64,000 nt of DNA from Saprospiraceae bacterium (GTDB lineage: Bacteria > Bacteroidota > Bacteroidia > Chitinophagales > Saprospiraceae). Position numbers and translations under genes: made by a program. The stretch is from positions 1-64,000 of the forward strand of contig JAJCYI010000215.1 of the NCBI GenBank assembly GCA_029263015.1. The letters are read 5' to 3'. Every line of letters starts with the position of its first letter. Within the stretch, counting starts at the first letter, position 1. Positions 1-64,000 of this stretch are shown here, in pieces. Below the pieces are notes generated by a model that made no database searches, was not told where the DNA came from, and worked only from the letters and a program-made list of their open reading frames with translations.

Positions 1-181
1 CATCAAATCATTTTTATTTGGTAGAGGTTAATTGAGATGTACATTTTTGAGGTTTTATCAATTGATTACGAAATGAAATAAATTTAAATTGTTTGTTTTT
101 CTTTGATTTTCAAAATAATATTCTTCATGCGTTTGCCCTGATTTCAAGCTGATGCTTGGTGAAGAATCTTTCAAAGAATAA

Positions 182-1366
182 TTAAGCAAGTTGAACTTCC
201 ATTTCTTTGGTCAGGTTTATTGAAAGGAATTCCCCCATCTTTCGTAGATAAATATCCACTATCAATTTTTCTTCAAATTGCTCCTGCATCAATGATCGTC
301 CTGTATTGCCCATTTCCAATTTTTCAGAGTTGGTCAATTCAATGAATTGGATCATTCTTTCGGCCAAATCCAATGAGTCTTTCGGTTTGCACAAATAACC
401 GTTTATTCCATTCAACACAGCACGGCTGCATCCAGGATGGGCGGTTGTGATCAGCGGGATTTGCATGCTGGCAGCTTCCATCAAACTTCTTGGGAGGCCT
501 TCTCCGTAAAAAGAAGGGAGGACAAAACAGTTGGATTGGGCAAGATATGGACGTACGTCCTGTACTTCTCCTAAATAATCCAAAACGCTATTTTGTATCC
601 ATCCACTGACAGTTTTTTCTGGTACAACCCGATGGTCTGATTTGTCAAGGAATCCCAATAATTGGAATTTTGTGTTTGGGTACTTTTCTTTTACTAATTG
701 GGCTGCTTCCGCAAAAACACCTACACCTTTTTCCCATAGTAAACGGCCTAATAGCAAGAACGTAGTCGTTTCTTGATTTTTCTTTTTACGAAATTCTTTT
801 ACCGAATAATAAGTTGTATTGACTCCTTCACCAGGAAGTACCATGGTTTTTGATAATGGTACGATGCTTTGTTCAACGAAAAAGTCTCTGTCTTCTTCAT
901 TCAAAAACCAAATCCCTACAGCATGTTTTTGGGAATATTTATAAAGTAGTTTGGCTACATAGAACAACCAGTTTTTTTTATGGAAGGCGTGGCCTCTTCC
1001 CGGTACAATGGAGAAGGAAGGAAGGCCGAGACACATAGTAGCTAAGGTGCCATAAATATTGGGCTTGATGGTGTAATGGAATATCAGGCCCGGTTGGATT
1101 TTTTGATAAATTTTATAGAGTCGGAAAAAAAAGAATAAATCCTTCAATGGGTTGGTTTCGTAAGGGATGGTTGGAATAGGAATAAACTCTATCCCTTTTT
1201 CTACGAGTTTTTTACTGTACACGTCTGGTGGGGCTATAGCATAAACCTTAAATCCAAGCTGTTTTAACTCAACCATTATTCCTAGGCGGAATTTAAATAA
1301 TGCCATGGACTGGTTGCCTGTAAATATGATTACTTTATTATTATGTAAGTGTTCAGAATTCCCCAA
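182..1366 (-). CDS. Glycosyltransferase family 4 (group 1)
   Basis: ORF; GT4-like N-terminus (FTGNQSMALFKFRLGIMVELKQLGFKVYAIAPPD) and C-terminal E(G)LPRSLMEAASMQIPLITT motif. Confidence 0.9.
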   Translation of the reverse strand: MGNSEHLHNNKVIIFTGNQSMALFKFRLGIMVELKQLGFKVYAIAPPDVYSKKLVEKGIEFIPIPTIPYETNPLKDLFFFFRLYKIYQKIQPGLIFHYTIKPNIYGTLATMCLGLPSFSIVPGRGHAFHKKNWLFYVAKLLYKYSQKHAVGIWFLNEEDRDFFVEQSIVPLSKTMVLPGEGVNTTYYSVKEFRKKKNQETTTFLLLGRLLWEKGVGVFAEAAQLVKEKYPNTKFQLLGFLDKSDHRVVPEKTVSGWIQNSVLDYLGEVQDVRPYLAQSNCFVLPSFYGEGLPRSLMEAASMQIPLITTAHPGCSRAVLNGINGYLCKPKDSLDLAERMIQFIELTNSEKLEMGNTGRSLMQEQFEEKLIVDIYLRKMGEFLSINLTKEMEVQLA

Positions 1367-1460
1367 GCGTACTGTTTTTTGTTTGGATATTCAATAGGCA
1401 GACTTTTAAAGATATTAAGCCTGCCTTATGCAAAGGTCTAATTTTTTTTAGATAACAAAA

Positions 1461-2558
1461 TTAGCCAAATGCGGGACTTATATCCTCCAACATCTCCTTT
1501 ATCCCTTGTTCCTCCGTCTTCGGCCATATCAACAAAACATCCCCTTCATCAATCACGATATAATCGTCCAAACCTTTGATGACCGCCAATTTGCCATCGG
1601 GGATACGGATCAGGCTGTTTGCATTATTGTATGACTTGGCCATATTGCCTTGCACAACATTCCCGTCTTCACTTTTTTCGCTTTCCGCATGCAGAGACCC
1701 CCATGTCCCCAAATCACTCCAACCAATATCGGAAGGTAGGGTATATACGTTCGGTGATTTTTCCAGTATGGCATAATCAACTGAAATGCTCGGTGTGGTA
1801 GGATAGGATTTGTCGATAAATGCCTGTTCTTTCGTTGTATTATATACAGAATTGCCTGCTTCTAATATTTCATGGATCTCTGGCGACAACGTTTCAAACG
1901 CCTTTAATATAGTTTTTGCACTCCACACAAATATTCCGGCATTCCACAGGTAATCTCCACTTGCCAAATAGGTTTGGGCAGTTTTCAAATCAGGTTTTTC
2001 CCTGAACTGTAATACTTTATATATGCTGCCGTCATTGTTTTTTTTGTCAAAATTAATATATCCGTACCCTGTATCTGGTCGGCTGGGTTGGATGCCCAAT
2101 GTTACAATGGCTTCGTTGTCGGAAGTAAAGACCAACGCTTTTTGTAAGTTTTTAATAAATGCTTTTTCTTTTAGAATAATGTGATCCGATGGGGCGACCA
2201 CAAAATTTGCATCAGGATTTAAGGCATGTAATTTAAAGGAAGTATAAGCAACGCAAGGGCCTGTATTATTCCTGGAAGGCTCACAAAGGATTTGATTTTC
2301 GGATATTTCCGGAATATGTTCTTTTACTAAATCTTTATACATCCCGTTGGTAACGATAAATATATTTTCCGCAGGGCACAATTTCAAAAACCTTTCAAAG
2401 GTCAGGCGGATCAGTGATTTTCCGACGCCCAATATGTCCATAAACTGTTTTGGCCTGGCAGTTCTGCTGGCAGGCCAAAATCGACTTCCTATTCCTCCGG
2501 CCATGATGGCTACGTAAGTATTAGTTTCAGTTGGGTTTGCCATCATTGAATTTAACAT
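1461..2558 (-). CDS. manC: Mannose-1-phosphate guanylyltransferase
   Basis: MAGGIGSRFWPASRTARPKQF pyrophosphorylase signature; FREKPD and WNAGIFVW motifs. Confidence 0.95.
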   Translation of the reverse strand: MLNSMMANPTETNTYVAIMAGGIGSRFWPASRTARPKQFMDILGVGKSLIRLTFERFLKLCPAENIFIVTNGMYKDLVKEHIPEISENQILCEPSRNNTGPCVAYTSFKLHALNPDANFVVAPSDHIILKEKAFIKNLQKALVFTSDNEAIVTLGIQPSRPDTGYGYINFDKKNNDGSIYKVLQFREKPDLKTAQTYLASGDYLWNAGIFVWSAKTILKAFETLSPEIHEILEAGNSVYNTTKEQAFIDKSYPTTPSISVDYAILEKSPNVYTLPSDIGWSDLGTWGSLHAESEKSEDGNVVQGNMAKSYNNANSLIRIPDGKLAVIKGLDDYIVIDEGDVLLIWPKTEEQGIKEMLEDISPAFG

Positions 2559-2608
2559 GATTTTTTGACATGTAATGCCAGGGCACCGCCATAAATGCGT
2601 ATCGTCTT

Positions 2609-3223
2609 CTAATCATTTCCTCCCTCACTTGCTTCGATGACTTGTTGGACGGAAAATGAATGACCCATCACTTCTATGGTGTCTTTCCAGTCCACCGTTA
2701 ACCAAGGTTGATTCGGACGGGCGGTCATTACTTTTTCCGTTAGGGTGAAAAACCAAAGCACTTCGGCTACACCAAAGTCGAGCAACTCCTGGGTTTTTTT
2801 CTGTACATATTCAGAACCTGTGAAAGGTAGGCTTTCAATATCGGCTTTGGTATCTACTTCAATGACGACTTTTGGTGGGGTGTCGAGGTATTTGTTCTTA
2901 GCCTTTTTATACGAAAATGCACTTTTGGGAAGTATGATAAAATCCAAGGATGGATTTGTTTTATGAGTAATATGTAAGCCCGCTTCACCTGACCAAACCC
3001 AGTTTTCTTTTCCAAAAATAGGGTGGAAGTAATCTTTTAGCAAGTTTATTAAAAAAATTTGTAAAGCTCCGTATGCCATAATGTCTTCGAGGGTTTTTGC
3101 CTTGTTGAGTACATCTTTATAGCCGCGGTAATAAACCGGAATGCCATCCAACATCTCGTAAATGAGGTAGTCAGGAACAACTTGCTTTTTCTCTTTTTTT
3201 GATTTGGTTTTAACAGCCACCAT
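2609..3223 (-). CDS. Uma2-family (DUF820) putative PD-(D/E)XK endonuclease
   Basis: PSLDFIILPK ... PPKVVIEVDTKAD pattern and overall length fit Uma2/DUF820. Confidence 0.75.
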   Translation of the reverse strand: MVAVKTKSKKEKKQVVPDYLIYEMLDGIPVYYRGYKDVLNKAKTLEDIMAYGALQIFLINLLKDYFHPIFGKENWVWSGEAGLHITHKTNPSLDFIILPKSAFSYKKAKNKYLDTPPKVVIEVDTKADIESLPFTGSEYVQKKTQELLDFGVAEVLWFFTLTEKVMTARPNQPWLTVDWKDTIEVMGHSFSVQQVIEASEGGND

Positions 3224-3280
3224 ATTGCTTTTTTCTCAAAGTTAATCGTTTATAGTCAAATACTCAAAAAAAACGGCTTT

Positions 3281-5050
3281 CTAAAAATCCATCCTCACCT
3301 TCCCCACATTCATCCTGAACCCAGCGCCAAAAAAAGAATCCGTATCAGATCGTTCTGGAAGCGTGCTGTTTTTATTTCGGTAAAAATACTGAACATCCAA
3401 ATAAATGTTGTGCCAAATTTTATAGCTAATGTCAAGGCCGAATAGGGTAGTGGTGGTGGCGATACCCTGTCCAGTCTCATTTTCGAAGTCTGATATACGG
3501 GTAGTATTCGGCAGAAGAATATCCCCACCCCAGTTCTCTCCATTGGCATCTTCTCCAGATTCTGCCCTAATCAAACGACCTTCAAGCGTGACCCTTTTGT
3601 GTGGTTGGTATTGGACAATGAGAAGGCCCTCTTTGAAGTTGGCGCCAAGTGGGTGCGCCAAAGCTTGGTTGTAATGCGAAAAACTGGCACTCTCAGGGTT
3701 TCTATAAGTATAAGTGTATGGCCGGACAGTATTGTACTCTGCCCTTAGGTCAAGATGGTCAATACCAAATATGTCAATAAATTTGGAGCCAAACTGCACT
3801 CCAAATTTGTTGCCCCACCAACCATTGCCCCCCGTCAGTTCGCCGAACTTATATTCATCCAATAACAACTGTGAATATATCCTTCCTTTCTTTAAAATAT
3901 TCCATTTAAAATCAAGCCCGACCAATACATTATCCTCGCTGTCGAGCAGGTGTTCTACAGAACGGTACAGGATGACAGGGTTCAGGTATTGTAGTTCAAA
4001 ATTTCCGTTTTCCCGATCGAATATCACAGCTTCGAAAAGCCCCAAAGTCATTTTATTGGTAATATTGTAACTCAAATAATGCGCGGCCATATATTTTTTA
4101 GGCAGGTTGTTGTCACCTGAATTGGCTTGAGCTGATGTTGAATTTAATTCAGCAAATATATTTTGGTAATGAAATTTCCAGACTTTCCAGTTCAGTTTTA
4201 AATACAAATAATTTTGGGAGAAATCGGAAAGGAACAAGGATCTATATCCATTCCCAATAAAATTTTTGCCATGACCAAATTGCATCCCGATATGCGGGGT
4301 TATATTAATTCCTACATATCCTTGTCCGTTTAAATAATCGTAACCATTTATATTGTCAAAAACAGAACTTTGATAATTTTTATAAAAACCATTTCCTGGC
4401 AAGGCTTTGAATTTATTTATATAACCCTCGACATATTCTGGAAAGCGAGCTTGTGTATCCGTTATATTTGAATAAAAATAGACCCTATCATCAATGCCGC
4501 CCCTAAATTCCACACCCCTTTGGTTAAAGAAGACGGCTTTATCGTCATTGCCTGATTTTCCGACATTAATATTTATTATCGGATTTACCCTTAAATAAAA
4601 ATCCTTTTTATCGAATTGAAGCCAGTTGGCAGGAGTCTTATAAAAATGTTTCCAAATTGGTTTTTTAGTCGTTATATAATGTTCGCTTTCTTTACTTGAT
4701 AATATCTGGGAAGCCGGGATAAACCTATATAAAGTATCGCCGGGTATTTTTTCGTAATAACCTGTCTTTTTTCCCGCTACGGTTTGATTAAGGTCATCTT
4801 GGGTAAGCCATTCGTTGTTTTCACAATACATGTAAAAACAATCATCCCGGTCATAAGCACTCAATTGAGTCGATAGCGAATCAAGAGACAAGATGAATCT
4901 CATCGCATCCCCACGGGTAAACGATTTTATGGAAGAATGGTAGTTGGGTAAATTGCCGGTTTTAATTTCCAATCTGTCCAATATGCGGTACGCATCATGG
5001 CCAAGCGGCAGATTGCTGCCTTGGGAAAAGGTCAATAGGGGGAACGACAA
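3281..5050 (-). CDS. Wzi-like capsule assembly outer-membrane beta-barrel protein
   Basis: ~590 aa beta-rich protein with repeated aromatic strands, next to polysaccharide genes. The reading frame continues upstream of 5050 into a plausible signal peptide (KNFLTYIVLSFPLLTFSQG). Confidence 0.7.
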   Translation of the reverse strand: MSFPLLTFSQGSNLPLGHDAYRILDRLEIKTGNLPNYHSSIKSFTRGDAMRFILSLDSLSTQLSAYDRDDCFYMYCENNEWLTQDDLNQTVAGKKTGYYEKIPGDTLYRFIPASQILSSKESEHYITTKKPIWKHFYKTPANWLQFDKKDFYLRVNPIININVGKSGNDDKAVFFNQRGVEFRGGIDDRVYFYSNITDTQARFPEYVEGYINKFKALPGNGFYKNYQSSVFDNINGYDYLNGQGYVGINITPHIGMQFGHGKNFIGNGYRSLFLSDFSQNYLYLKLNWKVWKFHYQNIFAELNSTSAQANSGDNNLPKKYMAAHYLSYNITNKMTLGLFEAVIFDRENGNFELQYLNPVILYRSVEHLLDSEDNVLVGLDFKWNILKKGRIYSQLLLDEYKFGELTGGNGWWGNKFGVQFGSKFIDIFGIDHLDLRAEYNTVRPYTYTYRNPESASFSHYNQALAHPLGANFKEGLLIVQYQPHKRVTLEGRLIRAESGEDANGENWGGDILLPNTTRISDFENETGQGIATTTTLFGLDISYKIWHNIYLDVQYFYRNKNSTLPERSDTDSFFGAGFRMNVGKVRMDF

Positions 5051-5092
5051 AACTATATATGTGAGGAAATTCTTGATTGTTTGTTGGTTAAC

Positions 5093-5150
5093 GCGCTTGC
5101 CCTTCCAAAAGAGGGGGAATTAATTCCCCCTCTTTTGGAAGGGCAAGCGC
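5093..5150. repeat. Perfect 58-bp palindrome with no loop
   Basis: gcgcttgcccttccaaaagagggggaatt|aattccccctcttttggaagggcaagcgc; the two 29-nt halves are exact reverse complements. Confidence 0.97.
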
Positions 5151-5155
5151 TGTGG

Positions 5156-6088
5156 TCAATACCATTCCATATTTTCTAATCCCTTATATACCGCTCGTAT
5201 CCCCTCCCCCAATCCAATCTTAGCCTTCCAGCCAGCGGCATTTAATTTACTGACATCCATTAATTTACGGGGCGTACCATCTGGCTTGGTCAAGTCGTGG
5301 ACAATTTTTCCATTATATCCAACAATGTCTTTAATTAAATAAGCCAAATCTTTTATCGAAATATCCTCACCAACGCCAATGTTCACCAAACCAGGTTCAT
5401 TATATTTTTGCATTAAATAAAAACAAGCATCAGCCAAGTCATCCACGTGCAAAAATTCTCGCAATGGCTTGCCCGTTCCCCACATCACCACTTCTGGAGT
5501 ATTGTTTTTTTTCGCTTCGTGAAATTTACGGATCAAGGCAGGCAGGACATGTGATTTATTTAAATCATAATTATCATTCGGGCCATATAAATTTGTAGGC
5601 ATCACGGAAATAAAATTACAGCCATATTGCGCTCGGTAGGCATCGCATAATTTAATGCCGGCGATCTTAGCGATAGCATAAGGTTCATTGGTAGGCTCCA
5701 ATTCCCCTGTCAATAAATATTTTTCTTTTAATGGTTGCGGAGCCATTTTGGGATATATACAGGACGATCCCAAAAACATTAATTTTTTGACGCCTTTCAG
5801 ATATGCGGCATGAATCACATTGTTTTGGATCGTTAAATTATCATATAGAAATTCCCCTCGAAAAGTATTGTTGGCCAATATGCCGCCGACTTTTGCTGCT
5901 GCCAAAAAAACAAATTCAGGCTTTTCGACACGGAAGAATTCATTTACTTCATTTTGATTTCGTAAATCAAGTTCCGCTGAAGTTCGATGCAATATATTTT
6001 GAAACCCTTCAGCATTTAACTTCCGAAAAATAGCAGAACCCACCATGCCTCTGTGGCCGGCAATGTATATTTTATTATTATAAAACAT
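5156..6088 (-). CDS. fcl: GDP-L-fucose synthase
   Basis: [55 protein letters not shown] motifs. Confidence 0.96.
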
Positions 6089-6120
6089 GCTGCATGAATC
6101 TGATTACCATAGGGAGTTAT

Positions 6121-6687
6121 TTAGAGGGTTTTGTAATAATCCCTGAAAATAAATTGTATATATCGTTTTACTTCTCCCCAACCAACTTCTGAAAACATAA
6201 ACGGCATTTCATCTTGTTCAGCATCATTGAAATAGGTAAGACTTTTTAAAACAAGTTGAATACTTCCATCTTGGTATTTGTTTTCATATAATTTCAGTAA
6301 TTCATTTAACGGGATAATTTTGAGAATAAAATACAAATCAATAAAATCTCTTTTTTTTCCTCGTCCAGTAACTGCTGCTAATTTCATACAAGCAATATCT
6401 TGAATTGAAAGAAATCTAATTCCATCATCTATCATAGGCGGTTTTAGTAACCGATATTTATAATTGACAAAATCAACTTTAACTCCATCAATAAAGCCAA
6501 TTAGGATATTTTTTGTATTCAATTCAACTTGATAATGGAAATTTGCACTTATTTCTGATTTTATAATATCAAAGTGGAGTTTCGGAATTCCAAAAAAGTC
6601 AAGGTCTGTAGAAGTACGATGGCCCAATTGCAAAGAAAGTGCAGTCCCTCCTGCTAAATTGAAACCTGCTAAGGTTTCAATTCCCAT
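6121..6687 (-). CDS. Nucleotidyltransferase, AbiEii/AbiGii toxin-like; probably 5'-truncated by the adjacent 108-bp repeat
   Basis: NLAGGTALSLQLGHRTSTDLDFF signature. The frame stays open upstream (KTVRPDTYSLLKNL-M) up to the repeat edge at ~6726. Confidence 0.75.
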   Translation of the reverse strand: MGIETLAGFNLAGGTALSLQLGHRTSTDLDFFGIPKLHFDIIKSEISANFHYQVELNTKNILIGFIDGVKVDFVNYKYRLLKPPMIDDGIRFLSIQDIACMKLAAVTGRGKKRDFIDLYFILKIIPLNELLKLYENKYQDGSIQLVLKSLTYFNDAEQDEMPFMFSEVGWGEVKRYIQFIFRDYYKTL

Positions 6688-6726
6688 TAAATTTTTTAAA
6701 AGGGAGTATGTGTCTGGCCTGACTGT

Positions 6727-6834
6727 CTTAGTAAAAGAAAATAAATAACTTAGACCAACTCAATAAGCGTGACTTATTATTTTATTCAGACCTTCGTTTC
6801 ACATGGTCTAAGTTATTGATTTCACTTTTCTTAG
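6727..6834 (+). repeat. 108-bp hairpin (MITE-like) element, copy 1
   Basis: cttagtaaaagaaaataaataacttagacca ... tggtctaagttattgatttcacttttcttag; reverse complement matches 9503-9610 with 3 mismatches in 108. Confidence 0.93.
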
Positions 6835-7158
6835 TGTGTAACACTTGAACTTTTCTAAAGAAATATTAAAAATAGTAGCATAAAAATAAAGCGATTTTTC
6901 ATCCAGATACCTCATGTTCAGTATAACCTCTTTTACTTTATCCTCGCCATAAATTTTCCGAATGAGCAACCAGTCTTCGAGGCTTCCAAGGGAAGCCACC
7001 CGTTCAATAATATAATGGCTACTTTTTTCAATCGATAAATTATTTCGGTTCACATCCCAAAAAAGATGCGCTGATAAATCTGATATTTTATAGTCCTTTT
7101 CCATTTTTATAATCATACAAGATAAATCAACAATGGAACAATGGAACAATGAAATCAC
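6808..7158 (-). CDS. DUF6922-like small protein, probable partner of the AbiEii-like gene; C-terminus encoded by the repeat
   Basis: [46 protein letters not shown] is DUF6922-like; the last codons (LRKVKSIT*) lie inside the 108-bp repeat. Confidence 0.6.
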
Positions 7159-9479
7159 TCAAACTCATTTTTCACATCAAACCCCTCCCTCAACAAAACC
7201 TGATCTTTTTTGAATAATTCAATGTCATTAGCCAGCATTTCCCGGATTAGTTGTTTCAATTTATATTTTGGTTGCCAACCCAATTTTTTCCTTGCTTTTT
7301 CAGGATTGCCGATCAGCAGTTCTACTTCTGTTGGGCGGAAATACCGGGGGTCAACCTGTATGACTGTGCTGCCGGTCTGCACAGGATAATCGGGGTGGAA
7401 GGCTCCCACAACAATACCTACTTCATCCACCCCTTCGCCATCGAAGGTGAGTTCAACGCCTATTTCGCTGAATGCCATCCGTACAAATTCCCTGACGGAA
7501 GTGGTGACCCCGGTAGCGATCACAAAATCTTCTGGTTCCTTCTGTTGCAGCATGAGCCACATGGCCTCCACGAAGTCGGCAGCATGGCCCCAATCACGCC
7601 GTGCATCGAGGTTGCCGAGGTAGAGTTTATGTTGGAGGCCCAATGCTATTTTTGCGACGGCACGGGTTATTTTCCTGGTGACAAATGTTTCGCCACGGAG
7701 GGGGCTATTATGAACGTGGCCCTGGCCAATCCCACAATGGAAAGTTCCACTTTCGGTGGTCAAATCATAAAACCAGCCGTCAAAATCCGGCATTTCGATA
7801 ACCTTTTTGACTTCATTTTTAACTTTGGTAAGATGGTGGGAATCGTCTGGGATATATCCATTTTGGACTTTTCTGATGAAGGTGCGGCTGATGCACGATT
7901 CCCTGAAGATTGCCCGTTGGCCAAAGCCCGCTTTCTCCAATTCGAGTACTTGCCCATATTTTTCAAGAGAATTGCGGTGGTTTTGTCCATGTCCGGAATC
8001 GCTCAGAATATTGATCGAATAGTACAGCCGTTCCTTGCCCCATTTTTCAACCGTTTCGACGTTGATGTTATAATCTTGCCCGGTCACGTTTTTTAATAAA
8101 AAGAGCAACCCGGCGGCAAGGGTAGGGGAGTTGGTTTTAAAATTCCGGAACTCGTAACGGGAAGGGTTTGATTTTAACCCGTCTGCATGTTGATAGCCTT
8201 TCAGAAAAGCAGTCTGTATGGGCACTGGTGCGTTCAGGATTTGGGCGGGGACCCGCTTGTTTTTGTACGAATCATAAATGGGAAACTGCCCTATCCACGG
8301 GGTGGCATTGTTCAGCCTCAGTTGCCATATCACGGTTTCCTCATTGAAACCTGATTTGGTCTTCCAGTAATGGACGGTGTTTCGGGGGTTCAGCGACAGC
8401 CATATTTTTTCATACATTTCAAGTTTTGCCCGGTCCTTGGAGGTCAGTTGGAGTTTATGCCCTTTGTTGTACCCGTCGCCTGTGATAAACCCAAGCAACC
8501 TTGCCTCGTCCGGGCTGATGTCAGTGTCGGCAGGCGCAACTTCTGGATATTCAATCAAGTTGACTTTGTCGCCGATGGCAATGTCCCGGAATGCCTTTTC
8601 TTCCCCTCCTTCCATGATGCAGACGTGGCTTCCCGTTGCCACATAAGCAGCATTTTTTGCGATGATAAAACGTGGCTGCTTGTTCTCCTTTTCTATTTGG
8701 TGGGGGTACCCGGAAGCGTATATCACCTTGGTCCAGCCATTGGCATCCCATACGTATAGATCCTCGGAAACACGGGTCTCCTGGTAACAATCCAGGGATT
8801 CGTCTATTGACAGCTTTCCCCTGTTGGTGTGGTTTTTCACAACCTCTGAAACGGGCTTAATATCTATTCGTCCATGCTCGCCTATTTTGAAAAATACAGG
8901 CATGAAACCAGCAACTGTCTCATGGTTGAACAATATGCCGTTGCATGCAAACATATCATAAGCCTCCCGGTAATTCACGGTCATCCAATAGGCATATAAT
9001 TTAGCAACAGCGTAAGGTGAGCGGGGATAAAAAGGAGTCGTTTCGGATTGAGGGACTTCCTGGACCAAGCCGTATAGTTCAGAGGTTGAAGCCTGGTAAA
9101 ACTTGGTTTTTTTCGTCAGGCCCAGCAACCGGATGGCTTCCAAAATGCGGGTCGTTCCCAGTGCATCGGTATTTGCGGTATATTCCGGTGCGTCAAAACT
9201 TACTTTTACATGCGACATGGCACCAAGGTTGTATATTTCGTCAGGTTGAACTTCTTGTATGATGCGGATCAGGTTCGTGGAATCCGTTAGGTCGCCATAA
9301 TGCAAAATAAAATTCCTATTGTCAACATGGGGGTCTTCGTACAAATGATCAATTCGCTGCGTATTAAAACTGGAACTCCGCCGTTTGATACCGTGGACTT
9401 CGTAGCCTTTACTTAAAAGGAGTTCGGAAAGGTAGGCTCCGTCTTGTCCGGTCACGCCTGTTATCAGGGCTTTTTTCAT
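7155..9479 (-). CDS. gmd: GDP-mannose 4,6-dehydratase interrupted by an in-frame intein
   Basis: N-extein [22 protein letters not shown]...GILFNHE; C-extein [18 protein letters not shown]...; 9479 is the native-looking ATG, and the ORF extension to 9521 lies partly in the repeat. Confidence 0.95.
7707..8918 (-). mobile_element. Intein (~404 aa) with LAGLIDADG homing endonuclease motifs, inside gmd
   Basis: Block A-like [26 protein letters not shown]; block B-like [35 protein letters not shown] and [10 protein letters not shown]; block [26 protein letters not shown]. Confidence 0.92.
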
Positions 9480-9502
9480 GATGGATTTAGTTGTGGTTTT
9501 TT

Positions 9503-9610
9503 CTAAGAAAAGTGAAATCAATAACTTAGACCATGTGAAACGAAGATCTGAATAAACTAATAAGTCACGCTTATAGAGTTGGTCTAAGTTATTTATTTTC
9601 TTTTACTAAG
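9503..9610 (-). repeat. 108-bp hairpin (MITE-like) element, copy 2, inverted relative to copy 1
   Basis: ctaagaaaagtgaaatcaataacttagacca...ttggtctaagttatttattttcttttactaag; 105/108 match to the reverse complement of 6727-6834. Confidence 0.93.
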
Positions 9611-9767
9611 GAATGAAAATGAGATAGTTTCATTTTTAGGCGAATTATTTTTTTCTTAATCAAGGCGTTAAAATGGAGCATATCCGCCGATACGTGACAT
9701 TTTTAACAACAAAGAGTAAGGAAAAAAGAATCGGATAAAAGTGGTACTTTATTTAGTTTTCATTCCT
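9609..9767. repeat. ~159-bp imperfect long hairpin (MITE-like), abutting the 108-bp element
   Basis: Ends aggaatgaaaa / ttttcattcct are inverted; internal ggcgttaaaatgg / acatttttaacaac arms and apex tatccgccgata. Confidence 0.65.
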
Positions 9768-9789
9768 AACAATAGTCCGTGCAGGTTTT

Positions 9790-9869
9790 AGACACAAATT
9801 TTCGCTAGTTACACAAATTGTTAATTGTCAGCTTTTTATGAAAAATAATTTGTGCAGATTTGTGTCTGG
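9790..9869. repeat. Imperfect inverted repeat of agacacaaat type
   Basis: agacacaaattttcgctagttacacaaatt ... aatttgtgcagatttgtgtct. Confidence 0.55.
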
Positions 9870-9910
9870 ACAACTTGCTGATTATCAGGGGGGGGTATAA
9901 ACTGCCCGAA

Positions 9911-10771
9911 CTATTTTGATTTCGAAAATTTAATAAACCCGGTTAAATCAGAAAAATAATCCTTTGACCAGATGTTTATTTCCATTGGATCGTCTACAAA
10001 CCTTTGAATGTCGCTTTTTGCGGATTCAACGTCTAAAGTTGAAATCCTTTTTTTTAATATCCCCAGGAACGTTTCCCTATCGAGGTTTATGCCAGGTTGC
10101 CAATGCCCGCTTTCCACAGCACGTTCGTAGAGATGGGTTAAATTGAGCGGCGTCCCTCTTTTGACAAACCATTCGAAGTCGTACCAGTCCCTTCCTTTGA
10201 CCCTGTTTTTCCATTGCCTGAACAGGACTGTGTGCATTTTGCCGGCAAAGAGAAACTCTTCTTTCATACAATTGACATAAAAGGAATAGGGCCGCAACAA
10301 CAATTTCGGTTCATACTCAAATTTCAAAGGTGGACACCTATCTATTTCGACCTTTATTTTTACCGTTGGGAAGGAAGGGTTTTTCCTTTTTTCATTTATT
10401 TTCAATATCCCCCAAAGGGTGTTTTCTTTGAGAAAGGCAGATTCTATTGCAGAAATTGCCGCTTTCTTTTTTATCACCATATTGACATCCAAGCCCAAAA
10501 TCTTGAACTCATTGATAATATCCGGGATGAATTTTTCTATTGAAAAATTTTCGTCTTTATAATTGAGGGAAAAGTCAATGTCTTCGGAGAAACGCCGGAG
10601 CTTGTAAAATACCCTTAGGGCAGTACCTCCATAAAAAGAAGCGTGTTCAAAAAACCCTCCCCGGGCAAGCCCTGCAAGCGCAATTTCCTGCATGATCTCC
10701 CTCTTTGCATGAAAGAGTGCTTCTTTTGAATTAATGTTATAGGTGCCAAGCCAATCATCAAGTAGTTCCAT
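9911..10771 (-). CDS. Nucleotidyltransferase, AbiEii/AbiGii toxin family
   Basis: FYGGTALRVFYKLRRFSEDIDFSL nucleotidyltransferase signature; KGRDWYDFEWFV C-terminal motif. Confidence 0.88.
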   Translation of the reverse strand: MELLDDWLGTYNINSKEALFHAKREIMQEIALAGLARGGFFEHASFYGGTALRVFYKLRRFSEDIDFSLNYKDENFSIEKFIPDIINEFKILGLDVNMVIKKKAAISAIESAFLKENTLWGILKINEKRKNPSFPTVKIKVEIDRCPPLKFEYEPKLLLRPYSFYVNCMKEEFLFAGKMHTVLFRQWKNRVKGRDWYDFEWFVKRGTPLNLTHLYERAVESGHWQPGINLDRETFLGILKKRISTLDVESAKSDIQRFVDDPMEINIWSKDYFSDLTGFIKFSKSK

Positions 10772-10776
10772 GGGTT

Positions 10777-11427
10777 TTAGCTTGAGGGCAAAACATGGGT
10801 TTCAACCAGATCTTTTAGATGATTTAATTGCTTTCTTTTTCTATTCGTTTTCTTTATATATTTTTCTAATTCGTCCAGCCCCAATTCGTTTAACCTATCT
10901 AAATCAAACCTGATGTCTTTGCCTAAAAAATCTTCCATTTCTAATTTGTTTTTTATGTTCAGTCGACGTGTATGCCAGATAATGTCGCATATAGCTTTTG
11001 TTGGAGAGGCTATCAAAAATGCAGTCCTGCTATTGGTCTGCTCGTAATTGATGCCAATATGGAATATTTCTGGAACAGAAGAAATATACCTGAAACCCCC
11101 GATCGGTGTTGATATGGACTTTGACCGTTTAGCCGTAACTGATTCGATTAGGTTCACACGTTCAGGAATCAAACCATGGTAGGATAATGCGCTGTATAAA
11201 GAAACGTAAGAAGGGCCGTATAGAATGTTTGCAACGTGAAACAAAGACAATCCCTCATCTTCGTAATTTTTTTTAAAAAAGTACAATCCCCTTTTTATTG
11301 GAACAAGGTCTCCCTTTTTTAGCATATAGGATATTTTGTCATTTGAACGCCTGTAGTTGTTGAGTAAGGCTACGAGGCTTCCGTGCGTTACGGGACCGGA
11401 TAATACAGGAGATTTTTTTTGTCCCAT
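10777..11427 (-). CDS. AbiEi-like transcriptional regulator/antitoxin
   Basis: N-terminal winged-HTH-like LKKGDLVPIKRGLYFF; YVSLYSALSYHGLIPE typical of AbiEi antitoxins; directly upstream of the AbiEii gene. Confidence 0.8.
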   Translation of the reverse strand: MGQKKSPVLSGPVTHGSLVALLNNYRRSNDKISYMLKKGDLVPIKRGLYFFKKNYEDEGLSLFHVANILYGPSYVSLYSALSYHGLIPERVNLIESVTAKRSKSISTPIGGFRYISSVPEIFHIGINYEQTNSRTAFLIASPTKAICDIIWHTRRLNIKNKLEMEDFLGKDIRFDLDRLNELGLDELEKYIKKTNRKRKQLNHLKDLVETHVLPSS

Positions 11428-11527
11428 TGTTGAATTTTTACATAAATAAACGAAAAAATTCCGATTATCTATGCAAAGATACCAAAAGATAACTCAAATA
11501 TTGACTTGAGTTATCAATTTCTGTGGT

Positions 11528-12727
11528 TTAACTTCGACTACCAAGAATAATATCCGAAACCGTGTCCCCGATCGCAAGGGAGGAAGTGGCCGCCGGAGAA
11601 GGTGCGTTGCATACATTGACAACACGGCCATTTTTTTCGATCATATAGTCATCTATCAACATGCCGGCCCGGTTGCAGGCCTGTGCCCTCACCCCTGAAC
11701 CGCCTGGCAACAGGTCATTTTGCCGGATGTCAGGTATCAATTTTTGCAATGCTTCAGTAAAAGCCCTTTTTGACCAGGAACGGTACATTTCCCCGAGGCC
11801 GTCTTTCCAATATTTCATGGCTATTTTGATAAAGCCCGGATAGGTCAGCGTTTCGGCCAGTTCCTGCCAATTGACATCCGTTTTTTTATAGCCTTCCCTT
11901 TTAAATGCCAGCACGGCGTTTGGACCCGCCTCGATGCCCCCCTTTATCATCTTCGTAAAATGCACGCCCAAAAATGGAAAATCCGGGTTGGGTACCGGAT
12001 AGATGAGGTTTTTCACCAGATATTGTTTTTCGGGTTTCAGCTTATAATATTCGCCCCGGAACGGGAGTATCTTAAAATCCAGATCGGGCTGCGTCAGCTT
12101 GGCAACCTTGTCGGAGTACAGGCCCGTGCAATTTATTGCATATTTTGTATTGATTGTCCGGTTGTCGGTTACGACTTCGAGGCCGTTGTTTTTGGTTTTG
12201 ATGCCTTTTACTTTCTCCTTAAAATATATTGCCCCTCCTCCTTTTTTAATTTTTTCTGCATATTTTTTGGCTACATCGGCATAATCTATAATGCCGGCCT
12301 GGGGCACCACTATACCTTTTACGCCATTTACATAAGGCTCTATTTCTGAGAGTTCCTCTTTCCCCACTTTTTTTATGCCTTTAAGCCCATTGGCAATGCC
12401 CCTTTCATATATCTTATCCAATACCGGGATTTCTTCTGCAGAGGTAGCTACGATGATTTTTCCGCACAGTTCATAAGCGACATTTTCCGTGTTGCAAAAA
12501 TCCAATAACTGCTGGTATCCCTTTTTGCAATTGGTGGCTTTCAGGCTTCCCGGTTTATAATAAATACCGGAGTGGATTACGCCGCTGTTGTGCCCGGTCT
12601 GGTGCTGGGCTATGTCCTTTTCTTTTTCGAGCAGGCAAATCTTTAGGCCTTTGTTTTTTTCTAATAGCTTTAGCCCGGTGGCAAGGCCGACTATGCCTGC
12701 GCCGATAATGGATATGTCATATTTCAT
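11528..12727 (-). CDS. lhgO: L-2-hydroxyglutarate oxidase-like FAD-dependent oxidoreductase
   Basis: DISIIGAGIVGLATGLKLLEKN FAD motif; HNSGVIHSGIYYKPGSLKA. Confidence 0.9.
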   Translation of the reverse strand: MKYDISIIGAGIVGLATGLKLLEKNKGLKICLLEKEKDIAQHQTGHNSGVIHSGIYYKPGSLKATNCKKGYQQLLDFCNTENVAYELCGKIIVATSAEEIPVLDKIYERGIANGLKGIKKVGKEELSEIEPYVNGVKGIVVPQAGIIDYADVAKKYAEKIKKGGGAIYFKEKVKGIKTKNNGLEVVTDNRTINTKYAINCTGLYSDKVAKLTQPDLDFKILPFRGEYYKLKPEKQYLVKNLIYPVPNPDFPFLGVHFTKMIKGGIEAGPNAVLAFKREGYKKTDVNWQELAETLTYPGFIKIAMKYWKDGLGEMYRSWSKRAFTEALQKLIPDIRQNDLLPGGSGVRAQACNRAGMLIDDYMIEKNGRVVNVCNAPSPAATSSLAIGDTVSDIILGSRS

Positions 12728-13460
12728 TGATTTCGGCCTGTACTGGATTTACTTTTACATTGAAGGTATTCGTCTCTTTTATTCCATCAAGGGTCAATTC
12801 AATGGGGCGTTCGGGCAGGTTCTTGAATATTTTGAAAACCAGTTCGCTTTTATGAAAAAAGATATGCCAGGCGGTGAGGAAAATGATGAGCAGATCGGTC
12901 TTGACGGAGGCGTTTTTTTGGTACCATATTTCGAGCTGACCTTTATATGGGGCGATAAATTCCCGGTAGTAGGTGTGCGGCTCCAAATGAGTCTCGGAAA
13001 TCAATTTTTCTTCGTCGCGGAAAACGATGGAGCCGATGCCAGTGATGCCGGGCTTGACGTTGTAGATGGTTTCTTGGACACTTTTCGAATAGGCCTGGTA
13101 ATCCCTGAGTACCTGTGGTCGTGGGCCGACAATGCTCATGTCGCCGATCAAAACATTGACCACCTGAGGCAGTTCATTTATTTTGGTCATCCGCAGATAT
13201 TTGCCGATGAAGGTTACCCGCGGGTCATTTCGCAAAGTCAACGACCTGGTGAGCATGTTCGGGCTGTCTTTTAGCATAGTGGCAAATTTCCAGATGTTAA
13301 ACGGTTTGTTTTTGAAACCGATCCTCTCCTGAAAATAAAAGACCTCTCCTTCTGCCGTCAACAGCAAGGCAAGGCAAATAGGGATCAATAACGGGGACAG
13401 CACCAACAATACAATGATGGAAATAATTATATCAATAGTCCTTTTTATTGTATGGTACAT
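12717..13460 (-). CDS. Bacterial sugar transferase (initiating undecaprenyl-phosphate glycosyl-1-phosphate transferase)
   Basis: KRTIDIIISIIVLLVLSPLL, RIGFKNKPFNIWKF, TKINELPQVVNVLIGDMSIVGPRPQ. Confidence 0.92.
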   Translation of the reverse strand: MYHTIKRTIDIIISIIVLLVLSPLLIPICLALLLTAEGEVFYFQERIGFKNKPFNIWKFATMLKDSPNMLTRSLTLRNDPRVTFIGKYLRMTKINELPQVVNVLIGDMSIVGPRPQVLRDYQAYSKSVQETIYNVKPGITGIGSIVFRDEEKLISETHLEPHTYYREFIAPYKGQLEIWYQKNASVKTDLLIIFLTAWHIFFHKSELVFKIFKNLPERPIELTLDGIKETNTFNVKVNPVQAEINEI

Positions 13461-13513
13461 TTTAGGTGGTAACTTGGTGATTATTCATTGTTCATTATTC
13501 ACTATCCATTTCT

Positions 13514-14728
13514 CTACATCCGTTGATCCAGGTTTTTTCCGGTTTCTATATGTTCAAAATTCGGGATGAATTCGGCTAACAGTTCGACGATCATTTCTTT
13601 GTTGACTTTTTCTTTTTCAAATAAATTGGTAAGTGCCGCAAATATAGCTTCGATTTCGGACAGTTCTTTTTTGGGCGCATTTTTAATCACGCCCAATGCC
13701 TTAAACCTATTCAAATCCAACTCCTCTTGCTGCGTATAAAATTCTTCAAAAGATTTTTCCCCCGACGTATCAGATGGAAAATAATGAACTGGCCATGCTG
13801 ATTTTCCATTCAAATTGATTGCCGACAGCTGGGCCTCTTGTTCCGACTCACAATAAACGGGTTGCTTACCCAACTCCTTTAACAGCGAGTCTCCAATATC
13901 GGAGAATTTTTTCATCTTTTCCTTTTTCAATTTTGGGAAAAATATATCCCCGGCCTCTCCCAGCATACAGGCCAACAAACAAATCTGCCCCGACTCTTCC
14001 GGCGACACAAAATATCTTTTAATATCCAGCGGGGCAGCCAGTGGCTGCCGTTTTAGTAGTCTTTCCAGAAACCCCGCAAGCAGGCTACCATTGGAAAATG
14101 CCACGTTGGCAAAACGGGCCGTCGTAATGGGCATTTCGCGGGAATAGGCCAATATAACCTCCTCCATCAATTTTTTGCTGGCCCCCATGACATTTACCGG
14201 ATTAGCGGCCTTGTCGGTGGAGACACAGAAAAAATGCTCCGGTGGGTTTTGCAAAAGCAGGTCGAGCAGCCTTTTAGCCTTCAGCACATTATTGTTGACC
14301 ATCGCCTCGATGGAATAATGGTCTTTTTCGCTCCGCACGTGCTTGTGCGCTGCGAAGTTGGCCACGATGTCGAAGGGGCCTTCCTGTTTCAGGATTTTTT
14401 CAAATACCGGGCCACTGAAATTGATGGGGTAGGTGAGGTAGTCATTAGGGACGTTCAGGTCTGGCGAACTGCGGAGGTCGCGGGTCAGTTCGGTGAGGCC
14501 GTTTTCGTTGGTGTCAACCACATATAACCGGTGTGGCTTGAACTTCAGGAGTGCATTGATGTACGATGAACCGATGCTGCCGGCCCCGCCGATGACCAAT
14601 ACTGATCGGCCATTAATATTGTCTGCTAATTTGGTATGAAAGGAAAACAAATCGGTCGTAAACAGGCTCTCTGCCCGTTCGGTAACGTGCCTACAAATAA
14701 AGCCGTTTAAATCAAATGTCAAATTCAT
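13514..14728 (-). CDS. Polysaccharide biosynthesis SDR (CapD/FlaA1-like NDP-sugar dehydratase/epimerase)
   Basis: GRSVLVIGGAGSIGSSYI; VSTDKAANPVNVMGASKKLMEE. Confidence 0.88.
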   Translation of the reverse strand: MNLTFDLNGFICRHVTERAESLFTTDLFSFHTKLADNINGRSVLVIGGAGSIGSSYINALLKFKPHRLYVVDTNENGLTELTRDLRSSPDLNVPNDYLTYPINFSGPVFEKILKQEGPFDIVANFAAHKHVRSEKDHYSIEAMVNNNVLKAKRLLDLLLQNPPEHFFCVSTDKAANPVNVMGASKKLMEEVILAYSREMPITTARFANVAFSNGSLLAGFLERLLKRQPLAAPLDIKRYFVSPEESGQICLLACMLGEAGDIFFPKLKKEKMKKFSDIGDSLLKELGKQPVYCESEQEAQLSAINLNGKSAWPVHYFPSDTSGEKSFEEFYTQQEELDLNRFKALGVIKNAPKKELSEIEAIFAALTNLFEKEKVNKEMIVELLAEFIPNFEHIETGKNLDQRM

Positions 14729-15963
14729 ACGGACATAACAAGCTTTGGGGAAATGATTTTTTCATAAGACCCGACCACGGACTCAATGACATATTGCACT
14801 TTGTCAGGATCAAGGCCATTATAAATCGGCAAAGATATTTCCCTTAAATAATTGTCATAGGTTTTTGGATAGTCATTGATGTCATATCCAAGGTTTTTAA
14901 ATAAGGTAAGCATGGCCATTGGGATGTAATGCACATTTACCCCAACCCCTTTTTTTGAAATTTCATTTATTATTTCATTCCGTTGTTGCTCCGTTATACC
15001 TTTGATGCGCAATGGGTACAAATGGTACGAAGATGTTTTTTCTGCATTATCAAATGGTGGCAAAATTGCCCATTCGTGTTTTGAAAAATATTGGTTGTAT
15101 TGTTCAAATATCTGTTTTCTTTCCGGCAATAGTTCCGACTTGTATTTCCTGATCTGTGCCAGCCCGATGGCCGCGCATATATCCGGCATGTTCACCTTTA
15201 AGCCTTGGGCGATGATATCATATCGCCAGCCGCCGACTTGGTTTTTTTCAAAGGCACTTTTGGTTTGGCCGTTCAAGGCAAACGCTTTTAAAAACTTGTA
15301 TTCCTCAGCCACCTTAAACGGTTCAGGCAAGTTTAAGCAAACCACGCCCCCTTCTCCAGTGGTGACATTTTTCACGGAATGAAAAGACATCACTGTTACA
15401 TCCGCCAGAACGCCTGAATTTTTATGTTGGTAAGTAGCTCCTATAGAATGGGCCGCATCTGCTAATAGTAGTGGCCTGCCAAGCTTTTCCTGTTCCCTGC
15501 TCTTGGGTTGAAACATGGCCTTTACCTCCTTGTCATTCAGCACTTCGTATATGGCATCGTAATCACAAGGCCAGCCACCAATGTCAACTGGAATGATTGC
15601 TTTTGTTTTTGGAGTGATGGCCGCTTTTATTTTTTTTGGATCAATATTGAAATCATCACCTACATCTACCATAACAACTTTGGCTCCGATATTCATGGCA
15701 CAGAGAGCTGTGGCAGAATAGGTATAGGAAGGGATGATTACTTCGTCCTCTGGGCCGACGCTAAACCAGCGAAGCATGAGCATGGCACCAGAAGTCCATG
15801 AATTGACACATATGGCGGCTTGGCAGCCGGTTAATTTTTTTACCTCTTTTTCCAATAACCCTACTTTGGGTCCTGATGTGAGCCAGCCGGTATTGGTCAG
15901 GCAATCGTTGACCTCTATAAGGACGTCATCGTCTATAAGGGGAAGGGCGAATGGGATTTGCAT
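14725..15963 (-). CDS. DegT/DnrJ/EryC1/StrS PLP aminotransferase
   Basis: CVNSWTSGAMLMLRW, DAAHSIGATY, SFHSVKNVTTGEGGVV. Confidence 0.93.
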   Translation of the reverse strand: MQIPFALPLIDDDVLIEVNDCLTNTGWLTSGPKVGLLEKEVKKLTGCQAAICVNSWTSGAMLMLRWFSVGPEDEVIIPSYTYSATALCAMNIGAKVVMVDVGDDFNIDPKKIKAAITPKTKAIIPVDIGGWPCDYDAIYEVLNDKEVKAMFQPKSREQEKLGRPLLLADAAHSIGATYQHKNSGVLADVTVMSFHSVKNVTTGEGGVVCLNLPEPFKVAEEYKFLKAFALNGQTKSAFEKNQVGGWRYDIIAQGLKVNMPDICAAIGLAQIRKYKSELLPERKQIFEQYNQYFSKHEWAILPPFDNAEKTSSYHLYPLRIKGITEQQRNEIINEISKKGVGVNVHYIPMAMLTLFKNLGYDINDYPKTYDNYLREISLPIYNGLDPDKVQYVIESVVGSYEKIISPKLVMSV

Positions 15964-16191
15964 GTTAAATCAGTTTTTATAAGTGGAATAACTTTGGTGA
16001 TTTAGTAACTTGAAAGTCGATAATTTACTATTCGTTTCGTACAAGTTAACAGTAGTAATTTCTCCTACCATAGCTTTTGCTCATCTGAAATATTACCCTT
16101 GTTGTTTTTTGATTTAACGGAAAGTTGTAATTTGAGGATGTAGTATTCGAGGCTTTTTCTAACTCCTTTCTCTATCACTAATGCAAATTTA

Positions 16192-17391
16192 TTAATAATC
16201 GTTGTTTATCGCTTGGTACAGTTCCAAATTTGATATGATTTTTTCGCTTATAGTATGGCCAACTATCTTTCTTGCCTTTTTATCTATATGGATTGTGGGT
16301 TTGTCATAGTAACCTTGTGATGATTTATCTTCTTTGATTGCATTTTCTAAAATCGTTGATAAATCATAAATTGCAACCTTAGAGTTGGTCTTTGCTTTAC
16401 AATTTTTCAAAATATTAAAAAACCGGTTTTCCAATTCTGAATACTTTGCATTTTTAACATTTAGCCTATTTTCAATTTCTTTCAATATTATTTCGTTTTC
16501 GGCTTCCATTCCACCAATTGCTGGAGCTGAAGGCAGAAAAAACAACATTACCTTTTCATCGTATTGATTCAGCCGGTTGAAAAAATACTCGACTCTTTTT
16601 TCCACTTCATTCAAATAATTTTCTCCCCATTTATCGTATAAATAGTATTGATTCAAAAATTGGGCGGCGGCTGCCCCTTGATATCCAAACCGATCGTCTC
16701 TCATTTTATTCAGACTAATGAAGTAATTGATCTGCTGAGATAGAGTAGGGTTCAGGACTTCGATGGAACTAAATGATGCAAGTACTTTTAATAACATGTT
16801 GTTTGGAATCATTGTGTTCAACGAATAATATATTCTTGAATCCCGAGGCCAACAATTATTGGTTAGCTCTGGTGGTCTTTGCATCAACCAATCAGGATTT
16901 TTCAAAATTGGCTCCCCTTTTAAATCAAAATCAATTCGTGGCCGATCATCGTTGCGCAGAATTTCCGCAAAGTCGTTGCCTGCATAGAATAAAAAAATTA
17001 AATAATCAATATCCTCTTGAGGTTTGATTAAGGTTTCATACGCTATTATTTCCTGAACAAATGAATATCTTGGAGTGCCTAATGAGAATACTTTTACCGC
17101 TTGTCCATTCTCTTCAAGGTAGTCTTTCAAAACTACAGATTGATGATACGAGCTATCTTTCGTTACAAATTGATGATGAGAATCTCCAATGACGGCAATA
17201 TTGATATGGTCTTTTGTTTCAACTGAATCACTAAAGATTTCAACTATCCGGTGACTAAAGCCATAAAACTCTTTCCCATCTTTTCTACATTTTAATTCCA
17301 CCAAATTTAGCTTAGTCAAAGCAAAGTCGAATGCGAGGATTAAAACTAAAAAAACCAGAATATTGATAACAATTAGTTTTAGTATTTTCAT
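16192..17391 (-). CDS. Membrane-anchored SGNH-hydrolase-like protein (possible polysaccharide O-acyl modification)
   Basis: N-terminal TM segment; INIAVIGDSHHQF (GDSx-like) motif. Confidence 0.5.
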   Translation of the reverse strand: MKILKLIVINILVFLVLILAFDFALTKLNLVELKCRKDGKEFYGFSHRIVEIFSDSVETKDHINIAVIGDSHHQFVTKDSSYHQSVVLKDYLEENGQAVKVFSLGTPRYSFVQEIIAYETLIKPQEDIDYLIFLFYAGNDFAEILRNDDRPRIDFDLKGEPILKNPDWLMQRPPELTNNCWPRDSRIYYSLNTMIPNNMLLKVLASFSSIEVLNPTLSQQINYFISLNKMRDDRFGYQGAAAAQFLNQYYLYDKWGENYLNEVEKRVEYFFNRLNQYDEKVMLFFLPSAPAIGGMEAENEIILKEIENRLNVKNAKYSELENRFFNILKNCKAKTNSKVAIYDLSTILENAIKEDKSSQGYYDKPTIHIDKKARKIVGHTISEKIISNLELYQAINNDY

Positions 17392-17538
17392 TTCTATAAA
17401 TAAGGTTTAAAAGACTTACTCCAGTAAAACTCCACTCAATATCACGAATCTCATCCGAGCAATGGATTTACTTGTGAGGTGATATTATCAAGACGGGGTT
17501 TAAATTATAGAGGCAATGATAAATAGAAAATGATGTAA

Positions 17539-18756
17539 TTAATTCTGAATAAATTGCCAGAAATCAGTGGCAATTTTTTCCCTATTAAAATAAGTTTGAA
17601 CATATTCAGATCCATTTTGTCCCATCACAGGAATTTGACTTCGGTCGTTAAATAATTTGCATACTGCGTCTGCCAATTCTTTATCATTTTCTGGTTCGAA
17701 GGCAATTCCTGCTTTACCATTTTTAATAAATAAATCTTTCGCCTCTCCATCAACTCCCAGCAGGATTGGTTTTTTCAGATAAAGTATCTCAAATATTTTT
17801 GAGGGGATGGCTCCTTTGAAAAGAGCGATTTTTCTAAGCGGAATTATAGAAACATCGGTAGAGTCAATAATACCAATGATTTCTGCTTTAGAAACTCCTG
17901 GAAAAAATGTAACATTAGTTAGATTCAATTCCTTTTTCAGCAAAAGCAACTTTTCCTTTTCAGGCCCTTCGCCAACTATTGCAAACTTGATATCTGGATA
18001 ATCTTTCAGGCGGTTTGCAGCATTTAGAATTACTTCAAGCCCTTGGGCATATCCCAATAGCCCTCCAAAATAAACAATAAACTGATTTTGAATATAACCT
18101 ACCTTTTCCCTCCATGGCTTGCCATTTAGAGAGGTATTCATATCATTTATATCTATCCCGTTCCTGAGCCAAAAGATCGGTTTGTTGGGAAACCGTTTTT
18201 TAATATCTGCAACAATTCCTTGCGTTTGCCCGGAAATAAAATCTGCGTTTTTATAAATCCATTCTTCTAGTTGGGTACTTAACTCTATTAATAATTTATT
18301 TGTCACAAGGCCCAGTTTGACAGCACTTTCAGGCCATAAATCCGATACATTGAAAACAAGTTTGGTTTTTTTCCACCACTTGAGCATGACAGCGGTAAAC
18401 CCTAAAAATAGGGGAGGGGATTCGCAGATAATTAGATCAAATTTGCCTGTTCTTAATATGCCAAAATACAGGGAAGAAAAAACGAATGAGAAATAATTCA
18501 ACAGCCTTGAAATCAACGATTTATTTTTACTAACATAAATATAGCTTCTATGTATTTGCATACCGTCCACTTTCTCTTTCATGTATCTTTTACCTTTATA
18601 GCCATCGAAGATTTCATATGCAGGATAATTTGGAAACCCCGTTAACACTTCGATTTTTGCTCCTTTTGATTGCAGTTGTTTGGCAAGCCCAGACAACCGG
18701 TTTTGAGGCGCACCTGTTTCTGGCGGGAAATATTGAGTCAGTATCAGTATCTTCAT
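17539..18756 (-). CDS. Glycosyltransferase family 4 (WbuB-like)
   Basis: MKILILTQYFPPETGAPQNRLSGLAKQL and GRPEKEKL-type nucleotide-sugar binding region. Confidence 0.9.
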   Translation of the reverse strand: MKILILTQYFPPETGAPQNRLSGLAKQLQSKGAKIEVLTGFPNYPAYEIFDGYKGKRYMKEKVDGMQIHRSYIYVSKNKSLISRLLNYFSFVFSSLYFGILRTGKFDLIICESPPLFLGFTAVMLKWWKKTKLVFNVSDLWPESAVKLGLVTNKLLIELSTQLEEWIYKNADFISGQTQGIVADIKKRFPNKPIFWLRNGIDINDMNTSLNGKPWREKVGYIQNQFIVYFGGLLGYAQGLEVILNAANRLKDYPDIKFAIVGEGPEKEKLLLLKKELNLTNVTFFPGVSKAEIIGIIDSTDVSIIPLRKIALFKGAIPSKIFEILYLKKPILLGVDGEAKDLFIKNGKAGIAFEPENDKELADAVCKLFNDRSQIPVMGQNGSEYVQTYFNREKIATDFWQFIQN

Positions 18757-19835
18757 TTTAATTTCAAGAGTGCTTCAATTATTCTACTTGAAGCATTTCC
18801 TCCACCATAAAAGTCATGTTCTTTTATAAAATTTTTCGAACTAAAATGGTTAACCGCATCCATAATCTCATTGCTGTCAGAGCCAGTTAAAGTATTGTAT
18901 CCATGATTCACGAGTTCTTTCCATTCTGTTTGCTCCCGTATGGTGACACAAAATTTATCAAAAATAAATGCCTCCTTTTGCAAGCCTCCACTATCAGTCA
19001 TGACAAGCTTTGATTTTTTTATCAAATTTATCATGTCTAAATAACCAACAGGGTCGATAATGGTGGCCTGAATTGATAAACCAAATTCGTCTATTTTTTT
19101 GCGGGTGCGTGGGTGCAGCGGAAGCACAACCTGCATTTTGGATTGAAGGCAGTTTATTGATTTAACGATGTCAGTTAACTTCTTCTGGTTATCTGTGTTT
19201 TCAGCACGATGTATTGTACATAAAATGTAACTATTTAAACCCAAGCCTAATTTAGTGAGAATAGGAGATTTTTTTTCCGCAACCTCTGCGTAATATCGTG
19301 CAGCATCTTCCATGACATCGCCGCAATTAAATATGTTGCAATCGAAATTTCGGAACCCTTCTTTTTCAAGATTCTCAATAGCAAGTTCAGTTGGACAAAA
19401 TAAAACATTGCTGATTCGGTCAGTCAGAATACGGTTAATTTCCTCCGGCATTTCCATATTGAAACTTCGGAGACCCGCCTCAACATGCACAACTTTGACA
19501 TGTAATTTGCTGGCGGCTAATGCCCCGGCAAGTGTAGAATTGGTATCGCCATAGACCAAAACATAATCAGGTTCTTCCTTGATAATTACTTGCTCAATAG
19601 CTTCCAACATTCTGCCAGTCATTGCACCATGGGAGAGGCTGTTGATTTCCAAATGATAATCAGGTTTTGGTATCTGCATTTCTTCAAAAAACACGCTGGA
19701 CATATTTTTATCGAAATGTTGACCCGTATGGACAATTACCTCTTTAATAATTCCCCGATTTATAATAGCCCTCGATACAGCAGCAGCTTTAATAAATTGT
19801 GGACGTGCGCCAACGATTGTTATAATCTTAATCAA
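18753..19835 (-). CDS. Non-hydrolysing UDP-GlcNAc 2-epimerase family (WecB/WbpI-like)
   Basis: IVGARPQFIKAAAVSRAI, HTGQHFDKNMSSVFF, VYGDTNSTLAGALAA, HVEAGLRSFNMEMPEEINR. Confidence 0.94.
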   Translation of the reverse strand: MIKIITIVGARPQFIKAAAVSRAIINRGIIKEVIVHTGQHFDKNMSSVFFEEMQIPKPDYHLEINSLSHGAMTGRMLEAIEQVIIKEEPDYVLVYGDTNSTLAGALAASKLHVKVVHVEAGLRSFNMEMPEEINRILTDRISNVLFCPTELAIENLEKEGFRNFDCNIFNCGDVMEDAARYYAEVAEKKSPILTKLGLGLNSYILCTIHRAENTDNQKKLTDIVKSINCLQSKMQVVLPLHPRTRKKIDEFGLSIQATIIDPVGYLDMINLIKKSKLVMTDSGGLQKEAFIFDKFCVTIREQTEWKELVNHGYNTLTGSDSNEIMDAVNHFSSKNFIKEHDFYGGGNASSRIIEALLKLK

Positions 19836-20616
19836 TAGGTATGTTTTTTAATTTTCTCTTCAATTTCCGGTATTCAAGAATACCCATCGACCTGAATAGC
19901 CGCCCTTCATTCTTTTTTTGAGAAGTATAATTGTTTTTATTGTTCGCAATTTTATCTATTGCTTTTAACATCGCCTTACCAGCCAATGCTTCAACTTTTG
20001 CTTCATAAACGCTAATATCATCGAATTTACCGGTTTTACTTAAATACTCTTTATGAATAATAGGCCCACTGTCTATTCCTTCATCAACTTTGAAAACAGT
20101 AACTCCAAGAGGGACATCGTTTAAAATGGAATGGGCAACAACATCTATCCCTTTAGCTTCAGGCAATATGCCTGGGTGTGCATTTAATACTCCTAAACGA
20201 GGTATTTCTAAAAATGATTTTTTTACTATAGGAGCCCCCCCCAGTATGATAAAATCTGGTTGAAAAGACCTGAGTTTCTCCCTGGATTCTTTTGAGTTTA
20301 TTTTATCAAAATATATAATTTCTATATTATGCTCTCTCACCAAATCAAAAATTGATTTATGGGACGAGTCACTTTCTTTTAGCGTTTCAGCTTTTACATC
20401 TTTCAATTTTGTCATACGGTGAAAAATTCTCCATACCAAATTAAAAAACCCTTTTTGACGTAAATATCTTTTAATCGAATTTTTCCTAATCCTTTTATTG
20501 TAATCACTGCTGCCAAAAAAGATAGCTTTTGGAATCTGCCTTTGTTTTATCAATTCGTGCAATACTATTCTACCGTGAGAATTGTCATAGGCAACGACGA
20601 AAATGATGTTCAACAT
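19828..20616 (-). CDS. Formyltransferase-family protein
   Basis: DFIILGGAPIVKKSFLEIPRLGVLNAHPGILPEAKGIDVVAHSIL matches the methionyl-tRNA/sugar formyltransferase core. Confidence 0.85.
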   Translation of the reverse strand: MLNIIFVVAYDNSHGRIVLHELIKQRQIPKAIFFGSSDYNKRIRKNSIKRYLRQKGFFNLVWRIFHRMTKLKDVKAETLKESDSSHKSIFDLVREHNIEIIYFDKINSKESREKLRSFQPDFIILGGAPIVKKSFLEIPRLGVLNAHPGILPEAKGIDVVAHSILNDVPLGVTVFKVDEGIDSGPIIHKEYLSKTGKFDDISVYEAKVEALAGKAMLKAIDKIANNKNNYTSQKKNEGRLFRSMGILEYRKLKRKLKNIPID

Positions 20617-20617
20617 G

Positions 20618-22000
20618 CTAATTTTCTAAAATTAATCGATGGTTATGATAATTACCTAGTACTCCATCAAAAATTTCCCGGGGGAGTAAATAGTCTACAT
20701 CAAAATTAGTATTTAAATACTTCAATAATTTAAAATAGAATTTTCCATAGCCGGGATAAATGAGGGTATCTTCAAAAGTTCGTTCATGCCAATCGAGCAC
20801 TAACACACCATCTTTTTCAAAAACTTCTTTAATAATCCTTTCAATGGCTTGTAAACGACACTCATCAGTTGGATAATTGGCATATTGAAAAAGATGCCCA
20901 TCCATGATTGTGCTTGGGATAACCACGTGATCTAAAGTATTTTCTTGGCCAAACCAAGTTTTGAACGGACGACAAGTAGCTAACCTGAAACCAGGTGAAT
21001 CTTTCCATGCAATAGAAAGGTCATATTTTAATCCTGAATTAGCCTGTTTTCTGAATGTTTCAAATGGGTCGGCCCAATTCAACTCCCAATAGTGATGACG
21101 TATACCTAATGCTGGTATTCCTCTTTTATTGAATTTAAGCCTGCTGTTCAAAAAAGCTTGTTCCTCCTTTTTATAATAGATACCTGGATGGATACCAACT
21201 TCTCCACCATTTTTTTCTATTTCATTAAGAATGTTCCATTTGGACGAATTATCAATATGGTAAGGTGGATCGTTAAAATGGTTTTTATATATATTTTTTC
21301 CTGGATAAAAGAAAAAGGTTGAACAGGCATTTAATTTCTTTTCTTGTTCAAGCCATTCGATAAATCTCCAAAATGGTCCTTTATCCTTTCTGATTTTACT
21401 TTTTATTCCATGCACAACTTGCCACCAATATTTCAGGTTCCTGAATCTTATCAATTTAAAAAAGGATTTGGAGATTTCATAAAAATGATAAATTTCCGGG
21501 CCGTCAACATCATGTGTCAAACATATTTTCAATATATTTTGTGGAACGTTTTTTTTACCAATTAATTTCTCGATAAAGGTATCCACCCATTGATCCACCA
21601 AAGCAAGGCCTTTGAACGATTGCCTTTCTTTTGTCAGATCTGTTGTCAAAAAAGATGTAAATCCGTTTGAGTTATTCTTGTTTTTTCTCTGTTGTTCATC
21701 GAATAAAATAAAAATTCTATAAATGGCTCCAATTGGGTCAAAATATTTGGATGCTATGCCATACGGCATCCACTTATTATCAACCAATTCAAATTTAATG
21801 TTCTTGTCATAATATAGTTCACTGTAAAATATAAATGATGATTCGTTGCATTGTTCATATCCATAGTAGTAATCTGGTGTTTTACCAGTTAAAATAATTT
21901 TGATTTTACCTGTTTGAGCAATAAAATCAAGCACCCCCAAAAATCGGTCATAATTTATTATTTTACGAAAATCAGGATTTATTTTTATTTTTACAGTCAT
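20618..22000 (-). CDS. Polysaccharide-deacetylase-like (NodB-like) protein
   Basis: KICLTHDVDGPE; GGEVGIHPGIYY; HYWELNW...; VLDWHERTFED. Confidence 0.7.
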   Translation of the reverse strand: MTVKIKINPDFRKIINYDRFLGVLDFIAQTGKIKIILTGKTPDYYYGYEQCNESSFIFYSELYYDKNIKFELVDNKWMPYGIASKYFDPIGAIYRIFILFDEQQRKNKNNSNGFTSFLTTDLTKERQSFKGLALVDQWVDTFIEKLIGKKNVPQNILKICLTHDVDGPEIYHFYEISKSFFKLIRFRNLKYWWQVVHGIKSKIRKDKGPFWRFIEWLEQEKKLNACSTFFFYPGKNIYKNHFNDPPYHIDNSSKWNILNEIEKNGGEVGIHPGIYYKKEEQAFLNSRLKFNKRGIPALGIRHHYWELNWADPFETFRKQANSGLKYDLSIAWKDSPGFRLATCRPFKTWFGQENTLDHVVIPSTIMDGHLFQYANYPTDECRLQAIERIIKEVFEKDGVLVLDWHERTFEDTLIYPGYGKFYFKLLKYLNTNFDVDYLLPREIFDGVLGNYHNHRLILEN

Positions 22001-22007
22001 TGTTTCA

Positions 22008-23396
22008 CTACAATCTACTTACAACAGCTTTAAACTTGCCATTAGGACCTCTTGGGATTTTTGAAACCTGAATAATGTTTAACTTTATTTTACCCAACTG
22101 AGATTCCATTCGATCTTCTATTAATTTCAAATGTTTATCATTTATCTTTTCGGTTGCCGAAATTAGGATTTCAAAATCTTCCAAATCATTTTGAATTACT
22201 TGGGCTTCTACGATTCCAGGGATGTTAATAAAAATTCCGTGGAATCGGACCATCTTTCTGCCATCTTTTCCAATTACAATATCTTCTATACGCCCTCCTA
22301 TTTCTTTCACGGTTTGCATTTCTCTTCCACATCGGCATTTATTATCACTTACAATTGCAGTATCGCCAATACGATAGCGAATTAAAGGCTGATCAAAATT
22401 AATTATACTCGTACATACAATATTAGCTAATTCGTCATTTAGAGCAGATTGGTTATCATCATTTAAGAATTCCAAAATGCCTATATCAGGACTTACATGA
22501 TACGATCCAAATTCACATTCAGATATTTGACCACAGGCTTCAACACTGCTCCAGGTGTCAAAACTTTTACAACCATATGCTTTTTGAAATGTTTTCCGCA
22601 TTTCATTAGTCATCTTTTCACTAGACATTATAACAGCTTTTAATTGAGGTATATCACGAATAGCGTATTCAATTAAAAACTTAGCTACAAAATAATTACT
22701 CATAGCATATCCCATCATATAATCCACTTGATGATTTATTATCCCCTCTAAATAGCTATCTATATTTTTTGGGTTTATATGGTAAGCTGAAAAATATACC
22801 TGTTTCTCAAAAATATTCCATCTATAAAATGGCGCCTTTCCATGACCTTCTTGTATAATCCTTCTACCTCCAATCATACCACGAGTATCATTTTTACTTA
22901 CTCCAGCCCAATTTTTCACTCTAGCTTCATACCCTGCGGTCCATTTTTGATGCATGGGTTTTGAATATAACGTATTTACCGGGGTTCCTGTACTCCCGCT
23001 GCTTGCGAAAAAGTTACCTCCAATTTCACACTTGCTCGATATAAGCTTGGAGTTTCCAAATTCCCTAAGATCTTTTTTTTCAAGAAAAGGCAAATGCTTT
23101 AAATCATTTAACTCGAAGCGCTCGAAATCTACTAATTTAAAACCCGACTCAGAATACTTTTTGTTATAAAAAGGAACCGTTAAGAAAGCATGTCTTATCA
23201 ATTTTCGTAATTCAACCGTTTGGTAGTCACGCCATTGTTGGGCAGAATACTCTTCCCGTTCTTTGAATTTTTTTAGCTCGCTATTATAAATGCCTCCAAA
23301 TCGCCTCTTTTGCCAAAAAAGACCATAGGCTGATATGCCAATGTTTTGTATCCCAACTGGAAGGTGAGGGTAAATTTTGTCTATTATTGCAGGCAT
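22008..23396 (-). CDS. Phenylacetate-CoA ligase-like / CapK-like adenylate-forming enzyme
   Basis: FFASSGSTGTPVNTLYSK; LIRYRIGDTAIVSDNKCRCGRE. Confidence 0.88.
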   Translation of the reverse strand: MPAIIDKIYPHLPVGIQNIGISAYGLFWQKRRFGGIYNSELKKFKEREEYSAQQWRDYQTVELRKLIRHAFLTVPFYNKKYSESGFKLVDFERFELNDLKHLPFLEKKDLREFGNSKLISSKCEIGGNFFASSGSTGTPVNTLYSKPMHQKWTAGYEARVKNWAGVSKNDTRGMIGGRRIIQEGHGKAPFYRWNIFEKQVYFSAYHINPKNIDSYLEGIINHQVDYMMGYAMSNYFVAKFLIEYAIRDIPQLKAVIMSSEKMTNEMRKTFQKAYGCKSFDTWSSVEACGQISECEFGSYHVSPDIGILEFLNDDNQSALNDELANIVCTSIINFDQPLIRYRIGDTAIVSDNKCRCGREMQTVKEIGGRIEDIVIGKDGRKMVRFHGIFINIPGIVEAQVIQNDLEDFEILISATEKINDKHLKLIEDRMESQLGKIKLNIIQVSKIPRGPNGKFKAVVSRL

Positions 23397-23405
23397 TATT
23401 AATAA

Positions 23406-23425
23406 ATGCCAATAATTATTGGCAT
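23406..23425. promoter_or_regulatory. Perfect 20-bp palindrome just upstream of the CapK-like gene (candidate operator)
   Basis: atgccaataattattggcat, ~10 bp upstream of the start at 23396. Confidence 0.35.
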
Positions 23426-23626
23426 ATTGAGGTTTTTATGGAAAAAAATATTAGGATAAATAAAAATCCTATATTCTTACAAAGCATAATCCCTATTTAA
23501 TCTTATTGATAGCATGTGTTTGTCAAAACTCCTCTTAAAATATTCTAAGGAAATTACTCGGTAAAGTAGGCGAAGCTACTAATTTGAAATTATTGCATTA
23601 TTTATTAATAATAAATACAATCGTAT

Positions 23627-25066
23627 TTAGAATACAGCTTGCTTAGAGGTTTCAATAAATGATTTTGATTTTGATGCTGATTCCATTAAATAATTCGTTG
23701 GCTTATAAGATGGTACAATCTTTTGTAGCCATTCTCGAATCTCTTGATTTGACTTAGTAGGAAATTCATTTCTAAATTCACAAATATTGTTATAGAATTC
23801 TACAGGATCAAATAATTCTTCCTTATTGGTAATAAATATTTTTTTATTTGGGGTTTTTTTAATTTGTCCTGCATTTATTAGTAATTCTTCAAATAATTTT
23901 TCACCTGGTCGAAGACCTACTATCTTTATATCTATATCAACGTAGGGGATTAATCCGTTTAAACTAATCATATCTTCTGCTAATTTTATGATCTTAACTG
24001 GCTTTCCCATATCCAAGACAAATATTTCGTTGCTTTGTCCCTGAAAGGCCGAAATCAAAATAAGTTGAGCTGCTTCTTGGACAGTCATAAAATATCTTAT
24101 TACTTCATGATGTGTTACAAAAAGGCTCTCGTGTTTCTTAATCCGGTCTTCAAATATGTTAACCACACTCCCGTTACTTCTTAATACATTGCCGAATCGA
24201 ACAGCAGAAATTTTCGTATCAGGATAGGAATTGGAGTAAACTTCCATTAACTTTTCAACGGCACGTTTAGTTGCCCCCATAATATTTGTAGGATTAACCG
24301 CTTTATCTGTTGATACTATTACAAGATTATCAACCTTGTTTTTGCAAGCTATTTTTAATACAATTTCAGAACCATAAATATTGTTTCGAATCGCTTCATC
24401 AGGATTGGCTTCCATTAATGGCACATGTTTATATGCAGCTGCATGAAGGACTATATCTATCTTTTGAGAAGAAAAAATATTTTCTAACTTTTTTTCATTT
24501 AATATATCTCCTATTATATAGATGACATCACTGAATTCTTTCAACTTATCTTGAAGATTAAATATTGGGGTTTCGGCTTTGTCAAAACAGATTAGTTTTG
24601 CAGGTTCGCTCAGTGCTACTTGATAGGCTAATTCGCTGCCTATAGAACCTGCTGCGCCTGATATAAATATGGTTTTACCTTTAATGTTTGATTTAATGAA
24701 AACAAAATCCTGCTTTACTAACGGTCGACCTAATATGTCTTCTATGTCGATTGGTTTAGTTTTGTTTAAAGTTACATTTCCATATTGTATTATATCTGCA
24801 TATGAAGGTAAGATTTTAAGTTTAATATTATACCCTTTCAAAGATTCTCTAATGTCGTTAATTATGTTTTTTTCTACAGAAGGCATAGCTATATATGCCA
24901 ACTGAATTTTATATTGCTCTATTATTAATGACAAATCCACGATCTTACCTAAAACATCTTTCTTGTAGTCATCAACAAATCCAATAAAATTAAGGTTCTT
25001 ATTTTTTAATACTTCTCCATATAAACACTTTCCCGCCGCTCCTTTCCCAATTATTATCGTATGCAT
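23627..25066 (-). CDS. FlaA1/CapD-type NDP-sugar 4,6-dehydratase/epimerase with N-terminal Rossmann domain
   Basis: KGKTIFISGAAGSIGSELAYQVA; VSTDKAVNPTNIMGATKRAVE. Confidence 0.92.
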   Translation of the reverse strand: MHTIIIGKGAAGKCLYGEVLKNKNLNFIGFVDDYKKDVLGKIVDLSLIIEQYKIQLAYIAMPSVEKNIINDIRESLKGYNIKLKILPSYADIIQYGNVTLNKTKPIDIEDILGRPLVKQDFVFIKSNIKGKTIFISGAAGSIGSELAYQVALSEPAKLICFDKAETPIFNLQDKLKEFSDVIYIIGDILNEKKLENIFSSQKIDIVLHAAAYKHVPLMEANPDEAIRNNIYGSEIVLKIACKNKVDNLVIVSTDKAVNPTNIMGATKRAVEKLMEVYSNSYPDTKISAVRFGNVLRSNGSVVNIFEDRIKKHESLFVTHHEVIRYFMTVQEAAQLILISAFQGQSNEIFVLDMGKPVKIIKLAEDMISLNGLIPYVDIDIKIVGLRPGEKLFEELLINAGQIKKTPNKKIFITNKEELFDPVEFYNNICEFRNEFPTKSNQEIREWLQKIVPSYKPTNYLMESASKSKSFIETSKQAVF

Positions 25067-25216
25067 AAGTTTAAGATTTAAAATTTGTCTGATCGAGAAT
25101 TGAATTTCTAAAATTTATTAAGACAGATTAATTGCATATCAATTTATTAGGAATACGAAGAAACTCAATTACTGACCAGGCTTGACATACTTTAAAAAAT
25201 TTTGCTTCAACAAGCA

Positions 25217-26263
25217 TTAAGATTGTAGGATGGCGTCTATTTTCGAAATTAATTTCAGAGTTAATACAGATGGGCTATATTGTTGAGACTTAGAGTACCC
25301 ATTTTTTGAAATTTTATTATAAAGTGGTTTGTCTTTTAATATTTTTAAAACCTTTTCTGCCATAGAGCGATAATCACCATGATCTACCAAAAAACCATTT
25401 ACATTGTTGTCAACTACATTAGGAATACCACCAACATTTGTTGAAACTATTGGCGTATTTGAAGCCATTGCTTCTACTAAAGCAATACCAAAAGATTCTA
25501 TTTTTGTTCCATGTATTAGAATCGTCGCATTTTGATATAAAGAGGGCATTTCTTCGTACTTTACATTTCCAATAAATTTAATGTCTTGGAGGCCAAGTTT
25601 GGAAATAAGATTTTGAAGATTTTCTTTCTCTGGCCCATCACCAGCTATTAACAACTCTGCTTTGGGAAACTCTTTTTGGACTATGGCAAATGCCTTTATT
25701 AAATCATCAATACTGCTGTATTTTGCCAACGCCTTTGCAGAAAGCAGAGTAATTTTATCAGAAGAAATTTTATTACAGTAAAACCGTTCGACATCCACAA
25801 TGTGTGGAAAAACGGTGCAGTTTATTCCTTTTTCCTTAAATGCAATTTCAAAAAGAGTAGTTGGTACGAATATATTTTCAAATAATCTTAATAGAAAGAT
25901 ATTTAATTTGTTGAGTTTTGCCAACATATCACCTCCAACGAAATCTAATATCACCTTTTTCCTACTTATTTTGCAAAAAAATAGCGCTGGTATTACTTTA
26001 AAATAGAAGGAACCTCCAGAAGAGGATATGATAAGAATTATATCATTTTTTATAATTTTAGTACATTTCATATAAAAATGAATGTACTGATACAATTGGC
26101 CTATATTTAAAATCCTTATTAATTTTGGTAGTTTAGCATTGGTATTAATTTTATCTACTAAAATCCCTGTTTTTTCAAGACTTGAGCTGATTGTATGGGC
26201 CAATACAGTCATTCCTGCTGAAGGAGGGGGGAACGGTGCGATTAAGCCTACCTTTATTTTCAT
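25217..26263 (-). CDS. Glycosyltransferase family 4
   Basis: ESFGIALVEAMASNTPIVSTNVGGIPNVV; LLIAGDGPEKENL. Confidence 0.9.
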   Translation of the reverse strand: MKIKVGLIAPFPPPSAGMTVLAHTISSSLEKTGILVDKINTNAKLPKLIRILNIGQLYQYIHFYMKCTKIIKNDIILIISSSGGSFYFKVIPALFFCKISRKKVILDFVGGDMLAKLNKLNIFLLRLFENIFVPTTLFEIAFKEKGINCTVFPHIVDVERFYCNKISSDKITLLSAKALAKYSSIDDLIKAFAIVQKEFPKAELLIAGDGPEKENLQNLISKLGLQDIKFIGNVKYEEMPSLYQNATILIHGTKIESFGIALVEAMASNTPIVSTNVGGIPNVVDNNVNGFLVDHGDYRSMAEKVLKILKDKPLYNKISKNGYSKSQQYSPSVLTLKLISKIDAILQS

Positions 26264-26264
26264 A

Positions 26265-27437
26265 TCAAGAGGCTACTTGAATAAATGTTTTAATATTGTC
26301 AACCATTTTTTTAGTTTGAGCCTTAACGGTGACCTGTTTTGCTTTAATGATTGAATTTTTAATTAGTTTTTGTCTTAATTGATCATCTTTGATGATGGAG
26401 CTCACTGCGTCAATAATTTGATCAACAGAATGAGGTTCTATTAATACGACATTCTCCATATTCTTTAGATAGTATGGAATTCCTCCCACATTTGTAGCAA
26501 CTACAGGAAGTCCATTTGCCATGGCCTCCCATATGGTTCTCGGGAATCCCTCATGATAGGAGGGGATAACATAGATGTCAGCCATTTTATAGATTTCATT
26601 CAATTCAGCACCTACAGTTTTCCTCCCATGAAAAACCAAAAATGAACTGAAATTTAATTCTTTAGCTTTAGCTTTTAGATTAGATATTACGGTGGTTCCT
26701 CCACCTAATTCCCAACCTACTAAATGCAAAAATATGTTGTGCCCATTTTTTCGAAGCATAGAAGAAGCTTGGAGCAATTCAAATAGCCCTTTTGCAGGGT
26801 CTATTCTTCCAGTATAAAGTAAATTTATTACTTTATCGTTGCAGCTATCTTGACGTTCATGAAAATCGTTGTCAGTAACCGTTGTTGTGATTATTTGTTG
26901 TATTTCTGCGGATCTTGAATTGTATTTTTTTAATAATTTTATTGAATTTACTAAAATATTAGTCTTTAGAATCTGTTTTTCAAACATCCAGTGATTATGA
27001 AATAAATATAATTTTATACCAATGTTTCGCAACGAATTAGCTTTAAAGTGCATGGCACCTTCGTGATAGTCACCAACAATCATGAAAATGACTTTCGATC
27101 GTTGTATATATTTGTGAAAGTATGGTGCTAAGGGAGTAGGGGATCGGACGATAATTGCGTCAAGCTTATTGTTTAGACGCAACTTAGAACTTAGTACCCT
27201 GCTGTGAAAGATAGATCTGTGCCAGGCTGGTGTTTTTTTCCCAAGATTTATCCACTTAATATTTTCTTTTGCCAAACAAAAATCAGCTTCTTCACTACTT
27301 TCGGCTTCGTGTAAGTATAAATATAGTTCTTTTACTTCATTAGCTAAAGCCTCAATAAATACCGCAAAATATCCAGGTAAATATAGTTTACTATTTTTTT
27401 GAACTATTGATATATGATAATAAAATCCTAATCGCAT
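26265..27437 (-). CDS. Glycosyltransferase family 4
   Basis: YHEGFPRTIWEAMANGLPVVATNVGGIP. Confidence 0.9.
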   Translation of the reverse strand: MRLGFYYHISIVQKNSKLYLPGYFAVFIEALANEVKELYLYLHEAESSEEADFCLAKENIKWINLGKKTPAWHRSIFHSRVLSSKLRLNNKLDAIIVRSPTPLAPYFHKYIQRSKVIFMIVGDYHEGAMHFKANSLRNIGIKLYLFHNHWMFEKQILKTNILVNSIKLLKKYNSRSAEIQQIITTTVTDNDFHERQDSCNDKVINLLYTGRIDPAKGLFELLQASSMLRKNGHNIFLHLVGWELGGGTTVISNLKAKAKELNFSSFLVFHGRKTVGAELNEIYKMADIYVIPSYHEGFPRTIWEAMANGLPVVATNVGGIPYYLKNMENVVLIEPHSVDQIIDAVSSIIKDDQLRQKLIKNSIIKAKQVTVKAQTKKMVDNIKTFIQVAS

Positions 27438-27444
27438 AAATAAA

Positions 27445-28650
27445 TCAAGCAGTTAAAATGGTATTCTTGATTGGGTTACTGGTTATTCGTTTTTCTTCTT
27501 TTGAAACAGCTGATAGGAAGATACCCATTGCGGCTAAAATGTAAAAAAGTAAACTGCTATTCTCTATTGTGGTGAGGGTGATACTGTAAGTTAATAAGGT
27601 AAAACCAAAAGCCAAATATAGCGGTGATTGTGCTATTCTGTTTTTTGAGAATATATTTTTCATAATAAATAACAAATCTTTCATCCAATAGAAGATGCCA
27701 GCCGTTGCAGTTAGACCTCCAGCAAGTATAAAAGTTAAGTATTGATTATGTATCAAAAATTCGTTATTATCATAAGATAGTTCAATATTTCGAATGCCTT
27801 TGCCAAACGGGTGTAATATTATTTCTTTGATAGCCTCATATATGAGTGTTATTCGTATAGCTGTTGTCCTCTCTTGATAGTCTATGTCTTCAATGCTAAA
27901 CCTTTGATTCAAGGCTTCATTTTGCGACATTAGATAATCTAAAATTTGATAGGTCACTATAATAACTGGAATTATAACCAAAAGTAACCTCCACATATTT
28001 TTCTTTTCTTTTACCATTATAATGACTATGACTAAAATAGTGAACATGAAATTACTCCTACTTTCAGCTAATAAACAACATGCTATTCCAACAGCAAAAA
28101 TAAAGTAACCAGTTGGACTTAGTTTATTGGCATGACGATAATATCGTAGTCCAATATAAATTGTTGAGATTGATATATTCATCCCAGGGATGTGGTGATT
28201 TATTCCTTTTAAAATTCCGTATGAAGAAAAATTTCCACTTAAAACAACCAAATCTATAATATAATAACACCAATAAATAAAATTAATACAAAAAAAAGCA
28301 TCTAATAATATCCTAAAATTAATATATTTTAGCAATGAACCGATCCCACAAGCGCCAATTAACAATAAGTACATTGCAAAAGTGCGAGAAAGATTTCCCA
28401 TGACATCACCTGAAAATAATGCCCCAATTGTGCATCCAATAATAACCAACAGCAGTCCTTTAAAATAGCCCGTCCTAAAAAAGTACCTTCCCCCATTTGC
28501 AATTCCAAAAATCCCACAAACAACAAATAGGGCTCTGCCTAAAGTCAGAGGGAATCCCGGTATTGTAATAGAAAATTTTTGAATGTCTATCGTCTCTGCA
28601 AATACCGGAATAAGAAGTAATAATATTATTAGTTGAAGCCCTTTGTGCAT
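27445..28650 (-). CDS. O-antigen ligase/polymerase-like (Wzy) membrane protein
   Basis: ~10 hydrophobic segments; LIHNQYLTFILAGG typical of Wzy_C/O-antigen ligase. Confidence 0.75.
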   Translation of the reverse strand: MHKGLQLIILLLLIPVFAETIDIQKFSITIPGFPLTLGRALFVVCGIFGIANGGRYFFRTGYFKGLLLVIIGCTIGALFSGDVMGNLSRTFAMYLLLIGACGIGSLLKYINFRILLDAFFCINFIYWCYYIIDLVVLSGNFSSYGILKGINHHIPGMNISISTIYIGLRYYRHANKLSPTGYFIFAVGIACCLLAESRSNFMFTILVIVIIMVKEKKNMWRLLLVIIPVIIVTYQILDYLMSQNEALNQRFSIEDIDYQERTTAIRITLIYEAIKEIILHPFGKGIRNIELSYDNNEFLIHNQYLTFILAGGLTATAGIFYWMKDLLFIMKNIFSKNRIAQSPLYLAFGFTLLTYSITLTTIENSSLLFYILAAMGIFLSAVSKEEKRITSNPIKNTILTA

Positions 28651-29688
28651 TTAGCTTGATAACGTATTATTGGTCAACAATTTATACGTGATTATAGCAC
28701 ATTTTTCGACACTATAATTGCCCGCAAGTTCATAAGTATTCTGGACCTTTTCAGCTAATGAGTCAGAAGAATTAATTATTGTTGATATGACTTCAACTAT
28801 TGAATCAGGGTTTTTAGGTTTAATAAAGAACACTTCCTTTTCTGAAACCAATCCAGGTATTCCTCCTACGGGAGTAGTAATAATAGGGGTGCAATTGGCA
28901 GCAGATTCCCATATAGAATGTGGAAATCCTTCATGCAAAGAGGGTAGTACATAAAGTTGTGCATTCTTGTAATACTTTAATAGCCGTTCACCGAAAGGTA
29001 TGTACCCTTCAAATTGAATATTCGTTTTGATGTCATTTTCTTCTGCAAGTTTTTCTAATTGGGATTTATACAATGAATTTACCTTCCCTACTACCTTTAG
29101 CCTGCAATTAATTGCTTGCTTTTTTAATATGCCAATGGCAATCAGTAATTCCTCAATTCCTTTTTCCTTCACGACCCTTCCACAGAAGAGTAGCTCAGGA
29201 TTATTTCCTGGTATTTGAAATTCATTAGAATTGAAATCACTATGTTTGATGGTATTTGTTGGGTTAAAATAGGCCTCAATACCGAATTCATCTTTAAGTT
29301 CACGGACAATGTGGGGAGAATTGGCCATCATCAAACTATTTTGAGCAATTTTTTTTAGCTCAAACATCCGATAATGATGCATTGCCCAGAGTATCATATC
29401 TGATCTTTTTAAACTGAATACAGGTTTACTGTCCAATAAACTTCCAACCAATAAAAAAGCCTTAAATTTTGTGGGACAATTTTGATAAACCAGTAACTGC
29501 CTAGGTGTAATTCCTCGTATCAGTAAACAATCATAATCGGATCCTACATCCTTACATATTTTCTTAATAAAAGCAATTCTATTTGATCTTTTTGATGTTG
29601 CTGACCCTAATGAATACAGTTTAATATTGCCACCAATCACTTTTGTATCTTGCTGAGTTAATTTTTTGTCACTCGTATGCAACAGCAA
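28651..29688 (-). CDS. Glycosyltransferase family 4; true N-terminus probably ~33 codons further upstream
   Basis: LHEGFPHSIWESAANCTPIITTPVGGIPG. The frame upstream of the TTG at 29688 encodes HTVAFVNDADIWAQSFIISWVNELAKHFSQIG. Confidence 0.88.
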   Translation of the reverse strand: MLLHTSDKKLTQQDTKVIGGNIKLYSLGSATSKRSNRIAFIKKICKDVGSDYDCLLIRGITPRQLLVYQNCPTKFKAFLLVGSLLDSKPVFSLKRSDMILWAMHHYRMFELKKIAQNSLMMANSPHIVRELKDEFGIEAYFNPTNTIKHSDFNSNEFQIPGNNPELLFCGRVVKEKGIEELLIAIGILKKQAINCRLKVVGKVNSLYKSQLEKLAEENDIKTNIQFEGYIPFGERLLKYYKNAQLYVLPSLHEGFPHSIWESAANCTPIITTPVGGIPGLVSEKEVFFIKPKNPDSIVEVISTIINSSDSLAEKVQNTYELAGNYSVEKCAIITYKLLTNNTLSS

Positions 29689-29861
29689 GCCAATTTGTGA
29701 AAAATGCTTTGCTAATTCATTGACCCATGAGATAATGAAGGATTGAGCCCATATATCAGCATCGTTTACAAAGGCAACAGTATGGTGGTGTATTAATAAG
29801 TTGATAATTTAGTCTTATTTTGATTTATAACAAGCTTTCAAAGAGCAAAGTATTTGGGCTC

Positions 29862-29885
29862 AAAAAAAAATTGCTATTATAGCAA
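29862..29885 (-). terminator. Candidate intrinsic terminator downstream of the FkbM-like gene
   Basis: On the minus strand: TTGCTA-taa-TAGCAA followed by nine T (6-bp AT-rich stem). Confidence 0.35.
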
Positions 29886-29976
29886 CCTCTAACAATAGAT
29901 TTTTTATAGAAAAAAATAACATTTTTGAAATTTAATGGTGTGCATAATTTCTTGTTTAATGTATATTTTCTTTTCG

Positions 29977-30876
29977 TTAACTGTTGTTCGAATTATTCCT
30001 ATAAATGAGTTCATAAAAATCTCCAAACCCATGTTTTATTTTTGCATCAACATTAAAGCCGTTTTTACTTAATAATTCAGAAATATCTTTGAATGACTTT
30101 GTATTTAGGTACATATCATCATTGTGCATTTCGAATTGAATGTATTTAATATCATTTAATTGTTCATTATTAAATAAGCCGATAAGGCATGAATATTCAT
30201 GTCCCTCTGTATCGATTTTAAGTATGTCGATTGATTCTTTGCAGTGATTTTCGATAAAATTGGAAAGCGTTGTCACTTTTACAGGATAACTTTTTTTAAT
30301 AATTTCGTTTGGATTGACTCCTAATATCTTCGACTTTATTTTGAGATATTTCGAGGTTAAATTTAAATCCTCAAATGTTGACGTAGAATGAAATATATTC
30401 TCATGAAAAATTTTTTCTCCAACCATTTCGCTTATCCCAAGCTGTGATAGTTGAACATTTAGATTATTTAGATATTTAAGTTTCAGTCTTTTAAATAAAA
30501 TTGGATTAGGCTCAAAGGCGATAATCTTGCAATTTGGATTAAGTTTTTGAAAAAGATCAATTGATTGCCCAGTATTTGCCCCTACATCAATTACAAGATT
30601 GATATTATTATTAAACCTACTTTTGTAAAATTTAATTAATCGTTTGTTAAATATCAATTTCTCGTTTAATTCAATAAATTCTCTAATTAGCCGTATTCTA
30701 AGTCTTTTTAGCATATGTTTGATTTTATGATTGGAACTAACTAAAGTATTCCTCTCTTGAATTAATCGTTTTTTTATTAATCGTTGTAATTTTCTCTTTT
30801 GGGCTGGTTGCTCAGTATAGTGCCTGTCGATTTTCGTACATACTGTGCTATCTTCTAGTTTTTTTAATGAGTACAA
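29977..30876 (-). CDS. FkbM-family methyltransferase
   Basis: VIDVGANTGQSIDLFQKLNPNCKIIAFEPNP; DILKIDTEGHEYSCLIG. Confidence 0.9.
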   Translation of the reverse strand: MYSLKKLEDSTVCTKIDRHYTEQPAQKRKLQRLIKKRLIQERNTLVSSNHKIKHMLKRLRIRLIREFIELNEKLIFNKRLIKFYKSRFNNNINLVIDVGANTGQSIDLFQKLNPNCKIIAFEPNPILFKRLKLKYLNNLNVQLSQLGISEMVGEKIFHENIFHSTSTFEDLNLTSKYLKIKSKILGVNPNEIIKKSYPVKVTTLSNFIENHCKESIDILKIDTEGHEYSCLIGLFNNEQLNDIKYIQFEMHNDDMYLNTKSFKDISELLSKNGFNVDAKIKHGFGDFYELIYRNNSNNS

Positions 30877-30893
30877 TGCTTGATAGTTTTACT

Positions 30894-32195
30894 CTATTTT
30901 GATTCATAAATTTCTGGGACATTCCCTTTGAAGAAAACTTCTACGAGCGAAATTTTACTTACTTTTAAATAAGATCTTGGAATGGAAAAACCCAAGAAAA
31001 GAATCAGTATAATATACTTTATAGCCAAAGCAAATTTCACATTATATTCACCAATCCTTTTGACGAGGACATTTAGAAATAAAAGTGTCGATAGAGAAAA
31101 GAAGAAAACAAAATACATTAGAAAATATGGGTGTACATAAGAGCCATTCTTTAAAATGAACGCTGCAGGCACTCCCCAAGAAAAGAAACAGCATACGTGC
31201 AACCTTAAGTCGGTGAAATATTTGTTTTTTAAAAATTGAATGATCAAGGTAACTAAGCCAAATGAACCCAATACAAATAGAATGGGTGAATAATTACTTA
31301 AAGACCTTGTGATTAACCGACTTAACCAAAGCTTGATCGGTATCATTCCTGTTTGTTCGATTTCGCCACCCAAATCTTTTGTCCCACTGATGCGTTCTGC
31401 AACACGTTCGGAAAGTTTTTCTATAAATCCAGGTAAAGTGGCTATGTGGTATAGAAGGACTGTCAAAATCGTAAATGTTAATACCAAAGACAGCTCTATA
31501 AATAATTTTTTTGTCAGTCCCTTTTTTCTGCTTGGGAGGCCAAAAACAACAATGAAAAAAGATGGAATAAGACTCAATGTAAAATAAGAACTCCATATGC
31601 ATATACCGAAACAAAAAGCAAATAGGTACAGCCATTTTCGGATATTTGTAGTTACATATTGAACCAGAGCCATATATGTAAAAAGAGAGAAACTCAACAT
31701 AAATGGATTGATATTCATGTCGTTGTAAAAATAGCTGGTCAAAACAAATGGGGAGATGGATAAGAGCATGAAAAGAGGACGTTCCTTTTCATCCAGAAAG
31801 TTCTTTGCAAATAAATAAAATGCCCATAACAAAAAGATACCTGAAAAGATAAAAAATATGGACGAGCCTTTTAGACTGTTCTTGAATAAAGGTGTTATTA
31901 GAGAAGTTAATAATGGAATTAATGGGGGGCAGGAAACATAAACTGTATATTCCCCTTTTAAATCAAATGCGACGCCACCCACTTTGACTCCTTTTTGGTT
32001 GTAAATTGATTTATTTGGTTGTTCTGGATAGACATTTAACCCTTTTGTAAAAGCAATACCTTTCTCTGCGTGAGTTTCTGAAATTAATAGTATTTGTAAT
32101 TCCTTAATAGATATTTCAGTATCTTGAACTTTAACAAATGCGAGTAAAATGTAGGCAATAAAGACAAATAAGGTTGCAGCTTGAAATTTATTCAT
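30894..32195 (-). CDS. Multi-pass membrane protein, possible GT39/PMT-like glycosyltransferase
   Basis: Many hydrophobic helices; located next to a dolichol-P-Man synthase-like GT2. Confidence 0.5.
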   Translation of the reverse strand: MNKFQAATLFVFIAYILLAFVKVQDTEISIKELQILLISETHAEKGIAFTKGLNVYPEQPNKSIYNQKGVKVGGVAFDLKGEYTVYVSCPPLIPLLTSLITPLFKNSLKGSSIFFIFSGIFLLWAFYLFAKNFLDEKERPLFMLLSISPFVLTSYFYNDMNINPFMLSFSLFTYMALVQYVTTNIRKWLYLFAFCFGICIWSSYFTLSLIPSFFIVVFGLPSRKKGLTKKLFIELSLVLTFTILTVLLYHIATLPGFIEKLSERVAERISGTKDLGGEIEQTGMIPIKLWLSRLITRSLSNYSPILFVLGSFGLVTLIIQFLKNKYFTDLRLHVCCFFSWGVPAAFILKNGSYVHPYFLMYFVFFFSLSTLLFLNVLVKRIGEYNVKFALAIKYIILILFLGFSIPRSYLKVSKISLVEVFFKGNVPEIYESK

Positions 32196-32240
32196 AGTTG
32201 GCTAATTCTTGATTCTAATATTTAATTTCAAATAGATATT

Positions 32241-32978
32241 TCACCATTTTTTCTTGAAATCGCCTTTAGAAAAAAATTTTTCAATTAGGCAATAAAGCAT
32301 AATAAAAAAATATCGACTACCCATTTCACGAATTTTTAAGTTTGACACACCATGTTTTCGGTTCTTCCAAGAATTGGGCACTACTTTATAGGAGTATCCC
32401 CTGATAATTGCTTTTAATGAAAGCTCAATCGTCAAATTAAAATGAGGGGAAAGAAATGGTTTTAAGCCTTCAATGGTTTTTTTCCGATACAATTTGAAAG
32501 CATTAGTAGTGTCATTATATTTGATACCAAAAACTATCTTAATTAAATTGTTTGCAAAACGATTCAATATTTTCTTAGCAAAAGGGTAATCTATAGTGTT
32601 GCCACCAGATATAAACCTGCTTCCAAATACACAATCGTAATCTCCTTCCATCATCGTTGCATAAAATTTTACCAAATCATAAGGTGAATCCGATAAATCC
32701 GCCATCATAATAGCCACACAATCACCCGAGAAATTTTCAAGCCCCTTTCTTACGGCAAAGCCAAAACCGTTAGGACCTTCATTGGTAATGAATCGAAGTG
32801 TATCATATTTTTTGGAAAGATTTTCTAAAACGGAAAGTGTGTTGTCCGAAGAATTGTCGTTAACGACAAGAATCTCGTTATCGATTTTTATTTTCTCTAG
32901 AACCTCATAAATAGCATGGATGGTTTCGGGAATGGATTCTGCCTCATTGTATGCAGGTATAACTACACTGAGTTTCAT
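32241..32978 (-). CDS. Glycosyltransferase family 2 (polyprenyl-phosphate sugar synthase-like)
   Basis: [46 protein letters not shown]. Confidence 0.92.
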
Positions 32979-34096
32979 AAAACCGGTTTTTCCAATTTAC
33001 TTTCTGGGAAATTACCGGACAATTCAAATTCAGAAGAAGCCCTGGTGGACAGACTAGAATAGATTTGTTCAAGTATTTCTTCCAGACTGTATTTCCATGA
33101 CCATTGTGGATAATGGTTCTTAAATTTAGTAGTATCGCTGATCCACCAGATATGATCTCCAACCCTGTTTTGTTCTGAATAGGCAATGTTCATTTTTTTA
33201 CCGGTGATTTTTTCACAAAGGGATATTGCTTCCAACATGGAACAGTTTGAAAAACGACCGCCTCCGGCATTATATACTTCCCCAAAACGTGGGTTTTGGT
33301 AAAAATGCCAGAACATGTTTACTAAGTCCCAACTATGTATATTGTCTCTGACCTGTTTGCCTTTATACCCAAATATTGTATACTGATTACCCGTGATGGC
33401 GCATTTCATCAGGTAGGATAAAAACCCGTGGAGTTCTGCACCTGAATGGTTAGGACCGGTGAGACAGCCACCACGGAAAATGCCAACTTTCATCCCAAAA
33501 TATTTGCCGTATTCCTGGGCCATAATATCAGCACTGACTTTAGAGGCGCCAAATATGGAATGTTTACTGTTGTCAATGCTCATGGACTCATCAATCCCAT
33601 TTTGATAATAGGGGTGGCTTTGATCAATTTCCCACCTTGTATCCAATTCAATTAATGGCAGATTATTGGGCGTATCGCCATAGACTTTATTGGTGGAGGT
33701 CAAAATAAATACTGCATCGGGACAATGTAGGCGGGTAAGCTCCAGCATGTTCATTGTTCCAACAGCATTTACTGAAAAATCAGTGAGTGGTTCTTTTGCT
33801 GCCCAATCATGGCTTGGTTGGGCTGCCGTATGAACGATGATTTTGATGTCCTTGCCATACAGCTGAAATATTCTTTCTAATTCCTTGTAATTTCGGATGT
33901 CAAGGCTACAGTGTTCATAATTTGACAAGTTTTCGCTCAACCACTGTTTATTCCATTCCACAGAAGCTTTTTCTCCAAAAAAATAAGCACGCATATTGTT
34001 GTCAATACCAACAACTTTGTCAAATTTTGGAGAAAGAAACTTGACGGATTCGCTGCCTATAAGCCCTGCTGAGCCGGTTAAAAGTGCAATTTCCAT
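32975..34096 (-). CDS. NAD-dependent epimerase/dehydratase (CDP-tyvelose epimerase-like)
   Basis: [53 protein letters not shown]. Confidence 0.88.
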
Positions 34097-34117
34097 AGTT
34101 GAATTATATAATTTTGG

Positions 34118-35194
34118 TTAACCATTTATATCAAAGATTGGCTTTAATATTTTTTCGTTTTTCTTCATCCACTCAAATATGTCCTCTACTATCCTTGGCA
34201 TCGAAGATTTAGGTTGCCAACCTGTCGTTGACTTTATTTTCGTATTGTCTGTAAGATAATATGGAACATCGGCATATCGGTTTTCAAGGACAGGTTTTAT
34301 GGGGATTTTATTACCTGTAACTTCTTGGCACAATAGCGTCAACTCTTTAAGGGAAGTATTTGCCTTCCTCCCACCACCTACGTTGAAAGTCTGACCATTG
34401 ATCTGGTCCATATTGTGCATTTGCAGGTCTATCAATTCAAAAAGGTCGTTTATGTGTAAAACGTCTCTAACCTGTTTTCCTAATCCTCCGTAACCAATAT
34501 ATGACAGTTGCTTTTTCCAAAAATGTCGAGCCATCCAGAGAACAATGACGCCCTGATCTACTTTCCCCATCTGGAGAGGCCCTGAAATAACGCCACAACG
34601 ATTGATCACCATTTTTATATCAAACAAGTTATGGTATTCTTGCAACATCAGCTCAGACATGAGTTTAGTTGCACCATAAGCTGACCGAGCCCCTTCCAAG
34701 GGGAATTCTTCAGAAACTCCTTCCCAGCTAAAACCATTAGGTTGAGGATCGCTGGAAACCTCAAAGCGATTTTCGTTTTGTAAAAGTTGAATTTTATTCA
34801 AATGTCCTATTGGATATACTCGGCTGGTGGAGAGAAAAATAAACTCAGCTGAATATTCAGCAGCTAATTGGAGGCAATTTATGGTTCCAACTAAATTGGT
34901 GTTGATTAAGTAGTCCATTGAGCCATTCGAACCACTCAATACGGAAGGTTCAGCCGCTGCATCAATAAGCAGGTCAAATGCTCCAACTTGCTGCAAGTCT
35001 TCTTTGTTTCGAATGTCACCATGAATAAAAACTACCTTATGTTTAGCAAGATTGGACAAATTTAATTCGGAACCTCTTCGTTTCAGGTTGTCCAATGCAA
35101 TTATACTATAGTCGGGATATTTTTCTGCCAACTTGATGGCAATATTAGAACCAACAAAACCACATCCACCGGTAATAAGTATTCTTTTAGCCAT
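34118..35194 (-). CDS. NAD-dependent epimerase/dehydratase
   Basis: RILITGGCGFVGSNIAIKLAEK; FLSTSRVYP; SAYGATKLMSELMLQEY. Confidence 0.9.
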   Translation of the reverse strand: MAKRILITGGCGFVGSNIAIKLAEKYPDYSIIALDNLKRRGSELNLSNLAKHKVVFIHGDIRNKEDLQQVGAFDLLIDAAAEPSVLSGSNGSMDYLINTNLVGTINCLQLAAEYSAEFIFLSTSRVYPIGHLNKIQLLQNENRFEVSSDPQPNGFSWEGVSEEFPLEGARSAYGATKLMSELMLQEYHNLFDIKMVINRCGVISGPLQMGKVDQGVIVLWMARHFWKKQLSYIGYGGLGKQVRDVLHINDLFELIDLQMHNMDQINGQTFNVGGGRKANTSLKELTLLCQEVTGNKIPIKPVLENRYADVPYYLTDNTKIKSTTGWQPKSSMPRIVEDIFEWMKKNEKILKPIFDING

Positions 35195-35303
35195 TTATTT
35201 CAAAATTTTAAAAACATCCCTCTTCATTGATAATTTCATTAGCTGAGAATTACAATAATGTTTCTGATAAATTAAGATCATTGAACAGTTGCCTATATTT
35301 CAT

Positions 35304-36269
35304 CTAATAGGATTTATTTTTTCGATACTTTTTTAATTTATCCCTTTTGCCAAGTATAAAATCTGTAGCTAAAATGCGATATAATCCAGGGCTAATCATT
35401 AATCTTTTATTTTTAGAGGTTGCCATAACAAGATGTTTTATTGCTTTAAATCGCTGCTTTTTTTCTATTGATTCCAGCATACTTAAAAAATGATAATCTG
35501 CTATGTTGGATTTTAGAATTTTATTTTTTTGGGCAGGGGTTAAAAATTCGAAAAATGGATGTTTGAATGAGGTATTAATTATTTGCTCCCATTCAATTTT
35601 AAAGTGTGAAGCATTTTCAAAACTCTTTGTTCCAGTGCACATTCGAAAATTAGCCAGAAAAACCCCATTTAAATAATGTATGTTAAATCCATTCATTCCT
35701 GCACGAAGCCACAATTCCTGATCCATTACATAATGATATTGCTCATTCACTCCCTTCAATTTGTTTAACACCTTCCTCCGCATGAAAACGGTCGGCTGTT
35801 TTACCATATTACTGGTCAATAATTTTACAACATCGAACGGCTCTGAAATAGATACCCCTATTTTATCACTTTTTTCATTAAGTATATTCAAATCGCTACA
35901 CACCATATCTGCCTTCTCATTTTCGAGCAAATATTTTACTGCTGTTCTGATTGCTCCTGGTTCATACGTATCGTCGGCATTAAGCCATCCAATTATTTCT
36001 CCTTTAGCTTTTTGGAATCCTTTGTTCAAAGCATGAGATTGACCACGGTCCTTTTCAGAAACCCAGATAATATTGGGGTAAAGTTTTAATAGATTAACTG
36101 TCCCGTCATCGGAGCCACCATCCATTACCAAATGCTCCACATTTGGATAATCCTGGAGAGCGATACTTTCAATGGTTTCTTTTAAATAAGGCATGGCATT
36201 GAAAGAAGGAGTAATGATGGATACTAATGGTAAACTGTTGTTGTTAATTGAATTGTCTGACATTTTCAA
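35304..36269 (-). CDS. Glycosyltransferase family 2
   Basis: PLVSIITPSFNAMPYLKETIESIALQDYPNVEHLVMDGGSDDGT; GWLNADD. Confidence 0.93.
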   Translation of the reverse strand: MKMSDNSINNNSLPLVSIITPSFNAMPYLKETIESIALQDYPNVEHLVMDGGSDDGTVNLLKLYPNIIWVSEKDRGQSHALNKGFQKAKGEIIGWLNADDTYEPGAIRTAVKYLLENEKADMVCSDLNILNEKSDKIGVSISEPFDVVKLLTSNMVKQPTVFMRRKVLNKLKGVNEQYHYVMDQELWLRAGMNGFNIHYLNGVFLANFRMCTGTKSFENASHFKIEWEQIINTSFKHPFFEFLTPAQKNKILKSNIADYHFLSMLESIEKKQRFKAIKHLVMATSKNKRLMISPGLYRILATDFILGKRDKLKKYRKNKSY

Positions 36270-36292
36270 TGATGGAGAAATATATAATGAAG

Positions 36293-37441
36293 TTAATTTC
36301 GGATAATATCAATAGCTTCTTTGCATATGGATAAAAAAGTTTGCGCAAAAACTTTAGTTCTTTCAGGGAGGGCCTCCCTGGCTACTGCTTCCATTTCCAG
36401 ATCTGGTCCTGAAGGTATTTTATTCCAGGCCGTTTCCAATTTCTTGGCAAGGTCGTTTGGGTCGTGTGGATCAAAATATGAAGATTGAGGAGGATTTTGT
36501 TCGAGGTGAACGCCTAAGTTGGACAACAACATTCTTTTGCCAACTGACTTGCATTCCTCGACAATGGTACTCCAGCCCTCAAATAGAGAAGGGTTCAAAA
36601 CAAATTTGCTCTGGCGGATTAAATGATAAACATGATCATGAGGAATCAATCCCAAAAGTGCGACTTGATCCCGAATGCCCCATTCACTTATCTTTTGGAG
36701 GATATTGGCGAGGTACATTGGGTTTCTTACATCAACCGGATTTCCAGTCATAACAACGAATGGCCGAATCCCTTTTTCTTTCAATATCTTCATCGCCCTG
36801 AAAACGACAAGATGGTTTTTATGGGCCCAAAATTGATTTGGCAGATAAATAAAACCTTCAGGGAGATTATAGGTTGAAAGAACTGATTTAGGGTCAATAT
36901 CATATAAACCTTTTGGTGCGTGAGCAACAAAACGCATTACTCTGGTTTTATGCACATATGCCGAGGCAAATTCCTTAAAATCGTTTTGTGCGTCTTCACT
37001 GCTTACCACAACCAATGGTACATTTTCAAAATACTTTGGTAATTTTTTATTGTATCCTTCCACCACCTGTTTACTAAACATATGAGGAAGATGCATGAAT
37101 TGAAAATCAGGAATCCAATATATACTTGCCGTATTTTTACCGGCTGATAAATAGGAAGGAAAAAAGATATCTATGTTTTCATTTCTTAAAGATCTTTGAA
37201 TTTGAATATCGGTTTTTAATATGCGCTTTGAGACAGCATTAATTTTTTTCTGAACAAGATTTCCAGCAGCCAATTTGTTGATAACCTTATTCTCCTGTTT
37301 ACCGTTTTTATCACTGTCGCTGACCAATTGGAATAACTCAATCTCAGGAGCAAATAATTTAAGAGCTTTGGAAAGATTCCTCCTATAAGTAACACCACCC
37401 GTCCAATTGGCCCCACCTAATTCATTTAATGCTATCCGCAT
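36293..37441 (-). CDS. Glycosyltransferase family 4
   Basis: FVLNPSLFEGWSTIVEECKSVGKRMLLSNLGVHLEQ. Confidence 0.88.
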   Translation of the reverse strand: MRIALNELGGANWTGGVTYRRNLSKALKLFAPEIELFQLVSDSDKNGKQENKVINKLAAGNLVQKKINAVSKRILKTDIQIQRSLRNENIDIFFPSYLSAGKNTASIYWIPDFQFMHLPHMFSKQVVEGYNKKLPKYFENVPLVVVSSEDAQNDFKEFASAYVHKTRVMRFVAHAPKGLYDIDPKSVLSTYNLPEGFIYLPNQFWAHKNHLVVFRAMKILKEKGIRPFVVMTGNPVDVRNPMYLANILQKISEWGIRDQVALLGLIPHDHVYHLIRQSKFVLNPSLFEGWSTIVEECKSVGKRMLLSNLGVHLEQNPPQSSYFDPHDPNDLAKKLETAWNKIPSGPDLEMEAVAREALPERTKVFAQTFLSICKEAIDIIRN

Positions 37442-37452
37442 AGGATGTATAG

Positions 37453-38220
37453 TTATTTAAGTTTGATTTTTGTGTTTCCAAATAATCGAGCTTCTCTAAG
37501 TAAAGTTTTGGAAATATCTTCTAAATTTAATTGAAGCAGATCATCTTTCGAGCAGGGACCTACGAAACAAAGCTCCAAGACTGAATTAAATTTAGCTTTG
37601 TCCAATCCCAGTATGGTTTGAAAAACATAGCTAGTAGTTAGTCGATAGTCAATTATTGCATAAATGCTATTTGTGGTATTTTTTATAATGTGGATTAGGT
37701 CAAAATCAAATACAAAAGCATCGTCGGAAGGAGCGTGGTGATGTGGGCCATCCACAAAAATAAAATCATAGGGTAAATCCGGAACGTCTTGGTAACGCAC
37801 CCCTCTAAACAATTCAAATGTATCTTCTATTCGTGGACTTAAAACAAAATTTACATATTTGGAGAGAAAATCTGGTTGTAAACTTGTAGCCATATTAAGG
37901 TATTTTTCCAATTCTTCCATTGCTGTAATCTTACCAGGAAACCCTTCTTTTTCATTTTCCATCAAGGCGTAAGACATAACCAGGGTAGAAACTCCGGGGC
38001 CCAATTCAAGGATGTCTTTAGGTTTCCTTTCTCTCACCGTTTTATACAATATCCATAAATCACTCCATGAACAACCTGTTGATTTGGATTTGGCTTGATA
38101 ATTCTTTAATTCGCTCCATAGTCCTTTATTTGCCTTTAAAGAGTTGATCGCAATTCTTCTTGCAATTCTTCTTGCAATTTTTAATAACTTCAATTTTATA
38201 GAGTAAATAAAATTCAACAT
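37453..38220 (-). CDS. Class I SAM-dependent methyltransferase-like protein
   Basis: DILELGPGVSTLVMSYAL; DFIFVDGPHHH. Confidence 0.65.
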   Translation of the reverse strand: MLNFIYSIKLKLLKIARRIARRIAINSLKANKGLWSELKNYQAKSKSTGCSWSDLWILYKTVRERKPKDILELGPGVSTLVMSYALMENEKEGFPGKITAMEELEKYLNMATSLQPDFLSKYVNFVLSPRIEDTFELFRGVRYQDVPDLPYDFIFVDGPHHHAPSDDAFVFDFDLIHIIKNTTNSIYAIIDYRLTTSYVFQTILGLDKAKFNSVLELCFVGPCSKDDLLQLNLEDISKTLLREARLFGNTKIKLK

Positions 38221-38241
38221 TCAGGGTAGGTTTATCAAAAA

Positions 38242-39183
38242 TTAAAGAAGAATTGCTTTACATTCTTTTTGCCATATTTCATCCAGCGCTTGCCTCAAAT
38301 TCCTTTTAGGTTGCCAGCCGCACTTTTCATGAATGTGAGAAATATCTGCCAACTGGTTTGGTCGATCGTATTTTCTCCTTCTTTCCGGAACCGATTCAAT
38401 TTTAACATATTCTTTTATAACTTCTGCACATAGCTCTACCAATTCGCCAACTGAGTATTCTTTGCCAGAACCTACATTGAAAGTCCCCATAGGATGTTCC
38501 ATTGACATATTTCCCAAACTGTAAAGTGCGCCTGCAATATCCTCCACATGAATATAATCCCTTTTGGGATAAAGATTGCCCAGTTGAATGTGGCGGCTGC
38601 CGTTGACCAATTGCTCCATAATGGCCGGGATGAGATGCGGATTCGTTTCCCTTCTACCAACGGCATTAAAAAGTCGGGCTACAATTGCCTGGCTGAACCC
38701 TTTTCTGGCGTGATATTCTATCAGCCCTTCTCCCGTCAGTTTGGTTAGTCCATAAATATCTTTGGTGGAAATGTTGCTATCCTCACTTAATGCAGTGGTT
38801 ATTTCGGGATCATAGATAGCTCCGGTTGAAGCAAATATCACCCGATCAACTTTATTTTTGCAGGCAGACAGTACACTTTGTGTCCCTTCTATATTGATCC
38901 GGATCGCGTGAGCAGGATCTTTTTCACAAGCGGGGATAAAATGGATAGCAGCCAGATGAAATACATTGTCCGGTTTACAATCATCGATTACCGAGGTGAG
39001 CAATTCGGTGTCAAGAATATCTCCTTCGACAATGTTTAGGTTTGGGTGCTCAGGTAAAAAGTCACGATTTCCTGTTGAAAAGTTGTCATAGACCCAGACT
39101 CTTCCTCCATTTTCTAAGTAGAGGTCAACTAAGTGTGAACCAATGAACCCGGCGCCACCAATAATAATTGTTTTGGAATTCAT
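38242..39183 (-). CDS. NAD-dependent epimerase (UDP-glucose 4-epimerase-like)
   Basis: TIIIGGAGFIGSHLVDLYL; FASTGAIY; DIYGLTKLTGEGL. Confidence 0.92.
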   Translation of the reverse strand: MNSKTIIIGGAGFIGSHLVDLYLENGGRVWVYDNFSTGNRDFLPEHPNLNIVEGDILDTELLTSVIDDCKPDNVFHLAAIHFIPACEKDPAHAIRINIEGTQSVLSACKNKVDRVIFASTGAIYDPEITTALSEDSNISTKDIYGLTKLTGEGLIEYHARKGFSQAIVARLFNAVGRRETNPHLIPAIMEQLVNGSRHIQLGNLYPKRDYIHVEDIAGALYSLGNMSMEHPMGTFNVGSGKEYSVGELVELCAEVIKEYVKIESVPERRRKYDRPNQLADISHIHEKCGWQPKRNLRQALDEIWQKECKAILL

Positions 39184-39202
39184 TTGTAGGATAATTAATA
39201 GT

Positions 39203-39364
39203 TAAGTAGTCGAGTCCAAATAATTTCCGTTTTTCTCGGCTTCTTTTCTCGAATTGCTGCGTTAAAAAAAGTTTGCGTAGCACCACTATGTTCACTTTTT
39301 TTGCCTTGCACTTCAATAAAATAAACTCGATAAAAGCTGGAAATTATTTAAACTCGACTACTTA
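39203..39364. repeat. ~162-bp MITE-like element with ~25-bp terminal inverted repeats
   Basis: taagtagtcgagtccaaataatttcc ... ggaaattatttaaactcgactactta (2 mismatches); internal inverted arms gaattgctgcgttaaaaaaagt / actttttttgccttgcacttc. Confidence 0.85.
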
Positions 39365-39368
39365 TTAA

Positions 39369-41501
39369 TCAGTTAGGAGATAATACCGTGTCGTTGATAT
39401 GAACATCAAAGACTTCGGCATATACATCATGAAGCTTTGAAACTAATACTTCGGTTTGCTCTAATAAGTGAGTAGACCAATATGTTCTTTCTGCTATTAA
39501 ATTGTCGATGCGTTCGGTTGCCCGTCTTTCGTCAACTTCTCCCCATTTTTCGGACCAATCAATATACCCAATTCGAGACATCAAACTAAAGACTTTTCCT
39601 TTTATTCCAGTATAATCAATTGAAATAAAAGGGATGCCCAAGGCCATACTAAAAATGTGACCATGATATCGCATGGCAAGCGAGAAGTCAGCGTCATTAA
39701 GATTTTCCAACAATCCTTCAAGAGTGAGGTAGGCTCTTTCATTATAAATATCGTTGGACGGTTTCGTTTGGGAAATAACTAATCTATTGAAAAGTCGGTC
39801 ATCACCACCAACCCAAGGAGCATTCATATGTAGCATATTCACTTTGATTTCATGTGTTTCACATAAATGTTCAACCAAACAGGAGAATTGTTTAGCAGCA
39901 CTGAAATTCATTTTATTTACAGCCCAATCTTTCGATCCTGAAGAGAACTCATTGGTGTTGGCTCGAAGTAGGGTAGCCCCATTCAAGCTATTTTTGACTT
40001 TAGCACGATTCTTTGATTGATTCGCCAACCTCCAACGCCTGACAAAGGCAACAGCTGGGTCGCAGGCAAATTTTAAAACATGCTGTGGAAATAATTTAGA
40101 AGCATAATCATAGCTTTCTTCATCTCTAACGAATCCTGCTGTGGTCATTTTTAGAATGGCTATTGTTACTTCTTTGATTTGATCAGTGTGGATCGGCCCC
40201 ACTCCGCAACCGAATATTATCCTGGCTTTTTGCTGTTTGTTAGCCTCTTTAAATATTCGCCAGACATCGATCATTGATTGAGATTCCATTAATGGGCCAC
40301 CTCCCATAATGACAGCATCCATTTTTTCGATCAATTCAGGGGTATGTCCTTTTTTAATGTTTACCAAGACCACATTTTTTAGGTCATCCAGTTCATGATT
40401 TGTTTGTAAACTGACATGGTCAAAAATAGTGGTCAGGGTTATCTTACAATTGGGGGAACAAGATTTTATAAAATAAAGTACTTCCCCTAAAATTGCTTTG
40501 TCACCTGCAGTTTCTGTACCATACCAGCCGGTAATGAGCACTTGTTTCCACAATTTCGGATTATTGATTTTCGCTGATTGAATCGAGCCAATTTCAAAGC
40601 TTAGTTTTTGAGTTTGAGTGATTTTTTTTTGGATAATCCCACTGACTTTCTTTATACCTCGCTGGGCGAAATCGCTTACTTTTAGATTTGGGGCGAAATT
40701 CAAATCATAATCAATTCCGATTAATTCATTTCCATTTTGATCGAAAGTCTTGACCTCTCCTGGGTTATTGTTTTTATTAACTCTATCTACCGTTGAAGTT
40801 GAATATTCTAAAAAGAGTTCGTTGTAGTATTTTGAATAGGCGTAATCTGGACTATTAAATTTAGCGAGCTTTTTGAAAAATTGTGCAATATGGAAGCGTT
40901 CCAAATTATTAAATTTCGAGATGGCTGGTTGTCTTGAAGGTTTAAATAGAAACTGGGTAATACCAACTGCTTTGCAGAAGAGGAGCATGTCGTCGGCAAA
41001 CAGGCAATTCTCAGGATTCAAAATAAAAAGACAGGAAACCGGAATTCTTTTTAAAAATATGTTGTGTAAATCCGTTTTTAAGTCTTTATTCAAAATAGCA
41101 GAAAATTGTTTTTTGGAATTAATCTTTTCAGATACTGGAATGACAAAGCTTAGGTCTATTCCGTTTTCCTCTGCGTATTTAATAATAGACATATAAGCTG
41201 AAAAATCTTGTCTTTTATCCAAGCTTTCTACGATAACCTTTACTTTCTTAAGATTTGAGAGTTGCTGATTTAATAATTCAAATACTTTTATGAATGAAAA
41301 GCCAGGCATCGTTATATAATCAATTATATGAACCTCTCTAACTTGTCGATATTGAACTAACCGTTTAGATAATGCATTTTTATTATCCAAGCTTGATTGC
41401 TCCTTTAATGCCAACTGTAGAATATCATTGCGGCTATTAATTCCAAAGATTTTGCCGAAATCATTCCTCAATGCATTCTTAAAGAAATTGATTTTGCTCA
41501 T
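39369..41501 (-). CDS. Polysaccharide pyruvyltransferase-family protein with a ~300-aa extra N-terminal domain
   Basis: VLITGWYGTETAGDKAILGEVLYFI; AVIMGGGPLME; FSLAMRYHGHIFSMALGIPFISIDYTGI. Confidence 0.85.
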   Translation of the reverse strand: MSKINFFKNALRNDFGKIFGINSRNDILQLALKEQSSLDNKNALSKRLVQYRQVREVHIIDYITMPGFSFIKVFELLNQQLSNLKKVKVIVESLDKRQDFSAYMSIIKYAEENGIDLSFVIPVSEKINSKKQFSAILNKDLKTDLHNIFLKRIPVSCLFILNPENCLFADDMLLFCKAVGITQFLFKPSRQPAISKFNNLERFHIAQFFKKLAKFNSPDYAYSKYYNELFLEYSTSTVDRVNKNNNPGEVKTFDQNGNELIGIDYDLNFAPNLKVSDFAQRGIKKVSGIIQKKITQTQKLSFEIGSIQSAKINNPKLWKQVLITGWYGTETAGDKAILGEVLYFIKSCSPNCKITLTTIFDHVSLQTNHELDDLKNVVLVNIKKGHTPELIEKMDAVIMGGGPLMESQSMIDVWRIFKEANKQQKARIIFGCGVGPIHTDQIKEVTIAILKMTTAGFVRDEESYDYASKLFPQHVLKFACDPAVAFVRRWRLANQSKNRAKVKNSLNGATLLRANTNEFSSGSKDWAVNKMNFSAAKQFSCLVEHLCETHEIKVNMLHMNAPWVGGDDRLFNRLVISQTKPSNDIYNERAYLTLEGLLENLNDADFSLAMRYHGHIFSMALGIPFISIDYTGIKGKVFSLMSRIGYIDWSEKWGEVDERRATERIDNLIAERTYWSTHLLEQTEVLVSKLHDVYAEVFDVHINDTVLSPN

Positions 41502-41606
41502 ATAATAGATATTTTAAATTGCCAAATTATTTTTCTCAAATGAAATAATTGGATTCTGGAGTCTATCTAAAATCTTTATCCTAAATTGATAAAATACTCT
41601 AAAAAG

Positions 41607-43409
41607 TTATAATTCCTGCAACTCAACCATGCGTTTAAAAGTAATGGATTCGCTTATAAGTGAATCATAGTCTCCTGTTTCTACAATATTACCTGATCGC
41701 AAAACAAAAATTCTATCAGCGCTTTTGATGGTAGATAAACGATGTGCAACCATAATTAATGTATATCTTCCTTTCAAAGCTTCAATACTTTGTTGAATAG
41801 CTCTTTCTGTTTCTGAATCAAGAGCAGAAGTAGCCTCATCCATAAATAGAATATCAACTTCTTTATATAATTCTCTTGCAATAGAAATACGTTGCCGTTG
41901 GCCACCGCTTAGGTTAATTCCGTTATTGCCGAGCAAAGTATCTTCCTTTTGCTCAAGATCATTAATGAATTCTGTCAAAGACGCTTGTTCTAATACTTTA
42001 TTAAATCGTTTTAAATTTTGGGTGCTTTTATCAGACCAGAAAGAAATATTTTCATATATAGAACCTGTAAATATAACTGGTTCTTGGGTAATGTATCCAA
42101 TTCGTCTTTGGAGCGAACGCATATCTAAGTCAATTGAATCATAGTTGTCTATATAATATTTCCCTTTTTCTATTGGAATAAGCCCTGATAATACGTTTAG
42201 CAATGTTGTTTTGCCGCTCCCGCTTTTACCAACCAGTGCTACAGATTCATTTTTAATTATTTTAAAGCTAATATTATTTAATACAGCACTGTCACTATAG
42301 GTTACCGTTGCTTGTGATAATTCTAATGCATTTTCAAAAGTCTCAATTGATACCTGCCCGTAGTTTTCTTGGTTTTTTCCTATACTGTTCTGAAAATCTC
42401 TCATGTTCTCCATTGAGCCTGACATTGTTAGAAAATAATTCCATTGGGTTTTTACAGCAAGTAACGAGGATAATGCCCTGTAAAAAAAGAGCAGGCTAAC
42501 AAGTATTGAACCTATGTCAGAACCGATCAAGTGTGTTTGGACGAAAACTGCTATGACTACAATCAATATCACAATCGGTTCTCTGACTGCTGTTATAAAA
42601 GAAGATAGTAACCCTAATTTACGATTATTTTTCTCGATGTTATCAATTTGCCCGCCTAATTTTTGTTCAAGGGTTATCACATTTCCTGTCGCCCTCAAAT
42701 ATTTGAAATTGCTTACAAACTGAATTAGTAATCCTTGATATAAATTAGATTCACGTGTTAAACTAGATGACTCACGTTTTGTAACTATATAAATATACTT
42801 GAATAGAATATTTGTGATTAGAGCACCTATAATTACTATAATAGCAAACTTGGCATTAATTAAAAGTGCAAAAGTGATGTACACTATTACCAAAAGAACA
42901 CTCTGAAGGGCAGCTAAGTAATAAGTTAAAGACATTGAAAGCCTTGAGACTTCTCCCCCCATCGTATTTTGTATTCGACCTGCATCACTATTGACGAAAG
43001 TTTTAAAATGAATATTTGCTAAAGAATGAAGCATATTGAGCCTGATTTTACGAATAAAGGCTTGTTGAATCGTAACCCTGTAGTAATTCCCTATGTAAAC
43101 TAGTACCCCTTTAAAAATAAAAAAGAAGCATAAGAAAGAAAGAACCACAATTAGGTTCAATTCTATGCCATATGAATTTAATACTTCAAAGATTATTTTC
43201 ATTTCACCAAGACTATCAGGATTAACACCTTCTGGATTCTCAGCAATCTGAAGTAGTGGCAAAAACATAGCGAGCCCTAGTCCATCGAATACCCCTATCA
43301 ATAAACCAAAGCCCATAATTATAAATAATCCGATCCCTAAGTAACTATAAAAATATCTTGGGTAGAGTAGCAGGCTATCAAAAAAGTTTTTTATGCTCTT
43401 GGATTTCAT
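41607..43409 (-). CDS. ABC transporter, fused permease/ATP-binding (MsbA-like)
   Basis: Walker A GKSGSGKTT; signature LSGGQRQRISIARELYKEVDILFMDEATSALD. Confidence 0.95.
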   Translation of the reverse strand: MKSKSIKNFFDSLLLYPRYFYSYLGIGLFIIMGFGLLIGVFDGLGLAMFLPLLQIAENPEGVNPDSLGEMKIIFEVLNSYGIELNLIVVLSFLCFFFIFKGVLVYIGNYYRVTIQQAFIRKIRLNMLHSLANIHFKTFVNSDAGRIQNTMGGEVSRLSMSLTYYLAALQSVLLVIVYITFALLINAKFAIIVIIGALITNILFKYIYIVTKRESSSLTRESNLYQGLLIQFVSNFKYLRATGNVITLEQKLGGQIDNIEKNNRKLGLLSSFITAVREPIVILIVVIAVFVQTHLIGSDIGSILVSLLFFYRALSSLLAVKTQWNYFLTMSGSMENMRDFQNSIGKNQENYGQVSIETFENALELSQATVTYSDSAVLNNISFKIIKNESVALVGKSGSGKTTLLNVLSGLIPIEKGKYYIDNYDSIDLDMRSLQRRIGYITQEPVIFTGSIYENISFWSDKSTQNLKRFNKVLEQASLTEFINDLEQKEDTLLGNNGINLSGGQRQRISIARELYKEVDILFMDEATSALDSETERAIQQSIEALKGRYTLIMVAHRLSTIKSADRIFVLRSGNIVETGDYDSLISESITFKRMVELQEL

Positions 43410-43474
43410 AATTCCAGATCTATTAATTTTGACTTACGGATAATTATAGTTTATTAAGCAATAGTCAGGAATGA

Positions 43475-44383
43475 TTAGTTATAAATGTCCAACGAATTAT
43501 CTTTAACAAACATATCTGTCAAAGAATCTATGTCTAAATTGATTATAGGATGATTTTTAAATTTCTTTAGGTCACTAAATAAACGACTGTATGCCAAGTA
43601 CGTATCGGAGACATTCCTTTTTCTGACTTTTTCCCCAACGCTTTGACCAAGTCTATAATCACGAGATTCTAAATTGTTAGGTTTGGAATAAAAATGTTTA
43701 CTAATCCTATATAAATTATTTTCTCTGTCACAGCCTAAATTCCGAGCAAAAGTGTTATCAAAACCGCAGATATAAATTCTTTTGTAGTTAAAAAAAATTG
43801 ATATCGCTAAGGTTTTATACGCAGTCATGTTTAGATATGATCTGGGATAGCAGGGGTTGATGCTATTACTAAGTATATTGGAATCTTGAACGTCATTAAA
43901 TTCGATTAAGGGTAAATTAGTTTGACCCTTAATTTTTTTTATGTTCAAACTAGACGCTAAAATCCCTTTTTTGATGATTGAGTTTGCATTTTTAAACGCA
44001 AGTTTGGTTAGTTTTATATCTAAGTCAAAATGTCTTGGATCACTGAGAACCCAATAGTCAATATCGATATCTTGAGCGAATGCGCTATTGACAAAATAGT
44101 TCAAACAAAAAGTTTCTGCGCCAGTTAATTCACAGTATTCCTTAATCTTAAATGGGTTTAATTTATTGATAGAAGGGCCACCAGATAGGATAAAACATTC
44201 TTTACCAGTTCCTGAATTTTTCAATTTCATCAATTCTCTAAATCTTTGTTTACGCTTATTCCCAAAGGGATCCAATAGTTTGTCCCTATAGTTAACCCTA
44301 ATCCATTTAACAAATTGCTGAAAGTAATGATTAACTACTTCAGAAGGAACAGTCGGGTCAGGACAGGATTTTTCGATTTTCAC
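43475..44383 (-). CDS. DUF115/MptE-like Rossmannoid protein
   Basis: ECFILSGGPSINKLNPFKIKEY; IDYWVLSDPRHF; RIYICGFDNTFA. Confidence 0.5.
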   Translation of the reverse strand: MKIEKSCPDPTVPSEVVNHYFQQFVKWIRVNYRDKLLDPFGNKRKQRFRELMKLKNSGTGKECFILSGGPSINKLNPFKIKEYCELTGAETFCLNYFVNSAFAQDIDIDYWVLSDPRHFDLDIKLTKLAFKNANSIIKKGILASSLNIKKIKGQTNLPLIEFNDVQDSNILSNSINPCYPRSYLNMTAYKTLAISIFFNYKRIYICGFDNTFARNLGCDRENNLYRISKHFYSKPNNLESRDYRLGQSVGEKVRKRNVSDTYLAYSRLFSDLKKFKNHPIINLDIDSLTDMFVKDNSLDIYN

Positions 44384-44470
44384 AAAAGAAATTTTTATAT
44401 TCTTGAAATGAGAATGAGATAGTTAGGGCAAGTGTAAATTCTAAAACACAAAGAGAGATACAAGGATTTA

Positions 44471-45109
44471 TTAATCTGAGAAGGTTGAAATGTATTCGCA
44501 ATTCAGGTTTTTTAAGGCAGAGTTATTATAGCCATAGAAAGTAATTCCATTCACTTTTGCTGCTTCATGATCATTAATTGAATCACCTATTAAGCAAGCC
44601 TCATTCTGAATAATTCTTTCGTTGCTTATCAAATTTTCCACTAAATTGTTTTTAGGAGTAGGCGATCCTGATATCGATGAAAAAAAATTTGAGATTTCTA
44701 AACTAGAACACAAATCTCTTAATTCATTTTGATCAGAACCTGAAACGATGTGCATTTCAAATTTTTTATGATTTTTTTCAATAAACCCTATGCTATCCTT
44801 AATGAGTAAATTCTTATTGGGAAGATGGATATGCATGATCTTTGAAAATTTGTCGGCATGAAATTTTATCAGATCATTTGTAACTTTTTCTTTTCTAATT
44901 ATTTCATAAAAATACCTGAATTTCACATATCGAGAAAGTCCGCCATTTTTTTTATGAAATAAAAGTAATTCATTTATCTGTTTCTTTGGAAAACCTTTTA
45001 AGACTTCAGTAAATCCAAATTCCCTTATTTTATTTGAATCTATTATCACTCCGTCAAAGTCCCATAGAATATATTTTAAACCACTAAACATAACTTGGTG
45101 CCAATCCAT
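44471..45109 (-). CDS. HAD-superfamily phosphatase
   Basis: YILWDFDGVIIDSNKIREFGF; HIVSGSDQ; CLIGDSINDHEAA. Confidence 0.92.
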   Translation of the reverse strand: MDWHQVMFSGLKYILWDFDGVIIDSNKIREFGFTEVLKGFPKKQINELLLFHKKNGGLSRYVKFRYFYEIIRKEKVTNDLIKFHADKFSKIMHIHLPNKNLLIKDSIGFIEKNHKKFEMHIVSGSDQNELRDLCSSLEISNFFSSISGSPTPKNNLVENLISNERIIQNEACLIGDSINDHEAAKVNGITFYGYNNSALKNLNCEYISTFSD

Positions 45110-45809
45110 TGTTAACTAGCCATCTTTCACAGATTTTTATATCTTCCATAGTATGTACATCAAATGCTTCTTCAACAGTGTAATGTTTTACTTTGTCTCC
45201 CATAAAAGACCATGGTGCAAGTCCGGTTTCTCTATTAATTGTGTTCATATTTAGAACCCAAAAGTTGTGACAGAGAAAAAAAGCAATTGGTAAATCTTGT
45301 CTATTAGTGGATACTTTCATATTAGAAAAATCAAAAAACGGAACCAATAAGCCATCTTCACTTAATTGTTTTGCTCTATATGGGTGGTGATCCATTTCTT
45401 TATATACTGGTACAACTGCTGTTAAACTCGAATCTTCCAATATTAATTTAACACAGTCATCGACCCATTCTTTTTTCACCATTACAGTGTTTGCAAGAAG
45501 GACAATCAGTATATCCGGTTTGCATCCAAACTGTGTTGCCATTACTTCCAATGCATGGTCAATAACATCTACATGTTGTGAATCGGGCTTCGCTAATTCC
45601 TCAGGTCTGACAATTTTATTATAACCAAGGCCAGAAGCTGCCTCAAGAATTTTAGGATCATCGCTACTTACAAAAAAAGCGTCAATTAGTTTTGCTTGCT
45701 TTGCCGCAGAAGCTGGGTAATGTAAAAGTGGATTGCCAAATACAGGTAAAATGTTTTTATCTCTTAGAGTATTGTTCCCTCTTCCGGTAAGTAATGCTAC
45801 TACTTTCAT
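45084..45809 (-). CDS. Acylneuraminate cytidylyltransferase-family protein (CMP-sugar synthetase-like)
   Basis: VVALLTGRGNNTLRDKNILPVFGNPLLHYPASAAKQAKLIDAFFVSSDD. Confidence 0.88.
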   Translation of the reverse strand: MKVVALLTGRGNNTLRDKNILPVFGNPLLHYPASAAKQAKLIDAFFVSSDDPKILEAASGLGYNKIVRPEELAKPDSQHVDVIDHALEVMATQFGCKPDILIVLLANTVMVKKEWVDDCVKLILEDSSLTAVVPVYKEMDHHPYRAKQLSEDGLLVPFFDFSNMKVSTNRQDLPIAFFLCHNFWVLNMNTINRETGLAPWSFMGDKVKHYTVEEAFDVHTMEDIKICERWLVNNGLAPSYV

Positions 45810-45816
45810 TTAATTG

Positions 45817-46584
45817 TTATTTTCTGATATTATTTAGTTCTTTCAGTTTGTCTGCAAAGAGAGCTATATCAACTGAATATGCTAGGTAGTTAATGCCTAA
45901 TTTTTTCCATTTAAGAAGGTCATCTGGAGAATCACAAAACGTACCTAAAAGGATATCATGTTCCTTTGCCATTTTTGAGAGATTTTTTATAGTCTCTATG
46001 ATTTTGGGATGATCTATTTGCCCAGGGAATCCAATTGATTGAGATAAATCATAAGGTCCAATAAAAATAATGTCAATTCCTGTGAATTTTATTATTTCTT
46101 CAAAAATGTTAATTCCGTCAACACCTTCTAATTGAACAATGATCAAGTTTGAATTAGCATCTTTAAAATAATTATATTGGTCTTTATGAGCGTATTCAGC
46201 AGCTCTAACAAATCGACATACTCCTCTTGCTCCCTCCGGATGAAATTTGGATCTATTTAAGATTTCTTTAACCTGTTCCACCTTGCTAACAGATGGAATC
46301 TGAATACCATTAGCTCCAAGGTCTAGAGCTTTTCCTATTAAATTGCTATCGTATGAATCTACTCTAACTATGGATAAGAAATCAGAACTCTTACAAGCCA
46401 TCAAATGATGCTTTAGAGTTTCTGTGGTAACAGGACCATGCTCCATATCAATGATAACGAAATCCATTCCCGTATTTGAGGTAGCTTCTATAATACTGCT
46501 GTCAGTAGTTTTAGAGAAATACCCTAATACACCAGAAGTCCTTGCCTTTATTATAAAAGAATTAATTTTTATTGATTGAGTCAT
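45817..46584 (-). CDS. HpcH/HpaI-family aldolase
   Basis: DFVIIDMEHGPVTTETL; LGANGIQIPSVSKVEQV; IIFIGPYDLSQSIGFPGQ. Confidence 0.92.
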   Translation of the reverse strand: MTQSIKINSFIIKARTSGVLGYFSKTTDSSIIEATSNTGMDFVIIDMEHGPVTTETLKHHLMACKSSDFLSIVRVDSYDSNLIGKALDLGANGIQIPSVSKVEQVKEILNRSKFHPEGARGVCRFVRAAEYAHKDQYNYFKDANSNLIIVQLEGVDGINIFEEIIKFTGIDIIFIGPYDLSQSIGFPGQIDHPKIIETIKNLSKMAKEHDILLGTFCDSPDDLLKWKKLGINYLAYSVDIALFADKLKELNNIRK

Positions 46585-48119
46585 TAGATCAAAAATGAAT
46601 ATACTGATCTGGAATCCATTTCATACAATGTTGGAAGAATGCTCATCACATTTAACTTATTTTTTACTGAATTGAAAATCAATTGATTTTCTATGAAAAG
46701 CTCATGTTCTTTGCTTGTAATACTTTCCTTGGGATATCCATCATATCCCACAAGATATACCTGTTCTACCTTTAATTCTAAAGCTGTCTGCAATGCTAAT
46801 ATGGTATGAGTATCATTTAAAGGGTAGTCAATAACAGATTTAGTTAATTCATAAGTGGAATTGACAACAGCTGAAGGAATGTATGTACCCATCTTTCGGG
46901 GGAATGGAGGAAGTATACATGTATGCCTAAAATTTTTAGCTGAATTAAAAACTTTTTCTAGTCTGTAACCTTCACTACCTACAAGACAAAAATAATGATC
47001 AATATTATTAATATCACTATAACTTGCTGAATTTTTTGAACTGGCATGGATGATACAAAGATTCGTTCCAAATTTATTCGTAAATTCTTTTATGGCTTCA
47101 TGATGGTTCAATGCGCTTGGTCCTCCTCCAATTATTATGGCATTTTTATAATATTTCTGAGGTGAAAAAAATCTTAATTCCTGATTATCTTTTTTGCCTT
47201 CTTTTTTGTTTTGCAATGCCCTTATTATAGAATTAAATGAAAAATATCTTTTTGAAATCCATTCCATTACATCTTTTTGAGGGAGTGAGTTGCCTCCTGA
47301 TACCATGTAAGGCAGATTAGTACCCCATTTAAAATCTTTTTGTAAATCTTCAAATTGATCGACGACTTCACTCAAAGCGTTAAAGTTTACACGTAATTCA
47401 TTTTTAACATTTAATGCAGTTAATAACAATTCTGTTTTCAGATTACCAGCTCCTCTACCCATTCCTGTTATGGTAGCATCAATTATTTCGGCACCACATT
47501 CAAGAGCAGTAAAAGAATTGATCAAGGCCAATTCCATGTTGTTATGTCCATGAAATCCAATTTTTACATTACTTCTTGAGCGAACTAAATCATAACTTTC
47601 TCTTACGTCATTAGGGAACACGCTGCCATATGAATCAACCATATAAAAATAATCAGCAAGTCCATTTACAAAGCCTATATTTTGAATAAAACTTGATTGA
47701 TGTTTCCAGTTGGACATGTACATTACATTAAATCCAACTTCAAACCCCATGGTTTTTATTTTTTCAGCCAGTTTTAAAGACCTGTCAAAATTTATAGGAT
47801 TAACTGCAATTCTGACCATATCTATCAACCCAATACATGCTTCTAACAACTGTTTTGCTTCATTGGGATTAACATCCTTTTCATTAAGCATTATTGCAAG
47901 CTTTGATTTGGATTTATCCTTTACCTTTTTCATTAAGGATTCTGGGCAATAAAAATAAGCTCCCAGATATTCATCCTTAGGGTTACTCCTATATCCTATT
48001 TCCAAATAATTTACAGGAAGGGAATTAACAGAATTGAAGTATACCTCAGTTAATTCTTCACTAAAATCCCAGTTGGTATAGTAACCACCATCTCTTAAAG
48101 TGCAATCTAATATTTTCAT
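46584..48119 (-). CDS. HMGL-like (DRE-TIM) aldolase fused to a DUF115/MptE-like C-terminal domain
   Basis: MKILDCTLRDGGYYTNWDF; IGFHGHNNMELALINSF; C-terminal NAIIIGGGPSALNHHEAI ... VEQVYLVGYDGYPKE. Confidence 0.85.
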   Translation of the reverse strand: MKILDCTLRDGGYYTNWDFSEELTEVYFNSVNSLPVNYLEIGYRSNPKDEYLGAYFYCPESLMKKVKDKSKSKLAIMLNEKDVNPNEAKQLLEACIGLIDMVRIAVNPINFDRSLKLAEKIKTMGFEVGFNVMYMSNWKHQSSFIQNIGFVNGLADYFYMVDSYGSVFPNDVRESYDLVRSRSNVKIGFHGHNNMELALINSFTALECGAEIIDATITGMGRGAGNLKTELLLTALNVKNELRVNFNALSEVVDQFEDLQKDFKWGTNLPYMVSGGNSLPQKDVMEWISKRYFSFNSIIRALQNKKEGKKDNQELRFFSPQKYYKNAIIIGGGPSALNHHEAIKEFTNKFGTNLCIIHASSKNSASYSDINNIDHYFCLVGSEGYRLEKVFNSAKNFRHTCILPPFPRKMGTYIPSAVVNSTYELTKSVIDYPLNDTHTILALQTALELKVEQVYLVGYDGYPKESITSKEHELFIENQLIFNSVKNKLNVMSILPTLYEMDSRSVYSFLI

Positions 48120-49042
48120 AAGTGATTTCCTTTCGCCCAGTTAATCATATCTAACATACCCTTTTTGAAAGTTATTTGATTGCTAAACCCGTAACTGCTT
48201 TCGAAGAAGGAAGGATCGCCATATATGCCAAACTGATCACCAGGAGTGGATCCAGCAAAACTGATTTCAATGGGATTTTCCATTTCAGAGGATATTAATT
48301 CAAGGATATCTTTTACGTAAATCCTATTTCCTGAACAAACATTGTATACACCTGATTCTATATGTTCATTTTTTGATTTCAAAAAGGCATCAACAACATC
48401 ATTTATATGGATAAAATCTCTGAATCGTTCAGGAGACCCTTTAACAAGAATCTTATTAGTTTGTATAGCTTGTGACAGATAAATACTGGCCATTCCTTGC
48501 CTAAGATTTGATAAATTCTGTCCTGCCCCGTATACATTAAATAATCTCAATGCCACCGTTTTAATACCAAAAGTTCTGTAAATTCTTAAATAATTTTCAC
48601 TTGCATGTTTTCCTACTGCATAAAACGATTTTGGTTCAGGAGTATCGGTCTCTTTAACAGGCAGAGATTTGGGATCTCCATAAACTGACATAGAAGAAGC
48701 ATATATCAGTATAGGACAAGAATGATCAACGGCATATTTTAAAAGCACTAAAGTGGATTGCACATTAGCTTGCATATCCAAAACAGGATTATCATAACTA
48801 ACTTCTCCTGAGCTTTGTCCAGCAATATGATATATTACATCAAATCTTCTTCTATTTAATTGTTTGATAGTTGATTGGTCTTCACAATTTCCCTCAATGA
48901 ATTCAGCTCCATCAGGAATGTTCTCCAAAAAACCGGTACTTAGATTATCTATTACTGTTACTTTTTTACCCAAGTCAACAAGTGTTTTTGCTAGTTTAGA
49001 TCCAATAAAACCGGCTCCTCCTGTAATCAAATAGTTTTGCAT
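48116..49042 (-). CDS. NAD-dependent epimerase/dehydratase
   Basis: NYLITGGAGFIGSKLAKTL; YASSMSVYGDP; SFYAVGKHASENYL. Confidence 0.92.
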   Translation of the reverse strand: MQNYLITGGAGFIGSKLAKTLVDLGKKVTVIDNLSTGFLENIPDGAEFIEGNCEDQSTIKQLNRRRFDVIYHIAGQSSGEVSYDNPVLDMQANVQSTLVLLKYAVDHSCPILIYASSMSVYGDPKSLPVKETDTPEPKSFYAVGKHASENYLRIYRTFGIKTVALRLFNVYGAGQNLSNLRQGMASIYLSQAIQTNKILVKGSPERFRDFIHINDVVDAFLKSKNEHIESGVYNVCSGNRIYVKDILELISSEMENPIEISFAGSTPGDQFGIYGDPSFFESSYGFSNQITFKKGMLDMINWAKGNHL

Positions 49043-49183
49043 ATTGTTTTTGAAATTTGAAATTTTTTAATCCAGTTTATTGAATATTAATATTTGTATA
49101 TTAAAACAAATTTGCAGTTCTTACTTAATTTTAGGATAACCGTTCCAAATCCAATGGGATAGTTTTTTTCTTATTACATTAGA

Positions 49184-49212
49184 TTCCAATAAAAAAGAGT
49201 CTTTTATTGGAA
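49184..49212. other. Strong intergenic hairpin (11-bp stem)
   Basis: TTCCAATAAAA-aagagtc-TTTTATTGGAA. Confidence 0.6.
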
Positions 49213-49275
49213 GTGTTGCGCGGTCCGTCAACAAAATTATAGCCTGTTTCCAGACTTATATAACAGGCAACACTT
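49211..49275. other. Second intergenic nested inverted repeat
   Basis: aagtgttgc ... gcaacactt enclosing cctgtt ... aacagg. Confidence 0.5.
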
Positions 49276-49390
49276 TGGTAAATGGAAGAATAATTAATAA
49301 GCTTCTATTTTTTTCGGTTTTTATGAAATTATTTAATAATCTTTTTGGGTAACAGATATTTCTTATGCGTTTCCCTTCCAACTATTTGTG

Positions 49391-51763
49391 TTATGCATCC
49401 GCTTTTTCTTCTTCATAATATCCATACCCATACCCATACCCATACCCGTAACCATACCCGTAACCATATCCATATCCATATCCTGAGGATGCTTTAATCC
49501 CATTAAAAATGATTCCTGTGTTTTTCAATTTCTTATTTTTATGTATATCTTCGATAATCCCAACTTGCCCCTTTTTGGTATGGCCAAATCTTACCACGAA
49601 CAATGAGCTATCAATATATTTGTTCAATAAAAAGGCATCAGCAACCAATCCAATAGGCGGTGTATCGATTAAAATGTAATCGAATTCTTTTTTTAGGTAA
49701 TCTATCAATGTTTCCAATTTTTTGCCCATTAAAAGTTCAGCAGGGTTTGGTGGGACAGGACCGCTCGAAATATAAAATAGATATGGATCAATTTCAGAAG
49801 GGTTAATGATCTCTTCTATGTTTTTTTCGCCAACTAAATAATTGGTGATACCGTCAGCCTTAGGGATATCAACAATATACTTTGCTAATTTTGGTTTGCG
49901 TAGATCCAGACCGAGTAAAACAGTCTTTTTATTTGATATGGCTAAGCTTAATCCTAAGTTGACAGTAATAAAAGTTTTTCCTTCTCCACTCGAACTGGAG
50001 GTTACGAGAATAATTTTATTTCCTTTTTCAGCAGAAACAAATTGCAGGTTTGTTCTTAGTAACCTGAACATTTCTGCAATGGAGGATCTTTTTCCTTTTC
50101 CTACAACTATATGTTTGCCAGATTTGCTGTGAGCAATTCCTCCTATTATTGGCGAATTTGTTACTTCTTCAATATCTTTTTGAATTTGTATCTTATCATT
50201 CATAATATCCATTATGAATATAATGAAAGCAGGAATCCCAACACCACAAGCAAATGCAATCATATAAATAAACAGTGGATCTGGCTTTACTGGAGAACTA
50301 TCGCTTGAAGCAGGATCAATTACCTTGGAATTTGAAGGGGTAACTGCCATTGATAATGCTGTTTCCTCTCTTTTTTGAAGTAGGAAAATATATAACTGTT
50401 CTTTGATATTCTTTTGACGCAAAATATCCAATAGTTCTCGTTCAAACCTTGGAATTGACTTTGATCTTCGTTTTATGTCTGTATTTTTTAATTCAGATTG
50501 TTCCTTTGTCAATTCAAGGTTATTTATTTCATCAGAGATGGCTGCCAATATGTTTATACGCATATTTTTTAATTGGGCACTGATAGAACTTACTGTAGGG
50601 TTATCGGGAGTCGCAGAACGTAAGAATTTATCCTTTTCTAATAAGAGGGTATTGAAGTTTTGAAGTAAGTCATTCACAGCTGGATTGGAAATCCCTATGT
50701 TGGCAGGTACATAATCGAAAGACTCCTCTTTGTCTTTCAAATAATCTTTAACGGAATATAGAATATTCAATTGGATGTTCAATCGACTTATCTCTTTGTC
50801 ATAATAGTGTAAATCGCTTGACAACATATCAGTAGCCCGACCGATACTTAAAGACAAGTCATTTTCTTTTTTAAATTTTTCTAACCCTTTTTCCGTGTCA
50901 GTCAATTCCCTTGTCAAAAAAACAAGGCGATCCTCGATAAACTGTAAAGTATTTGTACTGGCCCTATTGTTATCAGAAATAGCTTCTCGATTATAACTTT
51001 CAATCAATGCGTTTAATATATCTTCGGCCTTTTTCCGACTGGCGTCAACTATTGATAGCTCCAAGATACTCGAATACCTGCTTACCTTATTGATGGACAA
51101 TTTTGAAGAATAAATTTTGGCAGCTAAGTCAATATTTCCTATCGATAAAGTTATTTTGTTATTTTCGGGAAAAGAAAAAAATGTATCTCTATAAAACCAA
51201 AATTCTCCATACATGGTTGAAACCGAATCTCCATATTCATAATTTTTCATTTTGCCCTCATTCCCAAAGAAAAAGGACTTATCATCTATCAATTCTATTT
51301 GAAAAGTGAAGTTAGGGAACTTCTTATTTAAGCTCATTGAATCCAATTTGATAGGACTCTTATTATATAACACGCTGTTTTTTACTTTACCAACAGCAAT
51401 CATAGATATATTAAGGTTTAAGTTTTGAACTACTTTTTTCATTAGGGTCCGGGACTTCAATATTTCCATTTCATTTTCTATATTCTTGTCTCCTGGTGAA
51501 ATTCCTAATTCCTCTATCAATTTCTCTTCGGTCAAACTTCCATTGGTATTGTTTTCTTTTAAAAGAATGTTTGTTTTAGCTAAGTATACAGGAATAGTGT
51601 ACCTTAAATATAATTTAGAAAGCGAAAAGCCGAAGACAACGAAAAAGAGAAATAAGAACCAATACCTTAATATGTATTTAAAGATAAATTCTTTAAAATC
51701 GAATGCCTTTTCGTCTTTAAAAATGGTGTCTATATCATTTTGCAAAAGTTCAGTACGTTTCAA
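49391..51763 (-). CDS. wzc: Wzc-like chain-length determinant/BY-type tyrosine autokinase
   Basis: Wzz-type N-terminus; KIILVTSSSSGEGKTFITVNLGLSLA Walker A; LLGLDLRKPKL; DYILIDTPPIG; Tyr-rich C-terminal tail. Confidence 0.93.
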   Translation of the reverse strand: MKRTELLQNDIDTIFKDEKAFDFKEFIFKYILRYWFLFLFFVVFGFSLSKLYLRYTIPVYLAKTNILLKENNTNGSLTEEKLIEELGISPGDKNIENEMEILKSRTLMKKVVQNLNLNISMIAVGKVKNSVLYNKSPIKLDSMSLNKKFPNFTFQIELIDDKSFFFGNEGKMKNYEYGDSVSTMYGEFWFYRDTFFSFPENNKITLSIGNIDLAAKIYSSKLSINKVSRYSSILELSIVDASRKKAEDILNALIESYNREAISDNNRASTNTLQFIEDRLVFLTRELTDTEKGLEKFKKENDLSLSIGRATDMLSSDLHYYDKEISRLNIQLNILYSVKDYLKDKEESFDYVPANIGISNPAVNDLLQNFNTLLLEKDKFLRSATPDNPTVSSISAQLKNMRINILAAISDEINNLELTKEQSELKNTDIKRRSKSIPRFERELLDILRQKNIKEQLYIFLLQKREETALSMAVTPSNSKVIDPASSDSSPVKPDPLFIYMIAFACGVGIPAFIIFIMDIMNDKIQIQKDIEEVTNSPIIGGIAHSKSGKHIVVGKGKRSSIAEMFRLLRTNLQFVSAEKGNKIILVTSSSSGEGKTFITVNLGLSLAISNKKTVLLGLDLRKPKLAKYIVDIPKADGITNYLVGEKNIEEIINPSEIDPYLFYISSGPVPPNPAELLMGKKLETLIDYLKKEFDYILIDTPPIGLVADAFLLNKYIDSSLFVVRFGHTKKGQVGIIEDIHKNKKLKNTGIIFNGIKASSGYGYGYGYGYGYGYGYGYGYGYYEEEKADA
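49416..49482 (-). repeat. 6-bp-unit tandem repeat encoding a (Gly-Tyr)n tail of Wzc
   Basis: Near-tandem ccatac/ccatat/cccgta units encoding SGYGYGYGYGYGYGYGYGYGYGYYEEE. Confidence 0.9.
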
Positions 51764-51834
51764 TGAAAAAGAAGTTTATGTTAATAACAATGTAGTGAAA
51801 AAATCAAATAGCAATTGTTAGATTAGAATTGAAA

Positions 51835-52635
51835 TCACCTTGTAAACGCAACGATGACAGCAGTAACGGACAACAAACCAGATATAATTGGCAATATTTC
51901 CGAGATAGGGTCCCTAACGGTTGCGGTGACGGCAGGTATCGGTTCTACATATACAATGTCATTTTGTTTCAGGTAAAAATAAGGCGATTTGAAAATATCC
52001 GGGGAATGAATATTCAAATATCCAAATTCTCTTTTGTTTCCCTGTTCACGTATTACAAGAATGTTTTCTCGATTGCTGTATGGTGTAAGATCGCCTGCTT
52101 GCCCCAATGCTTCCAGAATAGTAATTCGTTCTCCCTGAACGCTGATTGTTCTTGGTGAATTTACTTCACCTAAGACAGTGAATCGGAAATTCATAAATCG
52201 GATTGTTACTACAGGGGTTAATATATAAGGCTTTAATTTCTCGATAATAATTTCTTTGGCCTCATCTATGGTAAATCCGGAAATATTAAATCGTCCTAAT
52301 ATTGGGAAATCTATGTTGCCTTCTTGGTCAACCAGATAACCCGTCAGGGTAGGGTTGGAACTATTGGTTATATTATTAATATTCGTACTTGGAAACAGAT
52401 TAAAAGGGTCAGCTGTTTCCTGATCCAAACTTTTTACCAGAATGAATAAGGCATCGTCCGGCTGTATTTTAATCCTGATTTGATTGTTGATCTGATGATT
52501 GTTCAGCGGTACAAATTCGGATTGGTTTCGGAAATACAACAATTGGGGGTGCTTCACACAAGCAAATTGGGAACATATAACTATAAACAGCACCAATTTA
52601 AAACCATAACTGCGAGTGATTATTTTTTTTGTCAC
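51835..52635 (-). CDS. wza: Wza-like polysaccharide export lipoprotein (Poly_export/SLBB)
   Basis: Lipobox-like FIVICSQFAC; RIKIQPDDALFILVKS; VTVLGEVNSPRTISVQGERITILEALGQAGDLT-type SLBB region. Confidence 0.9.
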   Translation of the reverse strand: MTKKIITRSYGFKLVLFIVICSQFACVKHPQLLYFRNQSEFVPLNNHQINNQIRIKIQPDDALFILVKSLDQETADPFNLFPSTNINNITNSSNPTLTGYLVDQEGNIDFPILGRFNISGFTIDEAKEIIIEKLKPYILTPVVTIRFMNFRFTVLGEVNSPRTISVQGERITILEALGQAGDLTPYSNRENILVIREQGNKREFGYLNIHSPDIFKSPYFYLKQNDIVYVEPIPAVTATVRDPISEILPIISGLLSVTAVIVAFTR

Positions 52636-52663
52636 TTAAATAGATTTTGTGAAATGGATTTGA

Positions 52664-53680
52664 CTAATATTTTTCAAAGCTTGACAGAATCTTTGGATTG
52701 GGTAATATTGTATTCTGAGCTGCTTTATACCATTCATAGGTTATTTTTGATCCTTCTTTGATCTTAAATTCAGGATTGTACCCCAAATAATTCATAGCCT
52801 TGGAAATATCCGCCAAGCTATGCTTCACGTCTCCCAAGCGCTCCGGGGCATGGATGGGGTCAAGCTGCGAACCGGTCAGCACTTTGAGGTGGTCGAACAA
52901 TTCCAAAAGGGTCGTCCGTTCGTTGGTGGCGATGTTATAGACCTGATTTAATGCTGCTATTTTATTTGTGAAAAGCGCCTTGATATTGGCCTGTACCGCA
53001 TTGGCGACATAAGTAAAATCCCTACTCGTCAATCCATCGCCGTTGATGGTCGGAGGGGTTTCTTCCAATATACATTTGATGAATAAAGGAATGACTGCGG
53101 CATAGGCGCCATTTGGGTCTTGTTTTGGCCCGAATATATTGAAGTAGCGCAGGCCTATAAAATTGAAATCATAAAACCTTGAAAAAACTTCCGCATAAAG
53201 TTCATTTACCAGTTTGGTAACAGCATAAGGGGAAAGCGGTTTTCCAATCACGTCTTCCCGTTTGGGCAGATAAGGGCTGTCGCCATAGGTGGAAGAAGAA
53301 GCTGCAAATACAACCCTGTTGATTTTTGCTTCTTTGGCGGCAACAAATACATTCAAAGTACCTGAAATATTTACTTCATTGGTCGTTAGTGGATCATTTA
53401 TGGATCTTGGGACTGAGCCCAAGGCGGCCTGATGGGAAACCAGGTCAATGTCTTTGCAGGCTTCTTTGCAGGTTTTGACTTCCCGGATATCTCCCTTTAA
53501 AAATTCAAATTTTGGATTGCTTTCAAATTCGCTTAGGTTTTCAATATGGCCTGTGGCCAGGTTGTCGAGTACCCGCACGAGTTCCACATTTTCGAGTTGG
53601 AGCAGGGCTTCTACTAAATTGGAGCCAATGAAGCCTGCGCCACCGGTTACGAGGATTTTTTGTTTAGCCACGAATTGCAC
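52664..53680 (-). CDS. UDP-GlcNAc/GlcNAcA C4-epimerase-like SDR (WbpP/TviC type)
   Basis: KILVTGGAGFIGSNLVEALL; LVSHQAALGSVPRSINDP; FAASSSTYGDSPYLPK. Confidence 0.9.
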   Translation of the reverse strand: MQFVAKQKILVTGGAGFIGSNLVEALLQLENVELVRVLDNLATGHIENLSEFESNPKFEFLKGDIREVKTCKEACKDIDLVSHQAALGSVPRSINDPLTTNEVNISGTLNVFVAAKEAKINRVVFAASSSTYGDSPYLPKREDVIGKPLSPYAVTKLVNELYAEVFSRFYDFNFIGLRYFNIFGPKQDPNGAYAAVIPLFIKCILEETPPTINGDGLTSRDFTYVANAVQANIKALFTNKIAALNQVYNIATNERTTLLELFDHLKVLTGSQLDPIHAPERLGDVKHSLADISKAMNYLGYNPEFKIKEGSKITYEWYKAAQNTILPNPKILSSFEKY

Positions 53681-53729
53681 TAATTTTCACGAATTGAGGA
53701 TTGAGATAGTTGAAACGGTTTAGTAGGAC

Positions 53730-54803
53730 CTAACTAAAAACGGATATGCCAGCCTGGTTGTACACCAAATACCACTTCACAAATTTGGCGATGCCTTCCT
53801 TGATGGTGGTCTTGGGCTGATAGCCAAAATCCGAAGCAAGATCGGAGACATCGGCATAAGTTGTTTCCACGTCACCGGGCTGCATGGGCAGGTATTCCTT
53901 CTGTGCCTCAATGCCCAGTTCATCTTCGATGGCAGTAATAAACTCTATCAGCGGGGTCGGCCTGCTGTTGCCGATGTTATAAATCCGGAACGGGGCATCG
54001 GGGGAGTACGGCTTACGGCTTACGGTTGACGGTTGACGGGACGGGGCCTGGCCCAATATGCGGGCGACGCCTTCCACTATGTCATCAATATAGGTGAAAT
54101 CACGTGACAGGTTGCCTTCGTTGAACACTTTTATTGGTTGGCCTTCCAGCATGGCTTTGGTGAAAAGGGAGTAGGCCATGTCGGGGCGGCCCCAGGGGCC
54201 ATAGACGGTGAAAAACCTTAGTCCTGTCGTGGGTATTTGGAACAGGTGGCTGTATGTATGGGCCATCAGTTCATTGCTCTTTTTGGTGGCGGCGTAAAAG
54301 GAAATGGGAGCATCGGTCGGGTCTTCGACCTTGAACGGTACTTGTTGGCTGTTACCATAAACGGAAGAACTGCTGGCAAAAACCAAATGCTCTACCTGGT
54401 GGTGGCGGCACGATTCCAGGATGTTGAAAAAGCCGACAATGTTGCTTTGTATATAAGCTTCTGGATGCTTTATACTGTACCGGACGCCAGCCTGTGCAGC
54501 GAGGTGGCAGACTTTTTCAAATTTATATTTCACAAAAAGCCGCTCCAAATTTGCAGCATCTTCTATCCCCAATTGCAGAAAAGTATAATTCGGATATTTG
54601 GTGCTGCTGACGGGTTCGTTGTACGCTACCTTCCTGTTTTCGATGCCCGCATTTTCCAAACGGTCGAGCTTGAGTTTGACGTCGTAATAATTGTTGAGGT
54701 TGTCAATACCTATGACGTTGTGTCCCTCTTTTGCCAAACGGTTGACCAAATGAAAGCCGATGAATCCAGCTGCACCGGTTACTAATATGTGTTTTTTAGC
54801 CAC
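53730..54803 (-). CDS. UDP-glucuronate 4-epimerase-like SDR
   Basis: KHILVTGAAGFIGFHLVNRLAKEGHNVIGIDNLNNYYDVKLKLDRL; HLAAQAGVRYSI; FTVYGPWGRPDMAY. Confidence 0.94.
   Translation of the reverse strand: MAKKHILVTGAAGFIGFHLVNRLAKEGHNVIGIDNLNNYYDVKLKLDRLENAGIENRKVAYNEPVSSTKYPNYTFLQLGIEDAANLERLFVKYKFEKVCHLAAQAGVRYSIKHPEAYIQSNIVGFFNILESCRHHQVEHLVFASSSSVYGNSQQVPFKVEDPTDAPISFYAATKKSNELMAHTYSHLFQIPTTGLRFFTVYGPWGRPDMAYSLFTKAMLEGQPIKVFNEGNLSRDFTYIDDIVEGVARILGQAPSRQPSTVSRKPYSPDAPFRIYNIGNSRPTPLIEFITAIEDELGIEAQKEYLPMQPGDVETTYADVSDLASDFGYQPKTTIKEGIAKFVKWYLVYNQAGISVFS
54009..54046. repeat. Short (7-bp) degenerate tandem repeat inside an epimerase CDS
   Basis: tacggcttacggcttacggttgacggttgacggg; encodes SRQPSTVSRKPYSP. 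Confidence 0.8.
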
Positions 54804-54844
54804 GAATTTTCACCAATGTGGGTTTAGGGTAGCCGCTAATTTCG

Positions 54845-56390
<1,546 letters not shown>

Positions 56391-56393
56391 GGT

Positions 56394-56681
56394 TTATAAT
56401 TCTATTGCATTCTCTAAGGCTATATATTTAAAAGGAGATTTATCCTCATAAGTAAAGCTCACAATGTCCAGCCTTTGCTCCCCAAAGCGTTTCCAGAATG
56501 CCACCTTGACTTTAATGATTTCTGAAAGACTCATTTCCCTGTTGCTCAATACCAGAATGTCAATGTCGCCCCCTTTTTTATTGTCATCAGTCCTGGAACC
56601 AAAAAGGAGAACATTTGCAGCGGCTACAGATTTGCAAATGTTTTGTTTCAAAAAAACCGATTCTTCTTTTTTCAACCTCAT
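56394..56681 (-). CDS. MNT-domain minimal nucleotidyltransferase (HEPN/MNT antitoxin candidate)
   Basis: LLFGSRTDDNKKGGDIDILV (GSx10DxD). Confidence 0.88.
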   Translation of the reverse strand: MRLKKEESVFLKQNICKSVAAANVLLFGSRTDDNKKGGDIDILVLSNREMSLSEIIKVKVAFWKRFGEQRLDIVSFTYEDKSPFKYIALENAIEL

Positions 56682-56765
56682 GTCAAACTATTGGGGAATT
56701 ACGCACGTTTCAAAATCCTTTTCATTGCCCACCTTATACTTTCCGAATTGGCCGTTATGTTTCCA

Positions 56766-57416
56766 TTAATGAATACGAATTAAGTTCTCTTCTTTCAATT
56801 TATAAACAGATCCGCTGCACGGACATGTCGCTTCCCCTTTGTCATCAAAATGCAACCGCTCACCATGTTCACTCATCCATCCAATTCGCCTTCCAGGATT
56901 ACCCACGATTAATGCATAATCTTTCACCCCTTTTGTTATTACTGTCCCTGCACCGATAAAGGCATATTTTCCGATTGGGTTGCCGCAAACAATAGTAGCG
57001 TTTGCCCCGATGGTAGCGCCTTTACCGACCACCGTTTTCATATATTCCCCTTTTCTGTTTACCGCACTGCGGGGGTTATATACATTTGTAAATACCATGC
57101 TCGGGCCGAGGAAAACATCGTCCTCGCATTCCACCCCTTCATATATGGAGACGTTGTTTTGCACTTTTACATTGTTGCCCAAAATGACGCCGTTGGCAAC
57201 ATATACATTTTGGCCAAGGTTGCAGTTTTTGCCGATAATAGCGCCGGGCATGATATGGGAGAAGTGCCATATTTTAGAGCCTGTGCCGATTTTGGCGCCG
57301 TCGTCAATGATTGCGGTGGAGTGGGAGAAGTATGAAGTCTGTTTGGCGATGGTTTGAAAATATAGGTGGACTGAAAAAGGAAGGGCCTTATTTTTTCTTT
57401 TTTTGAATAGCTTCAA
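56766..57416 (-). CDS. Left-handed beta-helix acyltransferase (WbpD-like)
   Basis: Hexapeptide repeats [72 protein letters not shown]. Confidence 0.93.
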
Positions 57417-58083
57417 AGTTGACTATACGCATGTTGTCGTCCCCCAAAATCAGTGCGTAAATATTCATACGGGTCAATTTTTTCAAAATATTGTCGGGGA
57501 TGGACATACTGGCAAAAATGGATACCAGTTCTTTATTTGAATATTCCGGAAATACTGCCAAGAAATTTTCTTTTACTTTTGGCAGCTTATTGACGTAATC
57601 CATCCTTGCTGTAAACTTGGCCTCCATTAGGAACACTTTGTTTTCCGTCTCTACAATGCCATCAAATTCATATTCGTCGCCTTTTTTCAGAACGTTCCGT
57701 TTGCGGACGTTCGGCATGATGGTGAGTATCTCAGTTTCCCCAAAAAGCTCTTTGGCTATCCTTGGAATATTAGGAAGGGAAATATCCTCGGCGAAAGAAC
57801 CGAGCTTGTGAGCCAATTCTGCCCATTGCCTTTTCATCGTTTTAGTGTCAGTACGAACTTCGTCCTTGAAGTCCCCCATCTCATCCTTGAACTCCCTCAT
57901 TTCGTTTTTGAACTCCCTCATCTCGTCCTTGAACTCCCTCATCTCGTCCTTGAACTCCTTCATCTCCCTACTGAGGTTTTCTATACTTTTCTCCATACGG
58001 TACAAAGATTTGTCCGTATGGATGATAAACCTATTCAGGGTATCTTCTAGGAAACTTACTTTTTCTCCAATTGGTTCTACCAT
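57388..58083 (-). CDS. Coiled-coil plus PD-(D/E)XK nuclease-like protein
   Basis: N-terminal EFKDEMR heptad repeats; [22 protein letters not shown] matches the D...ExK nuclease-fold pattern. Confidence 0.65.
57865..57969 (-). repeat. 21-bp tandem repeat (~5 units) encoding a coiled coil
   Basis: cttgaactccctcatctcgtc units, encoding (D/N)EMREFK. Confidence 0.93.
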
Positions 58084-58169
58084 GATATATTATGCTTAAA
58101 GATAAATTGTGCTTTTGTAAACACACAAGTTACAAAACTTGTTCCTTTTAGTCAAATGCCTCCTACCTG

Positions 58170-59396
58170 TCAAATGGCCTGGACAGATTGTTCATTAAAA
58201 AAGTCAGTTAGGACAGCGGTAATATATGACTGTAAAGTTTCATCCATCTCTGTATGTATCGGCAATGAAATAACTGATTTACATAATTCTTCCGTCACAA
58301 GCAAAGGCTTTCCGTCGTAATATTTCGCAAACGCATTCTGTCGGTAAAGGGGCAAGGGGTAATAAATCCCAAAAGGAATATTATACTTTTTCAAATGAAC
58401 ACCCAATTCATCCCTTTTCCCGTTTTCTACTTTTAATGTATATTGGTGAAAAACATGGGTGGAATTATTTTGTCTGGTCGGAATTATTAATTCAGGAATT
58501 TCTTTAAATGCCTGGTCATAATAATCAGCTGTTTTTTGGCGAGCAACGCAATACCGATCAAGGTGTTTTAATTTAACATTCAATATAGCAGCTTGCATGG
58601 CATCCAAGCGTGAATTGCAACCGATTGTTTCGTGGTAATATTTTTTTACCTGCCCGTGGTTGGCGATCATTTTTATTTTGGAATACAAATCATCGTCGTT
58701 GCAGAATATAGCACCGCCGTCGCCATAGCACCCCAAATTTTTGGATGGAAAAAAAGAGGTGGTGCCGATATGGCCAATGGTGCCAGCCTTATGCGTTTCT
58801 CCATTTTTAAAAGTATAATCTGCATTAATGGCTTGGGCGTTGTCTTCGACTACATATATTCCATGTTTATTGGCCACTTCCATGATGGGCTCCATATCGG
58901 CACTTTGGCCAAATAAATGAACAGGAACTACTGCTTTGGTTTCCGGAGTAATTGCTGCTTCAATTATTTCAGCAGTAACATTGAATGTATCTGGATCAAC
59001 ATCTACCATTACTGGTTTTAATTGAAGTAAGGCGATAACTTCGGCGGTAGCTACATAGGTAAAGGCAGGAACGATTACTTCGTCGCCGGGTTTTAATCCC
59101 AATGCCATCAATGCGATTTGCAAAGCATCTGTTCCATTGGCACAGGGGATAACATGTTTTACTTTTAATTGGCGCTCTAAAGCAGTTTTAAATTCATTGA
59201 CAACAGGGCCACCAATAAATTGAGTTGAATTTAAAACGTGTGATATAGCCTCATCTATTTCGGGTTTTATTTTTTGGTATTGACTTTTTAAGTCAACCAT
59301 TTGAATAGGGCTTGTTTTTGGTTGAATGTTTTTGGTTGTTAGTTCATTCACATTCAAATTATTTGAGCAGCGTTTTAATGTACCGGATATATCCAT
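58170..59396 (-). CDS. DegT/DnrJ/EryC1/StrS aminotransferase (WbpE-like); native start probably near 59300
   Basis: PCANGTDALQIALMALGLKPGDEVIVPAFTYVATAEVI; DNAQAINADY; TTSFFPSKNLGCYGDGGAI. Confidence 0.93.
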   Translation of the reverse strand: MDISGTLKRCSNNLNVNELTTKNIQPKTSPIQMVDLKSQYQKIKPEIDEAISHVLNSTQFIGGPVVNEFKTALERQLKVKHVIPCANGTDALQIALMALGLKPGDEVIVPAFTYVATAEVIALLQLKPVMVDVDPDTFNVTAEIIEAAITPETKAVVPVHLFGQSADMEPIMEVANKHGIYVVEDNAQAINADYTFKNGETHKAGTIGHIGTTSFFPSKNLGCYGDGGAIFCNDDDLYSKIKMIANHGQVKKYYHETIGCNSRLDAMQAAILNVKLKHLDRYCVARQKTADYYDQAFKEIPELIIPTRQNNSTHVFHQYTLKVENGKRDELGVHLKKYNIPFGIYYPLPLYRQNAFAKYYDGKPLLVTEELCKSVISLPIHTEMDETLQSYITAVLTDFFNEQSVQAI

Positions 59397-59730
59397 TAAT
59401 CAGTTTAATCGCAGTATCAATTTTGGATATTCCAATATAGTTTTCTTCGATAGATATGTATTGTTCTTCATGTGCGGTAATGGTATCATCAATCACTTCA
59501 TATAACGACCCTCTTGCAATTCTGCAAAATTGGATGTTTTCTCCATGATGATGGCGACCAAACCCCTCTGCTATATTTCTTGTTGATGATCTTGCTGTCC
59601 TCCGCATATTATCTTTTAGGTCGAATTTTTCTTCTTTGGGGAATTTATTACTAATCGCCATTACCCATCTGACAACTTCTCTACATGCCTTCCAACATTT
59701 CAATTCTTCGAAGCTTGTGAGGGTTGCCAT
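59359..59730 (-). CDS. Four-helix bundle protein (23S rRNA intervening-sequence-protein family)
   Basis: FEELKCWKACREVVRWV ... LKDNMRRTARSSTRNIAEGFGRHHHGENIQFCRIARGSLYEV. Confidence 0.88.
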   Translation of the reverse strand: MATLTSFEELKCWKACREVVRWVMAISNKFPKEEKFDLKDNMRRTARSSTRNIAEGFGRHHHGENIQFCRIARGSLYEVIDDTITAHEEQYISIEENYIGISKIDTAIKLINGYIRYIKTLLK

Positions 59731-59789
59731 AATTTCAAGAAATTATTGAATGTTCGCAAAACGAACAACTATCAACACCTAACCAACAA

Positions 59790-61049
59790 CTAAATCACCA
59801 TCCCCGCTGCTACGGTCTCATTCGTCCCCTCGTCAATTAAAATAATACTGCCGGTAATGCGGTTCTTGCGGTACGCATCAACAAATAATGGTTTGGTCGT
59901 TCGTAATTGTATCCTGGCAATATCATTCATGCCGACTTGTTTGTCTTCCAGGTTCCGGTGCAGGGAGTTGATGTCCATTTTATATTGTATTTTTTTTATC
60001 ATGCAGCGGGCGGTATTCGTTGTGTGCATGATCGTATATTTCCCTCTTGGGTGCAATGGTTTTTGATTGAACCAGCAGATCATTAAATCAAGGTCTTGGG
60101 TTACATCAGGTTTGTTGTTTTCCCGAACAATCATTTCTCCCCGGCTTAAATCCAGATCAGCATTTAATAAAATAGTAACGGACATGGGCGGGTGCGCTTG
60201 GGGGATTTCGCCGTCTACTGTATCTATTTTTGCGATGGTCGTAGTAAAGCCCGATGGCAACAACATTACTTTATCGCCCTTTTTAATAACACCTCCCGCG
60301 ACCCTGCCGGCATATCCTCGGTAGTCATGAAATTCATCATTATAAGGACGCACCACGTGCTGTACCGGAAAACGGATGTCTATAAAATTGTGATCGCTGC
60401 CGATGTGTACGTTTTCCAAATAATAGAGTAGGGTAGTGCCTTCGAACCACCCCATATTTTCAGAACGGTTAACAATATTGTCGCCTTTTAATGCAGATAT
60501 AGGAACGAAAGTGACATCGTGTACATCCAATTTGGCAGCAAATTCCTCGTAATCCTCTTTTATTTTTTCGTAAACGTCCTGGCTATAATCTACCAAGTCC
60601 ATTTTATTTATGCAAATTACCAAATGCGGTATTTGCAATAAAGAAGATATGATGGAATGCCGTCGGGTTTGTTCCAAAACACCTTTTCTGGCATCAATCA
60701 AGATCAATGCAACGTTGGCCGTTGAGGCACCAGTGACCATGTTCCTGGTATATTGAACGTGTCCTGGTGTGTCGGCGATTATGAATTTCCGTTTCGGTGT
60801 CGAAAAATAGCGGTAGGCCACATCGATTGTTATTCCTTGTTCTCTTTCTGCTTTTAGGCCGTCCGTTAGCAGTGCCAAGTTTATCTCTGTATCGCCCTGT
60901 TTTTCTGAGGCTGTTTTAACGGCGTCCAACTGGTCTTCAAATATGGATTTTGAATCGTATAATAAGCGTCCTATCAAAGTGCTTTTCCCGTCGTCAACGG
61001 AGCCTGCTGTGGTGAATCTTAAAAGTTCAGATGTCATACAATTAGACAC
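59790..61049 (-). CDS. cysN: Sulfate adenylyltransferase subunit 1 (GTPase); native start probably ATG at 61037
   Basis: RFTTAGSVDDGKSTLIGRLLYDSK; ADTPGHVQYTRNMVTGAS; CINKMDLVDYSQ. Confidence 0.96.
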   Translation of the reverse strand: MSNCMTSELLRFTTAGSVDDGKSTLIGRLLYDSKSIFEDQLDAVKTASEKQGDTEINLALLTDGLKAEREQGITIDVAYRYFSTPKRKFIIADTPGHVQYTRNMVTGASTANVALILIDARKGVLEQTRRHSIISSLLQIPHLVICINKMDLVDYSQDVYEKIKEDYEEFAAKLDVHDVTFVPISALKGDNIVNRSENMGWFEGTTLLYYLENVHIGSDHNFIDIRFPVQHVVRPYNDEFHDYRGYAGRVAGGVIKKGDKVMLLPSGFTTTIAKIDTVDGEIPQAHPPMSVTILLNADLDLSRGEMIVRENNKPDVTQDLDLMICWFNQKPLHPRGKYTIMHTTNTARCMIKKIQYKMDINSLHRNLEDKQVGMNDIARIQLRTTKPLFVDAYRKNRITGSIILIDEGTNETVAAGMVI

Positions 61050-61480
61050 AAATTACACATATTTCACTAATTAATTATTCGTTTGTGTTGGAATGATTGT
61101 CCACCAAAATTAAGTACTAATCCAAGATTAGAATTGGCGATTGAAATATAATTTAATGTCTGCTTTATGTGATTTTTATTTATTTCACTTACAGCTTTTA
61201 TTTCCAGGATTAAATCACCATACGCAACAAAATCAGCATAAAAGTGATGGGCGAGAATAATATCCTTGTAGTGGACATCAAATTTGCTTTCTCTACTAAA
61301 TGGTATTTCATTAATCTTGAATTCGTACTCCAATGCATCTTTATAGACTATTTCTAACAAGCCAGGACCGAAGGTTCTATGTATATCCATACAAATGCCA
61401 ACAATTTGATAGCATCCTTCTTGGTACAAAAATCCGCTCACGAAAACTGAATTTGTGTAATTTGTGGAAATTTGAGTCTA
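61044..61480. mobile_element. Putative inverted-repeat-bounded cassette carrying a GxxExxY gene between cysD and cysN
   Basis: tagacacaaattacacatatttcacta (from ~61043) versus reverse complement of 61452-61480 (tagactcaaatttccacaaattacacaaa). Confidence 0.5.
61067..61441 (-). CDS. GxxExxY protein
   Basis: YQIVGICMDIHRTFGPGLLEIVYKDALEYEF; ADFVAYGDLILEIKAV. Confidence 0.9.
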   Translation of the reverse strand: MSGFLYQEGCYQIVGICMDIHRTFGPGLLEIVYKDALEYEFKINEIPFSRESKFDVHYKDIILAHHFYADFVAYGDLILEIKAVSEINKNHIKQTLNYISIANSNLGLVLNFGGQSFQHKRIIN

Positions 61481-62380
61481 GAAGTATCCATCTTTTTTCC
61501 GGTCCTCCATAGCTGTTTCAGACCTTTTGTCATCTGCTCTGCCTCCACGTTCTGTTTTCCTAGAGGTAGCAACCTCTGCAATTATTTCCTCAATATTGGA
61601 AGCTGTGGATTCCCAAACTCCTGTACAAGTTACATCTCCAATGGTGCGGCAGCGAACCATTTTTTCTGCCACAAATTCTTCCGGCTTTTTGGGGATATAT
61701 TCTGAATCAGCTAATAAAATACCATCTCTTAGAAATACCTTTCTTTTATGGGCAAAATATAAATTAGGCAATGGGACTTTTTCTTCGGCCAAAAATTGCC
61801 AAACGTCGAGTTCCGTCCAATTGCTTATCGGAAATACACGGAAATGTTCGCCGTAATTTTTTTTGCCGTTAAACAGGTTCCACAATTCCGGTCGTTGGTT
61901 TTTGGGGTCCCATTGGCCAAATTCGTCGCGGTGGCTGAAAAACCGTTCTTTCGCACGGGCCTTTTCTTCGTCCCTTCTTGCACCGCCTATCGCTGCGTCG
62001 TACTTTCCTTCTTCCAAAGATTTTAATAGGACGTGAGTTTGCAAATGATTTCGACTAGCATTAAATCCTTTTTCTTCTATCAATTCACCGTTGTCAATGC
62101 ATGCTTGAACTGAACCAACTATTAATTTAGCATCCAATTCTTTTATCCAATTATCCCGGTATTCGATGGTCTCATTGAAATTATGTCCAGTGTCAACGTG
62201 TAAAAAGGTGAAAGGTATGCGGGCAGGGTAAAACGCCTTTTTCGCTAAATAGGAAACGAGTATGGAGTCTTTGCCACCTGAAAATAATAAAACTGGGTTT
62301 TCAAATTGGGCAGCCACTTCGCGCAGCACATATATTGACTCTGATTCTAATTCTCTTAAATGGCTGAGGCGGTAATTCAA
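61478..62380 (-). CDS. cysD: Sulfate adenylyltransferase subunit 2
   Basis: LFSGGKDSILVSYLAKKAF; FLHVDTGHNFNETIEYRD; IGGARRDEEKARAKERFFS; C-terminal DRKKDGYF. Confidence 0.97.
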   Translation of the reverse strand: MNYRLSHLRELESESIYVLREVAAQFENPVLLFSGGKDSILVSYLAKKAFYPARIPFTFLHVDTGHNFNETIEYRDNWIKELDAKLIVGSVQACIDNGELIEEKGFNASRNHLQTHVLLKSLEEGKYDAAIGGARRDEEKARAKERFFSHRDEFGQWDPKNQRPELWNLFNGKKNYGEHFRVFPISNWTELDVWQFLAEEKVPLPNLYFAHKRKVFLRDGILLADSEYIPKKPEEFVAEKMVRCRTIGDVTCTGVWESTASNIEEIIAEVATSRKTERGGRADDKRSETAMEDRKKDGYF

Positions 62381-62382
62381 CT

Positions 62383-63024
62383 TTAACTGGTTTTTGGTTT
62401 TTGGTTTTTGGTTTTTGGTTGAATTACCAAAGGGGTGATTTTTTCTAATATCAAATAAACTGATTCTTTTATAGACCTTTTATCAGTTCTTATTTCTATC
62501 GCTGGATTTTGCGGTGTTTCATAAGGAGAAGATATGCCTGTGAAATTTTTAATCTCGCCATTTCTTGCTTTTTTATACAAACCTTTTATATCTCTTTTTT
62601 CACAAATATTGAGAGGGGCATTAATATATATTTCAATAAAATCATTTTTCCCGATTATTTGTTTTGCGAAATTCCTAATCTTAATTGTCGGACTAATAAA
62701 AGAACAAATTGCGATAACTCCATTATCGAGAAATAATTTGGCAACTTCTGCAATCCTTCTTATATTTTCTTGCCTGTCTTCAATGCTGAACCCAAGATTG
62801 TTGTTGATGCCGCTCCTAATGTTGTCCCCGTCAAGCGCTACCGTGAAAAACCCTTTTCTAACTAACTCTTTTTCAAGTAGTTGTGCAATCGTGCTTTTCC
62901 CCGAACCCGATAAACCTGTCAACCACAGCACCTTGCTTTTTTGTTTTAAAAAATGTTCCTTTTCTTCCCTGCCAATTATTTTTTCAAAAGTGGGATGAAT
63001 ATTTTTTGAACTGTTGGGATCCAT
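62383..63024 (-). CDS. cysC: Adenylylsulfate kinase
   Basis: LWLTGLSGSGKSTIAQLLEKEL; LDGDNIRSGINNNLGFSIEDRQENIRRIAEVAKL. Confidence 0.96.
   Translation of the reverse strand: MDPNSSKNIHPTFEKIIGREEKEHFLKQKSKVLWLTGLSGSGKSTIAQLLEKELVRKGFFTVALDGDNIRSGINNNLGFSIEDRQENIRRIAEVAKLFLDNGVIAICSFISPTIKIRNFAKQIIGKNDFIEIYINAPLNICEKRDIKGLYKKARNGEIKNFTGISSPYETPQNPAIEIRTDKRSIKESVYLILEKITPLVIQPKTKNQKPKTS
62389..62424. repeat. Heptanucleotide tandem repeat (ggttttt)n at the 3' end of cysC
   Basis: ggtttttggtttttggtttttggtttttggttg; encodes TKNQKPKTKNQKPK. Confidence 0.93.
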
Positions 63025-63026
63025 CC

Positions 63027-63275
63027 TTAATGATTCACAGGTGGTACATTAATGCCTAAAAACCTTCTTAATCCGCCAATAGGTATGATTTGCCAAGCTC
63101 TTTCATGCAGGTAATAAAGGAGGAGTTTAACAAAGAATTCGATAAACCCAATTTCGAGTGCAGTGCTAATTTCACCTGTCGTAAAATATGCTATGACAAT
63201 TATTGTTGAAGTTGCGATAACCCTCCAAGTTATCCCTTTTGTTAGGCTCCTGATCCGTGACTCTTTTTGTTTCAT
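63027..63275 (-). CDS. DUF2061 small membrane protein
   Basis: RSLTKGITWRVIATSTIIVIAYFTTGEISTALEIGFIEFFVKLLLYYLHERAW. Confidence 0.9.
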   Translation of the reverse strand: MKQKESRIRSLTKGITWRVIATSTIIVIAYFTTGEISTALEIGFIEFFVKLLLYYLHERAWQIIPIGGLRRFLGINVPPVNH

Positions 63276-63435
63276 CTTGAGTCAAAATACGGCTTCGCCA
63301 CTCATAAGTCGCAATGCACTTATCAGGAAAAAAATAACCATACTTGGACGGAAATTTAAATTCCCGCCTGATTTAAAAAACATTTGATCTTAAACTATTG
63401 GCACTTGGCCACAAACTATCTATTTTTTCAGCTAC

Positions 63436-63972
63436 TCAAACCACGCGTCTTAATAAAGAAATGTCAATGTTCATTTTTAATGAAAACCCCACATTGTCCA
63501 ATTCCACCACCATTTGTTTTTTTCCTTGTATTTCAATTAATTTCCCTTTGAGTCCGGTCAACCTTCCTCCAATTATTTCCACCTTGTCACCCTCCTCAAA
63601 CCTACCTAATTGTGCTTCTACATTTTCTCCCTCACCAACTACTAATTTCAATATATCCATTTCATCTTCAGGAATAGAAATTAAATTTTTCGCAAGCCTA
63701 ATAAATTTAACCACATTTTCTGTTTCCAAAACAGGGACATATTGGGCCTTTACAATTTTTACAAAAATATAGCAAGTGATAAGGGGTATTTCGTAACTTT
63801 TAATTTTCCGTGAATATCGTCTTGTAACTTTTTGCAAGGGTAGATAGCATTCTATTTCCTTATTACCCAAAAGCCGCTGAACAACCTTCTCACTTTTCGA
63901 CCGGGTATAAACAGCGAACCACTTTGATTCTGTTGGGTGAAGATGATTCTCATGGTCGCTGATATTGCTCAT
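63436..63972 (-). CDS. UpxY/NusG-like transcription antiterminator
   Basis: WFAVYTRSKSEKVVQRLL; ITCYIFVKI; KOW-like FEEGDKVEIIGGRLTGLKGKLIEIQGK. Confidence 0.92.
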   Translation of the reverse strand: MSNISDHENHLHPTESKWFAVYTRSKSEKVVQRLLGNKEIECYLPLQKVTRRYSRKIKSYEIPLITCYIFVKIVKAQYVPVLETENVVKFIRLAKNLISIPEDEMDILKLVVGEGENVEAQLGRFEEGDKVEIIGGRLTGLKGKLIEIQGKKQMVVELDNVGFSLKMNIDISLLRRVV

Positions 63973-64000
63973 GTCCGTATATTATTTCAATAAAATATCC

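Follow-up and report, generated by a model that had tools for sequence, protein, structure and literature searches.

The window analysed here, 64,000 nt of contig JAJCYI010000215.1, carries six genes on the minus strand at positions 43475-49042, all open and contiguous when read as open reading frames (Table 1). An earlier sequence-only reading had called an epimerase, an HMGL-type aldolase fused to a DUF115-like domain, an HpcH/HpaI aldolase, a cytidylyltransferase (CT), a HAD phosphatase and a standalone DUF115-like protein; all six genes are real and the domain calls agree. Met7 is a possible alternative start codon for the HAD-IA phosphatase. Homologues of the neighbouring ABC exporter occur in 16 of the surveyed loci described below. 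Scans for promoters and terminators gave a signal no greater than that in shuffled sequence.

Table 1. Genes and domains of the cassette and its downstream neighbour on contig JAJCYI010000215.1.
Feature	Position	Strand	Evidence	Remark
SDR, NAD-dependent epimerase/dehydratase	48116..49042	-	Pfam Epimerase E 5.1e-48	Optional cassette member
HMGL/DRE-TIM aldolase + C-terminal DUF115-like domain, fused	46584..48119	-	Pfam HMGL-like E 4.5e-19	Probable core enzyme
C-terminal DUF115-like domain of the fusion, residues 306-510	46587..47204	-	Structure and profile comparison	
HpcH/HpaI class II pyruvate aldolase	45817..46584	-	Pfam HpcH_HpaI E 3.6e-31	Optional member
Cytidylyltransferase (CT), NeuA/PseF-like, subtype T1	45084..45809	-	CTP_transf_3 E 6.7e-10	
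HAD-IA phosphatase	44471..45109	-	HAD_2 E 7.1e-16	Core member
Standalone DUF115/MptE/GT42-like protein	43475..44383	-	Foldseek fold matches	Candidate CMP-ulosonate transferase
ABC exporter, MsbA/PglK-like	41607..43409	-	ABC_tran E 1.3e-30	Directly downstream; neighbour, not core

The HMGL-DUF115 fusion reads through 511 codons with no internal stop and is not an artefact, since homologues of the same length are found in 81 other loci. Its aldolase domain is matched by PDB 3DXI (E 2.3e-116), and the enolate Arg R9 and the metal ligands D10, H190 and H192, aligned with 4lrs, show conservation of 95% or more across the family. The score against NCBIfam TIGR03217 is 90.1 bits, below the cut-off of 286. 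In DmpG the His that follows RDGx is catalytic; here the motif is RDGGY, with a conserved Tyr13 at that position, and the reaction could therefore differ from a simple pyruvate aldol. A catabolic role was rejected: the nearest catabolic relatives, in dmpG clusters, are accompanied by aldehyde dehydrogenase and tautomerase genes that are absent here.

The DUF115-like domains score 21.2 and 21.7 bits against PF01973 (MptE-like/DUF115; E 2e-4 and 2.8e-4), both under the gathering score of 34.6, and despite this the assignment is supported by profile and fold comparison. For the fused domain, hhalign against the DUF115 set gives a probability of 85 (E 5.8e-6), and Foldseek with the AF2 model (pLDDT 94.3) finds viral MptE-like or uncharacterised proteins (best E 1.5e-5); it also finds CstII (TMq 0.50, prob 0.98, E 0.018), although PDB matches are not significant by E, and a PDB sequence search with the profile of this domain returned no matches. 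The model of the standalone protein (pLDDT 75) matches SteA, M. jannaschii MptE/HPPK, the sialyltransferase CstII (1ro8), the Maf glycosyltransferase (5mu5) and 8sd5 in the PDB at E<1e-3, with low TM-scores of 0.32-0.36 on the query. It carries GPS[LI] and HF motifs; the His-Phe is conserved in standalone homologues and absent from the fused domain. Among the surveyed loci, a close homologue of the standalone protein occurs in one only (L049).

The CT scores over the CTP_transf_3 cut-off, which places it by sequence in the CMP-sugar CT family. It matches the CMP-Neu5Ac synthetase 6ifd (E 4.5e-19) and falls far below the PseF cut-off (TIGR03584; 78.4 bits, E 6e-22, cut-off 205.7). CT subtypes were defined by Louvain clustering, after which two subtypes were separated by motif. 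The window enzyme is of subtype T1, with a TGRGNN motif and a D-x-D motif that has His at the second Asp; T1 enzymes occur in six loci, every one of which has HpcH. A further group, the KdsB-like CTs of clade KdsB-A (from Bacteroidota, Leisingera and phages), is separate from housekeeping KdsB and KpsU in a quick tree (SH-aLRT 95).

The HAD-IA phosphatase, with the conserved motifs DxD, SGS, K and GDSxND, scores 22-24 bits against the KdsC and KDN-9-phosphatase models (cut-offs 107 and 180) and is thus of neither type; its orthologues are 51-53% identical and lie after the CT. The HpcH/HpaI protein is a member of its superfamily (Pfam score 108.6 bits, cut-off 25), with the EHG His, VRV Arg, Glu and Asp positions aligning with YfaU, and lies well under the HpaI/GarL equivalog cut-offs (132-133 bits against 369-407). 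Of the 82 surveyed loci, 11 have a gene of this kind between fusion and CT, and it is found in none of the 30 with a KdsB-like CT. The SDR/epimerase is likewise a recurrent but optional partner, whose position shifts among cassettes: homologues of 50-69% identity lie at -1 in L049-L051, +2 in L064, +1 in L079 and +3 in L092, and L084 has one at +10.

The sequence-only reading had proposed a gene-neighbourhood survey of the fusion. This was run on 82 distinct loci with a full-length HMGL-DUF115 fusion, mostly from Bacteroidota, and the fusion, the CT and usually a HAD phosphatase prove to be conserved as a unit. A CT lies within three genes downstream of the fusion in 79 of 81 testable loci, against a background of 37 of 643 genes (5.8%), the median spacing from fusion to next gene is 1 bp, and 63 of the 82 have a HAD phosphatase close by. 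Six loci, all lacking HAD, have a KDG-kinase-like PfkB gene, which fits a 2-keto-3-deoxy acid intermediate. The same triad is present on a Leisingera plasmid, and in marine phage contigs (L039-L048) the aldolase is fused straight to a KdsB-like CT. Sialyltransferase-like genes (GT29; polyST PF07388) recur near the cassettes, whilst no recurrent gene for supply of an acceptor aldose was identified among the surveyed loci.

Distance comparisons link the aldolase to the DUF115 domain (correlation 0.52), the KdsB-A CT (0.50) and the HAD phosphatase (0.35), each with 0 of 500 permutations; there is no such correlation with a nearby glycosyltransferase family (0.085), and T2 CTs do not track the aldolase (0.067, 110 of 500 permutations). 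No CT was found near the unfused aldolase relatives of Mesorhizobium, Paraburkholderia, Priestia and L033, and the CT link is therefore confined to the fusion and to its counterparts in phages and Leisingera, and is not a property of the whole aldolase family.

A profile search of the genome's contigs found no NeuB on the window contig (C215). NeuB family matches were confined to C32, which has a true NeuB, and C114, where a weak second match is a DAHP synthase and was rejected as NeuB; PF00793 matches occur only on C114, C214 and C14, with none on C215. The NeuB on C32 sits in a KDN-type cluster of its own, with a KDN-9-phosphatase and a probable CT, and the genome also carries a KdsA-type synthase-family gene. 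The earlier statement that no NeuB/KdsA-type synthase is present thus holds for the window contig, and the concern that one might lie just outside the window and feed a known pathway falls away because the NeuB is on another contig within its own cluster.

Set in a polysaccharide locus, the cassette probably serves to make and use a 2-keto-3-deoxy (ulosonic) acid activated with CMP, and to do so independently of NeuB and KdsA. The survey, the phage aldolase-CT fusion and the recurrent sialyltransferase-like neighbours all support a pathway of this kind, as first suggested from the sequence. The proposed reactions, their order, the acceptor and the product are predictions from gene content. In the HMGL aldolase domain, pyruvate or a related 2-oxo acid would react as its enolate with an aldose, which is probably phosphorylated, and the 4-hydroxy-2-oxo acid formed would be a 3-deoxy-ulosonate phosphate. 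The HAD-IA phosphatase would then remove the phosphate, and the CT would use CTP to activate the anomeric C2 hydroxyl to give a CMP-ulosonate. Transfer into exopolysaccharide could be carried out by a sialyltransferase-like protein, the standalone DUF115 protein here and a GT29-like or polysialyltransferase-like protein elsewhere; binding or transfer of the product is also a possible role of the fused DUF115 domain. The optional SDR epimerase and HpcH/HpaI protein probably alter the acceptor or the stereochemistry of the product. The end result is probably an acidic sugar on the cell surface, akin to sialic acid or KDO.

C-C bond formation had been tentatively ascribed to either the HpcH/HpaI or the HMGL-like aldolase. 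Since the former is optional, the latter is supported as the core C-C bond former, as far as gene content can indicate, and the former appears to be an add-on. That HpcH/HpaI is nevertheless the synthase, with the HMGL enzyme doing another step, could be argued here from the position of its gene directly before the CT and from its intact active-site residues. This is the least probable of the alternatives, since 71 of the 82 loci retain fusion and CT without this gene, which is missing also from the phage and Leisingera loci examined. Only slightly less improbable is activation by the CT of a non-sugar 2-hydroxy or 2-oxo acid, or of a phosphonate, for a CMP- or CDP-linked decoration. The divergence of the T1 and T2 CTs speaks for this; against it, the KdsB-like and NeuA/PseF-like families both activate 2-ulosonic acids, and sialyltransferase-like genes are common nearby.

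Two further explanations invoke known pathways. The cassette could make ordinary KDO for a capsule, with the HMGL aldolase standing for KdsA, the HAD for KdsC and the CT as an extra KdsB, like KpsU of E. coli capsule clusters. The three cassette KdsB-like CTs of relatives that were tested do exceed the cut-off for KDO cytidylyltransferase (NF009905; 284-291 bits, cut-off 255). However, genomes with the cassette already carry a separate housekeeping KdsB (this one has its KdsA-type gene as well), 32 of 32 KdsB-A CTs have Gln and Cys at the positions of His172 and Gly174 in KpsU and in the housekeeping enzymes (KpsU numbering), and the KdsB-like and NeuA-like CT families substitute for each other next to the aldolase, all of which makes KDO itself an unlikely product. 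A little less likely again is an accessory role for the aldolase, in a side chain for example, within a conventional NeuB nonulosonate pathway whose product the CT activates. In its favour, 24 of the surveyed loci contain NeuB-family genes, and a NeuB is encoded in this genome too. Against it, that gene is served by its own cluster, the majority of cassette loci lack a NeuB within ~10 kb, the annotation of the 31.6 kb surrounding the Leisingera cassette lists none, and the phage fusion ties the aldolase directly to a CT.

Sialic acids, KDO, and pseudaminic and legionaminic acid are ulosonic acids that are activated with CMP and found on many microbial surfaces, and they are as a rule linked with NeuB or KdsA. 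The cassette may reveal both a new sugar and a novel way to sugars of this class, because a pyruvate-type aldolase would replace the usual synthase. It is widespread in bacteria and phages and apparently undescribed; an open-access literature search found no description of cassette or pathway, which is weak evidence given that source and the few terms used. Rather more tentatively, and at somewhat under even chances, it could represent a novel and general route to CMP-ulosonic acids, in the form of an interchangeable cassette built on an HMGL-superfamily aldolase, rather than on NeuB or KdsA, in Bacteroidota, some other bacteria and marine phages. Its product would be a 3-deoxy-2-ulosonic acid that has yet to be described in these organisms, possibly C6 to C8, from pyruvate and a common aldose phosphate. 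If the CMP-ulosonate pathway is correct, surveys that rely on NeuB/KdsA markers overlook a group of acid sugars, the solved structure 3DXI, from a human gut commensal, gains a function, and defined cultured organisms become places to seek the new sugar. The phage protein, with aldolase and activating enzyme in one chain, would be handy for assay.

Each component has a known counterpart from which it departs. The aldolase shares the HMGL TIM barrel, metal ligands and enolate Arg with the 4-hydroxy-2-oxovalerate aldolases DmpG and BphI, but has Tyr for His, lacks an acylating aldehyde dehydrogenase partner and is set in polysaccharide loci. The fusion of Phocaeicola (Bacteroides) vulgatus ATCC 8482 is a member of the family, and 3DXI, a putative aldolase from that species with no assigned function, is identical over 309 residues to its N-terminal aldolase domain; the structure includes no DUF115 domain and gives no cassette context. 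The HpcH/HpaI protein keeps the active-site residues of HpaI, GarL and YfaU, but is under all equivalog cut-offs and is an optional part of a biosynthetic cassette. The standalone protein has the DUF115/GT42-like fold of Maf, MptE and CstII, with a sequence score under the Pfam gathering value, and the fused version lacks the conserved His-Phe. In comparison with the pathways that run from NeuB or KdsA through a phosphatase to NeuA, PseF or KdsB, the CT family, the HAD phosphatase, the sialyltransferase-like neighbours and the polysaccharide-locus setting are alike, whereas the cassette has an HMGL-type aldolase in place of a NeuB/KdsA synthase, a class IA HAD rather than one of the KdsC or KDN-9-phosphatase type, and, in KdsB-A, a CT clade of its own.

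The six cassette genes are all open and lie in the same direction within a large exopolysaccharide locus, with genes for an ABC exporter and a pyruvyl-transferase domain protein next downstream. The proposal, made by the sequence-only reading, that they encode a CMP-ulosonic acid pathway without NeuB or KdsA is backed by comparative genomics, by which this is a NeuB/KdsA-independent CMP-ulosonic acid cassette. Its six family assignments were matched by Pfam and NCBIfam searches, in which no cassette protein reached the equivalog cut-off of a characterised enzyme; the DUF115 assignments are under the Pfam gathering score and are based on profile and fold comparison.

Features of the window (cassette genes in order of transcription) and of two other loci
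Feature	Location	Strand
SDR/epimerase	48116-49042	-
HMGL aldolase–DUF115 fusion	46584-48119	-
HpcH/HpaI aldolase	45817-46584	-
NeuA/PseF-like cytidylyltransferase (CT)	45084-45809	-
HAD-IA phosphatase	44471-45109	-
Standalone DUF115-like protein	43475-44383	-
GDP-mannose 4,6-dehydratase	7155-9521	-
In-frame insert in dehydratase	7707-8918	-
Tandem-repeat protein	57388-58083	-
KDN-type cluster, same genome (L035)	C32:25000-40204	
GT29-like gene, surveyed locus	L062:12844-13581	

G+C is ~31-40% across the glycosyltransferase and cassette region (30000-52000) versus 36-46% from 52000 to 64000, a shift that would fit separate acquisition of the variable part. Elsewhere in the window, the 404-residue dehydratase insert begins with Thr and ends in HVHN before a Ser. 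With its LAGLIDADG-like match (Pfam, 2.9e-6), it resembles an intein whose first residue is unusual. The repeat protein carries [23 protein letters not shown]-type tandem repeats.

Scanning a single genome from each species yielded 80 full-length fusions with 45-75% identity to that of the window, making 82 distinct loci with the window and one more genome. Carriers are mainly Bacteroidota (Pedobacter, Sphingobacterium, Flavobacterium, Dysgonomonas, Phocaeicola and others), with single cases in Akkermansiaceae, Balneola/Rhodohalobacter and Desulfocapsa. In the window organism's class the fusion is found in 4 of 395 sampled genomes, as expected for a variable polysaccharide cassette. Across 309 residues, the fusion of P. 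vulgatus ATCC 8482 is identical in its N-terminal domain to PDB entry 3DXI (‘putative aldolase’).

At 79 of the 81 loci with downstream genes, the three genes after the fusion include a CT on the same strand, against 37/643 (5.8%) for other genes of the same loci (cassette genes excluded), though these counts are not independent, the loci having been picked by similarity to the fusion and being mutually related. At the two exceptions, L113 and L120, the CT is directly upstream. The median gap from fusion to next gene is 1 bp, an HAD gene is nearby at 63 of the 82 loci, and the unit holds even at 45% identity. Distances between aldolases are correlated with those between the fused DUF115 domains (Spearman 0.52), between the type A KdsB-like CTs (0.50) and between the HADs (0.35), and 500 permutations never equalled any of these values; for the T2 CTs (0.067) and for a glycosyltransferase family encoded nearby (0.085) no correlation was seen.

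Viral and plasmid loci assign the aldolase and the CT to a shared pathway, with no reliance on synteny in Bacteroidota. On ten viral contigs (L039-L048), a direct fusion joins the aldolase domain to a KdsB-like CT, as confirmed by Pfam for two of the proteins and by NCBIfam for one; the fusion protein had no PHROG match. Exonuclease-like and glycosyltransferase genes are its neighbours. Another viral contig (L038) has a DUF115-type fusion, KdsB-like and NeuA-like CTs and a GT29 sialyltransferase-like protein, and a Leisingera plasmid carries the fusion, a KdsB-like CT and an HAD in a row.

The CT is NeuA-like at 51 distinct loci and KdsB-like at 30, and its type switches ~19 times on a quick aldolase tree, or at least six times counting well-supported branches only. 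The aldolase has therefore kept its place while unlike CTs were repeatedly exchanged beside it, a pattern suggesting that they activate the same or a similar product. Two types make up the KdsB-like CTs, a large A and a small B. Enzymes of type A from Bacteroidota, Leisingera and phages form one clade in a quick tree (SH-aLRT 95), separate from housekeeping KdsB of four genomes, Vibrio KdsB (3oam) and KpsU (1gq9). All 32 have Gln, Cys and Pro where these six have His172, Gly174 and Val140 (KpsU chain numbering), changes that, at the level of sequence, argue against plain KDO as substrate.

The sequence-only reading allowed either aldolase to form the C–C bond. The HMGL enzyme stands as the likely synthase; the HpcH/HpaI enzyme does not, being optional. 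The 11 loci where it lies between fusion and CT all have a NeuA-like CT (11/51 versus 0/30 with KdsB-like; Fisher p 0.006, loci related) and include all six with the window's CT subtype, T1. A KDG-kinase-like PfkB adjoins the fusion at six loci (L093, L106, L107, L113, L120, L128), none with HAD (p 8e-5, loci related). The HpcH/HpaI, T1 and PfkB variants may mark product variants. SDR relatives change place within cassettes, which links SDR function to them.

Arg9, Asp10, His190 and His192 of the aldolase are conserved across the family and match the Arg that binds the enolate and the residues that bind the metal in DmpG-type aldolases, with Tyr13 at the position of the DmpG catalytic His. Because pyruvate aldol reactions in this family give 4-hydroxy-2-oxo acids, of which 3-deoxy-2-ulosonic acid is one, and HAD and CT are present, the HMGL aldolase would form a 3-deoxy-2-ulosonic acid from pyruvate, with HAD and CT acting in sequence. 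No isomerase or other gene for making the acceptor was conspicuous as a recurrent neighbour at the surveyed loci, and a common aldose phosphate is therefore our guess for the acceptor.

Candidate transferases accompany the cassettes. The GT29 sialyltransferases, best known from animals, and the polysialyltransferases use CMP-sugars; GT29-like neighbours (14 genes, 13 loci) occur in Bacteroidota polysaccharide loci, and polysialyltransferase-like neighbours number 12 genes at 11 loci. CstII and Maf are transferases of CMP-activated nonulosonates, and both are among the fold matches (E<1e-3) of the window's standalone DUF115 protein, with SteA and M. jannaschii MptE, at TM-scores of 0.32-0.38 from a moderate model (pLDDT 75). 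This role of Maf has been described (PMC13317340). The fused domain also has the DUF115 fold by profile and fold comparison, its best PDB matches not being significant by E; it lacks a His-Phe motif present in most standalone homologues, and it may serve in transfer, binding or regulation.

A NeuB or KdsA homologue just outside the window could have fed a known nonulosonate pathway; the 75.8-kb contig has no NeuB, KdsB or DAHP/KDO8P-synthase family gene. Contig C32 alone in this genome carries NeuB, which sits beside a KDN-9-phosphatase (257 bits, cut-off 180), a probable CT and a sugar methyltransferase, in a separate KDN-type cluster; KdsB is on C138, and DAHP/KDO8P-synthase family genes are on C114, C214 and C14. 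No description of the cassette was found in the open-access papers searched. It would work like the known CMP-ulosonate pathways, yet it is without the synthase that defines them.
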